Source: Alloprevotella sp. | Lineage (GTDB): Bacteria > Bacteroidota > Bacteroidia > Bacteroidales > Bacteroidaceae | Assembly (NCBI GenBank): GCA_017476545.1 | Contig: JAFUZP010000024.1 | Coordinates: 1-62,494, forward strand | Direction: 5' to 3' | DNA: 62,494 nt | In this document: one piece after another, positions 1-62,494 of the stretch | Numbering within the stretch: the first letter of the stretch is position 1 | Layout of the letters: every line of letters begins with the position of its first letter | Position numbers and translations under genes: made by a program | Notes under the pieces: generated by a model | The model's input: only the letters and a program-made list of their open reading frames with translations | Database searches by the model: none | What the model was told of the DNA's origin: nothing

Positions 1-1
1 G

Positions 2-160
2 CCAGAGTACCCCGGATATTATGCTTTGGGCATCCGTGGTCAGGTACTCTATGTGAATCCTTATAAACAATTGATTATGGTAAGGTTGGGGCTGAAAGAT
101 GATACTTATGCCCATATCCCTTATCTATTTGAGCAACTGAGTAATCTTTGGCCGAAATAA
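2..160 (+). CDS. Serine hydrolase (beta-lactamase/DD-peptidase type), C-terminal fragment
   Basis: The window opens inside a gene; the last 52 codons read in the frame starting at base 2 and end at TAA 158-160. The peptide contains YYALGIRGQVLYVNPYKQ followed by LIMVRLG, which resembles the last strands of class C beta-lactamase-like serine hydrolases, where a G-x-x-G-Q turn precedes a strand such as V(N)P...V.VR. The catalytic S-x-x-K and YxN lie upstream of the window, so activity cannot be judged. The family assignment is from memory of the fold's C-terminus. Confidence 0.55.
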   Translation, partial: PEYPGYYALGIRGQVLYVNPYKQLIMVRLGLKDDTYAHIPYLFEQLSNLWPK

Positions 161-196
161 AGACAAACATAAATTCCAATTTAGCGAGATAGTAAA

Positions 197-400
197 ATGA
201 ATTTGAAGAAAAGAAAAATCAAATACGCGACCATCTTCTTAATCTGCTGGTTTGCCCTCCTGGTATTCCTCGTGGATGGAATTTTGAAGTTCCAGACATT
301 GGTTGACTATTTCGGGTCATATGCATTGGTGGAGATAAGCTTATTGCTATTGGTCATTCTACCTATATTGGTAGTATATAAATTAACAAAAGAACGATAA
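197..400 (+). CDS. Small two-helix membrane protein
   Basis: A 67-residue protein with a basic start (MNLKKRKIKY) and two hydrophobic segments, about residues 11-29 and 41-62, ending in a charged tail KLTKER. This is the layout of a small inner-membrane protein with both ends probably in the cytoplasm. It lies 36 bp after the serine hydrolase fragment on the same strand and may be co-transcribed with it. I do not recognise a family. Its AT-rich codon use, like that of the preceding fragment, contrasts with the GC-rich gene that follows at 421. Confidence 0.55.
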   Translation: MNLKKRKIKYATIFLICWFALLVFLVDGILKFQTLVDYFGSYALVEISLLLLVILPILVVYKLTKER

Positions 401-420
401 ATCGGAATTTATCAGTAAAG

Positions 421-1305
421 ATGGAGAAGATACTGAAAGTACACCGCGTGGGCGACTATGCCCGCTACATCGGCGCGCCGGAGCTGCATCCGCTCCTCTC
501 CGTGATACACTATGACGAGTTGCAGCACTGCCGCCATTCGCTCAACAACTACGACGTCTATGGCATCTTCATCGGCGACGAGACGCTGGAGAACCTCACC
601 TATGGTCTCCACACCTACGACCTCCACCGCCATGCCCTGATGTGCGTAGCCCCAGGGCAGATTGGCGGCAAGGCCGACACGGGCGAGGAGATACAAACCA
701 AGGGCTGGGCACTGCTCTTCGACCCCGAACTGCTCCATGGTACGCCGCTCGGCCAACGCATGGCGCGCTACACCTACTTCTCCTACAACACGAACGAAGC
801 CTTGCTCATGACCGAGGAGGAATATGCCACCATCGTCAGCCTGTTCCAGATGCTGCGCCACAGCGCCACAGCCGGCCCCGACGCCCTCCTCGTAGCCCAC
901 CTGCACCTCGTCCTCGAATACATCGCCCACTTCTACGCCCGCCAACTCTCCAATGCCGCCGCCGTGAGCAGCGACCTGCTGACGCGCTTCGAGAACCTCC
1001 TGGAGCGATACTATGCCGACGGCACATACCGCCGTCTGGGGCTCCCCACCGTGAAGTACTGCGCCCGGGAACTCTGCCTCTCGCCCAACTACTTCGGCGA
1101 CCTCATCCGCCAGCAGACCGACGACACCGCATCAAATGCCATCCGCCGTTTCCTGATGCAGCGTGCCCGTGCCCTCCTCATGAGCGGTGCCACCGTCAGC
1201 CAGACTGCCGCGCAACTCGGCTTCGACTATCCTCAGCACTTCACGCGCCAGTTCCGCAACTTCTTCGGCCTCTCACCCACAGCCTTCCTTAAATCCCACC
1301 GCTGA
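421..1305 (+). CDS. AraC-family transcriptional regulator
   Basis: 294 residues. The C-terminal ~100 residues are an AraC/XylS DNA-binding domain with two helix-turn-helix units: YCARELCLSPNYFGDLIR and, after an arginine-rich linker, VSQTAAQLGFDYPQHFTRQF, ending in the family's FGLSPTAF motif. The N-terminal ~180 residues look like the cupin-type sensing domain common in Bacteroidales AraC proteins. It is convergent with the SMR transporter gene at 1390, and the two share a hairpin terminator, so a direct regulatory link is possible but unproved. The effector is unknown. Confidence 0.85.
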   Translation: MEKILKVHRVGDYARYIGAPELHPLLSVIHYDELQHCRHSLNNYDVYGIFIGDETLENLTYGLHTYDLHRHALMCVAPGQIGGKADTGEEIQTKGWALLFDPELLHGTPLGQRMARYTYFSYNTNEALLMTEEEYATIVSLFQMLRHSATAGPDALLVAHLHLVLEYIAHFYARQLSNAAAVSSDLLTRFENLLERYYADGTYRRLGLPTVKYCARELCLSPNYFGDLIRQQTDDTASNAIRRFLMQRARALLMSGATVSQTAAQLGFDYPQHFTRQFRNFFGLSPTAFLKSHR

Positions 1306-1330
1306 GGGGCACAATTATATATAAAATAAA

Positions 1331-1369
1331 AACAGGCGCGAGCTGCAAACATAGCAGCCCGCGCCTGTT
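1331..1369. terminator. Bidirectional terminator between AraC gene and SMR gene
   Basis: A hairpin with arms AACAGGCGCG(A)GCTGC and GCAGC(C)CGCGCCTGTT around a 7-nt loop. On the minus strand it is followed by TTTTTATTTTATATATA, so it fits best as the end of the SMR transcript. It sits in the 84-bp convergent gap. Confidence 0.75.
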
Positions 1370-1389
1370 CCGTAGCGCGGAGCGTCCCC

Positions 1390-1713
1390 TCACGTCAGTG
1401 CCTTCAGCCCCACGATGGAGGCGATGAGCGTTGTGGTGAAGAACAGTCGCCAGAACGTAGCCGGCTCGTGGAAGAGGAGGATGCCCAGCAACACCGTGCC
1501 CACAGCCCCGATGCCTGTCCACACGGGATAGGCCGTGCCCAGCGGCATCGTCTGCGTCACCTTGGCCAGTAGCCCCATGCTCACAAACGTAAAGAGCAGG
1601 AAACCGCCCATCCAGCACCACCACTCCGCGCCAACTGCGGCGCGCGCACGGCCCAGGCAATAGGTGAAGCCCACCTCGCAAAGCCCCGCAACCGTCAATA
1701 GAATCCAGTTCAT
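1390..1713 (-). CDS. SMR-family small multidrug/guanidinium exporter
   Basis: 107 residues with four transmembrane helices, the normal size of the SMR family. The essential membrane glutamate is in GLCEVGFTYCLG (Glu13), and the helix 3 signature reads MPLGTAYPVWTGIGAVGT. The GTAY.VWTGIGAVGT form is closer to the SugE/Gdx (guanidinium exporter) branch than to EmrE, but the distinction is from memory of signatures. It works as an antiparallel dimer exchanging protons for a cation. The promoter -7 box on the minus strand may be TACCTTTG at 1786-1779; no good -33 TTG is present at the expected distance. Confidence 0.85.
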   Translation of the reverse strand: MNWILLTVAGLCEVGFTYCLGRARAAVGAEWWCWMGGFLLFTFVSMGLLAKVTQTMPLGTAYPVWTGIGAVGTVLLGILLFHEPATFWRLFFTTTLIASIVGLKALT

Positions 1714-1834
1714 AACGTATCAGAAAATCCTTCCCTGAGGGCTGCGGCAATACCCGGCGTCTCCTTCCGAAGGCGATGCAAAGGTACTGCTTTTTCATTA
1801 GAAGTGGAGACCGGCTCCCATCATTTCCGTTTGA

Positions 1835-2545
1835 TTACATTGCTTTGATTGTGTGGTACACTTTATCTAAAAACAGGACGTAATCGTTTAGGATGACGGA
1901 ACGGCCAAACGTATCGTATGCGTGAGATGAAAGGGTTAGGGGATAGGTCTGCGTAATGTAGTAAGCCCTATATTCATCCAACGTTGCCAGCCGTTCGTTG
2001 TCGGGTATGTGTACAACATAGATAAGTGTCTTATTGGGCGCATGAAGATAAACGGCCACATCGTCTTGGGACAGTGTAATATATTTGGAAACATTGTGCT
2101 TTGTGAAGGTTTCCCACTTCTTGATATTCTTTTGCCGGTCGTAGTAGGGCAGTTTGTCTAGGATGATGAATACCTGAAAATAAGGGAAATCATTGCAACG
2201 AATATTTGCCGTTTCGCCAAGCATATTCTCAAAGTAATTGTTTGAATTCTGCGAATAGTTTTGCATTACGAACTTCACTGCAATGCCTGCGATAGGCTTC
2301 CCATCGCGTTTCACGGTTATGTCCACTTTCTTATTGATATATCTGCCAGTTATTTCCGCTTCTTTATCGCGCTGAAAGCCTTGAGACCATATTTCATAAC
2401 CAGAGCCCAAAAGTTCTGAGAGGTCTTGGGCTATTGCTCCATGCAAAGGTTTAAGTTTTGCCGTACTTCGCGATGTACCGCAGGAAAGGAACTCGTGGAA
2501 GGATTTAGAAATCACCCGTAAAAAGGTCTCGTTGCTGTGTGTCAT
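1835..2545 (-). CDS. Type II restriction endonuclease-like protein (PD-(D/E)XK)
   Basis: 236 residues from ATG at 2545 (MTHSNETF). It follows the adenine methylase and overlaps its 3' end by 41 bp, the usual layout of a compact restriction-modification pair. Residues around KKVDITVKRDGKPIAGIAVKF give a plausible PD-(D/E)XK core: Asp in VDI, then A-V-K on the next strand. The stretch after it (MQNYSQNSNNYFENMLGE) resembles nucleases that track cognate methylases. A longer form using a TTG at 2563 is possible but less likely. The recognition site cannot be read from sequence; the nuclease role rests on context and the weak motif. Confidence 0.65.
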   Translation of the reverse strand: MTHSNETFLRVISKSFHEFLSCGTSRSTAKLKPLHGAIAQDLSELLGSGYEIWSQGFQRDKEAEITGRYINKKVDITVKRDGKPIAGIAVKFVMQNYSQNSNNYFENMLGETANIRCNDFPYFQVFIILDKLPYYDRQKNIKKWETFTKHNVSKYITLSQDDVAVYLHAPNKTLIYVVHIPDNERLATLDEYRAYYITQTYPLTLSSHAYDTFGRSVILNDYVLFLDKVYHTIKAM

Positions 2546-4082
2546 TGTGATAGAACTTTGCAAGGTTATAGTTTAGGTAGTGTTCCAGCTCTTTGGAATT
2601 AAACGTGTAGTAGCCACCACTTTTATACTTCTTCAGCAGGCTAACATATCGTATAAAGTTGTCGCTGACAAGTAACTTCTGGATATCATCAAAAGGAATC
2701 TCTGTCAATATATATAGGCCACTATATACGCCGTGTCCTTCTGGTACATGATTAAGTTTGATGCTTTTGACGTCACGTATGCAGGTATTGATAGCATATT
2801 TGTTCTTGTAAACATCAAGTAGGGCTTGCGTGCGTCCATATAGATACCACTCTGGGAAAACGTCTTCCTTACGTCCCTTTAGCAATGTGGTTTTGCTGTC
2901 ATTAAGATATTCGTGGATGGCAGGTATCGCATCAAGAGTTTCTTTAGATAGTGGCTTCCCTGATTTATCATAAGGGTAAAAAGCTTTATACCATTTTCCC
3001 GTTGAGGCTTTAATGGTGGGGATGACAAACTCTTTGAAAGGAAAGTCCTGACGAATGAAAACTTTGTCCGCCAGTGTGGCAAATCCGTTCTTGACAGATA
3101 CGTATGAAGTGCCTCCATATAATAGAATATTTCGCAGTCGCTCTAATGTGGCAGCATCAGCAAGATAAATCTCGCCCGCAATGAAAGCGTCTTCAAAGTA
3201 GATTGCCTCAACATACTTTATTACCCGTTCTTCTCCAAGATAACGCCCATAAAGAAAGCTATCTGTACGCTCTCCTTTTTGAAACAGCGATATGAGTGTG
3301 TAGGTCGTAGCGTTGAAGGCTTGGTAATGTTCCAAATCAATGAGACGTAATAGATTACGTTCTTTTCGGATGTAGTCTCGCAAATGTTTCCCTGCTAAAC
3401 TGTTGAGCCACGAACTGGGGGTGATATAACACAGCTTTCCGCCATTGGCGAGCATTCGTAAACCAATTTCAAAAAACACGAGATATAGATCGGTCATTCC
3501 GCCGTCTGCAAAATGAAATTTCCTTACAGCTGTGTATGTGTCTTGCAGATTGTGAACACGGACATAAGGAGGGTTGCCCACCACGAAGTCCATCTTTCCG
3601 TCATACTTACAGACGTTTATTGTGTCATCATAGAGAATGTCCCAATCAATGTTCTCAATGCCGAACTCTGCTGCTACAAGTTTTAGATTCTGTAAACATT
3701 CGCCATGGGCTTCCACGTCAATTTCTATGCCGTGAATGTAGGTCCGTAATTCTTCTTTAAGAGTGGTTGTATCAGAGGAACGTCGCAAGGAATCGGCTCT
3801 GCCGCTTCTCTCGTCGAAATAATCGGCTCTGCCGCTTGGCTTGTCCAAGTAATCGGCCCTGCCGCTTCGCGCGTCGAAGAATGCTTTGCAGTAACGTCGT
3901 ACTACCTCGCAGAGAAAGGCCCCGTTGCCACAACTATTGTCAATTATATGCTTTTGTAAGCATGCTTTACCTACATATCCGGCTGTGTCCAAGATGTCAC
4001 AAACCAAATACGCCGGCGTAAAGACCTGGCCGGTCTCTTTTGTCTTATCCATTTCCACACTATGCGCTGTGCGTCGGCTCAT
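2505..4082 (-). CDS. N6-adenine DNA methyltransferase of a type II R-M system
   Basis: 525 residues; an internal start at 4052 (MDKTKETGQVFTP) matches the usual start of this family and may be the true one. Motif X/N-terminal is GQVFTPAYLV, the AdoMet-binding motif I is IIDNSCGNGAFL, and the catalytic motif IV is NPPY in DFVVGNPPYVRV. A target-recognition region fills the C-terminal half. Between motif I and the acidic motif II strand (HGIEIDVEAHG) lie three in-frame 10-residue repeats beginning SGRAD, encoded by a 30-bp tandem repeat at 3791-3880 (reported separately). The downstream endonuclease gene overlaps by 41 bp, so the pair is translationally coupled. Confidence 0.9.
   Translation of the reverse strand: MSRRTAHSVEMDKTKETGQVFTPAYLVCDILDTAGYVGKACLQKHIIDNSCGNGAFLCEVVRRYCKAFFDARSGRADYLDKPSGRADYFDERSGRADSLRRSSDTTTLKEELRTYIHGIEIDVEAHGECLQNLKLVAAEFGIENIDWDILYDDTINVCKYDGKMDFVVGNPPYVRVHNLQDTYTAVRKFHFADGGMTDLYLVFFEIGLRMLANGGKLCYITPSSWLNSLAGKHLRDYIRKERNLLRLIDLEHYQAFNATTYTLISLFQKGERTDSFLYGRYLGEERVIKYVEAIYFEDAFIAGEIYLADAATLERLRNILLYGGTSYVSVKNGFATLADKVFIRQDFPFKEFVIPTIKASTGKWYKAFYPYDKSGKPLSKETLDAIPAIHEYLNDSKTTLLKGRKEDVFPEWYLYGRTQALLDVYKNKYAINTCIRDVKSIKLNHVPEGHGVYSGLYILTEIPFDDIQKLLVSDNFIRYVSLLKKYKSGGYYTFNSKELEHYLNYNLAKFYHNDTQQRDLFTGDF
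3791..3880 (+). repeat. Three tandem 30-bp palindromic repeats inside the methylase gene
   Basis: Units start at 3791, 3821 and 3851. Each begins AATCGGCYCTGCCGCTT and contains a small stem whose arms differ but stay paired: CTTGG/CCAAG in unit 2 and CTTCG/CGAAG in unit 3. Each unit encodes exactly ten residues on the minus strand (SGRADYLDKP, SGRADYFDER, SGRADSLRRS). A single diverged copy lies at 7568-7598. Confidence 0.85.
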
Positions 4083-4389
4083 CTTCGGGAAATAGGCAGA
4101 AGGACAAAAAAAGCGGGACGTTATTATCCCACTTCAAAGGCCCTGAGACTGCCTAATGTACCGGATAAGTCACGCCCACGCTATAGCGCAGACGTTCGCG
4201 ACCTATTCATCGATACATTGTTCAAAGAGTTTCTCAGGTTCTTGAAGTGTCCGAATATGAAGCAAACGCTTGTTGTTTTATTGTCGCCCGTACCGCTGCA
4301 CAGGCTTATGTCATCCGCAAAAATAAATAAACTCCCGCAGAAAGCAAAGGCTTTGCGGGAGTTTTTGAGTGCCGAGTAGCTCTAATTAC
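4083..4389. other. Intergenic region upstream of the methylase
   Basis: About 300 bp between the divergent-looking start of the methylase (minus) and the end of the cupin gene (minus). The only clear element is the terminator hairpin at 4330-4363. A minus-strand -7 box TATTTTTG (4325-4318) with a TTG 19 bp upstream inside the hairpin is possible but weak. A 105-codon plus-strand ORF here has no recognisable protein features. Confidence 0.4.
4330..4363. terminator. Terminator of the cupin gene
   Basis: Perfect 10-bp arms AACTCCCGCA and TGCGGGAGTT around a 14-nt loop. T-runs flank both sides (TTTTT after it on plus, TTATTTATTT on minus). It lies 26 bp past the cupin stop on the minus strand. 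Confidence 0.8.
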
Positions 4390-4845
4390 TTACCACTCCA
4401 GCTTGTCCTGCAGGATGATGCCGTCCTCCATGGGACTGTCGCCTTCCGCGAAGCTTCCTGCCTTGTACTGGATGCAGAGCATTGTGAGCGGGGCTGCGGA
4501 CGTGTTCTTTAGGGCACGGCGACCTTCGGGGCTGACGCGCACGATGCTGCCTTCGCGGACGGGGAACAGCTCGCCATCCACCTGATAGCAACCTTCGCCG
4601 CGCAGGATGATGTAAAGTTCTTCATGTGTCTTGTGCGTGTGGAGGAAGCCGCTGTCCTGCCCAGGCTGCAACGTCTGGAAGGAAAGTTCGCTACCCGTCA
4701 CGCCGAGTGCCTGACCGGCAAACACCTTGCCCTGGAGCGTGAAGTCCGGGCCCATGGGGAGTTCGTACTCGCTGACAGCATCCCAGCTGCCGATGTTCAC
4801 TGCGGCGTAGTTCTTGCCGCTCTTGATTTGTTCGATAGTTTTCAT
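4390..4845 (-). CDS. Cupin-domain protein
   Basis: 151 residues from ATG at 4845 (MKTIEQIKSGKNYAAV). It is a single-domain double-stranded beta-helix protein: the cupin motif 1 appears as FLHTHKTHEELYIILRGEG (G-x-H-x-H-x3-E type, with His-Thr-His and Glu as metal ligands), and motif 2 as VREGSIVRVSPEGRRALKN, where the usual motif 2 histidine is not evident. The substrate is unknown. It is transcribed divergently from the HxlR regulator at 5234, and both have perfect promoters facing apart, suggesting HxlR controls it. The transcript would have a leader of about 120 nt carrying a 7-bp tandem repeat. Confidence 0.85.
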   Translation of the reverse strand: MKTIEQIKSGKNYAAVNIGSWDAVSEYELPMGPDFTLQGKVFAGQALGVTGSELSFQTLQPGQDSGFLHTHKTHEELYIILRGEGCYQVDGELFPVREGSIVRVSPEGRRALKNTSAAPLTMLCIQYKAGSFAEGDSPMEDGIILQDKLEW

Positions 4846-4935
4846 TTGAGTGTATATGTTAAGTTTCCTTTTTCGTGTTATCTTGCCTTGCAGCAAGTTT
4901 TGTCCCGGTCGGAGGCAAGGCTGCGATGACAATAT

Positions 4936-4970
4936 TCAATGCTCAATGTTCAATGTTCAATGCTCAAGTG
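4936..4970 (+). repeat. 7-bp tandem repeat in the cupin leader
   Basis: Five heptanucleotide units from 4936: TCAATGC, TCAATGT, TCAATGT, TCAATGC, TCAAGTG (the last diverged). It lies between the cupin promoter (4976-5006) and the cupin start at 4845, so unit gain or loss would change the leader length. Confidence 0.75.
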
Positions 4971-4975
4971 CGACG

Positions 4976-5006
4976 CAAAGTTACGCTCTTGCCCGCAAAG
5001 CCGCAA
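4976..5006 (-). promoter_or_regulatory. Promoter for the cupin gene
   Basis: On the minus strand, -33 TTG (5006-5004) and -7 TAACTTTG (4983-4976) separated by exactly 20 bp, matching the Bacteroides consensus. The start codon lies 131 bp downstream of the -7 box. Confidence 0.8.
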
Positions 5007-5100
5007 GAGGTTTCCGCAGGGGCATATAGTTACCGCGAAGTAAGAAATGCGATGGAATGGGACGACTCGCGCCGCAGCTTTAACTTCGATTAACATCAGT

Positions 5101-5166
5101 CGTTTTCTCGCCAAGGCAGACTCCAAGCAAGCTTGGTCTGCTCTCCTGGCTGAACGAAAACGTTGC
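5101..5166. repeat. Long imperfect inverted repeat in the cupin/hxlR gap
   Basis: A nested palindrome with outer arms CGTTTTC/GAAAACG, then GCCA/TGGC, GCAGAC/TCTGC and CCAAGC/GCTTGG around a 2-nt centre. It sits between the two divergent promoters. It may be a mobile palindromic element or an operator; I see no T-run. Confidence 0.6.
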
Positions 5167-5178
5167 TTTAACTTCCGC

Positions 5179-5209
5179 TTGGCAACTTAGTTTCTTATAG
5201 TTACCTTTG
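5179..5209 (+). promoter_or_regulatory. Promoter for the hxlR-like gene
   Basis: -33 TTG (5179-5181), a 20-bp spacer and -7 TACCTTTG (5202-5209). The ATG follows 25 bp after the -7 box. Its position rules out the earlier TTG start at 5207, which lies within the box. Confidence 0.85.
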
Positions 5210-5233
5210 CGGCGCAAACAACACTATACAGAT

Positions 5234-5587
5234 ATGGCCAAACCACTTTACGACACCTGTCCCATCCGGCAGGTCATCAGCCGCTTCAGCGACAAATGGT
5301 CGCTCCTCATCCTTTACACGCTCCACAGCAGCCCCGAGGGCGTGCTGCGCTTCAACGAACTGCGCCGCCATATGGAGGACTGCTCGCAGAAGATGCTCTC
5401 ACAGACGCTGCGCCGCCTGGAGCAGGCAAACCTCATCAGCCGCAAGGTCTATGCCCAGGTGCCGCCGCGCGTGGACTATAGTCTCACGCCCGTCGGTACG
5501 TCCCTCATGCCCGCCGTCATCGCACTCATCGAGTGGTCGCTGGCGCACTTCAACGATGTAGTGTCGCGCGACGTCGTCGTGGACTGA
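5234..5587 (+). CDS. HxlR-family winged-helix regulator
   Basis: 117 residues from ATG 5234. It shows the HxlR signature: a cysteine followed by P at the start (DTCPIRQVI), then KWSLLILYTL, a winged helix with RFNELRRHMEDCSQKMLSQTLRRLE, and the wing VPPRVDYSLTPVGTSL. These regulators often sense oxidants or electrophiles through the early cysteine. It is divergent from the cupin gene. The final residues (DVVVD) and stop fall in a 23-nt stretch that recurs at 9869-9891 in non-coding debris, so the C-terminus may have been supplied by a dispersed repeat. Confidence 0.88.
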   Translation: MAKPLYDTCPIRQVISRFSDKWSLLILYTLHSSPEGVLRFNELRRHMEDCSQKMLSQTLRRLEQANLISRKVYAQVPPRVDYSLTPVGTSLMPAVIALIEWSLAHFNDVVSRDVVVD

Positions 5588-5658
5588 CGGGGAGGGCATC
5601 GCCCCAGCCGCCTACCACTGCAAGCACTCCGCCGAGCAACTAAAAAATTTGGATTCCC

Positions 5659-5686
5659 GTGCAGTCTTTTACTTCATCGCAGGACT
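5659..5686 (+). promoter_or_regulatory. Bipartite element GTGCAGTC-N15-GGACT, copy 1
   Basis: GTGCAGTC at 5659-5666 and GGACT at 5682-5686, separated by 15 bp. GGACT ends 17 bp before the start codon of the sigma-barrel gene. The same two blocks with the same spacing occur at 7420-7447 and 7613-7640. The spacing is close to that of an ECF-type -35/-10 pair; this is an inference from three copies. Confidence 0.55.
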
Positions 5687-5703
5687 TAATAGGTAGAGAC
5701 GGT

Positions 5704-7416
5704 ATGCTGACGATGGAGATAACGAGGCTAATAGAACGGTGCAGGCAGGGGGATGAGGAAGCCCTCGGAGAACTGTATAAGGCATACGCCCAGCGGATGA
5801 GGGGCGTATGCCGGCGTTATATCAGAGATGAGCAGGCGGTGGAGGATGTGCTGCACGATGCTTTTGTGATTATCTTCACTTCGTTTGACAGGCTGCGCGA
5901 TGTCGGGCGGGCAGAGGCGTGGATGACGGCTATTACGAGAAATGTGGCTTCCAGATACAGGGACCGTATGGTGGCGTTGCCTATGATGTCGCTCGATGCG
6001 GTCGCCGAAGCGGATTTGGCGGTTGCCGGGGACGAGGATAGGGACGTGAGGGGCATCCCGCTGAGCGAGGTGATGAGTATGATAGACAGACTGCCAGAGG
6101 GCTATGGGCGCGTGTTCCGCCTTTCGGTGTTCGAAGGGATGTCGCACAAGGAGATTGCCGCCGCGCTGGGCATTGAGCCACATTCGTCATCTTCGCAACT
6201 GGCACGGGCGAAGAGGATGCTGCGAGAGATGATGCAGCGGTATGGGGTGGCTGTGATTCTGCCAGCCGTTGTACTCCTCACTTTCTTCTTGCTCAGGAGG
6301 AGCGAAACTGATGTCAGCAAGGACGACGCGGCAGCCCGGGCAAAGTGGAATGTATCGCCGACCGACCGACCGCAGAAGCCAACGATTGCCCGAAGGTTAC
6401 GGGAGAAGGACGGAACGTCGGGCATGCAGCCTGCATACCGCGCAAGTGCTATCGCCGCGGACACGTTGCAGATGGAAATCGCACAGATAGTCGATAGCGT
6501 GCCGGACATGGCGGCTCAGGATCAGACGATTGCCGACACCTTGTCAAACGATACGGCGCGGACCTTGCGTAGCACCCAGCTGCCGCGTCGCGATATGGCC
6601 GAGTTGATGCCGGAGAAGCCTGCCGTTAGCACCTGTCGCCAGCAAACGTGGGCCGTGGACGTTGCATCAAGCATCGGCACTTTTGGGGAGCAGGATTATT
6701 ATCGTCCGTATGGTTTCACGGAAACACCGACGTTAGCCCCCTCTGGCGAACTTCCGTCGCCTGTCACCTTCGAGAACTGGAGCGACTATGCAGCCTTCTT
6801 GGCGGACAATCCCGACGACGGCAGCAGCTATAGCCGAAGCGTTATTATGAACATTGCACTGAATAATGCCGGAGATGCACAAGGTACAGGTACCGACAAG
6901 ATTGTCCGTAAGAGCCACCACTACATGCCCGTCAACTTCTCGTTTGCGTTGAAATATCAGCTGAACAATCGTTTCGGATTAGAAACCGGTCTGAGTTACA
7001 GCAGGCTGAAATCGGATTTTGAGATGGGTTCAAACGGTAATACTATCAATGAGCAGCAGACCATCCACTACCTTGGCATCCCCGTGAAGGGCATCTATAA
7101 TATATATTATAGAAAGGCGTGGAGCCTCTACGGAAGTCTCGGCGTTACCACGGAGATACCTCTCTACTCGCCGCTCAACACAAGTTACTACTTGCACGGC
7201 ATGTTGGAGGCTACCGACAAGTCAACCATCCACGCTCCATGGCAGTGGTTGGTAGGTACGGGTCTTGGCCTGCAATACAATTTCACTCCCAACATCGGAC
7301 TGTTCGCAGAACCAAGCCTGCAATACTACATTCCGACGGGTGCACAAATTGAAACATACCGCTCAGAGCATCCGTTTACGTTCTCCTTGCCCATAGGCAT
7401 CAGATTTACGTGGTAA
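5704..7416 (+). CDS. ECF sigma factor fused through a membrane helix to an outer-membrane beta-barrel domain
   Basis: 570 residues from ATG 5704 (a second ATG is at 5713). Residues ~5-85 are sigma region 2, with AVEDVLHDAFVIIF; residues ~125-185 are region 4, with LPEGYGRVFRLSVFEG and the HTH MSHKEIAAALGIEPHSSSSQ. Next comes a single hydrophobic segment VAVILPAVVLLTFFLL, a ~190-residue low-complexity region rich in D/T/A, and a C-terminal ~190-residue domain of alternating strands (LETGLSYSRLKSDFE, IHYLGIPVKGIYNIYY, LFAEPSLQYYIPTG) ending in the aromatic IRFTW typical of outer-membrane barrels. A cytoplasmic transcription factor and a barrel in one chain is unusual; the frame is open throughout. 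Possible readings are proteolytic release of sigma or a misplaced fusion. Confidence 0.85.
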   Translation: MLTMEITRLIERCRQGDEEALGELYKAYAQRMRGVCRRYIRDEQAVEDVLHDAFVIIFTSFDRLRDVGRAEAWMTAITRNVASRYRDRMVALPMMSLDAVAEADLAVAGDEDRDVRGIPLSEVMSMIDRLPEGYGRVFRLSVFEGMSHKEIAAALGIEPHSSSSQLARAKRMLREMMQRYGVAVILPAVVLLTFFLLRRSETDVSKDDAAARAKWNVSPTDRPQKPTIARRLREKDGTSGMQPAYRASAIAADTLQMEIAQIVDSVPDMAAQDQTIADTLSNDTARTLRSTQLPRRDMAELMPEKPAVSTCRQQTWAVDVASSIGTFGEQDYYRPYGFTETPTLAPSGELPSPVTFENWSDYAAFLADNPDDGSSYSRSVIMNIALNNAGDAQGTGTDKIVRKSHHYMPVNFSFALKYQLNNRFGLETGLSYSRLKSDFEMGSNGNTINEQQTIHYLGIPVKGIYNIYYRKAWSLYGSLGVTTEIPLYSPLNTSYYLHGMLEATDKSTIHAPWQWLVGTGLGLQYNFTPNIGLFAEPSLQYYIPTGAQIETYRSEHPFTFSLPIGIRFTW

Positions 7417-7419
7417 TCG

Positions 7420-7447
7420 GTGCAGTCTTTTCCATGTTCGATGGACT
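7420..7447 (+). promoter_or_regulatory. Bipartite element GTGCAGTC-N15-GGACT, copy 2
   Basis: GTGCAGTC at 7420-7427 and GGACT at 7443-7447, again with 15 bp between. It overlaps the start of the decayed ORF at 7441 and begins directly after the sigma-barrel stop codon. Confidence 0.5.
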
Positions 7448-7569
7448 CTAACGACTGCTACCCGCAGCAATTCATTGACGAGGAACTGACGAAGAACAAC
7501 CGCAACAAGCGAGTCTAGCAATGGAAAGCGTTTACCGATTATCTGGATAGTAAAGGCAAACTGAAGTAA
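7441..7569 (+). pseudogene. Decayed coding remnant with in-frame stop
   Basis: Read from ATG 7441 the frame gives MDSNDCYPQQFIDEELTKNN, then NRNKRV, a TAG at 7516-7518, and continues QWKAFTDYLDSKGKLK to TAA 7567-7569. The composition is protein-like on both sides of the stop and the end is clean, so this looks like the tail of a gene with a nonsense change. I do not recognise the protein. Confidence 0.5.
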
Positions 7570-7598
7570 TCGGCTTGCCGCTTGGCTCGTCCAAGAAA
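7568..7598 (+). repeat. Single copy of the SGRAD-type palindromic repeat
   Basis: AATCGGCTTGCCGCTTGG followed by CTCGTCCAAG matches unit 2 of the 30-bp repeats in the methylase gene (3821-3850), including the stem CTTGG/CCAAG. It abuts the stop of the decayed ORF. Confidence 0.75.
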
Positions 7599-7612
7599 TA
7601 ACCTTCCGCCCT

Positions 7613-7640
7613 GTGCAGTCATTCGTTGCAATTTTGGACT
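7613..7640 (+). promoter_or_regulatory. Bipartite element GTGCAGTC-N15-GGACT, copy 3
   Basis: GTGCAGTC at 7613-7620 and GGACT at 7636-7640, 15 bp apart. As in copy 1, GGACT is followed within 15 bp by TAG and TAGAGA. It lies 33 bp before the radical SAM start codon and overlaps the inverted repeat at 7621-7670. Confidence 0.55.
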
Positions 7641-7670
7641 TTATTAGTAGAGAACAAAATTGCAACGAAT
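7621..7670. repeat. Perfect 16-bp inverted repeat before the radical SAM gene
   Basis: ATTCGTTGCAATTTTG (7621-7636) and its exact reverse complement CAAAATTGCAACGAAT (7655-7670), 18 bp apart, ending 3 bp before the ATG. In RNA it would form a stable stem next to the start codon; in DNA it could be an operator over the third bipartite element. Confidence 0.8.
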
Positions 7671-7673
7671 TGT

Positions 7674-8792
7674 ATGTATAGTATTTATGATTACGCCTAT
7701 AATGGGCTGCTCTATCTGAACAACATCATGCGACCTCGCCACAAGCGGCTTTCGCAATTAATGATTTACTCGACAACCGCCTGCCAGTCACGCTGCAAGC
7801 ACTGCAACATCTGGCAGAAACCAGTTGAACACCTATCGCTTGATGACATCCGAAGAATCATGCAAAACAAGTGCATCACCAAACGGACAACCGTAGGTCT
7901 GGAGGGTGGCGAGTTCATCCTGCACCCGCAGGCTGCGGAAATTATGGCGTGGTTCAGCAAGCATCATCCGAACTACACGCTACTGTCTAATTGTCTCGCG
8001 CCCCGTCGTGTCATAGATGCTGTCCGTCTCTATCAGCCCCGGCACCTGTACGTCTCTCTCGACGGTGGCCGCGAGACTTACCAGCGGATGCGAGGGCGTG
8101 ACGGCTACGACCGCGTGATTCAGGTGGTGGAGGCGTTGAAGGACGAGGTGCCGTTGTCGCTGATGTTCTGTCTGTCTCCGTGGAACACTTTTGAAGATAT
8201 GGCTTATGTCATAGACGTTGCCAAGCACTACGATATAGACGTTCGCATCGGCATCTATGGAACAATGGCTTATATGACGGCCTCACCCCCAACCCCTCTC
8301 CAAGGGGAGAGGGGAGTAGATAGTATTGTCGTTGATTCTTCGTCTTGGAAGTATTCACTCCCCTCTCCAAGGGGAGAGGGGTTGGGGGTGAGGCTACAAT
8401 CCACTTCAGAGAATTTCGACTTTGTAGCACTCTACGACCAGTGGCTGGGTGGGCATTTACGTTTGCGCTGCCAAAGCATAATGAGTTGCCTCGTCGTGCA
8501 TAGCAATGGTGACGTACCGCTCTGCCAGAATCTTGAAGTGGTGCTGGGGAATATCCATGAGCAATCTCTCGACGAGATTTTCAACGGTGCATCGGCATGT
8601 CAGACCCAATGCCAGTATTCCAAGGACTGCAATGACTGTTGGATCAACTTCCACCGCAAGTATGACATCATCCTCGTAAGGAACTTGGAGCGACTGCTGC
8701 CCAAATGGCTTATCGAGAAGTTCTACGGCCAATACCAATGGACGGCAGACCCAAAGACGACTTATCGCAAACATCTAAAAGCAATACAATGA
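7674..8792 (+). CDS. Radical SAM protein with SPASM domain, carrying an inserted repeat
   Basis: 372 residues from ATG 7674. The radical SAM cluster motif is TACQSRCKHCNIW (C-x3-C-x2-C), followed by a GGE motif in TVGLEGGEFILH. The C-terminal SPASM-like region has CQSIMSCLVVHSNGDVPLC and a cysteine group CQTQCQYSKDCNDCW, suited to auxiliary Fe-S clusters. Residues ~203-241 (SPPTPLQGERG ... SLPSPRGEGLGVR) are encoded by an inverted-repeat element at 8281-8393 that keeps the frame and is not a family feature. It overlaps the next gene by ATGA (8789-8792), so the two form an operon. The substrate is unknown; SPASM enzymes modify peptides, proteins or sugars. Confidence 0.85.
   Translation: MYSIYDYAYNGLLYLNNIMRPRHKRLSQLMIYSTTACQSRCKHCNIWQKPVEHLSLDDIRRIMQNKCITKRTTVGLEGGEFILHPQAAEIMAWFSKHHPNYTLLSNCLAPRRVIDAVRLYQPRHLYVSLDGGRETYQRMRGRDGYDRVIQVVEALKDEVPLSLMFCLSPWNTFEDMAYVIDVAKHYDIDVRIGIYGTMAYMTASPPTPLQGERGVDSIVVDSSSWKYSLPSPRGEGLGVRLQSTSENFDFVALYDQWLGGHLRLRCQSIMSCLVVHSNGDVPLCQNLEVVLGNIHEQSLDEIFNGASACQTQCQYSKDCNDCWINFHRKYDIILVRNLERLLPKWLIEKFYGQYQWTADPKTTYRKHLKAIQ
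8281..8393. mobile_element. REP/MITE-like inverted repeat inserted in frame
   Basis: The left end reads CCTCACCCCCAACCCC from 8281 and the right end GGGGTTGGGGGTGAGG to 8393. Each end continues into its own hairpin CCCCTCTCC-AA-GGGGAGAGG. The 34-bp arms are essentially perfect and flank a 45-bp unique centre. Elements of this sequence type are widespread in Bacteroidota intergenic DNA; here one lies within a gene and leaves it open. Confidence 0.85.
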
Positions 8793-9820
8793 TACAAGCA
8801 CTTATCAGCCGATACAAGCGGATGCGTACAGAGCGTTTCCTGCGTCAAACATATCAATATCAATATGCCTTCGTGGGCATGGGCCAACACTCGCTCACCA
8901 ACCTTTATCCCGTACTGCATTACCTTGGTGTACCGCTGAAATACATCTGTGTCACGTCAGAAAGGAAGGCACGACTGATAGAACGGAAGTTTCCTGGTGT
9001 AAAAGCCACGGCCTCGCTCAACGAGATTCTGAACGATGAAGCAGTTAAAGGCATTTTCGTTTCAGCCTCTCCAACAGCCCATTTCTCTATAGCCTCGCAA
9101 GTGCTTCGCAGTGGCAAGTCGCTTTTCATCGAGAAACCACCCTGCCAAACATTGGAAGAACTCAACACGCTCATAGATTTACAGCGACTCCACGGCTCGC
9201 CCGTCGTCATGGTCGGCTTGCAGAAACGCTATGCCCCAGCCGTCCAACTGCTAAAGAGTCTTCTCAAAAAGGAGCGCCTAATCAATTACGATTTGCATTA
9301 TCTCACAGGGGTATACCCAGAGGGTGATGCTCTTTTAGACCTCTACATCCATCCTCTCGACCTTGTCTGCTTCCTGTTCGGCAAACCTGAAATCCTTGCC
9401 TACCGTCAGATTGCCAAAGATTCTTACATCCTCATGCTCCGTCATCCCCACATCGTCGGCACGCTCGGACTCTCCACAGCTTACTCATGGACTGATGCAG
9501 AAGATTTGCTGAAGATATGCACCTGTTATGGCAGTTATCGCCTTTCACAAATGGAAGAACTCTCTTTTACCCCTTCGTCACGGACTGTCTCAGGCATCCC
9601 GATGGAAAAATTGCGTCCTCACAAAAAAACTGTAGAATACCTCTATCACAACAATAGTTCCACCCCCATATTGTCGGCCAATCAGGTCTATTCGCAAGGA
9701 TATTACAATGAATTGGCCACTTTCGTGGAAGCCGTTGAACATCATGATAGCCACGTCATTTCTACTCTCGAAACAATAAAGGACACTTATCGGTTGATGG
9801 ATAATCTGAAAAGAACTTAA
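8789..9820 (+). CDS. Gfo/Idh/MocA-family oxidoreductase
   Basis: 343 residues. The start ATG 8789 overlaps the radical SAM stop as ATGA. The N-terminal Rossmann domain has the strand YAFVGMGQHS (a G-x-G variant), VKGIFVSASPTAHFSIA and the family EKP motif in GKSLFIEKPPCQTLEEL; the C-terminal half is the usual alpha/beta catalytic domain with YIHPLDLV, where the His may be catalytic. These enzymes oxidise or reduce sugars or related alcohols with NAD(P). Translational coupling to a SPASM enzyme suggests a two-step modification pathway; the product cannot be named. Confidence 0.85.
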   Translation: MIQALISRYKRMRTERFLRQTYQYQYAFVGMGQHSLTNLYPVLHYLGVPLKYICVTSERKARLIERKFPGVKATASLNEILNDEAVKGIFVSASPTAHFSIASQVLRSGKSLFIEKPPCQTLEELNTLIDLQRLHGSPVVMVGLQKRYAPAVQLLKSLLKKERLINYDLHYLTGVYPEGDALLDLYIHPLDLVCFLFGKPEILAYRQIAKDSYILMLRHPHIVGTLGLSTAYSWTDAEDLLKICTCYGSYRLSQMEELSFTPSSRTVSGIPMEKLRPHKKTVEYLYHNNSSTPILSANQVYSQGYYNELATFVEAVEHHDSHVISTLETIKDTYRLMDNLKRT

Positions 9821-10231
9821 TGTCACCCTTCACAATATCTACGCCCTGTGAGCGTTCCGCAGAAGAAGTCGTCGTGGACTGACGGGGAGGAAAACTTCCT
9901 TCCGTGCGCACACATTCTTTCCGCCAAGCACAGGAAAGAATTCCGATGTGCGCACCAACTGTGCTTCGCAACAAAAAAACTGTCCGCACGGCAGCAAAGA
10001 TGCCAAACGTCGCGGAGTCTTTTCGGCTCGAGTCAGCCCGACGCGCGAAGTGCGGCGCAAGCTGGGTGCCGGAATAAAAAGACATCAGCTCAGGGGGTGC
10101 TTCTCCAACTGCAGGAGGGGTGTGCGTTCCAGGTCGCAGGGGACGATGACGCGGCCGCTTCGCTTGTCTCCGGACATCGTGTGGAGGGCGTCGCGCACAC
10201 TCGGTCCTGCGCACCCGGGATACCCCTTTCT

Positions 10232-10346
10232 GAGGTGTGCGCTTACCTCAATTCGAGGTGTGCGCTTACCTCGATTCAAGGTGTCCGCACATCTCAACTC
10301 AAGGTGTGCGCACACCTCAAACCGAGATGTCCGCACACCTTTTTTT
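10232..10346 (+). repeat. Tandem array of five 23-bp palindromic units
   Basis: Units start at 10232, 10255, 10278, 10301 and 10324, an exact 23-bp period. Units 1 and 2 read GAGGTGTGCGCTTACCTC plus a 5-bp spacer; unit 4 contains the perfect palindrome AGGTGTGCGCACACCT; units 3 and 5 are variants with one or two arm changes. The array ends in TTTTTTT at 10341-10347. It is not a CRISPR: there are no unique spacers. Confidence 0.85.
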
Positions 10347-10410
10347 GCCCATTGCGCATTGCTTATAAAATGTTGATTTACAACAAGAGAGCTGAACGTC
10401 GCCAGAGTGC

Positions 10411-10463
10411 GCATCATTTCACCAGCCGCACAATCTGCCGTTCCGCAGCCTCGGGCAGCAGTC
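10411..10463 (-). pseudogene. Duplicate fragment of the AlkZ-like gene's 3' end
   Basis: On the minus strand this encodes LLPEAAERQIVRLVK followed by a stop, almost the same as the last residues of the gene at 12906-13613 (LLPEAAERQIARLVK). The nucleotide match runs about 50 bp with a handful of changes, then ends abruptly. It is a remnant of duplication or recombination 2.5 kb away from the intact gene. Confidence 0.7.
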
Positions 10464-10577
10464 CGTGCGCAGTCCGCGCGTGGTTCAAGTATGCAAAAGC
10501 CAAGGCATAACCCCCAACAAATCCCCTTTAGCCTAAAACTTTTGTGGTTATATTACGATGTTTAGAATAATCTTGCG

Positions 10578-10585
10578 TATATTTG
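10578..10585 (+). promoter_or_regulatory. -7 box upstream of the structured leader
   Basis: TATATTTG fits TAnnTTTG exactly. No TTG lies 20 bp upstream, so it is a partial promoter match. It precedes the candidate structured RNA by about 50 bp. Confidence 0.45.
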
Positions 10586-10638
10586 CAGCGTTCTTCGGAA
10601 CATGACATATTCAATACGAAGCGTTATGCTTTGCTTGC

Positions 10639-10754
10639 GATAGGAAACCTGAGAAATTTCTGAAAGTAGCGCAAGGGAGTGTAATGGTTCGCGCATATAG
10701 CGTGGGCTGTTATATCACCATTCGTGCTACAGGGTTTTCTCAGGACCTCCTATC
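10639..10754 (+). ncRNA. Candidate structured leader RNA
   Basis: A nested set of complementary segments: GATAGGA 10639-10645 with TCCTATC 10748-10754; CCTGAGAAA 10648-10656 with TTTCTCAGG 10736-10744; GTAGC 10666-10670 with GCTAC 10726-10730; AATGGT 10683-10688 with ACCATT 10717-10722; ATATA 10695-10699 with TATAT 10711-10715. Together they form one long, bulged hairpin of ~116 nt between a -7 box and the gene at 10839. I do not recognise a known riboswitch. The overall shape recalls 6S RNA, but no specific 6S sequence hallmark was identified. Confidence 0.5.
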
Positions 10755-10838
10755 AAAGAGCGGTGCATTTTCAGCTCCACGCTTCATAACAATTAAATGC
10801 TCTTGTGGTGGCTGGAGGGCAAAAGAGAATTAAGCACT

Positions 10839-11930
10839 ATGAGGAAACTCTACGCATGCGCCATCTTGATGGCAATGTCTGTGGCAGTGAATGCACAGAC
10901 GGAACAAAAATCTGTCTCGGGTGATGTTTTTGTCGTCCCCAAGTTGTTCACCTATGGCGACAACAGTTATGTAGTAGCCATTACTGACGACGAAGAGGTA
11001 TCGGTCTACAATGAGGACATTGAACTTGTCCGTTCATTTGATGTTAACCTTACTGAATACACCACCGGGCATGAACGCCAAGAACGGAAAGCCACAGTAA
11101 ATATAGAATCAATGCGAGTTGCTGGCAACATCGTGGTGTGGGAGACAGGCGAGACCTGGACAGGCACATGGAATCAGGCACAAGAGTTAGCTGCATCTAA
11201 TGCTCCCAATATCTCTGATGTTGAAGAAAAAGACCACTACCAATTTTGGCCTACCGACGAGGGGGCATACTGGTTGTATGAAAAGTACGGGAAACTGCAT
11301 CCCACATTCTACTATCAATGGAATGCTGAGGATGGAACTATCAGTTGGGTTTTTGTGAGCTATCGTGAAACATTCACAGACGATTGGGAAACTGTTGACA
11401 ATATCAGTTGGAAAAGAGGTGAAATGGAATATTTGGCTTTCGAAGACTATGATGACAACTCACATCCAGACCAGAACTTCTGTTTGTCGCAGACACTATT
11501 CAACGAAGACGAGAAATTTGAGTATATTGAACCCATCTATGAGTCAAAAGAGAGCATTCAGGAAGAATATGACCGTGACGGGGATGGAGAGATTGACACC
11601 AGAACCATTTATCGTGGTGTGCGCCACATAGGATTCCGCATAATGTCGGAAGACGGCTCTGTGCTTCAGACCATCAATACCACTATACATCGGGGGGGCT
11701 TAGACATCTTTAAGATTAACGGCAAAATCTATATGGTCTTGGAAGATGACGACGAAACAGTATTCTTTAAGATAGACCGACAATCCACCAACATCACTCG
11801 TTTGGCAGCAATGCCGGTTCCTGCCAAATCCATCTTTTCTTTGAGTGGACGGAAACTTCCGTCTGCACAGCGCGGTGTAAACATTGTCCGCAACAGCGAC
11901 GGCAGCAGCACCAAGTTCCTCATGAAATAG
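10839..11930 (+). CDS. Exported protein of unknown function with a Bacteroidales C-terminal tail
   Basis: 363 residues from ATG 10839, chosen because it gives a clean signal peptide (MRKLYACAILMAMSVAVNAQ, cleavage likely after NAQ). The mature part is acidic, with many E/D/Y residues and no motif I can name; a DRDGDGEIDTRT stretch around residue 250 resembles a calcium-binding DxDxDG loop. The last ~30 residues (IFSLSGRKLPSAQRGVNIV ... KFLMK) match the short tail seen at the end of many secreted Bacteroidales proteins. It follows the structured leader at 10639-10754. The function is unknown. Confidence 0.75.
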   Translation: MRKLYACAILMAMSVAVNAQTEQKSVSGDVFVVPKLFTYGDNSYVVAITDDEEVSVYNEDIELVRSFDVNLTEYTTGHERQERKATVNIESMRVAGNIVVWETGETWTGTWNQAQELAASNAPNISDVEEKDHYQFWPTDEGAYWLYEKYGKLHPTFYYQWNAEDGTISWVFVSYRETFTDDWETVDNISWKRGEMEYLAFEDYDDNSHPDQNFCLSQTLFNEDEKFEYIEPIYESKESIQEEYDRDGDGEIDTRTIYRGVRHIGFRIMSEDGSVLQTINTTIHRGGLDIFKINGKIYMVLEDDDETVFFKIDRQSTNITRLAAMPVPAKSIFSLSGRKLPSAQRGVNIVRNSDGSSTKFLMK

Positions 11931-12216
11931 ATTCAGGGGAGTAACAAGTTAAAAGCATCATGCGGAGCCGGAGCCTTTGCTGACATCCTCGGCAAGCGAT
12001 TCCCTCTTTTTGTTTCTCTACATTATATAGGCCGTCCGTCGTGGCGGTCTTTTTTGAGACTTCTCCAAGAAATTCTGTCTAAAGGACTGTAATATACAAA
12101 ATCTTTTGTTCCTTTGCAAGCCGTAAACATACGGGCACAAAAAAACCCGGATTCATCACCAGCATCTAAATGTCTGGGAGAGGAACTACCGGGACTGCGA
12201 TGCAAAAATATGAAGA
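11931..12216. other. Intergenic region with terminator
   Basis: 286 bp. The only clear element is the terminator at 12030-12055 closing the exported-protein transcript. A possible -7 box TTCCTTTG at 12110-12117 is off consensus. Nothing else recognised. Confidence 0.5.
12030..12055 (+). terminator. Terminator after the exported protein gene
   Basis: A stem GGCCGTC/GGCGGTC (seven pairs with two G-U) around a 6-nt loop, followed by six T at 12050-12055. Confidence 0.65.
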
Positions 12217-12882
12217 ATGATGGAGCTGACCAAGCAATTTCTGGAAAAAGTTTTCTCTACGAAGCGAATGGAACGTTATTTCGCGCTTTATCCTGACAAC
12301 GAAGCAAAGGCTATACGACATTATGAGTGCAACCTTATGCTGGCGGAATCGCTCTACGTGAGCTTATCGGTGTTGGAGGTGACACTACGCAATGCGCTGT
12401 GTCGTGAACTGGAAACGATGACAGGGCGCGAGGACTGGTATGCCATCTTTCCGACAACGCCAGGGCTGCGTAGCCTGAACCGCTACATCACGGAGGCTGG
12501 ACAACACATCACGGCGCGGCATGAGCATATTACACCGTCGAAAATCGTGGCGGAACTGACGCTCGGCTTTTGGGTGTCGCTGCTGAACACAGAGTATGAA
12601 AGGACGTTGTGGAAAGCCCTGCGACGGGCTTTCCCCTATATGCCACGATGCGAACGGCAACGCAAGAATGTGTCGGCACCGCTCAATACGTTCCGTCGTT
12701 TCCGTAACCGTATCTTCCACAACGAGTCTATTTGCTGGAAGCTGACGAGGGTTGAGGAGATTCATGCCGAAATGCTGAAAGTGATTGGCTGGATGAACCG
12801 CGATTTGCCCGAATGGGTGGAGACTCAGGAACGATTTTCCGCTGTCTGTGCAGAGATTCGCAGACGGATGGAGTGGGAGTAA
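12217..12882 (+). CDS. Abi-like protein with HEPN-type RxxxxH motif
   Basis: 221 residues. The sequence matches the Abi_2/AbiD-F type: an N-terminal FLEKVFSTKRMERYF segment, LYVSLSVLEVTLRNALCREL and then, near residue 167, FRRFRNRIFHNESI. R-N-R-I-F-H is the R-x4-H active-site pattern of HEPN ribonucleases. Related proteins act in abortive infection by cleaving RNA when triggered. It lies about 8 kb from the restriction-modification pair in the same accessory block. A start one codon later (12220) is possible. Phage-defence function is inferred from the family, not shown. Confidence 0.75.
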   Translation: MMELTKQFLEKVFSTKRMERYFALYPDNEAKAIRHYECNLMLAESLYVSLSVLEVTLRNALCRELETMTGREDWYAIFPTTPGLRSLNRYITEAGQHITARHEHITPSKIVAELTLGFWVSLLNTEYERTLWKALRRAFPYMPRCERQRKNVSAPLNTFRRFRNRIFHNESICWKLTRVEEIHAEMLKVIGWMNRDLPEWVETQERFSAVCAEIRRRMEWE

Positions 12883-12905
12883 ATAGCAGAAGCCTAGGTT
12901 GCTCC

Positions 12906-13613
12906 TCATTTCACCAGTCGCGCAATCTGGCGTTCCGCAGCCTCGGGCAGCAGGTGGCGGAGGTGATGCGTCATGCGTTGGAAGGATTCCTCGGGCGTGC
13001 GTTCGCATTGGCAGGCGGCGGGGCCGTGGAGGCGTTCGGGCGTGGTGAGCAGCGACCATCCGAAGCCGTATTCCCGCCCGTGCTTGTCCGTGGGATAGAC
13101 GAAGTCCTCCGTCACGATGCGGCAGGCCATCTGCAGACGCGTCACGTAGCCGTCGAACTTCGAGCGCATCTTGGGTCCCGTGAAGCCGCAGGCGGCGCGC
13201 AGTTCGCGGGTTATCATGCTGCCCTCCTCGCGCAGCGTCTGTAGGATGACGTCCTCGATGGTGTCGGCCTCGGGTGCGGGGTGTTGGCTGCGACGCCAGT
13301 TGCAGAGGTCCGGCCACCAGTCCAGGCTCACGAAGCCCGCCTTCCCCGCGAAGAACTTGCCATATACGCAGCCGCCTTCGCGCACGGCGGAGCCTTTCCA
13401 TTGCCACAGCGGCCACTCCCACGAACCGTCGTCGAACTGCACGAACTGGCATTCCTCCGCCATCATCGCCTCTGCCGAGAAGCCTGCGATGCCGCTGTCC
13501 AACAACGGCAGGAATCCCAGCTCTCCGATACACGCTATCAGCTCCGGGCAAGAGTGTATCTGCTCCTTGCCCTCCGCATATTTACTCTGGAAAAAGTCGT
13601 TCAGTCGGTTCAT
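12906..13613 (-). CDS. AlkZ-related winged-helix protein
   Basis: 235 residues. The central and C-terminal parts (MITRELRAACGFTGPKMRSKF, VTRLQMACRIVTEDFVYP, GREYGFGWSLLTTPERL) recall the winged-helix protein family related to AlkZ/YcaQ DNA glycosylases that is common in Bacteroidales. The glycosylase-specific QxQ/QxD motif of true AlkZ is not seen, so catalytic activity is uncertain. The last ~15 codons are duplicated at 10411-10463. It is the last gene of a minus-strand block after der. Confidence 0.65.
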   Translation of the reverse strand: MNRLNDFFQSKYAEGKEQIHSCPELIACIGELGFLPLLDSGIAGFSAEAMMAEECQFVQFDDGSWEWPLWQWKGSAVREGGCVYGKFFAGKAGFVSLDWWPDLCNWRRSQHPAPEADTIEDVILQTLREEGSMITRELRAACGFTGPKMRSKFDGYVTRLQMACRIVTEDFVYPTDKHGREYGFGWSLLTTPERLHGPAACQCERTPEESFQRMTHHLRHLLPEAAERQIARLVK

Positions 13614-13661
13614 GGCAGGTATTCTTTCCGGAACCTATTTGTCCGTGTCGTGCGCAGGGGC

Positions 13662-14978
13662 TTACTTCTGCCGGACGAAGACGTTGATGGGAGTTCCGCA
13701 GAAGTCCCACCGCTCGCGTATCTTGTTCTCGAGGAAGCGGCGGTAGGGTTCTTTGACGTATTGGGGCAGGTTGGCGTAGAATACGAAGGTGGGTATTTGC
13801 GTGTCGGGTATCTGTGCGCAGTACTTTATCTTGATGAACTTGCCCTTGACGGAGGGTGGCGGATAGGCTTCGATGAGGGGGAGGAGTTCTTCATTGAGGC
13901 GCGAGGTGCTGACGCGCATCCGACGGTTCTGGTAGACGGCTTTGGCTGTTTCCAGTACACGGAAGATGCGCTGTTTGGTCAGGGCGGAGGTGAAGATGAC
14001 GGGGAAGTCCGTGAAGGGTGCGAGGCGCTGGTGCACCGTCTCCTCGAAGTAGCGGACGGCGGTGGGGCTCTTGTCTTCCACGAGGTCCCACTTGTTCACC
14101 GCCACGACCAGGCTCTTGGAGTTGCGCTGTATGATTTGGAAGATGTTCAGGTCCTGTGCCTCAATGCCGCGCGTGGCGTCGATGAGCAGGATGCACACGT
14201 CCGAGTTCTCAATGCTGCGGATGGCGCGCATGACGGAGTAGAACTCCAGGTCTTCGTTCACCTTCTTCTTCTTGCGGATACCTGCCGTATCAACGAGGTA
14301 GAAGTCGAATCCGAATTTGTCGTAACGCGTGAGGATGCTGTCGCGGGTCGTGCCGGCAATGTCCGTCACGATGTGCCTGTCTTCTCCGATGAAGGCGTTA
14401 ATGAGGCTGCTCTTGCCCGCGTTCGGCCTGCCTACGATGGCGAAGCGGGGCAGGCGCTCGCCCTCATCGGCCTGCACGTCCGCGCCGAGCAGGCTGACGA
14501 CGGTGTCCAGCAAGTCGCCCGTGCCGCTCCCGGTGGCGGCGGAGATGGGGTAGGGGTCGCCCAGCCCGAGGCTGTAGAATTCCGCCGTACCGTAGGTGTC
14601 TTCGTTGTTGTCGGCCTTGTTGGCGCATAGGACTACGGGTACGCCCTTCTGTCTGCGCAGTATGGAGGCTACTTCCGCGTCAAGGTCGGTCACGCCGTTC
14701 TTGGAGTCCACGACGAAGAGTATCAGGTCGGCCTCTTCCGTGGCTACCTGTACTTGTTTCCGTATCTCGCCTTCGAAGATATCGTCCGAATTGACAACCC
14801 ATCCTCCCGTGTCCACGAGGGAAAACTCATGCCCGGTCCATTCGCACTTTCCGTACTGGCGGTCGCGTGTCGTTCCGGCATGTTCGCTGACGATGGCCGC
14901 CCGCGTTCCCGTCAGGCGGTTGAAGAGGGTGGACTTACCCACGTTGGGGCGGCCTACGATGGCTACGAGTTTGCTCAT
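13662..14978 (-). CDS. der: Ribosome-assembly GTPase Der (EngA)
   Basis: 438 residues, normal for Der. Two tandem G domains: G1 [11 protein letters not shown] near residue 9 and [11 protein letters not shown] near 181; G3 DTGGW and DTAGI; G4 NKAD and NKWD. The C-terminal KH-like domain ends in [18 protein letters not shown]. Der is an essential GTPase that binds the 50S subunit during maturation. Era lies 6 bp upstream in the same operon. Confidence 0.97.
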
Positions 14979-14984
14979 GCTGTC

Positions 14985-15863
14985 TTATATGTCTTTGTAC
15001 CCGAACGCCTCTAAGCGCCGGTCGTTGTTGCGCCAGTCTTTATCGACCCTGACGTAAGTTTCCAGATATATGCGCTTCTGGAAGAAGCGTTCCAGGGAAT
15101 GCCTCGCCTCGGTGGCCACTTTTTTCAGTGCAACGCCCTGGTGGCCGATGATGATGCCCTTCTGGCTCTCCCGCTCCACGTAGATGACGGCGCGTATGTG
15201 GATGCTGTTTTTCTTCTCTTCGAAACTCTCCACGGCGACTTCCACGGCGTAGGGGACTTCCTTGTCGTAGTAGAGCAGGATTTTCTCGCGGATGATTTCC
15301 GTCACGAAGAAGCGTGCCGGCTTGTCGGTCAGTGCGTCGCGCTCGAAGTAGGGCGGAGCGTCGGGAAGCAGCTCCTTGATACGCCTCATCACACCGTCCA
15401 CACCGAAGCGTGCTTTGGCTGATATGGGGGCGATTTCTGCGTCGGGCAGGGCTTCGTGCCACGCCGTTACGAGCTTTTCCACGCTGGCCTGGTCGGACAG
15501 GTCTATCTTGTTGATGAGCACCAGCACGGGCACTTTCATCTTCCTCACTTTGGCCAGGAAGTCTGTGTGCTTGTCCGCCGTCTCCACAACGTCCGTCATG
15601 TAGAGCAGTACGTCCGCGTCCTGCAAGGCCGACTCCGAGAAAGTCAGCATAGCCTCCTGCATCTTGTAGTTAGGCCGCAGCACGCCCGGTGTGTCACTGA
15701 AGACGATTTGCGCGTCCTCGGTGTTTACGATGCCCATGATGCGGTGGCGCGTGGTTTGCGCCTTAAACGTGGCGATGCTGATACGCTCGCCTACGAGCAG
15801 GTTCATCAGGGTGCTTTTCCCGACGTTGGGGTTGCCGACGATATTTACGAAGCCCGACTTCAT
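14985..15863 (-). CDS. era: GTPase Era
   Basis: 292 residues. G1 is [14 protein letters not shown]3 DTPG, G4 NKID, and a C-terminal KH domain carries GIIIGHQGVALKKVATEAR with the GxxG-type loop, followed by ...FFQKRIYLETYVRVDKDWR. Era binds the 3' end of 16S rRNA and couples 30S assembly to growth. Placed between fabH and der in a housekeeping operon. Confidence 0.97.
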   Translation of the reverse strand: MKSGFVNIVGNPNVGKSTLMNLLVGERISIATFKAQTTRHRIMGIVNTEDAQIVFSDTPGVLRPNYKMQEAMLTFSESALQDADVLLYMTDVVETADKHTDFLAKVRKMKVPVLVLINKIDLSDQASVEKLVTAWHEALPDAEIAPISAKARFGVDGVMRRIKELLPDAPPYFERDALTDKPARFFVTEIIREKILLYYDKEVPYAVEVAVESFEEKKNSIHIRAVIYVERESQKGIIIGHQGVALKKVATEARHSLERFFQKRIYLETYVRVDKDWRNNDRRLEAFGYKDI

Positions 15864-15882
15864 CTTCTTCCGGGTTGCAGTG

Positions 15883-16881
15883 TCATTTCGTGTCGTATGC
15901 CCACTTCAGGTAGGCTGCGCCGTAGGTGAATCCCGCGCCGAAAGCTGTCAGCAACAGGTTGTCGCCTTTCTTCAGCATCCGCTCGTAGTCCCAGAGGGCG
16001 AGGGGGATGGAGGCGCCGGACGTGTTGCCGTAACGCTCTATATTGACGAGGATTTTCTCTTTAGGCATATCCAGCCGCGCGGCCACGGCCTCTATGATGC
16101 GGATGTTGGCCTGGTGGGGTACGATGTAGGCAAGGTTCTCTTTCGTGAGTCCGTTGCGTTGCGCCACCTGTGCGCTGAGGTCGCTCATGTTTGTCACGGC
16201 GTATTTGAACACCGTCTTGCCTTCCTGGTGGATGTAGTGCATGCGGTGGTCCACCGTGTAGTGGGAGGGCGGACAGGCCGAGCCGCCTGCGTGCATGCAG
16301 AGGAAGGGCAGTCCCTTGCCGTCTGTGCGCAGGATGGAGTCTTTCCAGCCTAAGTCCTCGGTTGTCGGCTCCACGAGTACGGCCGCTGCACCGTCACCGA
16401 AGAGCGGGCAGGTGCTGCGGTCGTTGTAATCAACCATGCTTGACATCTTCTCCGCACCGCAGACGATGACTTTCTTGTAGCGTCCGCTCTGCACCATGCT
16501 GGCGGCTTGGTCCATTGAGAAGAGGAAGCCGCAGCAGGCGGCCTGCATGTCGAGGGCAAAGGCGTTATGCAGGCCGAGCTTTCCCACGACGATGGAGGAG
16601 GTTGAGGGGAAGTGGTAGTCCGGTGTCGTTGTTGCGATGATGAGCGCATCGACTTCCAGCGGGTCTGTCCCTGTCTTGGTGAGGAGCTGCCGGACGGCCT
16701 TGCGCGCAAGATAGCTCGTCCCGAGCCCTTCCTCGTTGAGTATGCGCCGCTCTTTTATGCCGACGCGGGCCATTATCCACTCGTCGTTGGTATCCACCAT
16801 GCGCGACAGTTCCTCGTTGTTGAGGACATACTCGGGCACGTAGCCGCCTACCCCCGTAATGATGGCGTTGAGTTGTTCCAT
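15883..16881 (-). CDS. fabH: 3-oxoacyl-ACP synthase III
   Basis: 332 residues, the usual KAS III length. The catalytic triad is visible: Cys in [10 protein letters not shown], His in [12 protein letters not shown] and Asn in [10 protein letters not shown]. The N-terminus [15 protein letters not shown] and [16 protein letters not shown] are typical. The enzyme starts fatty acid synthesis by condensing acyl-CoA with malonyl-ACP. The order yceD-rpmF-fabH links phospholipid and ribosome genes, a layout conserved in many bacteria. Confidence 0.97.
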
Positions 16882-16921
16882 TTGTTTCGTGTCGTTAGTC
16901 TGTGTTTAATGCAAAAAGGCT

Positions 16922-16991
16922 TAATGGCCGACGGCTGATGGTGTCTTCCTGCCCCTCGGGGCGCGACGCCATCGGCCGTCAGCCATCAGCC
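16922..16991. repeat. Inverted repeat between rpmF and fabH
   Basis: Near-perfect 18-bp arms ATGGCCGACGGCTGATGG and CCATCGGCCGTCAGCCAT with an inner CCCC/GGGG stem. It fills most of the 133-bp gap inside the operon and may be an intercistronic stabiliser or a dispersed palindrome of the GCCGATGGCTGACGGC type. Confidence 0.7.
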
Positions 16992-17014
16992 TAAGTTGTC
17001 TCAGCGGAAGTGCT

Positions 17015-17203
17015 TTACTCAGCAACTTCGTCCTTAACGACGGCCAGCTTGCCACGGTAGTAGCCGCAGGAAGGGCATACGGTGTGGTAGATGTGCCAGC
17101 CACCGCAGTTGGGGCAGGTAGCCAGTGTGGGTGCGACGGCCTTGTCGTGCGTTCTGCGCTTCAGCGTCCTGGTCTTCGATTGTCTTCTTTTAGGATGTGC
17201 CAT
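17015..17203 (-). CDS. rpmF: 50S ribosomal protein L32
   Basis: 62 residues. It begins MAHPKRRQSKTRTLKRRTHDKA, the L32 N-terminus, and has a zinc ribbon CPNCGGWHIYHTVCPSCGYY (C-x2-C ... C-x2-C), so it is the zinc-binding form. It lies 17 bp downstream of the yceD-like gene. Confidence 0.97.
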   Translation of the reverse strand: MAHPKRRQSKTRTLKRRTHDKAVAPTLATCPNCGGWHIYHTVCPSCGYYRGKLAVVKDEVAE

Positions 17204-17220
17204 TTTTTCTTATTTGTTAT

Positions 17221-17715
17221 TTAGTTATTATCCTCGTTGCCGCCTTCCCCGTCCTGCGCGTCGGCAATTCCGCTGATGCGTCCGAGCATGTCGGCGTCGC
17301 ATTCGCCGGGAGCGTGGGTACGCTCCGTGGGGAGGGAAGTGGCGATGACTTCGTAAATGAGCCAAGCGGCGTTAAAACCGGTGGCGTTCCGCTCCAGCAG
17401 GATGGTGTCGGTGTCGGCATCGCTGCCGCCCTCGTCGTTTCCTGCAAGGCGCACCCGCTCCGCTGTATCCACAGGCAGGACCACTTCCTCCAGACAGCGG
17501 TCGCAGACGGTGCGTACAGTGCCGTTCGCCGCGATGTCCAGTTGGAAGATGTCGCCCGCCGCTTCCCGGATTTTCAAGGTGACCTTGATGTTCCCTCCGA
17601 GGATTTCTTCCTGTTCGAGAGCCTTGAAGAAGTCGTCACCAAGCGCGTGTTCAAACGTTTTTACCTCCGTGCCGACGTTTCTTAGGTCAAGGTGAAAGGT
17701 GTCCGGATTGGCCAT
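17221..17715 (-). CDS. YceD/DUF177 family protein
   Basis: 164 residues from ATG 17715 (MANPDTFHLDLRNVG). The family signature CDRCLEEVVLPVD sits near residue 91, with a long acidic C-terminal tail. DUF177 proteins are encoded just upstream of rpmF in many bacteria and plants and are needed for 23S rRNA/50S assembly. A longer ORF extends upstream without family similarity and past the promoter region, so it was rejected. Confidence 0.9.
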   Translation of the reverse strand: MANPDTFHLDLRNVGTEVKTFEHALGDDFFKALEQEEILGGNIKVTLKIREAAGDIFQLDIAANGTVRTVCDRCLEEVVLPVDTAERVRLAGNDEGGSDADTDTILLERNATGFNAAWLIYEVIATSLPTERTHAPGECDADMLGRISGIADAQDGEGGNEDNN

Positions 17716-17723
17716 AGCGGCTG

Positions 17724-17756
17724 CAAAGGTACTACATTTTTTGGAAATCAGCGCAA
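17724..17756 (-). promoter_or_regulatory. Probable promoter of the yceD-rpmF-fabH-era-der operon
   Basis: On the minus strand, -7 TACCTTTG (17731-17724) with TTG at 17756-17754, giving a 22-bp spacer, slightly long. The start codon lies 8 bp after the -7 box, so the transcript would be nearly leaderless. Confidence 0.55.
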
Positions 17757-18146
17757 GGTTTGGGTCGTTTTTCTTCGGTAGCGGGGAAGGAAAAGTTCCG
17801 TATGGAGGGTTTTCGGCTTGGGAATGGTGTGATGGAATTGACATCCGGATTTTTCTTTCTGGTGCCTTATTTCTGTCCGGAAGGGCTTCTCGGGCTGCTT
17901 TTGGCGCGAGGGTCCCGCTTGTCCCTGGGGTTAATCTCGCGTACCCCTCGGGGTAGTTTCCCGTAGGGCGGGGGATAATTTCTCTTTTGTGCGCTTTGAA
18001 ATGTCGCCTTTTGTGCTTGTGGAATTTATAAAAGTGTTCAAAATGGAAGGAAAGCGGCAGGAAAATGTCCCTTTTGGGATATTGGGGGATTCTGCTGTAG
18101 AGTGGGCGGGGTGTTTCTTGCTGCCGGAAACGCGCAGGAATGTTGC
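17757..18146. other. Intergenic region with a short 22-bp array
   Basis: About 390 bp between two minus-strand genes. It holds the degenerate array at 17920-17977. Nothing else was recognised; plus-strand ORFs here show no family. Confidence 0.5.
17920..17977 (+). repeat. 22-bp palindromic array D (degenerate)
   Basis: Units at 17920 (TGTCC-CTGG-GGTTA), 17942 (TACCC-CTCG-GGGTA, perfect arms) and 17964 (TAGGG-CGGG-GGATA, decayed), spaced exactly 22 bp. The middle unit's spacer reads GTTTCCCG, as in array B. Confidence 0.65.
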
Positions 18147-19379
18147 CTAAAAAGTCAAAAATCTTGACATGGCGGTTTTCCTGTGCGCCTCTTCCAGTCC
18201 TGTGGGTGGCAGGATAGGGCGCACAAATTCCCGGCGGTGGCGGCGGCACGCCAACCGGGTGTGCCAATTGCGCCACGGTTGCATAAGTGCGTACCACGGC
18301 AGACTGCCGCCGAAGCGCCGTTCGCCGATCGTCTTGGTGCTCTTGCGCAGGCGCAGGACGGGATAGAGGAGGGCTGCTGCGAGCAGGACGGGCAGCGGGA
18401 TGTCCCAGACGAGGTTGGCCGGTGCGTAGGTGCCGGTGTGCAGGATGTCGGCTACGCGGAACGCGATGTGGGCGGTGGCGAGCAGGGACAGCGTATAGGT
18501 GGCCCACGACGCGGTGCTTTCACGCCAGCGGTAGAGTCGTGTGCGGCGGCTCATGTGCCGGGCTGTTTCGGTCCTGTACATGCGGCGGCGTTTCAGCATC
18601 CAGCGTTCCGGTAGTGCCTGTATCACGGTGGAGCTCTCTGTCAGCTCCAATGCCGTCCGCCCCTCTCCGCCGATGGTGTCCGCCAGCAGGTCGTCCGCAC
18701 CGAAGGGGAGCGTCAGGCCTTTGGCGAATCCCCGCCCTTCAAGGAACGCTTCGCGGCGGATGGCTATGTTGCACCCGTCGGCTCCGGAAGGTCTTCCCGC
18801 CAGACTGCTCCGTGCGATGCGCAGGTGGCGGCGTAGCCGTTCGTAGATGGCCCGGCGGGCGGTGGCGGTGTGGTTGTCGGCATAGTTGGCATAGCCTTGG
18901 ACGAGGTCGGTCCCGTCCGTGAAGTTCCGTGCCAGCGTTGCGAGCCATTGCCGGGAGACGGGTGCGCAGTCCGCCCGGGTGAGTACGACCCAGGGGGCGT
19001 GGGCGGCGCGTATGCCGAGGGCGATGGCCAGTTTGCGGCGGTCAATGTAACGCGACGTGGCGGGTACGCTTGTCGTCCGCAGGTTGTCGTATTGCTGCCG
19101 TAATGCTTCAAGCACTTCCGGCGTGTCGTCCGTAGAGCCCTCGTCCGCCACGATAACTTCAAAGTCCGGGTATTCCTGTGCGAAGATGTCCGGCAGGTTT
19201 TCTGCCAGTTGCGCGCCTTGGTCGGCGGTAGGTATGACGACGGCAATGCGCGGCTGTCCGCCTGCGGCCTTTTCCGTGCGGGCGAGGCGGGCGGGGAGGC
19301 TGTAGTCGCGCCACCTGGTCCGGTAGAGGACGGCCAGACAGAGGCAGGCGGCGGTGAGCAGGGCGGGGTACAGGGGCAT
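18147..19379 (-). CDS. Membrane-anchored family 2 glycosyltransferase
   Basis: 410 residues. An N-terminal helix (ALLTAACLCLAVLY) is followed by a GT-A fold: IAVVIPTADQ, VIVADEGSTDDT, an RADCAPV in place of the usual DxD, and FGADDLLAD plus a basic ALPERWMLKRRRMYRTE. Two or more C-terminal transmembrane segments follow (ATYTLSLLATAHIAF, LPVLLAAALLYPVL). It probably transfers sugars to a lipid or cell-surface glycan. It ends 3 bp after the SpoU gene's stop and is likely co-transcribed with it. Confidence 0.8.
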   Translation of the reverse strand: MPLYPALLTAACLCLAVLYRTRWRDYSLPARLARTEKAAGGQPRIAVVIPTADQGAQLAENLPDIFAQEYPDFEVIVADEGSTDDTPEVLEALRQQYDNLRTTSVPATSRYIDRRKLAIALGIRAAHAPWVVLTRADCAPVSRQWLATLARNFTDGTDLVQGYANYADNHTATARRAIYERLRRHLRIARSSLAGRPSGADGCNIAIRREAFLEGRGFAKGLTLPFGADDLLADTIGGEGRTALELTESSTVIQALPERWMLKRRRMYRTETARHMSRRTRLYRWRESTASWATYTLSLLATAHIAFRVADILHTGTYAPANLVWDIPLPVLLAAALLYPVLRLRKSTKTIGERRFGGSLPWYALMQPWRNWHTRLACRRHRREFVRPILPPTGLEEAHRKTAMSRFLTF

Positions 19380-19381
19380 AT

Positions 19382-20149
19382 TCAGGGAACGGCTTGTCGG
19401 CGGAACTCGGCGCAGACGATGGCGGTGGCCACAGCCACGTTCAGGCTTTCGCTCGTTTCGGAAAGGGCGGGGTAGGAGGGAATGAGCAGGCGGCGGTGCA
19501 CAAGGCGGGCCAGTTCCGGCGAGATGCCGTTGCCTTCGTTGCCCATTACAACGAGTCCGTTCGGCGTGAGGCGGCCTGCATACAGGCTCTCGCCATCCAG
19601 AAACGTGCCATAGACGGGAACGGAGGGGGCGAGACTGGCGATGTAGTCGCCCAGATCGAGGTAATGGACGCGCACCCGGCCGATGGCGCCCATCGTGGCC
19701 TGCACTACTTTCGGGGCGTAAACGTCCGCCGTGCCGGGGCTGCAGAGCGCCGTGCGGATGCCGAACCAGTCCGCGATGCGCAGGATGGTTCCGAGATTGC
19801 CGGGGTCTTGTACCGCGTCCAGTGCGAGGCAGAGTTCCTTTTCGGGGAGGTTGGCGGCGGGTGGCTGGCCGTCGCTCTTCCCGAATACGGCAAGCACCTC
19901 GCGCGGTGTCTTGAGCAGCGAGGCGCGCCCCATGTCGGACAGTGAGGCCGTGCGGTACTCATCGGCCTCCACCTGTGGGCATCTTTCAAAATAGGCAGGC
20001 GTGCCGACCAGCAGGCGGCACGGATACTTTCCGAACAGCTCGGATACGGCTTTCGGCCCCTCGGCCAGGAAGGCGTTTTCCGCATCGCGTACTTTCTTCT
20101 GGGCGAGCGAGCGGATGAACTTCGTCTCGTTCCGGGTGAGTTTCTCCAT
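19382..20149 (-). CDS. SpoU/TrmH-family rRNA methyltransferase
   Basis: 255 residues from ATG 20149 (MEKLTRNETKFIRSLAQKK). An N-terminal substrate-binding domain is followed by the SPOUT knot with motif 1 LDAVQDPGNLGTILRIADWFG, motif 2 LVVMGNEGNGIS and motif 3 IPSYPALSETSESLNVAVA. It methylates the 2'-hydroxyl of an RNA ribose; the exact site is unknown. The start lies about 10 bp after the -7 box of its promoter, so its mRNA is probably leaderless. The longer ORF upstream overlaps the divergent gene and was rejected. Confidence 0.9.
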   Translation of the reverse strand: MEKLTRNETKFIRSLAQKKVRDAENAFLAEGPKAVSELFGKYPCRLLVGTPAYFERCPQVEADEYRTASLSDMGRASLLKTPREVLAVFGKSDGQPPAANLPEKELCLALDAVQDPGNLGTILRIADWFGIRTALCSPGTADVYAPKVVQATMGAIGRVRVHYLDLGDYIASLAPSVPVYGTFLDGESLYAGRLTPNGLVVMGNEGNGISPELARLVHRRLLIPSYPALSETSESLNVAVATAIVCAEFRRQAVP

Positions 20150-20150
20150 A

Positions 20151-20206
20151 ATTTTGTGCAAAATTACAACGGGCATCCGGAATTTTCTACTAATTTTGCA
20201 CAAAAT
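20151..20206. promoter_or_regulatory. Symmetric divergent promoter with 16-bp inverted repeat
   Basis: ATTTTGTGCAAAATTA (20151-20166) and TAATTTTGCACAAAAT (20191-20206) are exact reverse complements, 24 bp apart. Each arm contains a -7 box TAATTTTG facing outward and the initiation region. The plus gene's ATG (20205) begins inside the right arm, and the minus gene's ATG (20149) starts 2 bp outside the left arm. No TTG is at 20 bp on either side. Confidence 0.7.
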
Positions 20207-22598
20207 GTCGAAGCGCAGGCCATACATATTTATATATATAATAGGTCTGCTGGCACTTGCCCTGTTGAGCGCGTGCCAGCCCACCCGCTTCATCTCCGAG
20301 CCTGATACGCTCCTGCGTTCCGTGCGCCTTGAGTCTGCCTCGAAGCAGGTGAACCCGTCGGACTTCCGCCCGTATGTGCGGCAGGAACCCAACGCCCGGT
20401 GGTTCAGTATCGCCAAGGTACCGCTCAGTCTCTACTGCCTCTCGCCCGCCGATACCACGCGGCGGCGCGGTCGCTTCTTCCGCAGGGTGGGCGAGGCCCC
20501 CGTGGTCTATGACGCATCCCTCGCAGAGTATTCGCGCCAGGCGCTGCAGTCCGCGCTCCAGGCGAAGGGCTATGTCCATGCGACCGTGACGGCGGATACC
20601 GTTACCCGTCGCCGCAAGACGGATGTCACCTACAGGCTGCAGCCCGGCAGGCGGTATTATGTCCGCGAAGTGCGGCGGGCGTATGACGATGATTCTGTGA
20701 AAGTTTCAGTAGAGCGTTCAAATGGTAATAGCTTGTTGTACAGAGGTATGCCGCTGGATGTATCCCTGCTCACTGAGGAGCGTGCACGCATCGTATCGCA
20801 GTTGCAGAATGAGGGCTTCTACCGCGTCCACAAAGAGTTCGTCAGTTATCGCGTGGATACCATCCGGGACGACACGGGCGTGGAGCTGACCCTACAGGTG
20901 GCGCGCCCGGTGGGTATAGATAGTAATAAGGTGTATGAGCGTTTCCGCTTCCGCAACGTGACGCTCCGTGAACACGGCGTGGAGGGTGCGGAAACCGATT
21001 CGCTGGGCGGCGGGAGTGATGAGCTGGTGCTTACTCCTCAGCATGGGTTGTCCGCTTTCGGTTCGTACCGCGAGGCGAAGCGTTTCTTCTCGGCACTGCC
21101 GCCGCGTGTGGCGGGCATTCGGCGTGCGGTCTTGCTGAACCATGTCCCGCTACGTCCCGACAGCCTTTTCCGTGAGCGGGATTTCCAGTCCTCCTATTCC
21201 GGGCTGAATGCGTTGCAGGCCTTGAACTACAGCACCATCCGCCTTCGTGAAGTGCCCGGCGACTCGGCGCTGCTGGATGCCGAGGTCGGCCTCGTGCCCG
21301 GTAAGCCCCATTCGGTCAGTGCCGAACTGGAGGGTACTAACACCAGCGGCGACCTCGGGGCGGCAGTGTCCCTGACCTATTCCAACCGCAACCTGTTCCG
21401 GGGGGCGGAGGTGCTCTCGCTGAAAGTGCGCGGAGCATACGAGGCGATTACCGGACTGGAGGGCTACAGCGACGAGAACTACTTCGAGTACGGCGCGGAG
21501 GCTTCGTTGCGCTTCCCTGCCCACCGCCTCCCGTTCCTCCCGCGCCGCCAACGCCGCCACCTGAAAGCGACGAGCGACATCCGTCTGATGTACGACTCGC
21601 AGAACCGCCCCGAGTTCCACCGGCGCGTACTTACCGGGAACTGGGCTTACAGGTGGAACCACCTGGCGCATCCGGGCCTGCGCCACAGGTTCGACATCCT
21701 CAGTCTGAACTACATCTTCATGCCTTGGATTTCCGAGACGTTCCGCACGGAGTACTTGGAGGGCGAGGATCCGCGCTACTCCATCCTGCGCTCCAGCTAC
21801 GAGAACCTCTTCATCATGTCCACGGCCTACAGCTTCGTTTACAATTCGCAGCAGGACAGGGAACGCTCCGCCCCTGCGATGACCGGGCGCGGGCAGCTGG
21901 CGCGGGGCTGGCAGCTGCGCTTCAGCGTCGAGTCGGCCGGCAACCTGCTCTTCGCCCTGTCCAAGCTGACGCGGGCGAAGCGGCACGACGACGGGATGTA
22001 CCACTACCTGGACAACTCCTACTCCCAGTACGTGAAGACGGAGCTCGACTTCGCCCGCCTCGTGCAGCTGGACGAGCGGAACACCTTCGCGCTCCACGCC
22101 TACTTCGGCCTCGCGTTGCCCTACGGCAATTCCTCCGTGATACCCTACGAGAAGCGGTTCTTTTCGGGCGGGGCCAACAGTGTGCGCGGCTGGAGCGTGC
22201 GCGGACTCGGCCCGGGAGGGTACAGGGGGAAGGACGGACGGGTGGACTTCATCAACCAGACGGGTAACCTGAAGCTGGATGTGAGTGCGGAGTGGCGCAC
22301 GCGCCTGTTCTGGAAATTCGACGGGGCATTCTTCGTGGATGCGGGCAACGTGTGGAACACGCGGCGCTACGAGCTGCAGGAGGACGGCGCGTTCCGCTGG
22401 AGGACGTTCTACAAGCAGATAGCCGTGTCCTACGGACTGGGCGTGCGCTTCAATCTGGACTATTTCGTCCTGCGCTTCGACGGCGGCATGAAGGCCGTGA
22501 ACCCTGCCTACGAGAACTCGAGGCAGCACTTCCCGCTCGTGCATCCCAAACTGTCGCGAGACTTCGCCTTCCATTTCGCCGTAGGCCTGCCGTTCTGA
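20205..22598 (+). CDS. BamA/TamA-like outer-membrane lipoprotein
   Basis: 797 residues from ATG 20205. The signal peptide YIIGLLALALLSAC has a lipobox (LLSAC), which fixes the start. Two or three POTRA-like repeats follow (e.g. YVHATVTADTVTRRRKTDV, YRVHKEFVSYRVDTIRDD), then a C-terminal Omp85 barrel from about residue 420 with SVSAELEGTNTSGDLG, the RGFS-like lid motif VRGWSVRGLGPGGY and a final strand DFAFHFAVGLPF. Lipid-anchored BamA/TamA relatives are typical of Bacteroidota and are thought to insert or export outer-membrane proteins. The promoter is shared with the divergent SpoU gene. Confidence 0.9.
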   Translation: MSKRRPYIFIYIIGLLALALLSACQPTRFISEPDTLLRSVRLESASKQVNPSDFRPYVRQEPNARWFSIAKVPLSLYCLSPADTTRRRGRFFRRVGEAPVVYDASLAEYSRQALQSALQAKGYVHATVTADTVTRRRKTDVTYRLQPGRRYYVREVRRAYDDDSVKVSVERSNGNSLLYRGMPLDVSLLTEERARIVSQLQNEGFYRVHKEFVSYRVDTIRDDTGVELTLQVARPVGIDSNKVYERFRFRNVTLREHGVEGAETDSLGGGSDELVLTPQHGLSAFGSYREAKRFFSALPPRVAGIRRAVLLNHVPLRPDSLFRERDFQSSYSGLNALQALNYSTIRLREVPGDSALLDAEVGLVPGKPHSVSAELEGTNTSGDLGAAVSLTYSNRNLFRGAEVLSLKVRGAYEAITGLEGYSDENYFEYGAEASLRFPAHRLPFLPRRQRRHLKATSDIRLMYDSQNRPEFHRRVLTGNWAYRWNHLAHPGLRHRFDILSLNYIFMPWISETFRTEYLEGEDPRYSILRSSYENLFIMSTAYSFVYNSQQDRERSAPAMTGRGQLARGWQLRFSVESAGNLLFALSKLTRAKRHDDGMYHYLDNSYSQYVKTELDFARLVQLDERNTFALHAYFGLALPYGNSSVIPYEKRFFSGGANSVRGWSVRGLGPGGYRGKDGRVDFINQTGNLKLDVSAEWRTRLFWKFDGAFFVDAGNVWNTRRYELQEDGAFRWRTFYKQIAVSYGLGVRFNLDYFVLRFDGGMKAVNPAYENSRQHFPLVHPKLSRDFAFHFAVGLPF

Positions 22599-22629
22599 CG
22601 CTTCCGACCCGACTTTCCTGCGCCGGGGC

Positions 22630-22660
22630 TTGCCCGTGTGGATGGATTTTCCTACCTTTG
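22630..22660 (+). promoter_or_regulatory. Promoter of repeat cassette copy 1
   Basis: TTG 22630-22632, a 20-bp spacer and TACCTTTG 22653-22660. The cassette ORF's ATG lies 23 bp after the -7 box. Confidence 0.85.
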
Positions 22661-22674
22661 CCGCCGTAAACGAC

Positions 22675-22823
22675 GACTTGAAGATGCCTTACGCGTATAT
22701 ATATAATATAGGTATAGCGGCTTCCGCGTGCGCGGAGGCCGACTTTGCCCGTATTTACTGGGCGGGAAGTGCCCGAATTACCCCCCCATACGCTCTGGGA
22801 ATCAAGTAGTTACAGATACATAC
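22675..22823 (+). repeat. 149-nt repeat cassette, copy 1
   Basis: Matches 62346-62494 at 144 of 149 positions without gaps. It carries a small ORF (22684-22809) and an internal stem CGGCTTCCGCG/CGCGGAGGCCG. The match begins soon after the expected transcription start and, in the second copy, runs to the window's end, so the full length is not known. Confidence 0.95.
22684..22809 (+). CDS. Repeated 41-codon small ORF, copy 1
   Basis: 41 residues: MPYAYIYNIGIAASACAEAD, then FARIYWAGSARITPPYALGIK and TAG. It has its own consensus promoter with a 23-nt gap to the ATG, and a strong terminator 26 bp after its stop. The second copy at 62355 keeps the frame with four conservative changes (I to M, A to S, E to D, F to Y) and no synonymous ones, so coding is not proved and the element could act as RNA. 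No known family. Confidence 0.5.
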   Translation: MPYAYIYNIGIAASACAEADFARIYWAGSARITPPYALGIK

Positions 22824-22834
22824 GCATGCATTGA

Positions 22835-22878
22835 GCGGCGCACTGCGCCCCCTTCGGAGGGGTGCGGTGCGCCGCTTT
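22835..22878 (+). terminator. Terminator after cassette copy 1
   Basis: Arms of about 18 bp, GCGGCGCAC.GC.CCCC and their complement, around a UUCG-type loop (CTTCGG), followed by TTT. With the promoter at 22630 this defines a transcript of roughly 215 nt, ahead of the gene at 23050. Confidence 0.8.
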
Positions 22879-22924
22879 CTGTGTATTCCCCAAGCCGAAA
22901 GCCCAAGCCCCAAAAGCCCAAACA

Positions 22925-22964
22925 GCCTCCAGCCCCCCTCCCGTCCCCCCCGAGAGGGGGAGGC
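22925..22964. repeat. GC-rich REP-like hairpin
   Basis: GCCTCC (22925-22930) and GGAGGC (22959-22964) enclose CCCCCTCCCG and CGAGAGGGGGAG. It resembles a worn half of the 8281-8393 element. It lies in the leader of the gene at 23050. Confidence 0.55.
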
Positions 22965-23049
22965 AAGGCGATCACGCACGGGGGAGGCTTGCGGACAGTA
23001 TGAGCGATTAGAAATTCACCAATCATAAATCCATTAAAACTACTAAGCA

Positions 23050-23682
23050 ATGAAGAACGAAACGAAACTTGGCGGCGTGCTGTCCGCCGCTGTAGGGACT
23101 GCGGAGGCTGCGGCTCCCGCGGAGGGTACGAAGAAGTACGTGCCGCCTACGATGGAGGTTATCCCGCTGGGCCCGCAGCGGCTGCTGGCGACGAGCGGAG
23201 CGGTGTCCGGCCCGCCCGTGCCGGTCACCATCACGCCGATAGGAGTTGATTACTATGCGCAACTACTTGCCGGCAGCGGCCAAGGTTGGTGTATCGGAGC
23301 TAAGGGCTGGGATTTCGAGTGCAGAGACCTCGGGAGCTCTTTCATGAGCAGGTATGCAGCCTCTGTGGGACTCATGCAAGCCTATTTGGATAGCCGGACC
23401 GACTGCCCGAACTTTGGCTACGGCCCGGCGTTATCCTGCGGCCCCGGCACCCTCATGGCACCGAGCAGCATGCCCGAAATCAGTTTCGGCGGCGGCGTGG
23501 CTTGGACTGCGGCGGAGTTCTTCTCCGGCGCGCAGTTCGACGCTTGTTCCGACGGCACGACCTTCAGCGGGACGTACGACGGCCGCCGCTTCGAGGGTAT
23601 GATAACGGGGATGGAGTTTATCGATGGCGACCCGGATGATCAATGTCGGCCGCCCAATGTGGTAGATTTTTCTAATATTTAA
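23050..23682 (+). CDS. 210-residue protein of unknown function with KYVPPTMEV motif
   Basis: The start is ATG 23050. The N-terminus is Ala-rich (LSAAVGTAEAAAPAEG) without a usual signal peptide, then KKYVPPTMEVIPLGPQRLLA and TSGA. From memory, a similar K-Y-x-x-P-x-x-E-V ... L-L-A-x-S-G segment occurs in many small Bacteroidales proteins; this is not verified. The rest is rich in G, S and aromatic residues, with five or six cysteines (CIGAKGWDFEC, DCPNFGYGPALSC, DACSDG, DDQC) that could pair if exported. It follows the repeat cassette and a GC-rich hairpin. I do not recognise a function. Confidence 0.65.
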   Translation: MKNETKLGGVLSAAVGTAEAAAPAEGTKKYVPPTMEVIPLGPQRLLATSGAVSGPPVPVTITPIGVDYYAQLLAGSGQGWCIGAKGWDFECRDLGSSFMSRYAASVGLMQAYLDSRTDCPNFGYGPALSCGPGTLMAPSSMPEISFGGGVAWTAAEFFSGAQFDACSDGTTFSGTYDGRRFEGMITGMEFIDGDPDDQCRPPNVVDFSNI

Positions 23683-23814
23683 ATAATGTCAAACCATCCG
23701 ATTAAAACGGAGGAGCTATGAGCTATCCTTATGTGACCCGGGCAATCAGAGCCCTAAGGACAAGAGCGTGAACTTCCACGTGCAGAGCGCCTCGCAGCCC
23801 GTTGTGGGATGAAA

Positions 23815-23900
23815 GTTGAGTGCCTAGTGAACTATGAGTACAGTGGTACTGTACTGGCAGTACACTAGGCACTCAACTGGCAGTACAGTACCACTGTACT
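23815..23900. repeat. Interlocking inverted repeats A-B-A'-B'
   Basis: Arm A GTTGAGTGCCTAGTG (23815-23829) pairs with A' (23863-23877). Arm B AGTACAGTGGTACTGTACTG (23837-23856) pairs with B' (23881-23900). All arms are perfect. The order A-B-A'-B' makes the two stems mutually exclusive, or a pseudoknot. B and B' are each also self-complementary (AGTACAGT/ACTGTACT). Confidence 0.85.
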
Positions 23901-23976
23901 TTTGCCCCAACCGCAGCGTACTTGCAACGCGCTCTCGTCCAGCGCATTACGGAGCCCCGAAAAATTCCCCCGAAAA

Positions 23977-23998
23977 GCCCGCTCCGGCGGGCCTTTTT
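23977..23998 (+). terminator. Intrinsic terminator
   Basis: GCCCGC-TCCG-GCGGGC followed by CTTTTT. It lies about 170 bp upstream of the PBP promoter and would stop read-through from the 23050 region. Confidence 0.8.
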
Positions 23999-24144
23999 CG
24001 TGCCTCGTGCGGGGGCGTCCCGGGGACTCGGGCGGGGGCTTCCGTGGGGTGCTGAGGATGGTGCGCGCGGGGCCGGAACGCTGCCCGGGCGCGGGGCGCG
24101 CTGCTCGGATGCGGGGCGCGGTGTGCGGAAAGCCGTGCGGAAAT

Positions 24145-24175
24145 TTGCTTTTCCGCGACGTATTCTCTATATTTG
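24145..24175 (+). promoter_or_regulatory. Promoter of the class A PBP gene
   Basis: TTG 24145-24147, a 20-bp spacer and TATATTTG 24168-24175. It sets the start of the PBP at 24222 and rules out the ORF's upstream extension to 23922. Confidence 0.85.
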
Positions 24176-24221
24176 CTTCGCAATACGCGCGGCGTGGGCC
24201 GTGCGGAGGCAAAGAGTGACT

Positions 24222-26669
24222 ATGAGAAAGAAATTCGTTAGGACTATGTGGGGGCTGTTCGGCCTCCTGGTCGGCTTGATATTCTTGGCCGTCGTGGCTA
24301 TCGACAAGGGCTGGGTGGGGTACATGCCGGACATGGCGGACCTGCAGGACCCGATAGACAAGTATGCTTCCCAGCTGATTTCAGCGGACGGGAAGGTGCT
24401 GGGCTCCTGGTCGCAGAACGAGAACCGGGAGTATGTCCCCTTCGACAGTATCAGCCCGCATGTCTTCCATGCGCTGATCGCTACGGAGGACGTGCGCTTC
24501 TACGAGCATACAGGGGTGGATGCCCGGGCACTGGCCCGCGCCGTCGTGAAGCGCGGCCTCTTCGGCCAGAAGTCGGCCGGCGGCGGCAGCACCATCACAC
24601 AGCAGCTGGCCAAGCAGCTCTACTCCAAGCGGGCGAAATCCACCGTGGAGCGCCTGCTACAGAAGCCGATAGAGTGGGTAATCGCCGTGGAGCTGGAGCG
24701 GCACTACACGAAAGAGGAGATTATGACGCTCTACCTGAACTACTTCGACTTCCTGCACAACGCCGTTGGCATCAAGACGGCGGCGAAGGTGTACTTCAAC
24801 AAGAAGCCGCTCTACCTGAACCTGAGCGAGGCTACGCTGCTGGTCGGTATGCTCCAGAACCCGGCCTACTTCAACCCCGTGCGGCATGCGGAGCGGTGTC
24901 TGAGCCGCCGCAACGTCGTGCTGGACAAGATGGAGAAGGCGGGCTACCTGACCCATGCCGACGTGGTGCGCCACCAGGGGGACTCGCTGAAGCTGGACTT
25001 CCACAGACCCGACCACAAGGTGGGGCTGACGCCCTACCTGCGCGAATACCTGCGCCGCATCATGATGGCGAACAAGCCCGACCCCTCGGACTACCAGGCC
25101 TGGCAGCGTCAGCAGTTCTACGAGGACTCCCTGGGCTGGGCCACGAACCCGCTGTACGGCTGGTGCAAGAAGAACACGAAGCATAACGGCAAGTACTATA
25201 ACCTATATACGGACGGCCTGAAGATCTACACGACCGTGGACACGCGGATGCAGCGCTACGCCGAGGAGGCCGTCACGCAGCACGTGGCCAAGTACTTGCA
25301 GCGCATCTTCAACGGGCAGCGGCACGGCAATGCGGTGTTCCCCTATGTCGGCATCTCGCAGAAGCAGCGGGACAACATCCTGCAGCGCAGCGTGAAGCAG
25401 TCCCTGCGCTACGCCCAGATGAAGGAGGCGGGCGCGTCGGACGAGGAGATAGACAAGGCTTTCAGGACGAAGACGGAGATGACGGTCTTCACTTACCGGG
25501 GCGAGCGCGACACCCTGATGTCGCCGATGGACTCCATCCTGCACTACAAGTCCTTCCTCCGCTCCGCCTTGGTGTCCATGGACCCGACGAACGGACACGT
25601 CAAGGCATACGTGGGCGGGCTGGACTATACGCACTTCCAATACGACATGGGGCTTGTAGGGCGTCGCCAGGTAGGCTCAACGATGAAGCCGTTCGTCTAT
25701 TCGCTTGCGATGGAGGACGGCTATTCTCCCGACTACACGGTGCGTAACATCCAGCGCAGCTACGGCGGCTGGACACCGAAGAACGGCAGCAAGGCCGCAT
25801 ACGGTGCGATGATGCCGCTGCGCTGGGGACTCGCAACGTCGAACAACTGGATTACGGCCGGCATCATGAGCGAGGTGGACCCGAGCGGGCGCAGGCTGGA
25901 GCGGATGTTACAGGAACTGGGCGTGGCGAACCACGACGTGAAACCCTCAATGGTCCTCTGCCTTGGCCCGTGCGAAATTACGGCCTGCGAGCTGGCCAGT
26001 GCCTATACGATGTTTGCTAACAGGGGGATTCACAGCGCTCCCATCTTCGTTACGCGCATTGAGGACAGCCAGGGGAACATCGTGGCCGAGTTCCAGCCGC
26101 GACAGAACGAAGTGATTAGTGAGCTGAGTGCCTACGAGATGCTCGGTATGCTACAGGGGGTAGCCAACCATGGTACGGGCCGCCGCGTACACGGAATCGC
26201 GGGTAGCGTCGGTCCGATTGCCGCCAAGACAGGAACTACGAACAATAATGCGGACGCTTGGTTCGTGGGTATTGTGCCCCGACTGGTTACGGCGTGCTGG
26301 GTTGGCGGTGAGGACCGCGACATCCACTTCGCTTCTACCTCCATCGGTCAGGGTGCGGCAGCCGCGTTGCCCATCTGGGGCTATTATATGAAGAAAGTCA
26401 TGAGCAACCCCGACTTAGGCTATTCGCCGAAGGACGAGTACCCGGAGTTCGTGCCCGACTCACTGACAGGCGAAATCTACAATAACTATGGCAGTGCTCC
26501 GCCGCGTAGTTACTGGCGGAATGTCCCGCAGTCGGACGACCTGATGTCTGATGACGGGGGTAGCTCTTCCGGCGACGGGCAGGAAACAACCTCCCACCCG
26601 GCTCCGGCGGCTACCGACCCGCGCGATTATAATCAGCCACAACCCAATTCGGAAGGTTTGTTCGAGTGA
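24222..26669 (+). CDS. mrcA: Class A penicillin-binding protein (PBP1a type)
   Basis: 815 residues. The N-terminal anchor is GLFGLLVGLIFLAVVAID. The GT51 domain (residues ~55-230) has ATEDVRFYEHTGVD (catalytic Glu89) and GGSTITQQLAKQLY. The transpeptidase domain has S-x-x-K in GSTMKPF (Ser486), S-x-N as SNN (540-542) and KTGTT (669). It polymerises lipid II and cross-links peptidoglycan at the inner membrane. The C-terminal ~50 residues are a disordered S/P/Q-rich tail. The stop overlaps the kdsB start as ATGA. Confidence 0.95.
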   Translation: MRKKFVRTMWGLFGLLVGLIFLAVVAIDKGWVGYMPDMADLQDPIDKYASQLISADGKVLGSWSQNENREYVPFDSISPHVFHALIATEDVRFYEHTGVDARALARAVVKRGLFGQKSAGGGSTITQQLAKQLYSKRAKSTVERLLQKPIEWVIAVELERHYTKEEIMTLYLNYFDFLHNAVGIKTAAKVYFNKKPLYLNLSEATLLVGMLQNPAYFNPVRHAERCLSRRNVVLDKMEKAGYLTHADVVRHQGDSLKLDFHRPDHKVGLTPYLREYLRRIMMANKPDPSDYQAWQRQQFYEDSLGWATNPLYGWCKKNTKHNGKYYNLYTDGLKIYTTVDTRMQRYAEEAVTQHVAKYLQRIFNGQRHGNAVFPYVGISQKQRDNILQRSVKQSLRYAQMKEAGASDEEIDKAFRTKTEMTVFTYRGERDTLMSPMDSILHYKSFLRSALVSMDPTNGHVKAYVGGLDYTHFQYDMGLVGRRQVGSTMKPFVYSLAMEDGYSPDYTVRNIQRSYGGWTPKNGSKAAYGAMMPLRWGLATSNNWITAGIMSEVDPSGRRLERMLQELGVANHDVKPSMVLCLGPCEITACELASAYTMFANRGIHSAPIFVTRIEDSQGNIVAEFQPRQNEVISELSAYEMLGMLQGVANHGTGRRVHGIAGSVGPIAAKTGTTNNNADAWFVGIVPRLVTACWVGGEDRDIHFASTSIGQGAAAALPIWGYYMKKVMSNPDLGYSPKDEYPEFVPDSLTGEIYNNYGSAPPRSYWRNVPQSDDLMSDDGGSSSGDGQETTSHPAPAATDPRDYNQPQPNSEGLFE

Positions 26670-27439
26670 TGAGGTACATTGCGATTATTCCGGCTCGGTT
26701 TGCCTCCACGCGGTTTCCGGGTAAGCCACTGGCCCCGCTGGCAGGTAAGCCTGTCGTGCAACATGTCTATGAGCGCGTCTCGGAAGTGTTCGCGGAAGTT
26801 TATGTGGCGACGGATGATGAGCGTATCTTTCAAGCGGTTGAGGGTTTCAGAGGACATGCCGTGCTGACACGTGGCGACCATCGGAGCGGAACGGATCGCT
26901 GCTTTGAGGCTTATCAGAAGGTATGCGCTGGGCCTTCCGTGGATAGTACGACACAAACGGTAGTAGTGAACGTACAGGGTGATGAACCCTTCATCGCCGC
27001 AGCACAGCTTGAAGCGATAAAAGGATGCTTTGCCGATGCGGCAGTAGATATAGCCACGCTGGTAAAACCATTCCCGGCCGATACGCCCTTCCCGGTTCTT
27101 GAGAATCCTAATACGCCTAAGGTCGTGTTGGATGACCGGGGCTATGCGATGTGCTTCAGCCGCTCCGTTATCCCTTATCTGCGGGGTGTGCCATGTGAGC
27201 AGTGGCCTGCGCGCCATCGTTACTTGAAGCATATCGGACTCTATGCCTACCGGGCTTCGGTCTTGGGACAAATAACGCAGCTTCCTCCCGGCGACTTGGA
27301 ACAGTGCGAGTCCTTAGAACAATTGCGTTGGTTGCAGGCCGGCTACCGCATCAAGGTGGCTGAGACAGACTTGGATACGGTCGGAATTGATACGCCCGAA
27401 GACTTGCTTGTGGCTGAGCGTTGGCTAACGGGGAAATAA
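26666..27439 (+). CDS. kdsB: 3-deoxy-manno-octulosonate cytidylyltransferase
   Basis: 257 residues. The N-terminal nucleotide-binding loop is IPARFASTRFPGKPLAPLAGKP, with VATDDERI, RGDHRSGTDRC and NVQGDEPFI, the CMP-Kdo synthetase set. It activates Kdo with CTP for lipopolysaccharide core assembly. It overlaps the PBP gene by 4 bp, joining wall and outer-membrane synthesis in one operon. Confidence 0.96.
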   Translation: MMRYIAIIPARFASTRFPGKPLAPLAGKPVVQHVYERVSEVFAEVYVATDDERIFQAVEGFRGHAVLTRGDHRSGTDRCFEAYQKVCAGPSVDSTTQTVVVNVQGDEPFIAAAQLEAIKGCFADAAVDIATLVKPFPADTPFPVLENPNTPKVVLDDRGYAMCFSRSVIPYLRGVPCEQWPARHRYLKHIGLYAYRASVLGQITQLPPGDLEQCESLEQLRWLQAGYRIKVAETDLDTVGIDTPEDLLVAERWLTGK

Positions 27440-27509
27440 TGTAGGGCAGCACAGAAGGTGCCGCCTGAAACCGATAAGAACTATAAGGTTAAATGAAAAA
27501 TAAAGCACA

Positions 27510-28658
27510 ATGAAGAAACAAATAGTTGCAGCGTTCTCTATTTTTATGTTCGGTGGACTCTCTGTTGCTGCCCAGCGGATGCAGGTCGGATCCTATACCT
27601 TTAAGGACGGCTCCGTATATTCAGGCGAGCTCTCAGGCGGGAAACCTTCAGGTAAAGGCAAGACGCAGTGGCTGGACAACGAAGGGCATTTCTACGAAGG
27701 TGAGTACCTGAAAGGGAAGCGCCAAGGAAAAGGACTCATGAACTATGCTACTGGCGAGAAGTACGATGGTGATTGGTTCCAGGATATGCAGCACGGCTAC
27801 GGCGTATATTACTACCTGAACAATAATCGCTATGAGGGTATGTGGGACCGAAACGTGCGCTCGGACATTAAGGGGGTCATGCATTATTACAATGGTGACC
27901 GCTATGAGGGCGGCTGGAAGGCGGACAAACGAAACGGTAGCGGCACTTATGTCTATAAGAACGGTGCTTACTACAAAGGCGACTGGAAGGATGACAAGAA
28001 GGAAGGGCACGGAATTTTTGACTGGAAAGACGGGTCGAAATATGAGGGTGCGTGGTTTAACAACATGCGCCACGGACGTGGGTCTTTCTTCTATGGTAAT
28101 GGAGACTATTACGAGGGTTACTGGAAGAACGATATGCCCGACGGGAAAGGAACTTATAAGTTCAAGAACGGCGATGTTTACGAAGGAGATTATCTCGTAG
28201 GGGAGCGTACTGGAGAAGGTATCTTCCGTTTTGCGAACGGCGATATCTATCAGGGGCACTTCCTCAAGGGCGAACAGAGTGGTGAAGGCACATACCGATG
28301 GAAGGGTACACCGGGTAAGAAAGAAGGTCAAGCCTCCTATACGGGAACTTGGAAGAACAATAAGCGGAACGGGTTTGGCACTTATAAACGGCAGAACGAG
28401 TATGAGTACCAAGGCTACTGGAAGGATAACATGATGGACGGCGAGGGAGTGCTGAAAGTACAGAACGGTGAGCGTTATAAAGGCCAGTTCAAGGAAAACA
28501 AGAAGCATGGTAAGGGAACGATTGTTAATCCTGACGGCTCCAAGTTTGACGGCCATTTTAAGAACGGAGAGAAGGACGGGAAATTCGTAGAATACGACCG
28601 GAACGGGAATGTCACTCGGAAGGGGACTTACCAGAACGGGCGTCTCATGAACAATTAG
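27510..28658 (+). CDS. Exported MORN-repeat protein
   Basis: 382 residues. A signal peptide (MKKQIVAAFSIFMFGGLSVA, then AQ) precedes about fourteen MORN repeats of ~23 residues of the form Y-x-G-x-W/F-x3-x-x-G-x-G, such as YEGEYLKGKRQGKGLMNYATG and YEGYWKNDMPDGKGTYKFKNG. No other domain is seen. MORN proteins form elongated beta-sheets that bind partners or lipids; the role of this periplasmic version is unknown. It is followed by a terminator. Confidence 0.9.
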   Translation: MKKQIVAAFSIFMFGGLSVAAQRMQVGSYTFKDGSVYSGELSGGKPSGKGKTQWLDNEGHFYEGEYLKGKRQGKGLMNYATGEKYDGDWFQDMQHGYGVYYYLNNNRYEGMWDRNVRSDIKGVMHYYNGDRYEGGWKADKRNGSGTYVYKNGAYYKGDWKDDKKEGHGIFDWKDGSKYEGAWFNNMRHGRGSFFYGNGDYYEGYWKNDMPDGKGTYKFKNGDVYEGDYLVGERTGEGIFRFANGDIYQGHFLKGEQSGEGTYRWKGTPGKKEGQASYTGTWKNNKRNGFGTYKRQNEYEYQGYWKDNMMDGEGVLKVQNGERYKGQFKENKKHGKGTIVNPDGSKFDGHFKNGEKDGKFVEYDRNGNVTRKGTYQNGRLMNN

Positions 28659-28667
28659 GACTTAGCG

Positions 28668-28720
28668 CGAGTTGCAGGTAGGCAAGGGGGATTCCCCAAC
28701 CTCTGGCAACTCGTCTTTAT
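28668..28720 (+). terminator. Terminator after the MORN gene
   Basis: CGAGTTGC-AGGT ... ACCT-CTG-GCAACTCG encloses an inner GGGG/CCCC stem and is followed by TCTTTATT. It lies in the 88-bp gap before glgB. Confidence 0.7.
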
Positions 28721-28746
28721 TATATATAATATATGTGTATAGCCCC

Positions 28747-30801
28747 ATGAAAAAAACAACTAAGCCCCAGCAGCTGCGCCTTGTGCGTAACGACCCATGG
28801 CTGGAACCTTATAACGATGCTATTCAGGGACGCCACGATTTCGCCCTCCGGCGGCTTGCAGAACTGACGCGCGTCGGTCGTACGAAGCTTTCCGACTTTG
28901 CTGACGGCCACCTCTATTTCGGCCTGCATCGTACGCCCCGGCAGTGGGTGTTCCGTGAATGGGCACCGACGGCCACAGATATCTATCTTATAGGCGATTT
29001 CAACCAGTGGCAGGAAACGGAGGCATATCGCCTGCACCGCATTCCTGGTACGGAGAACTGGGAGTTGAAGCTGCCTGCCCGTGCGATGTGCCACGGTCAG
29101 CTCTACAAGATGAAGGTGTATTGGCAAGGCGGATGTGGAGAACGCATTCCCGCTTGGTGCCAGCGCGTTGTGCAGGATGAGCGGACGAAGATTTTCAGTG
29201 CGCAAGTGTGGGCACCTGAGACGCCATACAAGTGGAAGCACAGCGGCAGCTTTCGTCCCCAACGTGCCCCGCTGCTCATCTACGAGTGCCATATCGGTAT
29301 GGGGCAGGACGCGGAGGGCGTGGGCACATACCGCGAGTTTCGTGAGCGGGTGTTGCCACGCGTCATTGCAGGCGGCTACAACTGCCTCCAAATTATGGCT
29401 ATACAGGAGCATCCCTATTATGGCAGTTTCGGCTACCATGTCAGCAGTTTCTTCGCTGCCAGCAGTCGCTTCGGCACGCCGGAGGAGTTGAAGGATCTCA
29501 TTGATGAGGCGCACGCGAACGGAATAGCTGTTATCATGGATCTCGTGCAGAGCCATGCCGTCAAGAATGAGGTGGAAGGCCTTGGTAACCTTTGCGGCGA
29601 CAAGAATCAATACTTCTATCCTGGTGACCGTCATGAGCATCCGGCGTGGGACAGTCTTTGCTTCGACTACGGTAAGGGGCAGGTCATCCATTTCCTCCTT
29701 TCCAACTGTAAGTACTGGCTCACGGAGTATCGTTTTGATGGATTCCGTTTTGACGGCGTGACGTCAATGCTATATTACAGCCACGGTCTCGGCGAATCCT
29801 TCGGAAGCTACGGCGACTATTTCAATGGCGGACAGGATGATAATGCCATCTGCTACCTGACGCTTGCCAACCTGCTCATCCATGAGGTTAATCCCCGCGC
29901 CATCACCATTGCGGAGGAAGTGAGCGGGATGCCCGGCCTGGCTGCGCCGTTTGAAGCGGGTGGTTACGGTTTCGACTACCGCATGGCAATGAATATTCCA
30001 GACTATTGGATAAAGCTTATCAAAGAGCAGCGTGACGAAGACTGGAAACCGAGCAGCATCTTCTGGGAGCTGACAAACCGACGTAAGGACGAGGGGACTA
30101 TCAGCTATTGCGAGAGTCACGACCAGGCTCTGGTCGGCGACAAGACCATCATTTTCCGCCTCATTGATGCCGATATGTACTGGCATTTCCGAAAGGGCGA
30201 TGAAAACGGAGTGGTAGAGCGCGGCATAGCCCTCCACAAGATGATCCGTCTGGTGACGGCTTCTACCATCAACGGAGGCTACTTGAACTTTATGGGTAAT
30301 GAGTTCGGCCATCCGGAGTGGATAGACTTCCCCCGTGAGGGTAATGGCTGGAGTTATAAGTATGCACGACGCCAGTGGAACTTGGTGGATAACAAGGCAC
30401 TTTGCTACCATTGGCTGGGGGACTTTGACCGGGCCATGCTGCGTGTCGTCGCTGAGGCCTTCCCCACACATACGGGACCCGGCCGTAAGGTTGCTACGCC
30501 CGTCGTGGAAGTTTGGCATAACGATGGCGACCAGGTACTCGCATACAGTCGTGGCGCGCTGTTGTTCGTATTCAACTTCAGCCCTGCGCGCAGCTTTACG
30601 GACTATGGCTTTATGGTTCCCGAGGGGGCATACGATGTGGTGCTGAACACCGATGCGACGGAGTTTGGCGGTCACGGCTTTGCTGATGACTCGGTGCGCC
30701 ACCTGACGAACTGCGATCCCCTGCTCCAACGCGACGGTAAGGGTTGGCTCCGCCTCTACCTCCCCGCGCGCTCTGCCGTCGTCCTGCGTCGCCAGCCCTG
30801 A
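28747..30801 (+). CDS. glgB: 1,4-alpha-glucan branching enzyme (GH13)
   Basis: 684 residues from ATG 28747. An N-terminal CBM48 module (VFREWAPTATDIYLIGDFNQW) precedes a GH13 barrel with IMDLVQSHA, catalytic Asp in YRFDGFRFDGVTSM, acid Glu in ITIAEEVSGMPG and the third Asp in YCESHDQAL. The close spacing and sequence resemble the eukaryotic-type (GH13_8) branching enzymes found in Bacteroidales. It forms alpha-1,6 branches in glycogen. No other glycogen gene lies beside it. Confidence 0.95.
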   Translation: MKKTTKPQQLRLVRNDPWLEPYNDAIQGRHDFALRRLAELTRVGRTKLSDFADGHLYFGLHRTPRQWVFREWAPTATDIYLIGDFNQWQETEAYRLHRIPGTENWELKLPARAMCHGQLYKMKVYWQGGCGERIPAWCQRVVQDERTKIFSAQVWAPETPYKWKHSGSFRPQRAPLLIYECHIGMGQDAEGVGTYREFRERVLPRVIAGGYNCLQIMAIQEHPYYGSFGYHVSSFFAASSRFGTPEELKDLIDEAHANGIAVIMDLVQSHAVKNEVEGLGNLCGDKNQYFYPGDRHEHPAWDSLCFDYGKGQVIHFLLSNCKYWLTEYRFDGFRFDGVTSMLYYSHGLGESFGSYGDYFNGGQDDNAICYLTLANLLIHEVNPRAITIAEEVSGMPGLAAPFEAGGYGFDYRMAMNIPDYWIKLIKEQRDEDWKPSSIFWELTNRRKDEGTISYCESHDQALVGDKTIIFRLIDADMYWHFRKGDENGVVERGIALHKMIRLVTASTINGGYLNFMGNEFGHPEWIDFPREGNGWSYKYARRQWNLVDNKALCYHWLGDFDRAMLRVVAEAFPTHTGPGRKVATPVVEVWHNDGDQVLAYSRGALLFVFNFSPARSFTDYGFMVPEGAYDVVLNTDATEFGGHGFADDSVRHLTNCDPLLQRDGKGWLRLYLPARSAVVLRRQP

Positions 30802-30840
30802 GCCGCACCGCTGTACGCAGCGGCCGTGCAGCTACGAAAT

Positions 30841-30878
30841 ATCAGTCCGGGACGGATAATTTTCCGTCCCGGACTGAT
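30841..30878 (+). terminator. Terminator after glgB
   Basis: Perfect 16-bp arms ATCAGTCCGGGACGGA and TCCGTCCCGGACTGAT around TAATTT, followed by GCTGTTTCC. It lies in the convergent gap with the MBL gene. Confidence 0.75.
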
Positions 30879-30934
30879 GCTGTTTCCTGCGGTCGCAGGT
30901 ATTTGGGTTCTGTTGGGGGGGGCACCTTCAAATA

Positions 30935-30949
30935 GGAAGTTATACTTCC
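30935..30949. repeat. Palindrome GGAAGTTATACTTCC
   Basis: A 15-bp dyad also found twice after pgk (62217-62231 and 62239-62253, 22 bp apart). In each place it lies in an intergenic stretch near a transcript end. Confidence 0.65.
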
Positions 30950-30990
30950 TCTTCGGAGCCGTTTAAAGGGAGTGGCGCGGTGGCCTCAGC

Positions 30991-31641
30991 TCAGTATGTG
31001 AGGTAGGAATTTTCCGCGCGCTCCTCGCCGATGGTCGTGGCATCGCCGTGGCCGGGTAGGACGGTCACGGCGTCCGGCAGTGCGAGCAGCTGCTCCCGTA
31101 TGCTGTGCAGCAGGTCGCTGGGACTGCCGCCGGGCAGGTCGGTACGGCCTACGGAGCGGCGGAACAGGGTGTCGCCGGAAAGGAGTACGGCGCCGTCCTC
31201 ATTATCGAAGCATACGCCGCCGGGCGTGTGGCCCGGCGTGTGGATTACGCGCAGGGCAGTGTGGCCGAAATTCAATATGGTTCCGTCCGCAAACGCTTCG
31301 CCGGCCGGAGGTACGGGCACTGGCAGGTGGCGATGGATGAACATAGCTACCTGCTCAGCCGTACAGGCGTAGTTGGTTGCTTCAGCTGCATGCATCTCGG
31401 GACGCACGCCGTAGCTGTCATAAAGGAATTGACAGCCGAAGAGGTGGTCGAAATGGGCATGGGTCAGCAGCGACCGCCGCACCCTGAGCCCCCGCGCCGC
31501 GATGAAGTCCTGCAGGGCACGCTGCTCCTCGGGAAAGAAGGCTCCGCAGTCCACGATGGCGGCCTCGCGGCTGTCGTCCCAGAGGAGGTAGGTGTTCTCC
31601 TCTATCATATTGAATGTGAAGCGCTGTATCTGCATATTCAT
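30991..31641 (-). CDS. Metallo-beta-lactamase-fold hydrolase (glyoxalase II-like)
   Basis: 216 residues. The metal-binding motif is LLTHAHFDHLFG (HxHxDH), followed by HTPGHTPGGVCF and SGDTLFRRSVGRTDLPGG, the pattern of short glyoxalase II-like hydrolases. It probably hydrolyses a thioester such as S-lactoylglutathione or an analogue; Bacteroidales lack glutathione in general, so the thiol is uncertain. Its start overlaps the rsmG stop by 4 bp. Confidence 0.9.
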   Translation of the reverse strand: MNMQIQRFTFNMIEENTYLLWDDSREAAIVDCGAFFPEEQRALQDFIAARGLRVRRSLLTHAHFDHLFGCQFLYDSYGVRPEMHAAEATNYACTAEQVAMFIHRHLPVPVPPAGEAFADGTILNFGHTALRVIHTPGHTPGGVCFDNEDGAVLLSGDTLFRRSVGRTDLPGGSPSDLLHSIREQLLALPDAVTVLPGHGDATTIGEERAENSYLTY

Positions 31642-32267
31642 AGTTGTATATATACCACCTTTTTCGTTTCAAAGAACTCCTCGCTGAAGTAGCCCTCCAA
31701 CGGGACGACTTCGCAGCAGTGACGGAAGGGGCGTAGCTCGTTTCCCAGTTCGCCCCCCTTCAGGCAGATGAGGCCGTTGGGCAGCGCGTTCCGCTGCTCT
31801 CGGGCTACGTTCTTCCGCACGAGACGTACGAGTTCGGGTGTCGCCATCACGGCCCGGCTGACGATGAAGTCGTACTTGCCGTGCTCCTCGAGCACGTTCA
31901 TGTGAGCCGTTTCTACATTTCCCAGCCCGGCGGACTCCGCTATGGCCGCCGCCACACGCACCTTTTTTCCGATGCTGTCGATGAGCCGGAAACGGACTTC
32001 CGGATAGAGGATGGCCAGCGGCAGACCGGGAAATCCGCCGCCCGTGCCCACATCCAGAATGCGTGTCCCAGGGCGGAAACGGACGAACTTGGCGATGCCG
32101 AGCGAGTGAAGCACGTGGTGCTCATACAAGTTGCCGATGTCCTTCCGCGAGATGACGTTGATTTTTGCGTTCCACTCCTGATATAGTGCTTCAAGGGCGC
32201 GGAACTGATCACGCTGGGGCTCCGTCAGTTCGGGGAAGTACTTGAAGATAATGTCTACGGTCTGCAT
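31638..32267 (-). CDS. rsmG: 16S rRNA (guanine527-N7)-methyltransferase
   Basis: 209 residues, the usual RsmG length. It has WNAKINVISRKDIGNLYEHH, the AdoMet motif I ILDVGTGGGFPGLPLAI and VSRAVMATPELV. It methylates G527 in helix 18 of 16S rRNA. It overlaps the MBL hydrolase gene (ATGA) and follows the small basic gene by 23 bp. Confidence 0.95.
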   Translation of the reverse strand: MQTVDIIFKYFPELTEPQRDQFRALEALYQEWNAKINVISRKDIGNLYEHHVLHSLGIAKFVRFRPGTRILDVGTGGGFPGLPLAILYPEVRFRLIDSIGKKVRVAAAIAESAGLGNVETAHMNVLEEHGKYDFIVSRAVMATPELVRLVRKNVAREQRNALPNGLICLKGGELGNELRPFRHCCEVVPLEGYFSEEFFETKKVVYIQL

Positions 32268-32290
32268 AATAGTGGAGATGCCGGTGGGGG

Positions 32291-32500
32291 TTATTTTCCT
32301 TTATGGCGATTGGCGCGTTGCTGGCGTATGGCGGCCTTTTTCTTCGCCGCGCCGCTACCGTGCGCACCAGTGATGTAGCTTTTCTTCTTAGCCTTGGTCT
32401 TAACCTTCGGCTCGTCACGCTTGGGGCGCAGTTTATCGCCGCTGAATACGATGCCTGCCGTTATAGCGCGGTGTATTTCCTCGTTGCCTGCTTTTCTCAT
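32291..32500 (-). CDS. Small basic protein
   Basis: 69 residues from ATG 32500 (MRKAGNEEIHRAITAGIVFS). The second half is very rich in Lys, Arg and Ala (PKVKTKAKKKSYITGAHGSG, then AAKKKAAIRQQRANRHKGK). It resembles a ribosome- or RNA-associated basic tail. It lies 32 bp after the PurH-like gene and 23 bp before rsmG on the same strand. I do not recognise a family. Confidence 0.6.
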   Translation of the reverse strand: MRKAGNEEIHRAITAGIVFSGDKLRPKRDEPKVKTKAKKKSYITGAHGSGAAKKKAAIRQQRANRHKGK

Positions 32501-32532
32501 GGGGCGTATCGCTCGTTTTTTGCGGTAGCAGT

Positions 32533-33714
32533 TCAGTGGTGGAACAGCCTTATGCCCGTGAAGGTCATGGCTATCCCGTACTTGTCGCAAGTCTCAATGA
32601 CATTGTCATCGCGGACGCTGCCGCCAGCCTGCGCGATGTAATCCACTCCGCTGCGCCGGGCACGTTCCACATTGTCGCCGAAGGGGAAGAAAGCGTCCGA
32701 GCCGAGGCTTACCCCACTGAGTCGGGAGAGCCATGTGCGGCGGGCCTCGGGAGTGAGCTGTGCGGGGCGGCTCGTGAAGAACTGCTGCCAAGCGCCCTCG
32801 CGGAGAACGTCTTCGGCATCCTCACCGATGTAGAGGTCTATCGTGTTGTCGCGGTCAGCGCGGCGTATGTCCTCACGGAAAGGGAGTGCGAGCACATCGG
32901 GGTGCTGTCGCAGCCACCAGTTGTCTGCCTTCTGCCCAGCCAGGCGTGTGCAGTGGATGCGGCTTTGCTGTCCGGCACCTATACCGATGGCCTGTCCGTT
33001 GCAGACGTAGCAGACGCTGTTACTTTGCGTGTACTTTAGGGTGATTAGGGCTATCTTCAGGTCACGCCGTGCCTCGGCCGGAAACTCCTGGGCTTTCGTG
33101 GGGACATTGGTGAATAGTTCGTCACTGCAGAGGCTGATTTCGTTGCGTCCCTGCTCAAAGGTTATGCCAAACACCTCCTTGCGTTCTATGGGGGTGGGGC
33201 GGTAGTCAGGGTCAATTTGCAGGATGTTGTACGTTCCTTTGCGCTTGGCGCGGAGCACTTCCAATGCTTCGGGGGTGAAGCCGGGGGCTATCACACCGTC
33301 GGAAACCTCGGGCTTGATGACAAGTGCCGTATCGAGGTCACACACGTCGGACAAGGCAATGAAGTCACCGAAGCTGGACATGCGGTCCGCTCCCCGTGCG
33401 CGGGCGTAGGCCGAGGCAAGGGGGGAAAGTTCGTGTCCCAGGTCGGGGGTGAAATAGATGCGTCGGAGTGTTTCCGTCAGCGGCAGGCCGACGGCAGCCC
33501 CAGCGGGAGATACGTGCTTGAAACTTGCGGCGGCAGGAAGGCCGGTGGCTTCGCGGAGTTCGCGGACGAGCTGCCATCCGTTGAGCGCATCAAGGAAGTT
33601 GATGTAACCGGGTCGCCCGTTAAGAACTTCTACGGGCAGCTCACCTGTTTCCACATACAGGCGTGCGGGCTGCTGGTTGGGGTTGCAGCCGTACTTCAGG
33701 GGGAGTTCGTTCAT
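32533..33714 (-). CDS. AICAR formyltransferase (PurH-like)
   Basis: 393 residues from ATG 33714 (MNELPLKYGCNPNQQPARLY). This matches the transformylase half of PurH (LKYGCNPNQ, SFKHVSPAGAAVG, FTPDLGHELSPLAS) with the C-terminal AQAGGSVRDDNVIETCDKYG; the N-terminal IMP cyclohydrolase domain is absent. Stand-alone proteins of this type occur in Bacteroidales beside a full PurH elsewhere. The likely reaction is formyl transfer from 10-formyl-THF to AICAR in purine synthesis. Confidence 0.88.
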   Translation of the reverse strand: MNELPLKYGCNPNQQPARLYVETGELPVEVLNGRPGYINFLDALNGWQLVRELREATGLPAAASFKHVSPAGAAVGLPLTETLRRIYFTPDLGHELSPLASAYARARGADRMSSFGDFIALSDVCDLDTALVIKPEVSDGVIAPGFTPEALEVLRAKRKGTYNILQIDPDYRPTPIERKEVFGITFEQGRNEISLCSDELFTNVPTKAQEFPAEARRDLKIALITLKYTQSNSVCYVCNGQAIGIGAGQQSRIHCTRLAGQKADNWWLRQHPDVLALPFREDIRRADRDNTIDLYIGEDAEDVLREGAWQQFFTSRPAQLTPEARRTWLSRLSGVSLGSDAFFPFGDNVERARRSGVDYIAQAGGSVRDDNVIETCDKYGIAMTFTGIRLFHH

Positions 33715-33752
33715 GCTGATAGCTGGTTTACTGGCGCGAAGATACGACAAAA

Positions 33753-33776
33753 AAGGGAGGCGGTGAAGCCTCCCTT
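33753..33776 (-). terminator. Terminator of degP
   Basis: AAGGGAGGC-GGTGAA-GCCTCCCTT; on the minus strand it is followed by TTTTTTGTCG. It lies 38 bp past the degP stop. Confidence 0.85.
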
Positions 33777-33813
33777 CGCTTTTATTGCCTGTGTAACGGT
33801 TTTTTCTTGCCGC

Positions 33814-35289
33814 TTATTTCTTCTTCGGGTCGCTGAGTTCTACGGTAAAGCTACGGTTGATACCGCTCTGTGTCTTAGCCCGTATCCAGAGAACGCGGTC
33901 TGAAGTCATATTAGCTGCTTTGACAGCTTCGTAGAAGTCTTCGGTCGTATTCATCACCTTGTCGTTCACCTGCATGATGATGATACCCTTAGTGACGCCT
34001 GCCTCCTTCATTTTTCCGTCGCGGACGGCCTTAACGACGAGTCCGTTGCGCAGGGAAAGCTCTTTTTTCTCAGCCTCAGTAAGTGCGGCGAGGGATACGC
34101 CGAGTTCGTCATCGCTGATACTCTCCACCGCCGTAGTCGTTCCTTGAGCGTTCCGCAGGGTGAGGGTGGCTTTCTTCACACCCTTCTTGCGTAAGTAGGT
34201 CACGACAACTTTGTCGCCAGGCTTGTGGGTAGCCATGATTTCCTGTAGCTCGCCAAATTTCGTCACCTTCTTTCCGTCTATGTGCGTGATGACGTCACCT
34301 TCTTCGAGGCCAGCCTCATTAGCCGCGCCATCGCTACTTACTTCGCTGACATAGATGCCCTCTGTCGTGCCAAGGTCCACTTCCTTGTCCTTTTCTTTCT
34401 GTTGGTCGATGTAGTTGGTCACGTCAGTACCCACTATGCCTATCAGCGCGCGCTGTACAGTGCCAAACTGCTTGATGTCGCTTACCACCTTGTTCATGAT
34501 GGTTACGGGGATGGCGAATCCGTAGCCGGCGTATGACCCCGTCTGCGAATATATCATGGCATTGATGCCCACCAGCTCTCCGCGTGTGTTCACCAGTGCG
34601 CCGCCGGAGTTACCCGGGTTGATGGCAGCATCAGTCTGGATGAAGCTTTCCACACCGCCGCCGCCCATGGTGCGTGCCTTCGCGCTAACGATGCCCGCCG
34701 TGACGGTTGATGTGAGGCTGAAGGGGTTTCCGATGGCCAGCACCCACTCGCCGAGTTTCAGCGCGTCAGAGTTACCGACGGTTATGGGCTGCAAGTCTTT
34801 CGCTTCTACCTTGATGAGGGCGAGGTCGGAGTTCTTGTCCGTACCGATTATGCGTGCCTTGAACTCACGGTTGTCGTTGAGTTTCACCGTCAGCTCGTCC
34901 GCGTCCTCCACGACGTGGTTGTTGGTTACGATGTAGCCGTCCGCGCTGAGGATGACACCAGAGCCCGCTCCTTTCCTGTCGGGTTCCTTGTATTGGCGCT
35001 GTTGTGGCGCGCCGCCGTTCCCTCTCCCGAAGAAATCGCCGAAGAAGTCCTCCCACGGATCGCGGTATTGCATGGTGCGCGTGCGGCCATGTGCCGTCAC
35101 TTTAATGTACACCACGGAGTTCACGGCCTTCTCCGCCGCATACGTCAGGTCGGGAGCCGGTGTCTGGTTCACACTGGCTATACTGTTGGTAGGTGCGGGT
35201 TCAGCGTTGCGTTTCATCGTCATGGTCATTGCGTAGGCGCTCATGCCCATCGAAACGGCCACGGCCACAATCATAAGTGTTCTTTTCAT
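33814..35289 (-). CDS. degP: DegP/HtrA-type periplasmic serine protease
   Basis: 491 residues from ATG 35289, chosen because MKRTLMIVAVAVSMGMSAYA is a signal peptide directly at that start. The trypsin-like domain has His in VTNNHVVEDADELT, Asp in KNSDLALIKVEA and Ser in INPGNSGGALVN, followed by two PDZ domains (DLGTTEGIYVSEVSSDGAAN and the C-terminal VKAVRDGKMKEAGVTKG). It degrades or refolds damaged envelope proteins. Paired TTAACACTCT elements lie ~180 bp upstream. Confidence 0.94.
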   Translation of the reverse strand: MKRTLMIVAVAVSMGMSAYAMTMTMKRNAEPAPTNSIASVNQTPAPDLTYAAEKAVNSVVYIKVTAHGRTRTMQYRDPWEDFFGDFFGRGNGGAPQQRQYKEPDRKGAGSGVILSADGYIVTNNHVVEDADELTVKLNDNREFKARIIGTDKNSDLALIKVEAKDLQPITVGNSDALKLGEWVLAIGNPFSLTSTVTAGIVSAKARTMGGGGVESFIQTDAAINPGNSGGALVNTRGELVGINAMIYSQTGSYAGYGFAIPVTIMNKVVSDIKQFGTVQRALIGIVGTDVTNYIDQQKEKDKEVDLGTTEGIYVSEVSSDGAANEAGLEEGDVITHIDGKKVTKFGELQEIMATHKPGDKVVVTYLRKKGVKKATLTLRNAQGTTTAVESISDDELGVSLAALTEAEKKELSLRNGLVVKAVRDGKMKEAGVTKGIIIMQVNDKVMNTTEDFYEAVKAANMTSDRVLWIRAKTQSGINRSFTVELSDPKKK

Positions 35290-35636
35290 ACGTTCTATTT
35301 TTTGTTGTTTGGTCATAGTTCTACGTTTTATAGTTGTCACGTTTTAGGACAAAAGGCATGCCAAAAAGTTTAACGTAGGTCCGGAAACCTCTGTTTCATG
35401 TGCAAATTTCGCAAAAAGCCTGTTTGCGTATGTTTTCGGCGTGATTAAAAAGTGTGAAACGCCTCTTCTTTTAACACTCTTTCGCCTTGTCTTAACACTC
35501 TCTAAGGGTTTACGCATTCTTTCCACTGTGTTATTCCATCCCCAGTCGCGTGTCCCCGCTCCGTTTCCGCCCTTTTGCTCACGCGCGCGTGTATATAAAT
35601 ATAGGTATGGGGCGTGTACATAAAATGAAATTTTTG
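35290..35636. other. Intergenic region upstream of degP and the phosphoesterase
   Basis: About 350 bp between divergent genes. It contains two copies of TTAACACTCT (35471-35480 and 35492-35501, 21 bp apart) and an AT-rich run GTATATAAATATAGGTATGG (35591-35610) resembling the start of the 149-nt cassette. A perfect promoter was not found for degP. Confidence 0.5.
35471..35501. promoter_or_regulatory. Paired TTAACACTCT elements, possible operator of degP
   Basis: Two identical 10-mers with starts 21 bp apart, two helical turns, reading AGAGTGTTAA on the degP strand. This is the spacing expected for a dimeric response regulator. The factor is unknown. Confidence 0.45.
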
Positions 35637-35644
35637 TAACTTTG
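35637..35644 (+). promoter_or_regulatory. -7 box for the phosphoesterase gene
   Basis: TAACTTTG fits TAnnTTTG; the -33 position (35614-35616) is GTG rather than TTG. The ATG lies 28 bp downstream. Confidence 0.6.
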
Positions 35645-35672
35645 CGCGGAGTTATCCGCAACGGACTTACGC

Positions 35673-36476
35673 ATGAAACGGACTTTCTTACTGTTCTTTC
35701 CTCTGTTGTTCTGCGCTTGCGACAGTGTTTTTGACGTGCATCCCTACGATGCGCATGTCGGTGGTGCGCGCGGGCTTAACGCTTCGGGCATGGAGGCCAT
35801 CACGGCGGCCTGTGCGGGGAAGGACACACTGCGCTTCGCCTTCTTCGCAGACACCCATGCCTGGTATAGCGACGCGCGTGACATCATTACCGACATCAAC
35901 CAGCGCGCCGACTCGCTTGACTTCGCGATACACGGAGGCGACCTCACGGACACGGGAACGACGTTGGAGTACCGCCGGGCGCGCGAACAACTTCTCCGTC
36001 TCCGCCTGCCTTGGGTGGCGCTTATCGGCAACCACGACTTCCTCGGGACAGGTGATCAGGTCTTTGATGCTATGTTCGGCGCGAAAGACTTCGCATTTTT
36101 GGCCGGTAACGTGAAGTTCGTTTGTCTTAACACGAACGCTACGGAATATGACTACCTCGCCGCTGTTCCTAACTTTGACTTCATGGAGGTGGAGATGCAG
36201 GGTGGGGGAGAACTGTTTGAGCGGACGGTCATCGTGATGCACGCCCGTCCGGGTAGCGACCAGTTCAATAATAATGTGGACAAGGCATTCGGGCGCTACA
36301 TACTGGACTTCCCGAACCTCCTTTTCTGCCTTTCGGCGCACGACCACCATCTGCAAGCGGACGATTTGTATGGAAACGGGCTGATGTTCTACGGTACGGA
36401 CTGCGCCCTGCACCGGGCTTACTTGCTCTTTACTGTCACCCCAACAGGCTATACCTATGAAGTTGTTCGCATATAA
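35673..36476 (+). CDS. Calcineurin-like metallophosphoesterase, lipoprotein
   Basis: 267 residues. The signal peptide FLLFFPLLFCAC carries a lipobox with Cys near residue 16. Metal-binding motifs are all present: FFADTHAWYS (DxH), IHGGDLTDTG (GD), IGNHDF (GNHD), MHARP and SAHDHHL. It is a surface- or periplasm-facing phosphoesterase of unknown substrate. Its 3' end overlaps the next gene by 20 bp. Confidence 0.9.
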   Translation: MKRTFLLFFPLLFCACDSVFDVHPYDAHVGGARGLNASGMEAITAACAGKDTLRFAFFADTHAWYSDARDIITDINQRADSLDFAIHGGDLTDTGTTLEYRRAREQLLRLRLPWVALIGNHDFLGTGDQVFDAMFGAKDFAFLAGNVKFVCLNTNATEYDYLAAVPNFDFMEVEMQGGGELFERTVIVMHARPGSDQFNNNVDKAFGRYILDFPNLLFCLSAHDHHLQADDLYGNGLMFYGTDCALHRAYLLFTVTPTGYTYEVVRI

Positions 36477-37146
36477 GGTCGCATTGTGGGCTCTCTTCGC
36501 CCTTTCCTGTATTCCGATTTCCGTCCACGGCGCACAGCCGGACAGCCTTTTCCAGGAAAAGGAAGCTCCCTCCGTGAGTCGCTATGAGCGGCGTGTGGCG
36601 CGCGGGCGGCATATCTGGAGCGCGCTCATCCCAAGGCAAGGGATTGTGCAGACGGCGGGTAACATGGGACTCGTATCCGTTGGTGTCGGTTGGAACTACG
36701 GACATAGGGACAAATGGGAGACGGATTTGTTGTTGGGCTTCATACCGAAATACGACAGTTCGCGCCCAAAAACGACGCTGACCTTGAAAGAAAACTTCCT
36801 GCCTTGGCGTTTGGCGGTAGGCGATCGCGGTTGGAATGTTGAACCCCTGGCGTGCGGACTTTACGTCAATACGGTGTTCGGGCACGAGTTCTGGCAGAAG
36901 CAGCCCTCCCGCTACCCGAAGGGGTACTACAAGATGCTGTCCACAAGATTTAGAGCCAATATCTTCTTTGGGCAGCGCGTCACCTATGAGATTCCCGCCC
37001 GCCACCGCTCTTTCGTCCGCAGTCTGACGGCGTTCTATGAAGTCAGCACGTGCGACCTCTATCTTCGCCTGATGTTTCAGGGCGGTAGCGTCCACCTGTC
37101 CGATGTCCTCGGCCTGTCGCTCGGTCTGAAGCTGCAATTTTTCTGA
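36457..37146 (+). CDS. Predicted outer-membrane barrel protein
   Basis: 229 residues with a signal peptide (FALSCIPISVHGA, then QPDSL). The mature part has amphipathic strands (NMGLVSVGVGWNYGHRDKWE, LLLGFIPKYDSS, LYLRLMFQGGSVHLSDVLGL) and ends SLGLKLQFF, an outer-membrane C-terminal signature. It overlaps the phosphoesterase gene by 20 bp, so the two are co-translated and may work together at the outer membrane. No named family. Confidence 0.75.
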   Translation: MKLFAYKVALWALFALSCIPISVHGAQPDSLFQEKEAPSVSRYERRVARGRHIWSALIPRQGIVQTAGNMGLVSVGVGWNYGHRDKWETDLLLGFIPKYDSSRPKTTLTLKENFLPWRLAVGDRGWNVEPLACGLYVNTVFGHEFWQKQPSRYPKGYYKMLSTRFRANIFFGQRVTYEIPARHRSFVRSLTAFYEVSTCDLYLRLMFQGGSVHLSDVLGLSLGLKLQFF

Positions 37147-37189
37147 TTGCGCCCGTTTCGGGACGCACAGCCCTATACAGGAATTCTCT

Positions 37190-37291
37190 TATCCCTACGG
37201 ATAGTTTTTCCTAACCCTATGGTTAGTTATCCTTAACCCTGCGGTTAGTTATCCTTAACCCTGCGGTTAGTCATCCTTAATCCTACGGTTG
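37190..37291 (+). repeat. 22-bp palindromic array A (five units)
   Basis: Unit starts at 37190, 37212, 37234, 37256 and 37278, exactly 22 bp apart. Each is a dyad TAnCC-N4-GGnTA: TATCC-CTAC-GGATA in unit 1, TAACC-CTAT-GGTTA in unit 2, TAACC-CTGC-GGTTA in units 3 and 4, TAATC-CTAC-GGTTG in unit 5. Spacers read like GTTATCCT. It lies between the barrel gene and the ECF sigma gene promoter. Confidence 0.92.
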
Positions 37292-37423
37292 GTTGTTCTT
37301 AAGCGATACCAGGAATATCGCGAGGGCGGCAATGAGGTTCTTTCGCCTGTAGTTAGCGGGCCGTTTTGGCATCCTGTCTCTCTTTCCCGACTATGAGGAA
37401 AATGTTAAAAACGCGGGAGAATC

Positions 37424-37454
37424 TTGGTCGTTTGAAATGTTGTGCCTACCTTTG
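37424..37454 (+). promoter_or_regulatory. Promoter of the ECF sigma gene
   Basis: TTG 37424-37426, a 20-bp spacer and TACCTTTG 37447-37454. The leader to the ATG at 37615 is ~155 nt and begins with a hairpin CGGAGAC/GTCTCCG. Confidence 0.85.
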
Positions 37455-37614
37455 CCCCCACGGAGACGATATGGTCTCCGCTGCGTAGCTGTCTTTCGGT
37501 TCAGGTTACTTGGCTGTTACAGCGCGCATGGAAAGAACTTGTAATACGGACAAATAAAAACGAAAGCCTATCGGAACAGCATTACTTCACGAAACGAAAA
37601 TAAAACGGTAAGTA

Positions 37615-38208
37615 ATGACACAGTTACGCTTGCGCGCCGACGAAGAGTTGGTAGCGCTGTACGCTTCCGGAGACAACAGTGCGTTCGACGTGCTGCTGGA
37701 GCGCTACAAAGACAGGCTTTACTCCTACATCCTTTTCATCGTACATAATAACGATGTTGCGGACGATATCTTCCAAGATACGTTCGTGCGGGCGATTGTT
37801 ACCCTCCGGCAGGGAAAATACACGGAGACGGGTAAGTTTTTCCCATGGCTCACGCGAATTGCCCATAACCTCATCATAGACCAATTCCGTACGGAGCGGA
37901 ACGAGAACACCGTGTCCAACGATGAGTCGGAAGGCGCGCTCTTCAACAACGCTAAGCTGGCTGATGTCAGCGTGGAGCAGCAGATGGTGGACGAGCAGAC
38001 TTTGGCCGATGTGCAATGTCTGATGAACCACTTACCTGATAACCAGCGTGAAGTGCTCCAGATGCGCTTCTACCAGGACCTTTCCTTCAAGGAAATTGCC
38101 GAGCAGACGGGGGTGAGCATCAATACGGCACTCGGGCGTATGCGCTACGCGATACTCAATATGCGGCGGATGATGGAGAAAAACAATATCTCTCTCACGC
38201 TGGGATAA
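37615..38208 (+). CDS. ECF-type RNA polymerase sigma factor
   Basis: 197 residues. Region 2 has NSAFDVLLERYKDRLYSY and VADDIFQDTFVRAIV; region 4 has LPDNQREVLQMRFYQDL and the HTH SFKEIAEQTGVSINTALGRM. No anti-sigma gene follows, but a 49-codon ORF begins 78 bp downstream within the same transcript. Expressed from a housekeeping-type promoter with a long leader, so it is probably controlled after transcription. The regulon is unknown. Confidence 0.92.
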   Translation: MTQLRLRADEELVALYASGDNSAFDVLLERYKDRLYSYILFIVHNNDVADDIFQDTFVRAIVTLRQGKYTETGKFFPWLTRIAHNLIIDQFRTERNENTVSNDESEGALFNNAKLADVSVEQQMVDEQTLADVQCLMNHLPDNQREVLQMRFYQDLSFKEIAEQTGVSINTALGRMRYAILNMRRMMEKNNISLTLG

Positions 38209-38285
38209 AATTTCAGGCAGCGGATACAATAAAAGGCATAGGAGTTCCGTTATTAAATATATACTAACAAAATGACGGACAGCCT

Positions 38286-38435
38286 ATGAGCGAATCTTTA
38301 CCCCTGCGTACTTCGCCCCGCGAAGAGACTTTGAATTTTTTGCGCGCCTTTGCGCGTTTCTATCAGCCCGAGATGGGGGACTTCGGGGAAAAGCCGGAAA
38401 ACTTCTTCGGTACGTACCCGACCGCCGTCTGCTGA
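38286..38435 (+). CDS. Small 49-residue protein following the sigma factor
   Basis: ATG 38286 to TGA 38433-38435: MSESLPLRTSPREETLNFLR, then AFARFYQPEMGDFGEKPENF and FGTYPTAVC. It lies between the sigma gene and a strong terminator at 38468, so it is in the transcript. It is hydrophilic and has no membrane segment. The position suggests a partner or regulator of the sigma factor, but this is an inference. Confidence 0.6.
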   Translation: MSESLPLRTSPREETLNFLRAFARFYQPEMGDFGEKPENFFGTYPTAVC

Positions 38436-38467
38436 ACGAGATAATACTAATACGAACGTGAACTTTT

Positions 38468-38509
38468 CCTACGGCCGACCCGCTAAGCGGTGTCGGTCGT
38501 AGGTTTTTT
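38468..38509 (+). terminator. Terminator of the sigma factor transcript
   Basis: CCTACGGCCGAC and GTCGGTCGTAGG (one G-T pair) with an inner CCGCTAAGCGG stem, followed by TTTTTT. It overlaps no gene and faces the convergent NUDIX gene. Confidence 0.85.
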
Positions 38510-38534
38510 GCGTCTTAGAGCGGTGGGTGACGGT

Positions 38535-39029
38535 TCAGCCGAGTGCGGCCAAAGCCTTAGCCAGCATCTCTTCGTGGTCAAAGGCCAGGGGAGGAACTGC
38601 ATCCACAGGGAACCAGCGCGCTTCCGCCGCATCGTCACAGCCTCGCGCTTCCTGCATAGGGACGATACCCCAGAAGGAGGCCGTAACGATGGGGCAGCGC
38701 GGGTCGCGGTCAGGTCGGCTAAAAACATCAATTAAGTGCAGTTCGCCCGCCTTTAGCCCCGTCTCTTCCAGCAGTTCGCGCCGGGCGCATTGTTTTACGT
38801 CTTCCTGTCCGGCTTCTAAAAAGCCGCCGGGAAAAGCCCAATCCCCCTTGAAGGGAGCGTTGCCTCGGCGGATGAGCAGGACTTTCAGCCCGTCGGCATC
38901 GCGGGCGAAGAGCACGCAGTCTGCCGTGACTGAGGGGCGTGCGTAGCGGTAGGCAAAAGGAAATTCTTCCCCTTCGCGGAATTGGAGGTAAATATCCGTA
39001 TAGTTGGGTCGTTCAGCCATATCTGTCAT
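38535..39029 (-). CDS. NUDIX hydrolase
   Basis: 164 residues (an alternative start is 39020, MAERPNYTD). The Nudix box is GGFLEAGQEDVKQCARRELLEETGL (shown here by key residues G..., REL, EE), spanning about residues 68-92. The N-terminal YARPSVTADCVLF and C-terminal EARWFPVDAVPPLAFDH are like the ADP-ribose pyrophosphatase/NrtR-type Nudix group. The substrate is probably a nucleoside diphosphate derivative. A 12-bp palindrome lies in its upstream region. Confidence 0.88.
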   Translation of the reverse strand: MTDMAERPNYTDIYLQFREGEEFPFAYRYARPSVTADCVLFARDADGLKVLLIRRGNAPFKGDWAFPGGFLEAGQEDVKQCARRELLEETGLKAGELHLIDVFSRPDRDPRCPIVTASFWGIVPMQEARGCDDAAEARWFPVDAVPPLAFDHEEMLAKALAALG

Positions 39030-39068
39030 TTCTTATTAAGGCAAGGGCGGACATCGCCTCTTGCGCTA

Positions 39069-39092
39069 CAAATGTAAACATTCCGTACGGAA
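39069..39092 (-). promoter_or_regulatory. NUDIX -7 box with adjacent palindrome
   Basis: On the minus strand TACATTTG (39076-39069) matches the -7 consensus. The perfect palindrome TTCCGTACGGAA (39081-39092) falls in the spacer where a repressor could block it. No -33 TTG at 20 bp. Confidence 0.45.
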
Positions 39093-39237
39093 CGTGTGTG
39101 CGTGACACGGAGGAAACCGCCTGTGGGCGGTGGGAGAGATGACTGCCAGCACAGCCATGGCAACTCCGCTCACCCACAAATTTCAGTTGTAGTTATGAAA
39201 AAAACTTAAAAGAGTGGCGGGTTTCATTTTTAGTCCG

Positions 39238-39245
39238 TACTTTTG
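39238..39245 (+). promoter_or_regulatory. -7 box for the primary sigma gene
   Basis: TACTTTTG matches TAnnTTTG; the -33 region is TGG at 39215-39217. The ATG is 21 bp after the box. Confidence 0.6.
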
Positions 39246-39266
39246 CACCCCAATAACCAAAGGCGT

Positions 39267-40127
39267 ATGAGACAGCTAAAGATTAATAAGAGCATTACGA
39301 ACCGCCAGAGCGCGGCGTTAGACAAGTATCTGGTGGAAATCGGCCGTGAGGAACTTATTTCTACGGATGAGGAAGTGGAGCTTGCACAGCGCATCCATCA
39401 CGGTGACCGCGAGGCTCTGGAGAAACTGACGCGCGCCAACCTGCGTTTCGTTGTGAGTGTTGCCAAGCAGTATCAGAACCAAGGGCTCGCCCTGAACGAC
39501 CTGATAGACGAGGGTAACCTCGGACTGATTCGTGCCGCACAGAAGTTTGATGAGACGCGTGGCTTTAAGTTTATCTCCTATGCCGTGTGGTGGATCCGCC
39601 AGAGTATCCTGCAAGCCATTAGTGAGCAGAGCCGTATTGTCCGCATGCCCCTCAACCAAGTCGGTTTTCAGAGTAAACTTACGAAAGCCATTGTCAGCTT
39701 TGAGCAGAAACACGAGCGGCGGCCGAGCGTGCAGGAGTTGTCGGAAATTCTTGACATTGACGTGCAGAAAGTGCAAGATGCGCTTGGGGCAAACGGAAAG
39801 AAGGTGTCTGTTGATGCTCCGTTTCAGGACGATGATTCCAACTCGCTCATAGACATCATGACGGATGAAAACGCCCCGGGGACGGATAACCAAATGGAGA
39901 AAGAGTCCCTTTCGTCCGATCTCGAAGCAGCCTTGCAGACGCTGACCGAGCGTGAGCGGCTGGTACTGAAAATGTTGTTCGGCATTAACCGCAACGAGAT
40001 GACTGCGGAGGAAGTGGCCAACTCCCTTAGCCTTACCCGTGAGCGCGTCCGTCAGATTAAGGAACGTGCCCTGCGGCGGTTGCGTGAGGCGGAAAATATC
40101 CATATTCTGACGAAGTATCTAGGTTGA
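39267..40127 (+). CDS. rpoD: Primary sigma factor (RpoD/SigA type)
   Basis: 286 residues from ATG 39267, short for RpoD but normal for Bacteroidota, which lack the long region 1.1. Region 1.2 is ALDKYLVEIGREELISTDEE, region 2 LRFVVSVAKQYQNQGLALND and KFISYAVWWIRQSILQAI, region 3 PSVQELSEILDI, and region 4 TLTERERLVLKMLFGIN plus SLTRERVRQIKERALRRLRE. This is the sigma expected to read the TTG-N20-TAnnTTTG promoters in the window. Confidence 0.95.
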   Translation: MRQLKINKSITNRQSAALDKYLVEIGREELISTDEEVELAQRIHHGDREALEKLTRANLRFVVSVAKQYQNQGLALNDLIDEGNLGLIRAAQKFDETRGFKFISYAVWWIRQSILQAISEQSRIVRMPLNQVGFQSKLTKAIVSFEQKHERRPSVQELSEILDIDVQKVQDALGANGKKVSVDAPFQDDDSNSLIDIMTDENAPGTDNQMEKESLSSDLEAALQTLTERERLVLKMLFGINRNEMTAEEVANSLSLTRERVRQIKERALRRLREAENIHILTKYLG

Positions 40128-40155
40128 ACCCGATACTTCTTCCAAAGAGAATATC

Positions 40156-40189
40156 GCGCGGGGTATGGCTGCAAGGCTGTGCCCCGCGC
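40156..40189 (+). terminator. Hairpin after rpoD
   Basis: GCGCGGGG and CCCCGCGC enclose an 18-nt loop; there is no clear T-run. It lies 28 bp past the rpoD stop. Confidence 0.45.
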
Positions 40190-40250
40190 CGCATCCTGGG
40201 GTTATGGCGTGGATTCCCGCTTCCCGTGCGATAAATCCTGCGCCTTGCGC

Positions 40251-40281
40251 TTGCCGCAACCCGCGCTTTGTGTTACCTTTG
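40251..40281 (+). promoter_or_regulatory. Promoter of the lyase-SpoIID-AmpG operon
   Basis: TTG 40251-40253, a 20-bp spacer and TACCTTTG 40274-40281. The lyase ATG follows at 40346. Confidence 0.85.
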
Positions 40282-40345
40282 CTCCCGAAAAAGGGAGGGG
40301 AGCCGGCTTGTCCCGCCCGCCTTTACCATAAAAACGAAATAACCT

Positions 40346-41272
40346 ATGCAGTTCAAGAAAATCCAGGGGCTCATTGACGCTCCTTTCACGCCGTTCAGTC
40401 CGGACGGCGAAGTGAATTACGACATCATTCCCCAATATGCCGCAATGCTCGCCCGCAACGGCTTGAAGGGCGTATTCATCAATGGTTCCAGCGGGGAGGG
40501 GTATATGCTTACGGAAGAGGAGCGTATGCGATTGGCAGAGGCCTGGATAGCTGCTGTTCCTGCGGGCTTTAAGGTCATCGTCCACGTGGGCAGTTGCTGC
40601 GTAAAGTCCTCGCGCCAGCTCGCCGCTCATGCGCAGCAAATCGGTGCTTGGGGTATCGGAGCAATGGCCAGTCCCTTCCCGAAAATCGGAAATGTGCAGG
40701 TGCTTCTTGAATACTGCGAGCAGATAGCCTCTGCCGCGCCGCAATTGCCGTTTTACTTCTACCATATTCCGGCCTTTAACGGTGCCTATCTCTCCATGTA
40801 CGACTTCCTAAGTCTTATTGATGCGAGTGGCCGTATCCCGAATTTCGCCGGTATAAAGTACACATTTGAAAGCCTATATGAATATAACCGCTGCCGCCGC
40901 TTCAAAGATGGGCGTTACGATATGCTCCACGGTCAGGATGAGACAATCCTACCCAGTCTTGCAATGGGCGGCGCACAAGGGGGGATCGGTGGTACGACGA
41001 ATTATAACGGTCGTTGCCTCGTGGGAATTCTTGACGCATGGCGAGCCGGCGACCTGGATAAAGCACGCGCTTTGCAAAACTATGCGCAGGATGTCATAGA
41101 CGTTATCTGCCACTTCCGGGGTAACATAGTGGGAGGGAAGCGCATTATGAAGCTTATAGGACTTGACCTTGGCCCGAACCGCACCCCCTTCCAGAATATG
41201 ACAGATGAGGAAGAGAGACAGCTGAAGCGCGAGCTTGAGGCCATTGATTTCTTCAACCACTGCAACCAATAG
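40346..41272 (+). CDS. DapA-family lyase, N-acetylneuraminate lyase-like
   Basis: 308 residues, the family length. The (beta/alpha)8 barrel has GVFINGSSGEGYML (phosphate/carboxylate site), the tyrosine in FYFYHIPAFNG and the Schiff-base lysine in FAGIKYTFE. GSSGEG and YHIP fit NanA-like enzymes better than DapA. It would cleave N-acetylneuraminate or a related sugar acid to pyruvate plus an amino sugar. It starts an operon with a SpoIID-type fusion and an AmpG-like permease, which points to amino-sugar salvage from cell wall or host glycans. Confidence 0.85.
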   Translation: MQFKKIQGLIDAPFTPFSPDGEVNYDIIPQYAAMLARNGLKGVFINGSSGEGYMLTEEERMRLAEAWIAAVPAGFKVIVHVGSCCVKSSRQLAAHAQQIGAWGIGAMASPFPKIGNVQVLLEYCEQIASAAPQLPFYFYHIPAFNGAYLSMYDFLSLIDASGRIPNFAGIKYTFESLYEYNRCRRFKDGRYDMLHGQDETILPSLAMGGAQGGIGGTTNYNGRCLVGILDAWRAGDLDKARALQNYAQDVIDVICHFRGNIVGGKRIMKLIGLDLGPNRTPFQNMTDEEERQLKRELEAIDFFNHCNQ

Positions 41273-41308
41273 CGCGGCTATCGGTAAACAGATGAACGAT
41301 TTTATACA

Positions 41309-44300
41309 ATGACCCATCAAAGAGATATGGAGTTTACGGGGTTGCAAACCATCGTGCCTATCGGCGCACACTGCTCTACACAACATCTGCGCCAGGTTGC
41401 GGCGGAAGCGAAAGGCGAATGGTGTGCCCTTCACGTTTCAGATAAAGAATTGCAATTGGGTTACCGCTGTTTGGAACGCCTTGCGCAAGCGGCAGATGCG
41501 GTAGGGGCAGTGATGGCTTATAGCGACTACCGCGACCCCGAACCGCATCCTGTGATTGATTATACCGCAGGAGCCTTGCGCGATGACTTTGACTTTGGTG
41601 GGCTGTGGTTGGTGCGTTCGACACATTTGCGCGCGTTTGCGGCATCGGCAGCGGACTGGCATTTCATGGCACCCTACGCCCTACGGCTGTATTTGAGCCG
41701 GGTTGGCGAAATCTTTCACTTGCGCGAATACCTCTATACGCAGCAGGAAACAGACCTGCGCCGTAGCGGTGAGAAGCAGTTTGACTACGTTAATCCGCGT
41801 AATCGGGAGGTTCAGTTAGAGGCGGAGCGCGTTTGCACGGAGCATCTCGCGGCTGTGCGGGCACTTCTAGTCCCCGATGAGTTTGACGACCTTCCGGAGG
41901 ACACGGCGGAATACCCCGTGGAAGCCAGCGTAATTATCCCCGTCCGCAACCGGGAGCGGACAATTGCGGACGCCATCCGCAGTGTGCTTGAACAGCAAGC
42001 GCCATTCGCTTTTAATGTCATCGTGGTGGACAACCATTCCACCGATGGCACAACTGCCGCCGTCCGCTCCTTTGGTGATGATGGACGCGTGGTGCATATC
42101 GTTCCGGAGCGTGGTGATTTAGGCATTGGCGGCTGCTGGGATTTGGCTGTACGTTCGGAGCATTGTGGACGCTATGCCGTACAACTTGATTCCGATGACC
42201 TGTATAGTGCACCGGATGTGCTGGAGCGCATTGTCTCGGCCTTTCGGGAACAGAACGCTGCCATGGTAATCGGGAGTTACCGCATGGTGGACTTTTCTTT
42301 GCAGACGTTGCCGCCCGGACTTATTGACCATCGTGAGTGGACGCCTGACAACGGCCGTAATAATGCCCTCCGCATCAACGGCCTCGGCGCACCGCGTGCC
42401 TTTCGGACAGATGTCCTGCGCCGTATCGGTTTTCCCAATACGAGTTACGGCGAAGACTATGCGCTCGGACTGGCTATATCCCGGCGTTATAGAATCGGGC
42501 GCATATACGATGAACTTTATCTTTGCCGCCGTTGGGAAGGCAATAGCGATGCGGCGTTGAGCATTGATAGCCAGAATAAGAACAACTTCTACAAGGATAG
42601 TTTACGCACGATGGAACTCCGTGCCCGCCAGACCATGCTTCGGCGTTGGCGTCGCCGTACTACCCAGGGTGAGGTACAGGACTTTATAACGCGGCAACTG
42701 GAGCGTTGGGACGAAGTGCATCAGCGTTTTGAGGACTTGGGAAGTGCGGTGCAGACCCGCCACCTGCCCATTGATGGCGACGTACGGCTGGCCGTGCAGC
42801 ACAATCCGCGCCGCATCGGTTCAACGGCAGCCCGTGTCACGGCTGTAGAAATAGCCGAACGTCCTTGCTTCCTCTGCGAACGCAACCGACCTACACCGCA
42901 GCAAATCAGCCTACCTGTTGAGGGGCATTACGAAATCCTTGTGAATCCGTTTCCCATCCTGCCCAACCATCTCACAATCCCTACGCGCCGCCATCGTCCC
43001 CAAAGCATACTGCACGGAATGGCTGAGGTAATGAACCGCCTCGCCTGGGCTTTGCCAGACTTCTTGCTTCTGTATAATGGTCCGCGTAGCGGGGCATCAG
43101 CCCCCGACCACGCGCATCTGCAAGCTGGAGTGCGGGGACTCGTACCGCTGGAGCGCGACTGGAAACTTTACGAGGCCCAGTTGGAGAAAGTTTTTCCCCG
43201 GACTTCTGCTGAACAAGTGGCCTTTGAAGAGAAAGGATACACGGCCCGGCATTTTGGCATCTACCGTTTACGGGGTTATGCCTGTCCTGCCATCGTCGTG
43301 CGCGGCGAGCGTCCAGGACATCCGAAGTTACTACTGACGGCGCTCTCCGTCCTTCCGGTTACAGACAGTGGGGCGGATGCTGAGCCGGACATCAACATCT
43401 TGACATGGCGGCAGCGGGATGAGATTCTTGGTCATGACGAGTTAGTTTCCGTTGTTTTCCCGCGCAGGAAACATCGTCCCGATTGTTACTTCGCCGAGGG
43501 TGGGGAGCAATGCCTCGTTTCCCCGGGTGCGATAGATATGGGCGGCCTGCTGATAACGCCCCGTGCTGAGGATTTTCAGAAGCTGACGGCCGCTCGTGCC
43601 GCTTCCATCCTGCGCGAGGTGACCCTCTCGGAGACAGATTTGCAGCGCGCCCTTGAACAGCTTTCCCCTATGGCTGGGACAGGGGGGGCTGACCCATCCC
43701 CGGATCGTGAAGACGGGGCGGATGAGGAGGTCGAGCCCCGTGTGTCCGTTGGAATTCTTTCGGCGGAGGAAATCCGTTTCACCCTCAATGCGCCATACAC
43801 AGCCAAAGGGGCGGAAGTTACCGGTTCCCAAGTCGCAACCTTCAGTGAGGGCGGTATTCTCTGGCAGGGTAATGTTTACAGCGAACTGGCTTTTACGCCG
43901 GTTTCCTCTGAATCTGGGGAGATGCAACCCACTTTCACACTGGAGGATGTCATTATCGGGCGTCGGTTCCATTGGGAGCGTCGTGAGGCGCAAACGTTCC
44001 CGGGTAAGTTGCGACTGCTGGTGGATGAAGGGAAAATAACCGTTGTGAATGAAGTGCCAGTTGAGGACTACTTGAAGAGTGTCATCAGTTCTGAGATGAG
44101 CGCAACCAGTAGTATGGAACTTCTGAAAGCACACGCAGTCATCAGTCGTAGCTGGCTCTTCCACCAGCGTCAGCGGCGTGAGCAGGGCGCGGGCGGTGAT
44201 TTTTCCAGCCTTGAGCGCAGGGAGGATGGCTACGTCCGTTGGTACGACAGCGATGACCATGCCCTCTTTGATGTCTGTGCCGATGACCACTGCCAGCGTT

Positions 44301-45040
44301 ATCAGGGTGTAACGCGGGCTGCTACGGAGGCTGTGGCTGCCGCAGTGGAGGCGACGCGCGGCTTGGTGCTGGCCTTGTCGGACGGCGAGGTGTGCGATGC
44401 ACGTTTCTCAAAGTGCTGTGGCGGGCTGACGGAGCGTTATTCCGCTTGCTGGGAGCCGCGCGATGTTTCCTATTTGCAGCCGGTTCTTGATGCGGCGGGA
44501 CAGGTGGAGGGGGAAACCGCGTCTGCCGCCATGAGCGAAGAGGCGGCACGTGAATGGGTACTGTCACGTCCCGAAGTTTTCTGCAACACGGGCGATACCG
44601 ACTTGCTGCGTCAGGTGCTGAATGATTACGACCGCGAGACGGCCGATTTTTTCCGTTGGCGTGTTTCCTACACCGCCGCTGAGCTTTCCGACCTTGTGCG
44701 TGAGAAGACGGGAGAAGACTTTGGCACAATAACAGACCTGCAGCCATTGGAGCGCGGGGCGAGCGGCCGTATCACCAGCCTGCGCATTGTGGGCACGGAG
44801 CGCACGCTGACGGTGGGAAAAGAGCTGGAGATACGCCGTATTCTTTCCCCTTCCCACCTGCGTAGCTCTGCCTTCATCGTGGAGCGGACACAGGATGGCT
44901 TCACGCTGCACGGCGCGGGGTGGGGCCACGGCGTGGGGCTCTGCCAGATTGGGGCGGCGGTGATGGCCGCCAGAGGCTACGATTACAAATCAATCCTTAC
45001 ACATTATTATAGAAATGCAGTCCTCAAGAAGCAGTATTAG
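41309..45040 (+). CDS. Three-domain protein: GT2 glycosyltransferase, GalT/HIT-like (DUF4922), SpoIID/LytB
   Basis: 1243 residues. Residues ~205-430 are a GT2 domain: [30 protein letters not shown] and [11 protein letters not shown]. Residues ~480-790 are a HIT/GalT-like domain with CFLCERN (~519), [15 protein letters not shown] and the active-site type HxHxQ in PDHAHLQAG (~600). Residues ~830-1243 are a SpoIID/LytB domain: [13 protein letters not shown] (~919), [11 protein letters not shown] and the terminal [19 protein letters not shown] (~1204). There is no signal peptide or membrane helix, so it is predicted cytosolic, odd for SpoIID, which normally cuts peptidoglycan outside. The stop overlaps the AmpG-like gene by 26 bp. 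An alternative start at 41327 is possible. Confidence 0.88.
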
Positions 45041-46307
45041 ACCCTATGCGTGGATTCCCACGCTCTACTTTGCCGAAGGCATCCCCTACGTCGTGGTGAT
45101 GAGCATTGCGGCGGTCATGTACAAGCGACTCGGCCTCTCGAACACCGACATCGCCTTCTATACCTCATGGCTCTACCTGCCTTGGGTCATCAAGCCCTTC
45201 TGGAGCCCCGTAGTCGATATGCTGCGCACCAAGCGCTGGTGGATTGTCGTCATGCAGTTGCTCGTCGGTGTGGCAATGGCGGGTGTGGCTTTCACGTTGC
45301 CCGCTCCCTCTTTCTTGCAGTGGACGCTTTGGTTCTTCTGGCTCATGGCTTTCTCCAGTGCTACGCACGATATTGCTGCCGACGGCTTCTATATGCTGGC
45401 TCTCTCAGAGCACGACCAGAGCCTTTACGTTGGCATCCGCAGTACGTTCTACCGCATCGCTACGATTGCCGGACAGGGGCTGCTGACGATGCTGGCTGGT
45501 ACTTTGGAGGTATATACCCGCTATCCCGCGCAAGCCTGGGGCTGGACTTTTTGGACCGCGGCTGCTGTATTCGCACTGCTCTGTCTGTACCATGCCTTCA
45601 TGCTGCCGCACCCGTCCAGTGATGCTGGTACCGCCGCCATCGGATTCCGCAGTATGGTGCGTGAGTTCTGCGGCACGTTCGTATCGTTCTTCCGCAAGCC
45701 TGGCATCCTAGCTGCCATAGGTTTCATGCTTCTCTACCGCCTGCCGGAGGCTCTGCTGACGAAGATATGTCCCCTTTTCCTGCTCGACCGCGTGGGAGAG
45801 GGCGGCCTGGGACTGACTACGGCCGAACTGGGATTTGTCCAGGGAACGGTCGGAGTCATGGGACTAACAATCGGTGGCATCCTGGGCGGCATCTGTATCG
45901 CCCGTGGCGGGTTCGGACGCTGGCTGCTCCCGATGGTGGCGGCCATCACCCTGCCCGATGCCGTCTATATCCTGTTGGCCTACTACCAACCCGAGGCCCT
46001 GTGGCTTACGAACTGCTGCATCTTCATTGAACAGTTCGGCTACGGTTTCGGTTTCACGGCCTATATGCTCTACCTCATTTACTTCTCTCAAGGTGCTTCC
46101 AAGACGACGCACTACGCTTTCTGCACCGGCTTTATGGCGCTCTCCATGATGCTTCCCGGCATGGTGGCCGGCGTATTGCAGGAAGCCGTGGGCTATCTGA
46201 ACTTCTTCATCATCGTCATGTGCCTCACGCCGCTGACACTCCTGGCTGCCCGTATGGTGCGCGTGGATGCCGACTTCGGGCGTGAGGAGGGCGGCGAAAC
46301 CGCCTGA
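45015..46307 (+). CDS. ampG: AmpG-like MFS permease
   Basis: 430 residues with about twelve membrane helices. The N-terminus [21 protein letters not shown] and the loop [13 protein letters not shown], then [15 protein letters not shown], match the AmpG subgroup of MFS carriers, which import anhydromuropeptides from the periplasm. It overlaps the end of the SpoIID fusion gene by 26 bp, so transport and the cytosolic enzyme are translationally linked. It is a likely entry gate for wall fragments; the substrate is inferred. Confidence 0.88.
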
Positions 46308-46401
46308 GCAACGCTACCGGAACGGCGTTTCTGTATCCTATCCTCTGCGAAAGCGGAAATTGTCTGCCTGCAGACAAAAAACTGTCAGGGTCAAGAAACG
46401 C

Positions 46402-46434
46402 CCCCCCGCAGGCATCGGAACAGCCTGCGGGGGG
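46402..46434. terminator. Terminator between ampG and def
   Basis: CCCCCCGCAGGC and GCCTGCGGGGGG around a 9-nt loop, in a convergent gap. TATCTTG follows on plus and GTTTCTTGA on minus. Confidence 0.75.
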
Positions 46435-46486
46435 TATCTTGTACTTCCTGTATATGTATAGTGCGGATAGCTTGGCCTGGAGAAAA

Positions 46487-47044
46487 TCAGCGCGCGGGCT
46501 TTACGCGGTAGCTGGCGCTGACGCGTCCGCGCTGCAAGGCGTTGAGCTTGTTCTTGACAAGTTGTTTGCGCAGAGGGGCTATGCGGTCGGTAAAGACTTT
46601 TCCCTCAAGGTGGTCCACCTCGTGCTGGAATACACGGGCGAGGTAGCCGTCTATCCATTCTTCGTGCGGTTGCAGGTCTTCATCCACCCAGCTGGCTCGC
46701 ACGCGCTTCGGGCGACGTACGGGTTCGTGGATGCCGGGCAGGGAGAGGCACCCCTCTTCAAGCAGTTCCGTCTCGCTGTCGTCGTATTCCAGGATGTGCG
46801 GGTTGATGTATGCGCGGTTGAAGTCGGCGTATTCGGGAAAATCCTCGCGCAGGGGGTCGAGCGTGATGACGATGAGGCGTATGGCCTTGCCGATTTGTGG
46901 AGCGGCGAGGCCCACGCCGTCGCTTTTGTACATGGTCTCGAACATGTCGGCGATGAGTCGCTTCAGGTCGGGATAGTCAAGGGGGATGTCCTGCGCCACT
47001 TTGCGGAGGACGGGTTGTCCGTAGGTGTAGATGGGGAGCGTCAT
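46487..47044 (-). CDS. def: Peptide deformylase
   Basis: 185 residues from ATG 47044 ([17 protein letters not shown]). The three PDF motifs are intact: [18 protein letters not shown] and QHEVDHLEG, with metal ligands Cys, His and His. It removes the N-formyl group from new proteins. It lies 31 bp after ruvX; the longer ORF start has no family similarity. Confidence 0.96.
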
Positions 47045-47075
47045 GGTGTTCCGGGGGCGCGCGGATTGTCCGCGC

Positions 47076-47495
47076 TTACTGGGCGTTATTTCTTTGTTGC
47101 ATATAGTCCTGCAGGATGATGCAGGCGGATATTTCATCGACGAGGGCTTTGTCGCGGCGCTTCATCATGGGCAGTCCGCCGTCAAGCATCGTACGGTGGG
47201 CAATGACGCTGGTGAAGCGCTCGTCGTAGAAGTCGAGGGGAATGTCGGGGAAGGCTTTGCGGAACTCTCCTGCGAAGGAGCGCACTCGCGCCGCATTCTC
47301 TGAGGGCTGTCCGTTGGGCTGCATGGGAAGGCCGATGACGGCTCGCTCCACCTGCTCTCGTTGGAAGTAGTCGCGCAAGAAGGGCATGAGCTGCCTGGTC
47401 TCTACGGTAGTCAGTCCGTTTGCGATGATTTGTAAAGGATCGGTGACGGCTATTCCCGTGCGGCGCTTGCCGTAGTCGATGGAGAGTATTCTCAT
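47076..47495 (-). CDS. ruvX: Putative Holliday junction resolvase / 16S pre-rRNA nuclease YqgF
   Basis: 139 residues. The RNase H-like fold begins [20 protein letters not shown], with [19 protein letters not shown] and [14 protein letters not shown], all typical of YqgF/RuvX. In E. coli it trims the 5' end of 16S rRNA. The ATG overlaps the serS stop as ATGA. Confidence 0.94.
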
Positions 47496-48766
47496 TTAAT
47501 CAAGTCTGTTCCCATGTAGGGCTGCAGGGCCTTCGGTATGCGGATGCCTTCGGGCGTCTGGAAATCTTCGAGCAGAGCAGCGACGATGCGAGGCAGGGCG
47601 AGGGCTGAGCCGTTGAGCGTGTGGCAGAGCTGAATCTTCTTGTCCGCACCGCGGTAGCGGCATTGCAGGCGGTTGGCCTGGTAGGTGTCGAAGTTGGAGA
47701 CGGAGCTCACTTCGAGCCAGCGTTGTTGTGCTTCGCTATAGACTTCGAAGTCGTAGCAGATAGCGGCCGTGAAGCTCATGTCGCCACCGCAAAGGCGCAG
47801 GATGCGGTAAGGAAGTTCCAACTTTTGGAGCAGCCCTTCCACGTGGTCCAGCATTTCCTGGTGGCTCTCGGCGCTATGTTCGGGCGTATCAATGCGCACG
47901 AGTTCTATCTTTGAAAATTCGTGCAAGCGGTTCAGGCCACGCACGTCCTTTCCGTAACTGCCAGCTTCGCGGCGGAAGCATTGCGTGTAGGCGCAGTTCT
48001 TGATGGGGAGTTCCGCCTCGTTGAGGATGACGTCGCGGTAGATGTTCGTGACGGGCACTTCGGCCGTAGGAATGAGGTAAAGGTCGTCCACCTCGCAGTG
48101 GTACATCTGTCCTTCCTTGTCGGGGAGCTGCCCCGTACCGTATCCGGATGCTGCGTTGACAACTGTGGGCGGCATGATTTCCGTATAACCGGCCTTGCGC
48201 GCCTCATCAAGGAAGAAGTTGATGAGCGCGCGTTGCAGGCGTGCGCCCCAGCCCGTATAGACGGGGAAGCCTGCGCCGCTAATCTTTACGCCGAGGTCGA
48301 AGTCAATCAGGTTGTATTTCTTGGCCAGTTCCCAATGTGGCAGGGGGTTCTCTGGCAGGTCGATGAGCTTTCCGCCCTTCTTTACTACCACGTTGTCCTC
48401 TGCTCCTGTGCCTTCAGGTACCTCATCGTAGGGCAGGTTTGGGATTTGGAGTAGGAGCTGCGTGCGCTCATCGGTGGCCTGCTTCATCTGCTCTTCCAAC
48501 TGTGCGGATTGCACCTTGATTTCTGCTACACGTGCCTTTGCCTGTTCCGCTTCTTCGCGGCGGCCTTCTTTCATGAGCCCGCCGATACTCTTGGAAATCT
48601 GGTTTACCTGAGCCTTGAGTTCGTCCACTTTTTGCTGCGCTTCGCGGCGACGGTTGTCGGCAGCAAGAACTGCCTCTACGGCTTCAGCGGCACCTTTGAA
48701 ATGTTTTTTCTCCAACCCGCGTATGACGGCGGCTTTGTCATCGAGAATTTGTTTGATAGTAAGCAT
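47492..48766 (-). CDS. serS: Seryl-tRNA synthetase
   Basis: 424 residues from ATG 48766 (MLTIKQILDDKAAVIRGLEK). An N-terminal antiparallel coiled coil (~30-100) precedes the class II core with motif 2 YTQCFRREAGSYGKDVRGL and motif 3 NGSALALPRIVAALLEDFQ. It attaches serine to tRNA-Ser. It is the first gene of a serS-ruvX-def block. The ORF's upstream extension crosses the promoter. Confidence 0.97.
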   Translation of the reverse strand: MLTIKQILDDKAAVIRGLEKKHFKGAAEAVEAVLAADNRRREAQQKVDELKAQVNQISKSIGGLMKEGRREEAEQAKARVAEIKVQSAQLEEQMKQATDERTQLLLQIPNLPYDEVPEGTGAEDNVVVKKGGKLIDLPENPLPHWELAKKYNLIDFDLGVKISGAGFPVYTGWGARLQRALINFFLDEARKAGYTEIMPPTVVNAASGYGTGQLPDKEGQMYHCEVDDLYLIPTAEVPVTNIYRDVILNEAELPIKNCAYTQCFRREAGSYGKDVRGLNRLHEFSKIELVRIDTPEHSAESHQEMLDHVEGLLQKLELPYRILRLCGGDMSFTAAICYDFEVYSEAQQRWLEVSSVSNFDTYQANRLQCRYRGADKKIQLCHTLNGSALALPRIVAALLEDFQTPEGIRIPKALQPYMGTDLIK

Positions 48767-48798
48767 ATCGTGATGTGTCTGTTTCTGCTGATTGCACG

Positions 48799-48806
48799 CA
48801 AAGGTA
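48799..48806 (-). promoter_or_regulatory. -7 box for serS
   Basis: On the minus strand TACCTTTG (48806-48799); the -33 position reads TTT. It lies 33 bp before the serS start and about 90 bp from array B. Confidence 0.6.
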
Positions 48807-48897
48807 CGCTTTTCTGGGGAAAACGGAAAGGGAGAGGGGCGGAAAAGCGGGTTGTGCGGAATGTGCGGCAACAGTTTTCTGGTGCGTCCCTTTCCCG

Positions 48898-49021
48898 TAC
48901 CCCTAGGGATAATTCTTCCTAACCCTGCGGTTAGTTTCCCGTAGCCCTGCGGTTAGTTTCCCGTAGCCCTGCGGTTAGTTTCCCGTAGCCCTGCGGTTAA
49001 TTCGCCGTAACCCTATGGGTA
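48898..49021 (+). repeat. 22-bp palindromic array B (six units)
   Basis: Unit starts at 48898, 48920, 48942, 48964, 48986 and 49008, exactly 22 bp apart. Cores are TACCC-CTAG-GGATA, TAACC-CTGC-GGTTA, TAGCC-CTGC-GGTTA (three times) and TAACC-CTAT-GGGTA. Spacers are mostly GTTTCCCG. It lies between sprA's terminator and serS's promoter. Confidence 0.93.
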
Positions 49022-49028
49022 GGAAGAA

Positions 49029-49060
49029 CGCTCCCACAATACCAATATATTGTGGGAGCG
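49029..49060 (-). terminator. Terminator of sprA
   Basis: Perfect 13-bp arms CGCTCCCACAATA and TATTGTGGGAGCG around a 6-nt loop; on the minus strand it is followed by TTCTTCC. It lies ~118 bp past the sprA stop and abuts array B. Confidence 0.8.
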
Positions 49061-49177
49061 GATGGAGGGTGTATCGCGAGGAGCAGACTGCCATACCGAT
49101 GGCTTTCAGAACATTTCCTCCAGGTTACTGCGTCTTGTCTGTAAGTTCTCGTCTCTGCAGAATTACAGGGCGACTGC

Positions 49178-52100
49178 TTACCTGTTGAGCATGAAGCGGA
49201 TACTTATGCCGAAGTCCTGTGTAGTAGTGGGGTAGGAGGACGATGTGAGCAAAGGCGTATTCGTCTGCCTGTCGTAGTAGGCGGTGAGGGTGAGGTACTT
49301 GGAGAGCGTGTAGTCTGCACTGAAGCTGATTTGCAGGGCACGGTTTCCGCTGGTGGCCTGTGTGAGGCCGGTGCGGATGTCGCGGTTGAGGGCCGCCTGA
49401 TTGCGCAGTGAGAAGTCGAGACGCAGATTGAGGTCGTGGCTTACGCCGTCGCGGCTCTTGCTGTTGCTGCGGCTGTTCCTGGTCAGGTCGGGCTCTTCCT
49501 CGATGTCTCCGAGGCTGCGGCGTCCCTTGGCGGGACGTTCGCGCACGGTACGCTTGGCTTGTCCGAACCGTAGGTCGGCAATTTTGTATCCGAGGCCTAT
49601 GACGAAGTCGTTGGAGCGGGTCTCGCTGATTTGTTGGTTGGTCATGGAAAGGGTGACGACGCGCGTCTTGCGGAGTTCTACCTTGGCACTCAGGTTGTTG
49701 AGGAAGGTCATGTCAATACCGAAGAGTGGGGAGAAAGTCTCGTTGATGCTGACGGTGGAGATGTCGTACATGGAGGAGGGGACGGGGTAGCCGGTGGTTA
49801 CGTCGCTGACGAAGCCGAGGCCGCCCATGTACTGCTGCCATGAAGTGAAAGTGTTGTATGCCCCGACGCTGTATATGCTTTTGTATGCGTGGTTGAGATT
49901 GAAGCTTTTGAACGTGCGCTTCATGCGGCGGAGTTTGGCTAGTCCGCCGTAGGATAGGCTCCAGTTGGGGAGAATGCGCGCGAGGGTGGGGAAGATGTCG
50001 AGCTTTCCGTGCGCGCCGTTGGTGTAGGCGTTGAGGAAGGCGGGTATCATTACGTCGGCGCTGTAAGGGCTGACGGGGCCTACTTCGGGGTCGTAGAGCC
50101 CTTGTGCGGCGGCACCGTTGTATTGCGCCTGCACAAGTTGCCTGTAATACTCCAGCGAGCCCCGGAACTGCTCGAAAGCGCGGGAGGAATAACCATTATC
50201 AGCATTTCCGACGCGCTCAAAGGCGGTGCGGATGGAAATTGTTGTCTGCGTGAACGAGCCTGTCTGTGTGGTTGGCATTCCGCTGAACATGTATTGTATG
50301 CTTTTAGCCCTATTTTGGTTGCGCGAGGCGGAGAGGTCTATCTTCAGGTCGCGTGCAGGTTCGAGGGTCGCACGGATTTGTAGGTCTTCGTTAAGGTTGG
50401 TCGTGGCGGGGGTAATGATGCTGTCGGCCATAAGGAGCCAGCCGTTGTCAGCGGCACGGCGGAGGTAGTTCTCGCCAACCGCACCGAAGGCGAAGTCCAG
50501 TCCGGGTGCAAAGGCCCCGCCGGAGCGTTGTCCGAAGATGTCACCCACTTGGGGGAGGAAGCCGGGCACGTTCATGTTGAACTTATTGGAGTAGGAAACA
50601 TTGATGCTGCGCACCATCATGAGGAAACGGGCGGCGTATTGGCTTACCTTGTACCAGGTCTGGTCTTCCTTACGGCGCTTGGGACGCACGGTTAGCTTGA
50701 GCTTGATCGTGTCCTGCGTGAGGATTTCTATTTTGTTATTGTCTATCGGCTTGTAACGCAGGCGCACCCGGTTGCCGTCGGCGTCAATGGCGGTTACGAC
50801 CAGCTTCTTGCTACGCTGGTTGTGCTGCACGGTGACGGTGGTGTCGGGCATGAGTTGCACTTCCTTTTCAAAGTTTTTCTTCTCCGGCACGGGCTTGCTC
50901 TTGTTGTTACGGGAGGTTACGCGGCTTGTGGAGGAGGCTGAGAACTTTTTGTTGGTGTTCTTGAGGAAAGGTATGTGGTTGTAGAGCGTTTCCATGTTCA
51001 GCCGCGCGTTTCCGGAGAGGTCGCGACTGTTGGCAATGGTGTGGCCCATAGAGGTGCCGTTGTCCAGCTCGGCACCGCGCGTCCAGTTGTAACTGGAGCG
51101 GAAGGCTACGTCACTTGTCAGCCAGTCGAACAGTGGCAGTTTGTTGAGGGGTAGTTTCCACGTGGCTTCAAAGTTTTGGGCATACTTAAGTGGTGTGCCG
51201 AGCTGCCGGATGCTTTGCCATACGGAATCTTTCCAGGCCGTGTAGCGGTCGGGATAGAGGTCTTTATTGATTGCCGTATAGGGCTGCTCCACTTCGGCGT
51301 TAGTTCCACTGCTGAATGATGCGTGGAGACTCTTCGTCAGGTCCCAGCGCACGGCGAAGGAACGGTTCCAGAGGAAATCAGAACTCCATGTGAGCGGGAT
51401 GCTTTGGTTCTCGAGATTTTCCATGTCCCGCTCTTGTAGTTCGTAATAAGAGCGCGTTATGTCGGAATTGAACGTAAGGCTCTGCGGCACGTAGTCTATG
51501 CCGAATTCTTTCAGAATCTTGAACCAGTTCGACTTACTCTTGATGAGATTTTTGAACGGGGTAAAGGTGGGGAGATTCGGGGAGTAGCTGTAGTTGACGC
51601 TCCATTTCCAGTTTTGGTCCTTTTCCCATACGGTAGTTTCGCCTGTGGTATGGCGTGTGCTGTGGGCATAGCCGAAGGTGAAGTTCGCAGGGTCGTATGG
51701 CATCGGCGTACGCTTGTTTGTCTGGATGTTAAAGCGTATGCCGGTGAGCGAAAGGTTCTTGGAAACGACAACGCGGTCGGCAATGTTGTTGAGCGAGTCC
51801 TTCTGTTCCTTCGTAATCAGTCCGTCCAGTGCGTCCTCCATGGGCATGTCCGTGTCCAGCGGATTGTACTTCGGGACGATTTTCTCCTTGGAATAGGAGT
51901 AGTAGAGGGGGGCGTTGAGCTTTACCTTATCGGGCAGGAATTTACCGAGTTGCACGTTGGTCGTGACGCTGTATTGGTACAGGTTGTCGTCTCTCCGCTG
52001 CATGACGCTCTCTTCCAGCCCGCCGAAGCCTTCTGTTTCCATGTGGCCGGTAAGGTCCACCGTGGCTACATCGGACAACTTGAGATTGAGCTGCGCCTGC

Positions 52101-55100
52101 GCGGCCATACCGCCGCTGTTCGCGAAGTCCTGCAATCGGAGCTCGTTGGCCCAGACTTCCACGTTCTGGACTTTGCGTGAGTTGTTGCGCACGCCTATCA
52201 TAATGGTGCGTATCTCGCCGAGCGATGGGTTGCCCATCACGCTGACCTTGTTGGCGGGGCGTTGGGGATCGTATCGCGAATACAGCTGTCCGTATGAGGC
52301 CTGCCCGAGCGACTTTTCCCTGTTGCGGTCGCGCTTCGTGTCGGTCAGGAGGGAGAGGTCGATGTCCAGCATGTTACTTTCGGGCCAGACGGCGCGTGCG
52401 CCGGCGTTGGAGTTGGCGTATTTCCCCGGCGGGGTTACCTCCAGCGGTATTTCGTACTCGTAGAAATTGGACTTGTAGTCCGACCCGAAGCGAATGAATA
52501 TGGAGGTCTGTCCGTTTTCCACGGCCTCCTGTCCTTCGAGGGAGTTCGCATGGGCAAACATCTGTATGTGGCGGTAGCGGCGCAGGTCGAGAGTTGTGTT
52601 CTTGTAAACGGCGCGCGCCTCTCCGCTGGCCAGGTTCTTCACGGTCAGCGACAGGGCTTCCTCGTTGTTTTCCAGCAGTTGGTCCTGCCCGGGGTCGATT
52701 ACGCGGCTGATGCCCGGCGGGATGACGTAGTTTACGGGCAGCTTTTCGTTGTTTTCCTCAAAGTTCACGCTGCTCGGCTCCAGCGTACCGCTTTGGTCGG
52801 CGGACTTTCCTGCGTACAGGGACTGCTCGTAGGCGCGCCATTCGCCCCGGACGAGGTTGAGCGTCCCAAGGCGGAGCACGACTGGCTCTTGGAAGCCCGT
52901 CATGAACATGCGGATGAAACGTATGGAAGAGAAGTCCGAAAGGTTGCCGACGTTACGCTCGTAACTCTCTATGGGGATGCGGAAAAGGTACCAAGTCACT
53001 TCAGGCTTGCTGCCGTCGCGACGGGTGGGGTAGGCTACGCGCGTATCTATAATATAGTTACGGCCGACTTGCATCTCCTCGGGGGCGATGCGGACGCGGT
53101 ATTGGTAGTACTTCTCGTACTCGTTGAGGGTGTAGTCCTGGTTGATGTCCTCCACGTCGGGTGTCGTTTTGTAGGCGGTGGAGTAGCTTTCGGGGGAGCT
53201 GTCTGCGTCGGCACTGTTCCCGTTCGGGTTGTTTACGTACTTGTAGCGGTCCAAGATGCTCCGTCGCTCTTCATCATAGTCCGAGCCACGGAAGTAGTGG
53301 TAGCGGTCAGCAGACGGTGCGGCCTGTATTGCTTCATAGACTTCCGGCTTTACGCGCCCTTGGATCTGTTGCAGGAAGTCGCGATAGATGCCGAAGTCTT
53401 TCTCCTCGCTGGACATAAGGCCGTTGTAACCTACGTCCTGACGTTCGCGGGAGCCGCTGCTTGTATTGAAAGCATAGGTAACGGTGTTCTGGTTCGGCAC
53501 CCGTCCCCATATCGTCTCCGTGTAGAGGGCAGGATTCCCGTCGATGGGCAGTCCGCTCTCATAGAACTTTTTTCCGTCCTTCAGTATATCCTCGCTTATT
53601 TCTCCCAGGTTGAAGTAAAGGTCGCCGCTGAACGTGCGTCCTTCTGCACGGGCTTTCATAAACGGGTCCATCATCCAGAACTCGATATACTCGATGTTGC
53701 TCTCCTCAAAGTCGCTTTGGTCGAGCTTTCGCATCATGCCACCCCAGCGTTTCTCGGGGTTATTCAGGTGTCCGTCTTCGTCAAGGTCCGGGTCAAGGTT
53801 ATATGGACCGCGCTCATTGGGGTAGTAGGCTAGATTAAGGACGTCTAGCGTGGAACTCTCGCGATAGTTAATCTTCTTGTTCGGGAAGAGTTCTGACTTG
53901 TAAACCTCTCTTACGTCATCGTCCGAGAGCTGTGCGAGGTCGCCCTTGATGTGTCCGGGTGCAAGGGACGAACTGCGGCGGGTGAATAGCGGGTCGATAT
54001 AGTACCATGACAGCAGGGCGCGGTTGTATCCATAGCGGGGGTCGTTGGAATATTGCGACTCCGGGAACATGGAAGGCACGCTGGAAATGCTCCATTCTTT
54101 CGGGTTGGAAATGTCTATGTCGGAGCTGGCGCTCTCGAAGTCGTCCAAATATGAGGCGTTTCCCTGTGTCCCCTTATTTTTTCCCGCGATGAGATGGGCG
54201 AACTCCGCGCTGAAGTTGATGCTGGAGGGCTCTGTCGCGTGGATGAAGGGGAGTTTGTCAAGCATATTGGTCAGTAACTGGCTCTCCTTCTTATAGGCCA
54301 TGTTGAGTCCCCAAAGGGTATTGTTAAGCGCCTCGCTGCCCATGGACACTTTTGTCGTGAGTGGCTTTTCCCCGAGGTGCAGTAGCGTACCCCCAACCAT
54401 GAAGTCCTTGGAAAAGTCGTACTCCCAGTTCATGCCGACCATCGTCTTGCGCTGCATTCCCCACGACGTATTGCTTTCCAGGCTCACGTTGATGGCTGTC
54501 CCGGCGTCCAGCAGACTTTTGTTCACTATGCGCACGATGCCGTTTGAGTAATCAACGGTGTAGTCCGCCCCCTCGGTGAGCGTAATGCCTCCGGCGGTGA
54601 CTCTGACAGAGCCCTTCGCCACGTTTGTGGCACCCAGCGATATTTCGTCCTTTCTGGTGGCTTTGTATTGTCCTGTGATAACGTACTTGTCTTTTTCCAC
54701 TATCTGCTTCGCGACGGTCTTGGTGGAGTCGTAAAGCTCTTGGAATACGTATTTATCCGCGATGGCATCGTCGCCGATGACTTTCCGCATATAGCTGCCG
54801 AACGGTTCCACGGAAGTAAAGTAAATACGCCCCTCGTTAGGTTCTATTGTGTATCCCGGTACATAGTCGAAGTAGGCGTTCGGGTTGCGCTTGTTGTTAT
54901 TGTCAAGGCGGTCCAGCCCGAGGAGTTGTATGAGTTTCCTGTCCTTCAGACTGGCTTCGGGCAGGTAGGTGAGGTACACACCGCTCGTGTCGGATAGGAA
55001 TTTGATGTCGAGACGGAATTTTTCCTGCTGCACGTTGTCCGCTCCGAGCGCGTACACGTTTTTCATCATCAGGTCCCAGTTGCCTTGCCGTGGTGTGTTA

Positions 55101-56665
55101 GCGGTATTTTTCAGGGTCTTGACGAAGAGTGCCGCATTGTTATCTTTCAAGTCCGTGGAGAATTCGCCGACTTGGTACGTCTGTCCCCGATAAGTGTATT
55201 CATAGGCAACAGCCAGTACCTGGTCGGGGCGCAGCGCGGACTTCAGGGATATGTAGCCGAGGGTCGTGTTCACGCGGTACTCGGAGCTGGAGAGGAGGCG
55301 TGCCGACTCTAGCTTTTCGTAGTCCGTGCCGCCGATAAGGCCGATGCCGTCCAGCGTGGAGGTTACGGCGGAGATGTCCCGCGTGGCATCAAGTGCCGTG
55401 AGCGATGCGTACAACGTGTTGGCCGTATTGTAGGGATTGCCTGTCCCGCTACCGCTCCACATGGGGTTGGAGATGTGCTCCCCCTCTGCCAGGTCCGTAA
55501 AGCCCACGATGTTCCGCGTGTTCGTAGTCTGCCCTGTTTTGTTCGTCACCCATACTTCGATGCGGTTTACGGTGATGCCGCTCAGAATGGTGGGTAGCTG
55601 CGCCATGTTGTCATCGTAGCGGTCGCGGAAGTAGTGGGCAAGGAAGAAGTGGCGGTCGGCATCATATTCGTGGGCGGAGAATTCGTAATTGTCCAGCTGT
55701 ACGCCGCCTCGGCTCTTCACACTCTGCGTGGAAGATTTCTTCTGCGCAAGGATTGCCGAAAGCTTAAGTTTTCCGAACTGTAGGTCGGTGCGGACGCCGA
55801 AGAGGCTGGAGGCGCCGCGGATTAGGGAGTTGGTAGTGGGCATTGAGACGTTGCCCGCTTCAATCAGCTTGATGATTTCGTCCTCTTTACCCTCGTAGCG
55901 TAATTTCAGTTTCTGCGCATCGAAAGTGAACTGCGCCTCGGAGTTGTAGTTAAAGTCCATGCCCATCTTGTCACCGACCTTGGCATTGACGTTCACGTTT
56001 ATCTTCTCATCAAAGTCGAACCCGAACACTTTTCTGTTCCGTTCCGATAGCGAGGGGTTGTCCACGTTGCGCATATTCGCGCCTATCTTGAGTTCTGCCG
56101 AGCCTTGTGTCTTGATGCGCACCCCACCAGGGCCGAATACCTTGTTCGCAGGGCCGAGGTCGAACTTCATGTCGGTAAAGTCGAACTTCTCTTTCCCCTG
56201 CTCCTTGAAAGCGTCCGCGTTCTTTTTCTTGTAATATTCCCGCATGGAGCGGTGAATGCTCCACTGCTGGAATTCGTCCCCGCTCATGTAGAAGGGGGTC
56301 TCCACGAACTCTTCGCCGAGCTTTGTTCCGTACCGATAGGAGTTGGACTGCTCGTCATAGAATGCCTCAGTCTTGAGGTTCTCCGGGTCACGCAGGTCTC
56401 CGCTCCGCTTATCCCCCCCGTCTTCTGTTTGCGGTGCGGTCTTTTTTACGGGGAACCGTACGGAGTCCGGCGCGGCAGCGGTATTGTTTTCCACGCGCGT
56501 GCGCGTATTATATATATGTGTGTCCGCCTCCGTATTCTGTTCCTGTACTTTTAGTTCTTCCTGCTGCCGGGTGTATCTCTCCAGTGCCGGTACGAACTGC
56601 CGCGCCGCTACGGTGGTTACGGCGAGGCAGATGGCTAGTACGGTTATTTTCTTGAGTGCTTTCAC
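49178..56665 (-). CDS. sprA: Cell-surface protein SprA, type IX secretion translocon
   Basis: 2495 residues, in the family range (~2400-2500). An N-terminal signal segment (ITVLAICLAVTTVAARQFVP) precedes a linker with PDSVRFPVKKT and the conserved start of the SprA barrel region, VGDKMGMDFNYNSEAQFTFD. Long alternating strands run to the final SISADYTLSKY-like strands and IRFMLNR. SprA forms the 36-strand outer-membrane pore of the T9SS and is the hallmark of Bacteroidota secretion and gliding. ruvA lies 16 bp upstream and may share its transcript. Confidence 0.95.
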   Translation of the reverse strand: MKALKKITVLAICLAVTTVAARQFVPALERYTRQQEELKVQEQNTEADTHIYNTRTRVENNTAAAPDSVRFPVKKTAPQTEDGGDKRSGDLRDPENLKTEAFYDEQSNSYRYGTKLGEEFVETPFYMSGDEFQQWSIHRSMREYYKKKNADAFKEQGKEKFDFTDMKFDLGPANKVFGPGGVRIKTQGSAELKIGANMRNVDNPSLSERNRKVFGFDFDEKINVNVNAKVGDKMGMDFNYNSEAQFTFDAQKLKLRYEGKEDEIIKLIEAGNVSMPTTNSLIRGASSLFGVRTDLQFGKLKLSAILAQKKSSTQSVKSRGGVQLDNYEFSAHEYDADRHFFLAHYFRDRYDDNMAQLPTILSGITVNRIEVWVTNKTGQTTNTRNIVGFTDLAEGEHISNPMWSGSGTGNPYNTANTLYASLTALDATRDISAVTSTLDGIGLIGGTDYEKLESARLLSSSEYRVNTTLGYISLKSALRPDQVLAVAYEYTYRGQTYQVGEFSTDLKDNNAALFVKTLKNTANTPRQGNWDLMMKNVYALGADNVQQEKFRLDIKFLSDTSGVYLTYLPEASLKDRKLIQLLGLDRLDNNNKRNPNAYFDYVPGYTIEPNEGRIYFTSVEPFGSYMRKVIGDDAIADKYVFQELYDSTKTVAKQIVEKDKYVITGQYKATRKDEISLGATNVAKGSVRVTAGGITLTEGADYTVDYSNGIVRIVNKSLLDAGTAINVSLESNTSWGMQRKTMVGMNWEYDFSKDFMVGGTLLHLGEKPLTTKVSMGSEALNNTLWGLNMAYKKESQLLTNMLDKLPFIHATEPSSINFSAEFAHLIAGKNKGTQGNASYLDDFESASSDIDISNPKEWSISSVPSMFPESQYSNDPRYGYNRALLSWYYIDPLFTRRSSSLAPGHIKGDLAQLSDDDVREVYKSELFPNKKINYRESSTLDVLNLAYYPNERGPYNLDPDLDEDGHLNNPEKRWGGMMRKLDQSDFEESNIEYIEFWMMDPFMKARAEGRTFSGDLYFNLGEISEDILKDGKKFYESGLPIDGNPALYTETIWGRVPNQNTVTYAFNTSSGSRERQDVGYNGLMSSEEKDFGIYRDFLQQIQGRVKPEVYEAIQAAPSADRYHYFRGSDYDEERRSILDRYKYVNNPNGNSADADSSPESYSTAYKTTPDVEDINQDYTLNEYEKYYQYRVRIAPEEMQVGRNYIIDTRVAYPTRRDGSKPEVTWYLFRIPIESYERNVGNLSDFSSIRFIRMFMTGFQEPVVLRLGTLNLVRGEWRAYEQSLYAGKSADQSGTLEPSSVNFEENNEKLPVNYVIPPGISRVIDPGQDQLLENNEEALSLTVKNLASGEARAVYKNTTLDLRRYRHIQMFAHANSLEGQEAVENGQTSIFIRFGSDYKSNFYEYEIPLEVTPPGKYANSNAGARAVWPESNMLDIDLSLLTDTKRDRNREKSLGQASYGQLYSRYDPQRPANKVSVMGNPSLGEIRTIMIGVRNNSRKVQNVEVWANELRLQDFANSGGMAAQAQLNLKLSDVATVDLTGHMETEGFGGLEESVMQRRDDNLYQYSVTTNVQLGKFLPDKVKLNAPLYYSYSKEKIVPKYNPLDTDMPMEDALDGLITKEQKDSLNNIADRVVVSKNLSLTGIRFNIQTNKRTPMPYDPANFTFGYAHSTRHTTGETTVWEKDQNWKWSVNYSYSPNLPTFTPFKNLIKSKSNWFKILKEFGIDYVPQSLTFNSDITRSYYELQERDMENLENQSIPLTWSSDFLWNRSFAVRWDLTKSLHASFSSGTNAEVEQPYTAINKDLYPDRYTAWKDSVWQSIRQLGTPLKYAQNFEATWKLPLNKLPLFDWLTSDVAFRSSYNWTRGAELDNGTSMGHTIANSRDLSGNARLNMETLYNHIPFLKNTNKKFSASSTSRVTSRNNKSKPVPEKKNFEKEVQLMPDTTVTVQHNQRSKKLVVTAIDADGNRVRLRYKPIDNNKIEILTQDTIKLKLTVRPKRRKEDQTWYKVSQYAARFLMMVRSINVSYSNKFNMNVPGFLPQVGDIFGQRSGGAFAPGLDFAFGAVGENYLRRAADNGWLLMADSIITPATTNLNEDLQIRATLEPARDLKIDLSASRNQNRAKSIQYMFSGMPTTQTGSFTQTTISIRTAFERVGNADNGYSSRAFEQFRGSLEYYRQLVQAQYNGAAAQGLYDPEVGPVSPYSADVMIPAFLNAYTNGAHGKLDIFPTLARILPNWSLSYGGLAKLRRMKRTFKSFNLNHAYKSIYSVGAYNTFTSWQQYMGGLGFVSDVTTGYPVPSSMYDISTVSINETFSPLFGIDMTFLNNLSAKVELRKTRVVTLSMTNQQISETRSNDFVIGLGYKIADLRFGQAKRTVRERPAKGRRSLGDIEEEPDLTRNSRSNSKSRDGVSHDLNLRLDFSLRNQAALNRDIRTGLTQATSGNRALQISFSADYTLSKYLTLTAYYDRQTNTPLLTSSSYPTTTQDFGISIRFMLNR

Positions 56666-56681
56666 GCGGCAGGAGGGTAGG

Positions 56682-57281
56682 TCAGAGCATTTTCAATGCC
56701 AGTTTGATGATGGCTTCCACGCTGGCTTGCGGGTTCTCTTTCAGTATGGCGGTGACGGTCTTGTGTACGGCGGCGGGCGGGAAGCCTAAGGTGGTGAGTG
56801 CGCTTCCGGCCTCTTTTGCCGCTTCGCTTACCGCCGTGCTTACTGTGCCGGCTGTTGCGGTTCCCCCGGCTGCTCCGGTAAGGGCATCCACCTTGTCGCG
56901 TAGTTCCACAATGATGCGCTGTGCCGCCTTCGGACCTATGCCTTTTACGCTTTTCAGCAGGCGGACATCCTCGTTTTGGATAACGCTGACAAGTTCTGCA
57001 GGCGTGAAGGCGGAAAGAATCATACGGGCAGTCTGTCCACCTACGCCGCTGATGCCGATGAGCTGCAGGAACAGTTCACGTTCCGCCTTTGTAGCAAAGC
57101 CGTAGAGCAGGTGTGCGTCTTCGCGGATGGCCTCATAGGCGAAGAGTTTCGTCTCCTGCCGTCCCTGGATGGCGGAGTAGGTGTTCAGCGAGATGAAGAG
57201 TTGGTATCCTACGCCGCCGGCTTCTATGATGGCTTCGGCGGGGGTGAGTTCGGCTATGTTTCCTCTGATGTATTCAATCAT
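56682..57281 (-). CDS. ruvA: Holliday junction branch-migration protein RuvA
   Basis: 199 residues from ATG 57281 ([20 protein letters not shown]). Domain I (OB fold) has [13 protein letters not shown]; domain II has two helix-hairpin-helix motifs, [16 protein letters not shown] and [15 protein letters not shown]; domain III is the C-terminal [15 protein letters not shown] region. It binds four-way DNA and loads RuvB. The sprA start lies 16 bp downstream. Confidence 0.96.
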
Positions 57282-57376
57282 GTCCGTTCTGTTATTTCCG
57301 GCTCGTGCGCGTATGTGTACACGACCGTACAGCAATTAAAACGCAGGAAATGCCCAAATATTGTGCAGTCATGCAA

Positions 57377-57410
57377 AACTCCCTGCATCCGGAAACGGGG
57401 GCAGGGAGTT
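57377..57410. terminator. Terminator of the HhH protein gene
   Basis: AACTCCCTGC and GCAGGGAGTT flank a 14-nt loop; TTTT follows on both strands. It lies 33 bp past the stop at 57443. Confidence 0.85.
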
Positions 57411-57442
57411 TTTCGTGGGCGGGAGTGCTGAGCCTGTGTCCG

Positions 57443-57850
57443 TTAGTATTCCATCCGGGGCTCCAGTTCTTTCGCCTCATCTATCATCTTCTGCACTTCT
57501 TTCTCGGCGGGCACGCGGTTCGTAAGGTTCTTCTGGGCATTCACTTCCTCCAGTTTCTGGACGAGGTTGGCGGCCACCCGGTGGCGTAGCTCCTTGACGG
57601 TATCTACTCCAGCTGCTTCCAGCAGTTCGGCAAACTGCGGGCCTACGCCGTTGATGCGGAACAAGTCGGCATGGTTCGCCCACTTTAGGATGAGTTTCGG
57701 CGAGATGTCCGTTGCTTCGGCCAGTGCCTTACGGCCTGCGGGTTTGGCGCATTTTTCCAGAAGCTGCTCAGGCGTGTTGATGCCTGCTGCGGTAAGTTTC
57801 TCGGCATAGACTTCGCCTACGCCTTCGATGTCGATGATTTTGTAAGCCAT
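57443..57850 (-). CDS. DUF4332 helix-hairpin-helix protein
   Basis: 135 residues with two HhH motifs: IDIEGVGEVYAEKLTAAGI (residues ~6-24) and LFRINGVGPQFAELLEAAGV (~63-82). DUF4332 proteins are small DNA- or RNA-binding HhH modules. The C-terminal 40 residues are a charged helix. The function is unknown. It is a single-gene transcript upstream of ruvA, separated from it by a terminator. Confidence 0.85.
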   Translation of the reverse strand: MAYKIIDIEGVGEVYAEKLTAAGINTPEQLLEKCAKPAGRKALAEATDISPKLILKWANHADLFRINGVGPQFAELLEAAGVDTVKELRHRVAANLVQKLEEVNAQKNLTNRVPAEKEVQKMIDEAKELEPRMEY

Positions 57851-57962
57851 GGTACGTTAGTTTTATTTATAATGTGAGTAAAATTTGGGGCTCTCCCGTG
57901 CAAACTTACGCAAAAGTATCGGGAATTGCAATGCGGAGTGTGGTTTTTTCGTGCCTTTTCGT

Positions 57963-57970
57963 TACATTTG
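57963..57970 (+). promoter_or_regulatory. -7 box for the FGE-like lipoprotein
   Basis: TACATTTG; the -33 position is GTG. The ATG is 34 bp downstream. Confidence 0.55.
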
Positions 57971-58004
57971 CTCGCGGAAGTAACCATATAAACTATTTTT
58001 CACG

Positions 58005-58772
58005 ATGAGACATTCAATCTTGTTAGCCGCCTCCCTGGTTCTCTCGGTAGGACTGGTTTCCTGCGGTGGCGCGTCGGAGGGGCTTCCCCCGGCGGTGGAC
58101 AGCCTTATGGCCAACATGGTGGCCGTTGAGGGGGGGACGTTTACCATGGGGGCGACCCCTGAGCAGAAGACGGATGTGCAGAAGGATGAAAAGCCCCTGC
58201 ACGATGTGACACTTTCGGCCTACTCAATCGGGCGTTACGAGGTGCGCCAGGATGAGTGGGAGGCAGTCATGGGGACAAACCCCTCGGAACTGAAAGGCGA
58301 GGATCTGCCGGTGACGAATGTCAGCTGGGAGGACTGCCAACAGTTCATCCAGAAGCTGAACGAAATGACCGGGCGCAAATTCCGCCTGCCGACTGAGGCG
58401 GAGTGGGAATTTGCCGCGCGTGGCGGCAATCTCTCCAAAGGTACGCAGTTCGCTGGCGGTGGCGACAACCACAAGAACGTGGCCTGGTGCTTTGATAACG
58501 CGCGGGAGAAGACGCATCCCGTTGGACGGAAGACTCCCAACGAGTTGGGTCTTTACGATATGAGTGGTAACGTATGGGAATGGTGCAACGACTGGTATGC
58601 GGACTATCCCGACTCCGTGATGACGGACCCGCAGGGGCCGGCTACCGGTACCGAACGCTGCGACCGTGGCGGCGCCTGGGACAGTACGGCCTCTAGTCTG
58701 CGCACCAGCCGCCGCGACTGCGGTAAGCCTACGGTGCGTGCCGTGAATGTCGGCTTCCGGCTTGCGGAATGA
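58005..58772 (+). CDS. FGE/SUMF1-domain lipoprotein
   Basis: 255 residues. The signal peptide LAASLVLSVGLVSCG has a lipobox at Cys21. The formylglycine-generating-enzyme fold shows MVAVEGGTFTMGAT, YEVRQDEWEAVMG, VTNVSWEDCQQFIQKLN, FRLPTEAEWEFAARGG, GLYDMSGNVWEWCNDW and a final VNVGFRLAE. The copper-binding cysteine pair of true FGE is not apparent (the C-terminal region has CDRGG and RRDCG). As in many bacterial lipoproteins of this fold, it is probably structural or a non-oxidising relative, such as the gliding/T9SS-linked GldJ/GldK type. Confidence 0.85.
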   Translation: MRHSILLAASLVLSVGLVSCGGASEGLPPAVDSLMANMVAVEGGTFTMGATPEQKTDVQKDEKPLHDVTLSAYSIGRYEVRQDEWEAVMGTNPSELKGEDLPVTNVSWEDCQQFIQKLNEMTGRKFRLPTEAEWEFAARGGNLSKGTQFAGGGDNHKNVAWCFDNAREKTHPVGRKTPNELGLYDMSGNVWEWCNDWYADYPDSVMTDPQGPATGTERCDRGGAWDSTASSLRTSRRDCGKPTVRAVNVGFRLAE

Positions 58773-58796
58773 TCACGCCGCAGCGCATAGAATATA

Positions 58797-58828
58797 TGGA
58801 AGCGTTCCCGCATGGCGGGTGCGCTTCC
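58797..58828 (+). terminator. Hairpin after the FGE-like gene
   Basis: GGAAGCG and CGCTTCC with an inner CCGC/GCGG stem; weak T content follows (GTTGGTTT). Confidence 0.5.
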
Positions 58829-58866
58829 GTTGGTTTAGAAAATGCACTCTTTGAGGTCGCTTTTCG

Positions 58867-58968
58867 TACCCCTGCGGTTAATTTTTCCTAACCCTAGGGC
58901 TACATCTCCGTACCCCTGCAGTTAGTACCTCGTAACCATAGGGTTAGTTTCCAATCCCCATGGGGATG
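58867..58968 (+). repeat. 22-bp palindromic array C (five units)
   Basis: Unit starts at 58867, 58889, 58911, 58933 and 58955, exactly 22 bp apart. Cores: TACCC-CTGC-GGTTA, TAACC-CTAG-GGCTA, TACCC-CTGC-AGTTA, TAACC-ATAG-GGTTA, and a shifted perfect palindrome ATCCCCATGGGGAT. It lies between two lipoprotein genes. Confidence 0.88.
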
Positions 58969-59083
58969 CCTTCGTCGGACCTTAGGCCCATTCCACAGCA
59001 GGGCTGCGGGAGAAAAAACGGACAAAGCGGGGAAGTTTCCCCAAGATTGCGTATCTTCGCGCTTGAAACGAAACATTTTTACA

Positions 59084-59530
59084 ATGAAACGCTTTACACT
59101 TCTCTTTGCAGCCCTTGTGCTGTTAGCTTCTTGCAGACCGAACCAGCCACAGTCCCCGGGAAACGATGATGGCGGGCAGGTGTCGGTGAACGACACGACG
59201 GTTTACGGCAAGTCTTACGAGTTCGGAATGTCCACTTTCAGCATCGTCACGGATGCGGGTGACACGCTTGACCTTGACCGGGGCGAGGGCCACATCTTCG
59301 GAAACCTGGATCATGAGGGCGACCGCTTTGCGGTTACTGTCCACGGACAGGGGACGGACACGGCCTCGCTGGGCGTGGCCATCAACTTGACGAATGTCGG
59401 GCAGTTCGTAGCGGATTTCTCCGTCTGCAACGGTCGTCTCATTATCAGTGGAGACACGGTGGAACTGCTTGATCTCACGGCGGACAGCCTCATTGCGCAG
59501 GGGAAGAGCGAGTACCGCCTGGGGAAATGA
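59084..59530 (+). CDS. Small lipoprotein of unknown function
   Basis: 148 residues from ATG 59084 (MKRFTLLFAALVLLASC), with a clear lipobox LLASC. An upstream ATG at 59063 would disturb the signal peptide. The mature part is rich in D and T, with strands such as EFGMSTFSIVTDAGDTLDLD and GDRFAVTVHGQGTDTASLGV, suggesting a beta-sandwich. A -7-like box TATCTTCG is at 59052-59059. I do not recognise a family. Riboflavin synthase follows 38 bp later on the same strand. Confidence 0.8.
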   Translation: MKRFTLLFAALVLLASCRPNQPQSPGNDDGGQVSVNDTTVYGKSYEFGMSTFSIVTDAGDTLDLDRGEGHIFGNLDHEGDRFAVTVHGQGTDTASLGVAINLTNVGQFVADFSVCNGRLIISGDTVELLDLTADSLIAQGKSEYRLGK

Positions 59531-59568
59531 ACCTTAAAGTCTGACTAACCAGTAATTTGCTGACCGCA

Positions 59569-60177
59569 ATGTTTTCAGGAATAGTCGAGGGAATGGCCCG
59601 CGTGGTGGCCATTGAGCAGGAACAGACCAACCTGCACTTCACACTTGAGTGCACCTTCACGGATGAGTTGAAGGTGGATCAGAGTATATCCCATAATGGG
59701 GTGTGTCTCACTGTTGTACGAATAGTTGATAACACCTATACTGTAACGGCTATGGATGAGACGCTCCGGCGATCGAACCTCGGCCTGCTGCGCGTGGGCG
59801 ACGAGGTGAACGTGGAGCGTTCCATGCCGATGAACGGACGCCTGGACGGCCATATCGTGCAGGGGCACGTGGACGGAATGGCGGAATGTACCGCCGTGGA
59901 GGATGCTGACGGCAGCCATATCTACACCTTCCGCTATCCCTTTGACCGCGAAATGGCGCGTCGGGGCTATTTTACCGTAGATAAGGGAAGTGTTACCGTG
60001 AACGGCGTGAGCCTGACAGTGTGCAATCCGACGGACGACACCTTCCAGGTGTGTATCATTCCCTATACCTACGACAACACGAACTTCCATGCTATCCGTC
60101 CGGGGACGCATGTGAATCTGGAGTTTGACATTCTGGGCAAGTACATCGCACGCCTGCGTCACTTTGAAGCGGGATGA
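59569..60177 (+). CDS. ribE: Riboflavin synthase, alpha chain
   Basis: 202 residues from ATG 59569. It starts MFSGIVEGMARVV, the family signature, and has two homologous lumazine-binding halves: SISHNGVCLTVVRI and GSVTVNGVSLTVCN. The ends GHIVQGHVDG and FDILGKYIARL are typical. The trimer converts two 6,7-dimethyl-8-ribityllumazine molecules to riboflavin. It overlaps nth by 4 bp. Confidence 0.95.
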   Translation: MFSGIVEGMARVVAIEQEQTNLHFTLECTFTDELKVDQSISHNGVCLTVVRIVDNTYTVTAMDETLRRSNLGLLRVGDEVNVERSMPMNGRLDGHIVQGHVDGMAECTAVEDADGSHIYTFRYPFDREMARRGYFTVDKGSVTVNGVSLTVCNPTDDTFQVCIIPYTYDNTNFHAIRPGTHVNLEFDILGKYIARLRHFEAG

Positions 60178-60821
60178 GAAAGAAGGAGCTCTTTGCGGAG
60201 GTACTTGCCTACTTGGCCCCCATCCACGGCAACGTGGAGACGGAGTTGCACTACGGTACGCCCTTTGAGCTGCTCGTAGCTACCGTGTTATCGGCGCAGT
60301 GTACGGACAAGCGCGTGAATATGGTCACGCCCCGGCTCTTCGCAGACTACCCTACGCCGGAGGCGATGGCGCTTGCTGAGCCGGAAGTGGTATATGAGTA
60401 CATCAAGTCCGTGAGCTATCCCAACTCCAAGGCGGCGCACCTTGTCGGGCTGTCGCGGGGTATTGTGGAGAAGTTCGGCGGTGAGGTACCGCAGACACTG
60501 GAGGAACTGACGCAGCTCCCCGGCGTGGGGCGAAAGACGGCGAACGTTGTGCAGGCCGTAGCCTTCGGTAAGGCCGCCCTCGCTGTGGACACGCACGTCT
60601 ATCGCGTGGCGCACCGTCTTGGCCTAGTGCCCGCTTCGGCAAACACACCCTATAAGGTGGAAGTGGCCTTGCGGCGGTATATCCCCGATGCTGACGTGGC
60701 CCATAGCCATTTTTGGCTGCTGCTCCACGGACGCTACACATGCACGGCACAGCGACCCAAGTGCAGCAAGTGCGGCCTGAGCCACCTGTGCAAGGGGCCG
60801 ATACGTGCCAAGGCGAGGTGA
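60174..60821 (+). CDS. nth: Endonuclease III
   Basis: 215 residues. The helix-hairpin-helix is LTQLPGVGRKTANVV with catalytic Lys (GRKTA), the catalytic Asp is in AVDTHVYRVAHRLG and the [4Fe-4S] cluster ligands are C-x6-C-x2-C-x5-C (CTAQRPKCSKCGLSHLC). It removes oxidised pyrimidines and nicks the AP site. Start ATG overlaps the ribE stop (ATGA). Confidence 0.96.
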   Translation: MRKKELFAEVLAYLAPIHGNVETELHYGTPFELLVATVLSAQCTDKRVNMVTPRLFADYPTPEAMALAEPEVVYEYIKSVSYPNSKAAHLVGLSRGIVEKFGGEVPQTLEELTQLPGVGRKTANVVQAVAFGKAALAVDTHVYRVAHRLGLVPASANTPYKVEVALRRYIPDADVAHSHFWLLLHGRYTCTAQRPKCSKCGLSHLCKGPIRAKAR

Positions 60822-60875
60822 TGCCCACGCAGCGCGTCGGCTTTCTCCGGGACGTGAATAAATCCGGCCCGGCTG

Positions 60876-60906
60876 TTGGTTGTCTGCACCGCATTTCGTA
60901 TTTTTG
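60876..60906 (+). promoter_or_regulatory. Promoter of pgk
   Basis: TTG 60876-60878, a 20-bp spacer and TATTTTTG 60899-60906; ATG at 60945. Confidence 0.85.
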
Positions 60907-60944
60907 CACCGCTACAGACAAACAAACCATTAACCGTATAAACA

Positions 60945-62192
60945 ATGACATTTAACGAAGCTAATTTTAAAAATCAGCGAGTAATCGTGCGCGTGGACTT
61001 CAACGTGCCGCTTGACGAGAACGGACACATTACGGACGATACCCGCATCCGTGGCGCACTACCTACCTTGAAGAAAGTGCTCGCAGACGGCGGTGCCCTC
61101 ATCATCATGAGCCACATGGGAAAGCCTAAGGGCAAGGTAAATCCGAAGCTCTCCCTGGGGCAGATTACGGAAGCTGTGGGCGCAGCGCTGGGCACGCCCG
61201 TGAAGTTCGCCCCCGACTGCGCAAAGGCTCAGGACGCCGCAGCAGCCCTGCAACCCGGAGAGGTACTGCTGCTTGAAAACCTGCGCTTCTACCCCGAGGA
61301 GGAAGGCAAGCCCGTGGGTGTGGAGAAGGGCTCTCCCGAGTTTGAGGCCGCCAAGAAGGAAATGAAGGTGCGCCAGAAGGAATTCGCCAAGACCCTTGCC
61401 GGCTATGCCGACGCATACGTCATGGACGCTTTCGGCACGGCTCACCGCAAACACGCCTCTACGGCTGTTATCGCCGACTACTTCGACACCGACCACAAGA
61501 TGCTCGGCCTGCTGATGGAGAAGGAAGTGACGGCTGTGGACAACGTCCTCTCCAACATCCAGCGCCCCTTCACGGCCATCATGGGTGGTTCCAAGGTTAG
61601 CACCAAGATTGGCATCATCGAGAACCTGCTGGGCAAGGTGGACAACCTCATCCTCTGCGGCGGCATGACCTACACCTTCGCGAAGGCTCGCGGCGGACAC
61701 GTGGGCAACTCCATCTGCGAAGAGGACAAACTGGACATCGCACTCTCCGTCATCGAGAAAGCTAAAGAAAACGGCGTGAACCTCGTGCTGGCCACCGACT
61801 GCATCGCAGCCGACGCCTTCGACAACAACGCCAACACGCAGGTATGCCCCGCTACAGCCATCCCCGAAGGTTGGGAAGGCCTCGACGCAGGCCCCGAGAG
61901 CCGCAAGGCATTCGCCGCAGCCATCAAGGGCAGCAAGACTATCCTCTGGAACGGCCCCGCCGGCGTATTCGAGTTCGACAACTTCACGGGCGGCAGCCGC
62001 GCCATCGGCGATGCCGTTGCCGAAGCTACGGCCGAGGGAGCCTTCTCCCTCATCGGCGGCGGCGATAGCGTAGCCTGCGTGAACAAGTTCGGCCTTGCCG
62101 ACAAGGTGAGCTACATCAGCACCGGCGGCGGTGCCCTGCTCGAAGCCATCGAGGGCAAGGAACTGCCGGGCGTAGCAGCTATCCGCGGGTGA
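60945..62192 (+). CDS. pgk: Phosphoglycerate kinase
   Basis: 415 residues. N-terminal domain: [20 protein letters not shown] (substrate binding), [17 protein letters not shown] (Arg/Lys pocket), [14 protein letters not shown]-terminal nucleotide domain: [26 protein letters not shown] and [16 protein letters not shown], then [21 protein letters not shown] ~15-residue insertion after [11 protein letters not shown] ([18 protein letters not shown]) is seen in Bacteroidota Pgk. It makes ATP in glycolysis. It has its own perfect promoter. Confidence 0.98.
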
Positions 62193-62205
62193 TGCGTCTG
62201 ACGGC

Positions 62206-62262
62206 CGCTCCACGGAGGAAGTTATGCTTCCTAAGCTAAGAAGTTATACTTCCTATCTGGAG
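62206..62262 (+). repeat. Paired GGAAGTTATACTTCC palindromes after pgk
   Basis: GGAAGTTATGCTTCC (62217-62231) and a copy missing one G, GAAGTTATACTTC (62240-62252), 22 bp apart, within outer arms GCTCCA/TGGAGC (62207-62262 region). It could serve as the pgk terminator or processing site; T-runs are absent. Confidence 0.6.
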
Positions 62263-62300
62263 CAGCAATCCCCTTCCCGCAGTTTTCCGAGCCGGAAGGC

Positions 62301-62331
62301 TTGGCGGGGCGGGAACATTTGCCTACTTTTG
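62301..62331 (+). promoter_or_regulatory. Promoter of repeat cassette copy 2
   Basis: TTG 62301-62303, a 20-bp spacer and TACTTTTG 62324-62331. The sequence differs from the copy 1 promoter except at the boxes, so only the function is conserved. Confidence 0.85.
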
Positions 62332-62345
62332 CAACCATAACCAGT

Positions 62346-62494
62346 GACTTGATGATGCCTTACGCGTATATATATAATATAGGTATGTCGGCTTCCGCGT
62401 GCGCGGATGCCGACTATGCCCGTATTTACTGGGCGGGAAGTGCCCGAATTACCCCCCCATACGCTCTGGGAATCAAGTAGTTACAGATACATAC
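62346..62494 (+). repeat. 149-nt repeat cassette, copy 2 (cut by window end)
   Basis: Matches 22675-22823 at 144 of 149 positions and continues to the last base of the window, so its 3' part is unseen. Confidence 0.95.
62355..62480 (+). CDS. Repeated 41-codon small ORF, copy 2
   Basis: 41 residues: MPYAYIYNIGMSASACADAD, then YARIYWAGSARITPPYALGIK and TAG. An extra ATG directly precedes (62352). All four residue differences from copy 1 are conservative, but no silent changes occur, which leaves RNA function open. It has its own consensus promoter. Confidence 0.5.
   Translation: MPYAYIYNIGMSASACADADYARIYWAGSARITPPYALGIK

Follow-up and report, generated by a model that had tools for sequence, protein, structure and literature searches.

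The closest described counterparts of the locus considered here are the two-gene systems of the Bacteroidota in which a sigma factor (Das) is paired with a dual membrane-spanning anti-sigma protein (Dma). In the accessible part of their description, the Dma proteins combine an anti-sigma binding domain, a transmembrane (TM) helix, a disordered tether and a β-barrel, and their cognate sigma factors belong to ECF21 (PMC13088901). The same source reports that loss of Dma1 relieves the repression of Das1 and that the phenotype of a dma2 deletion requires Das2; there the signal is offered as a hypothesis only and the release step is left undescribed. A further member, Dma3 from the bt_2778-2779 locus of Bacteroides thetaiotaomicron (Pardue et al. 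2024 as cited in PMC13088901), has no cognate sigma gene adjacent to it and its N-terminal domain is stated to act as its sigma factor; deletion of dma1 or of dma2 induces dma3, which is dispensable for the vesiculation of these mutants (PMC13088901). One-chain sigma factors with a TM helix and a periplasmic or extracytoplasmic part are also represented by IutY of Pseudomonas putida (ECF243) and by ECF48, ECF52 and ECF53 (PMC8999054). IutY is a sigma factor fused to a TM anti-sigma and is activated by Prc and RseP (PMC5411451); in the accessible text of PMC8999054 it is named as the only one-chain sigma factor with experimentally characterised proteolytic activation.

The window, i.e. the whole 62,494-nucleotide stretch of DNA from the gut bacterium Alloprevotella sp. 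that was analysed, contains at 5704-7416 on the forward strand a frame of 570 uninterrupted codons that encodes an ECF sigma factor, a TM helix, a tether and an outer-membrane barrel. As Dma3 is in print (PMC13088901), this architecture is already known and the gene is another of that kind: going by the published description, both have an N-terminal sigma domain on a Dma-like chain and no cognate sigma gene beside it. The Dma1/Das1 and Dma2/Das2 pairs of B. thetaiotaomicron are likewise comparable by description in possessing a sigma factor together with a TM segment, disordered tether and barrel, as is EcfO-Reo of B. fragilis and Phocaeicola vulgatus, where a sigma factor works with a partner spanning all compartments; however, all three are described as gene pairs in which an anti-sigma N-terminus precedes the TM segment. 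The IutY-like proteins differ in that their extensions are described as anti-sigma-like, the accessible text of PMC8999054 making no mention of an outer-membrane barrel on the same chain, and IutY itself works with a separate receptor, IutA (PMC5411451). The sentence on Dma3 in PMC13088901 is the only mention of a Dma-type fusion recovered from the literature, which is a weak absence, since the search extended neither to the PNAS paper of 2024 nor to most subscription titles. Added here, as judged without that paper, are the extent of the clade, another, separate fusion, the disappearance of the anti-sigma segment from a chain whose tether retains its length, and a candidate regulon.

Domain architecture of the fused protein

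Sequence profile analysis of the fused protein recovered Sigma-70 region 2 at residues 24-86 (5773-5961, forward strand; PF04542 Sigma70_r2, 1e-10), Sigma-70 region 4 at residues 122-173 (6067-6222, forward strand; PF08281 Sigma70_r4_2, 4e-13) and an OMP_b-brl_2 domain at residues 406-531 (PF13568, 6e-11), all three exceeding their curated Pfam cut-offs. Thus, both halves that an earlier note had recognized from the letters alone, namely a sigma factor with regions 2 and 4 and a barrel-like C-terminus ending in IRFTW, were recovered by profile searches within a frame that is open throughout, and its proposal that sensor and sigma factor form one polypeptide is supported at the sequence level. 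Apart from PF07638 (Sigma70_ECF), regions 2 and 4 are the only sigma regions above cut-off, and their presence in a chain lacking regions 1.2 and 3 is characteristic of ECF sigma factors; the NCBIfam model for this group, TIGR02937, scores 70.3 bits against a cut-off of 42.9, and the solved chains best matching the protein are sigma factors, several of them named ECF. No FecR-type (cell-surface-signalling) domain is present among the eight Pfam families that match the protein at E-values up to 1. In an alignment of ten fused proteins from the same genus, both sigma-region models are matched by all ten and OMP_b-brl_2 by nine, and an HSSSSQL motif in region 4 is invariant.

The strongest hydrophobic segment within residues 1-260 starts at residue 180 (best 19-residue mean 2.16) and defines a TM helix at residues ~180-198 (6241-6297, forward strand), which begins about one residue past the end of the sigma profile and has a proline in its core. 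The single hydrophobic segment of the earlier note is thereby retained, but its placement at residues 195-211 is about 15 residues too far along; the prior report of this layout was also unknown to that note's reader. The TM helix is followed by a weakly conserved periplasmic tether of about 200 residues (~199-394; 6298-6885, forward strand; dN/dS 0.25) and by the outer-membrane β-barrel domain (residues ~395-570; 6886-7413, forward strand; PF13568/PF13505), which terminates in LPIGIRFTW. These profiles and the hydrophobicity point to a barrel fold for the C-terminal domain and to an N-in/C-out topology of the chain.

In an alignment of 42 sequences from the clade of the window's gene, Met177 never varies and Met176 hardly does, as might be expected if an internal start near these residues gave rise to a separate TM-barrel protein, in which case the fusion would be only apparent and the halves would act as partners. 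However, just three of the ten same-genus proteins (those of the window, L005 and L006) keep both methionines, L007 retains the first, and the other six retain neither. Further, no stop separates the halves in any of the 80 loci from named genomes described below, and an internal start is in our estimation very unlikely.

The genome to which the window belongs (G000; 1.98 Mb, 80% complete) encodes a single fused gene. Its three other matches are sigma-like sequences of 23-28% identity in which the barrel half is unmatched. Within the window the next-nearest sigma match lies at 37648-38202, and no separate cognate sigma gene adjoins the fused gene. A candidate second barrel beside a sigma gene in this genome (L117) was set aside, as its long ORFs do not start in the manner of Dma proteins. 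These observations bear on the alternative that a separate, unlinked anti-sigma silences the sigma domain and that the barrel serves in structure or transport rather than in sensing. Split Dma-like proteins with an anti-sigma N-terminus do coexist with the fused gene in other genomes (e.g. G006, G041 and G009), but at the thresholds used no split Dma-type sigma factor was found in the 80% complete genome of the window, and we give this alternative little credence.

Relationship to two-gene systems and phyletic spread

In the split relatives of the fused gene, a sigma factor, mostly of ~180-190 residues, is followed by a barrel protein of ~400-490 residues. The latter displays an N-terminus resembling MKEEW...PPEGLWE.I, a TM segment near residue 50, a tether and a barrel homologous to that of the fused protein, an order that agrees part for part with the published Dma description, as far as the accessible text gives it (PMC13088901). 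Named examples include two pairs in Bacteroides finegoldii and one in Phocaeicola massiliensis. Given that the split relatives comprise a sigma factor and a protein of Dma layout, a chain reaching from the cytoplasm to the outer membrane has published precedent.

FastTree trees were computed for 38 loci labelled fused and 35 labelled split from the sigma part (171 columns), the barrel part (172) and both combined (343). In these the fused sigma factor is related to the sigma factors of split Das/Dma-like pairs, and the fused loci form one clade with supports of 0.996 (sigma), 0.999 (barrel) and 1.0 (both), with two exceptions. The first, L012 from G007, is an interrupted fused copy that had been labelled split. 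The second, L150 from G204 (1100-2944, reverse strand), is a fused gene with sigma, TM, tether and barrel in the same order and the TM segment right after the sigma domain, which is nested in the split clade and hence represents a separate fusion. It was detected in one of 45 genomes searched in its genus (E-values up to 1e-30), so that the second fusion rests on one assembly. Thus, judged from sequence comparisons, the fused gene is the fused counterpart of the two-gene Das/Dma systems. Stop-to-stop frames had raised the suspicion of fused proteins of 600-650 residues in genera with large genomes; six of the seven such loci (L148-L154) proved to be split pairs running on, leaving L150 as the only true extra fusion among them, and a presumed second instance of L150 in G281 was rejected as a split pair.

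Comparison of the two layouts indicates what the fusion removed. In 117 distinct fused ORFs the TM segment starts a median of 1 residue past the end of the sigma profile (range -2 to 9), whereas in the split set a median of 51 residues precedes it (n=35, made up of 34 split proteins and the interrupted L012, the starts taken for L022 and L186 probably lying too far upstream). A P..W motif of the anti-sigma segment occurs in 32 of the 35 split-set proteins as against one of the 117 fused ones, where only the few residues between sigma domain and TM could be tested and a slightly different pattern was used. The distance from TM to barrel is similar, with medians of 201 residues in the fused proteins (n=117) and 190 in the split set (n=35). 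Taken together, these data indicate that the Dma-type anti-sigma segment is gone and that the length of the tether has been kept. A proline in the TM core is found in 99 of the 117 fused proteins versus six of the 35 split-set proteins, counts that are not independent on account of the relatedness of the sequences. Outside the set of 80 named loci it is present in 32 of 49 fused proteins, and it is absent in the subclades around L155/L013 and L162; hence it offers a clade-weighted hint only of an intramembrane cleavage or hinge site.

The conjecture that similar fusions occur in other Bacteroidales is borne out by a wide recurrence of the architecture in the family. In the same genus (58 genomes including that of the window) the full fused frame is present in nine of the 57 others (G039, G024, G046, G057, G006, G011, G041, G043 and G009), and a tenth (G007) carries a fused gene whose frame is broken by a TGA where the sigma domain meets the TM segment. 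Among named GTDB genomes, represented by the best 80 of their 369 candidates, neither a stop between the halves nor a consistent two-gene arrangement, which the earlier note regarded as evidence against a fusion, was encountered: all 80 loci have both halves in a single ORF. These are all metagenome-assembled or uncultured Prevotella, Prevotellaceae, Bacteroidaceae or Bacteroidales, many from the rumen or other ruminant gut. In the family sample, at least 58 of 251 genomes, by a hand count that includes that of the window, have both halves in one uninterrupted frame; in two of these (G278 and G139) the first 40-50 match positions are missing, and L150/G204 is not counted. Of 30 loci fetched from this search, four of which overlap earlier sets (L119, which is the window itself, L120, L127 and L128), 29 are single ORFs, the exception being L133 (G201) with a TAG. 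As one open frame spans both halves in all 80 named loci and in no fewer than 58 of the 251 genomes of the family sample, the fusion is no assembly accident. No intact fused gene was found outside the family in an order sample of 198 genomes (E-values up to 1e-60) or a phylum sample of 296 genomes (up to 1e-42), cut-offs that would miss divergent separate fusions, L150 itself having scored only 1.6e-49; the sole full-span match outside the family (G400) is a split pair. On plasmids, 134 records matched the query, though in no record did a single place cover 80% of it; the three matches that were opened (H1, H2 and H4) are split pairs.

Median dN/dS values (Nei-Gojobori; up to 203 pairs from 42 sequences) are 0.115 for the sigma domain, 0.149 for the TM segment, 0.251 for the tether and 0.127 for the barrel. 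Both halves are thus maintained, with purifying selection on every part. Nevertheless, four copies of the fused clade are interrupted (L012/L236 in G007, L227 in G059, L228 in G128 and L231 in G201), the break being a stop or frameshift that is located where sigma domain and TM segment meet or within the tether; of these, G059 and G128 are 99% complete genomes. Such copies show either that the barrel half is open to loss or that it is misassembled on occasion. Such copies, and the state of the adjoining lipoprotein gene in the window, itself a remnant (see below), are what one would expect of a degenerate relic, i.e. a decayed Das/Dma pair merged by loss of the anti-sigma start, with a sigma domain that is constitutively active or dead. 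The low dN/dS of sigma domain and barrel, the single well-supported clade across many genera of the family and the retention of the upstream element all speak against such decay, which we consider most unlikely.

Gene neighborhood, promoter-like element and predicted mode of action

Downstream of the fused gene, on the same strand, lie the interrupted C-terminal part of a gene for a ~190-residue lipoprotein (7444-7569), a radical SAM/SPASM protein (7674-8792, start codon inferred; PF04055, PF13186) and a Gfo/Idh/MocA-type oxidoreductase (8789-9820; PF01408), whose gene overlaps that of the radical SAM protein by 4 bases. An ORF similar to the lipoprotein remnant occurs in 56 of the 80 named loci and, where examined, is flanked by the fused and radical SAM genes. 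A radical SAM/SPASM gene follows in 61 of the 80 named loci (55 of the 68 whose downstream DNA extends for 1.5 kb or more) and a Gfo/Idh gene in 51 (47 of the 59 in which it extends for 2.6 kb or more), and the pair also accompanies distant fused lineages (L007, L008, L011, L159, L165 and L166). With the radical SAM gene absent in 13 of 68 loci, its link to the fused gene is strong but not universal. The split pairs compared here share the homologous sigma factor and barrel but differ in context, in that one of the two B. finegoldii pairs, though not the other, adjoins a NigD-like gene, while in most named loci the neighbors of the fused gene are radical SAM and Gfo/Idh genes. Support for linking the fused clade to NigD was lacking, the intervening ~190-residue lipoprotein having no Pfam match in the two loci tested.

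An element of the form TGCAGTC[A/T]TT-N13-GAC... immediately precedes the fused gene and recurs ahead of the radical SAM gene with its spacing unchanged. The first copy (5660-5697, forward strand), with TGCAGTC as the -35-like and GGACTTAATAGGTAGA as the -10-like part, ends ~6 bases before the ATG and is a predicted autoregulatory promoter. The other full copy, at 7614-7651 on the same strand, precedes the radical SAM gene, which would accordingly be a member of the predicted regulon. Between them lies a degraded copy (7421-7443, forward strand) reading TGCAGTCTTTT...GGACTCTAA and diverging thereafter; relatives have such a copy before the lipoprotein gene. Allowing up to 3 mismatches, the pattern has two sites in the 1.98-Mb, 80% complete genome, both at this locus, and the reversed-pattern control has none. 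In a scan of 20 further genomes, 19 of which were chosen for carrying a fused gene, 13 have a site and seven have none. Sites with 0-1 mismatch number 23, and each belongs to the fused locus except for one that precedes a partial copy on a separate contig (G039 C142). Sites with 2-3 mismatches number six; two of them precede further fused genes and the remaining four are situated elsewhere. The reversed pattern matched eight times over these genomes. The distant fused lineages among them mostly lack the exact -10 part.

The core TGCAGT lies within 105 bp upstream of the sigma start in 72 of 76 loci of the 80-locus set, where shuffling predicts 1.7. Among the remaining distinct fused loci it does so in 31 of 38 (0.8 by shuffling), and among the split loci in 21 of 36 (0.5 by shuffling); in most of these 21 it reads TGCAGTATTTTTG. 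Its position, spacing and co-occurrence suggest that it is the -35 part of a promoter recognized by the sigma domain itself. A reading of the upstream [AG]TGCAGTC as the start of a leader peptide was dropped, as frame and stops vary between loci. The -10-like part of the copy before the radical SAM gene is overlapped by an inverted repeat (7624-7667, forward strand) with 12-base arms at 7624-7635 and 7656-7667, which is kept through changes of both arms in relatives. At 67 distinct GCAGTCATT sites, some unrelated to the element, the arms match at 11 or 12 of 12 positions in 39 and comprise 18 distinct pairs, with CG/CG, GG/CC and CT/AG changes in step; shuffled controls never rise above 10. 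The repeat could be an operator, or form an RNA hairpin in read-through transcripts.

These observations are probably best explained, albeit with some reservation, by a one-chain dual membrane-spanning ECF sigma factor of the Das/Dma kind that is held at the membrane, released by proteolysis and then activates its own locus. The chain would be inserted N-in/C-out in the inner membrane, with its barrel assembled in the outer membrane, and the membrane-held sigma domain would transcribe poorly or not at all. The trigger might be an outer-membrane event or ligand sensed by the barrel, or a failure of the barrel to assemble, upon which a periplasmic protease may cut the tether and an intramembrane protease of the RseP type would then free the sigma domain. 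The freed form is predicted to bind TGCAGTC-type promoters before its own gene, the small lipoprotein gene (here a remnant) and the operon of the radical SAM protein and the oxidoreductase. Published precedents for this reading are the repression of Das1 by Dma1, the requirement of Das2 for the dma2-deletion phenotype and the processing of the one-chain IutY by Prc and RseP. The genome of the window encodes one M50 intramembrane protease; as such proteases are present in all 14 control genomes, their presence discriminates nothing. Alternatively, the tethered protein might be active without cleavage, the state of the barrel altering the tension of the tether or the exposure of the sigma domain, with RNA polymerase recruited to the membrane at neighboring promoters. 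This would suit a predicted regulon confined to a single locus in cis, the absence of any remaining anti-sigma segment to be destroyed, and a tether that is the least conserved part and has no obvious fixed cleavage site. Against it, a TM segment about one residue after region 4 would leave little room for contact with -35 DNA and RNA polymerase, and IutY is reported to be released by Prc and RseP (PMC5411451, in its accessible part); activity in the tethered state is, in our view, rather unlikely.

The fused protein, for which proteolytic release is our preferred reading, would represent about the most compact outer-membrane-to-gene signalling device that can be drawn, with sensor, wire and transcription factor in one chain. 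With the anti-sigma part gone, it poses a clean question, namely whether membrane tethering by itself silences a sigma factor. We tentatively advance a broader proposition, to which we attach somewhat less than an even chance: anchoring by a TM segment placed on region 4, without an anti-sigma domain, might suffice to silence an ECF sigma factor, an outer-membrane event would free it for one local cluster, and this layout may have arisen at least twice from Das/Dma-like pairs with the anti-sigma part lost each time. The predicted single-locus regulon makes a reporter assay easy, and the fused, split, separately fused and interrupted copies provide a natural comparison set for the Dma mechanism.

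Other genes of the window

Upstream of the fused gene, on the reverse strand at 1835-4082, an Eco57I-type restriction-modification methylase overlaps a 241-residue ORF with no Pfam match, which might be its restriction partner. A 1243-residue ORF at 41309-45040 (forward strand) combines a family 2 glycosyltransferase, a DUF4922 and a SpoIID domain in one chain. At 49178-56665, on the reverse strand, a 2494-residue protein shows SprA_N matches; we take this SprA-type protein to be the outer-membrane translocon of a type IX secretion system.
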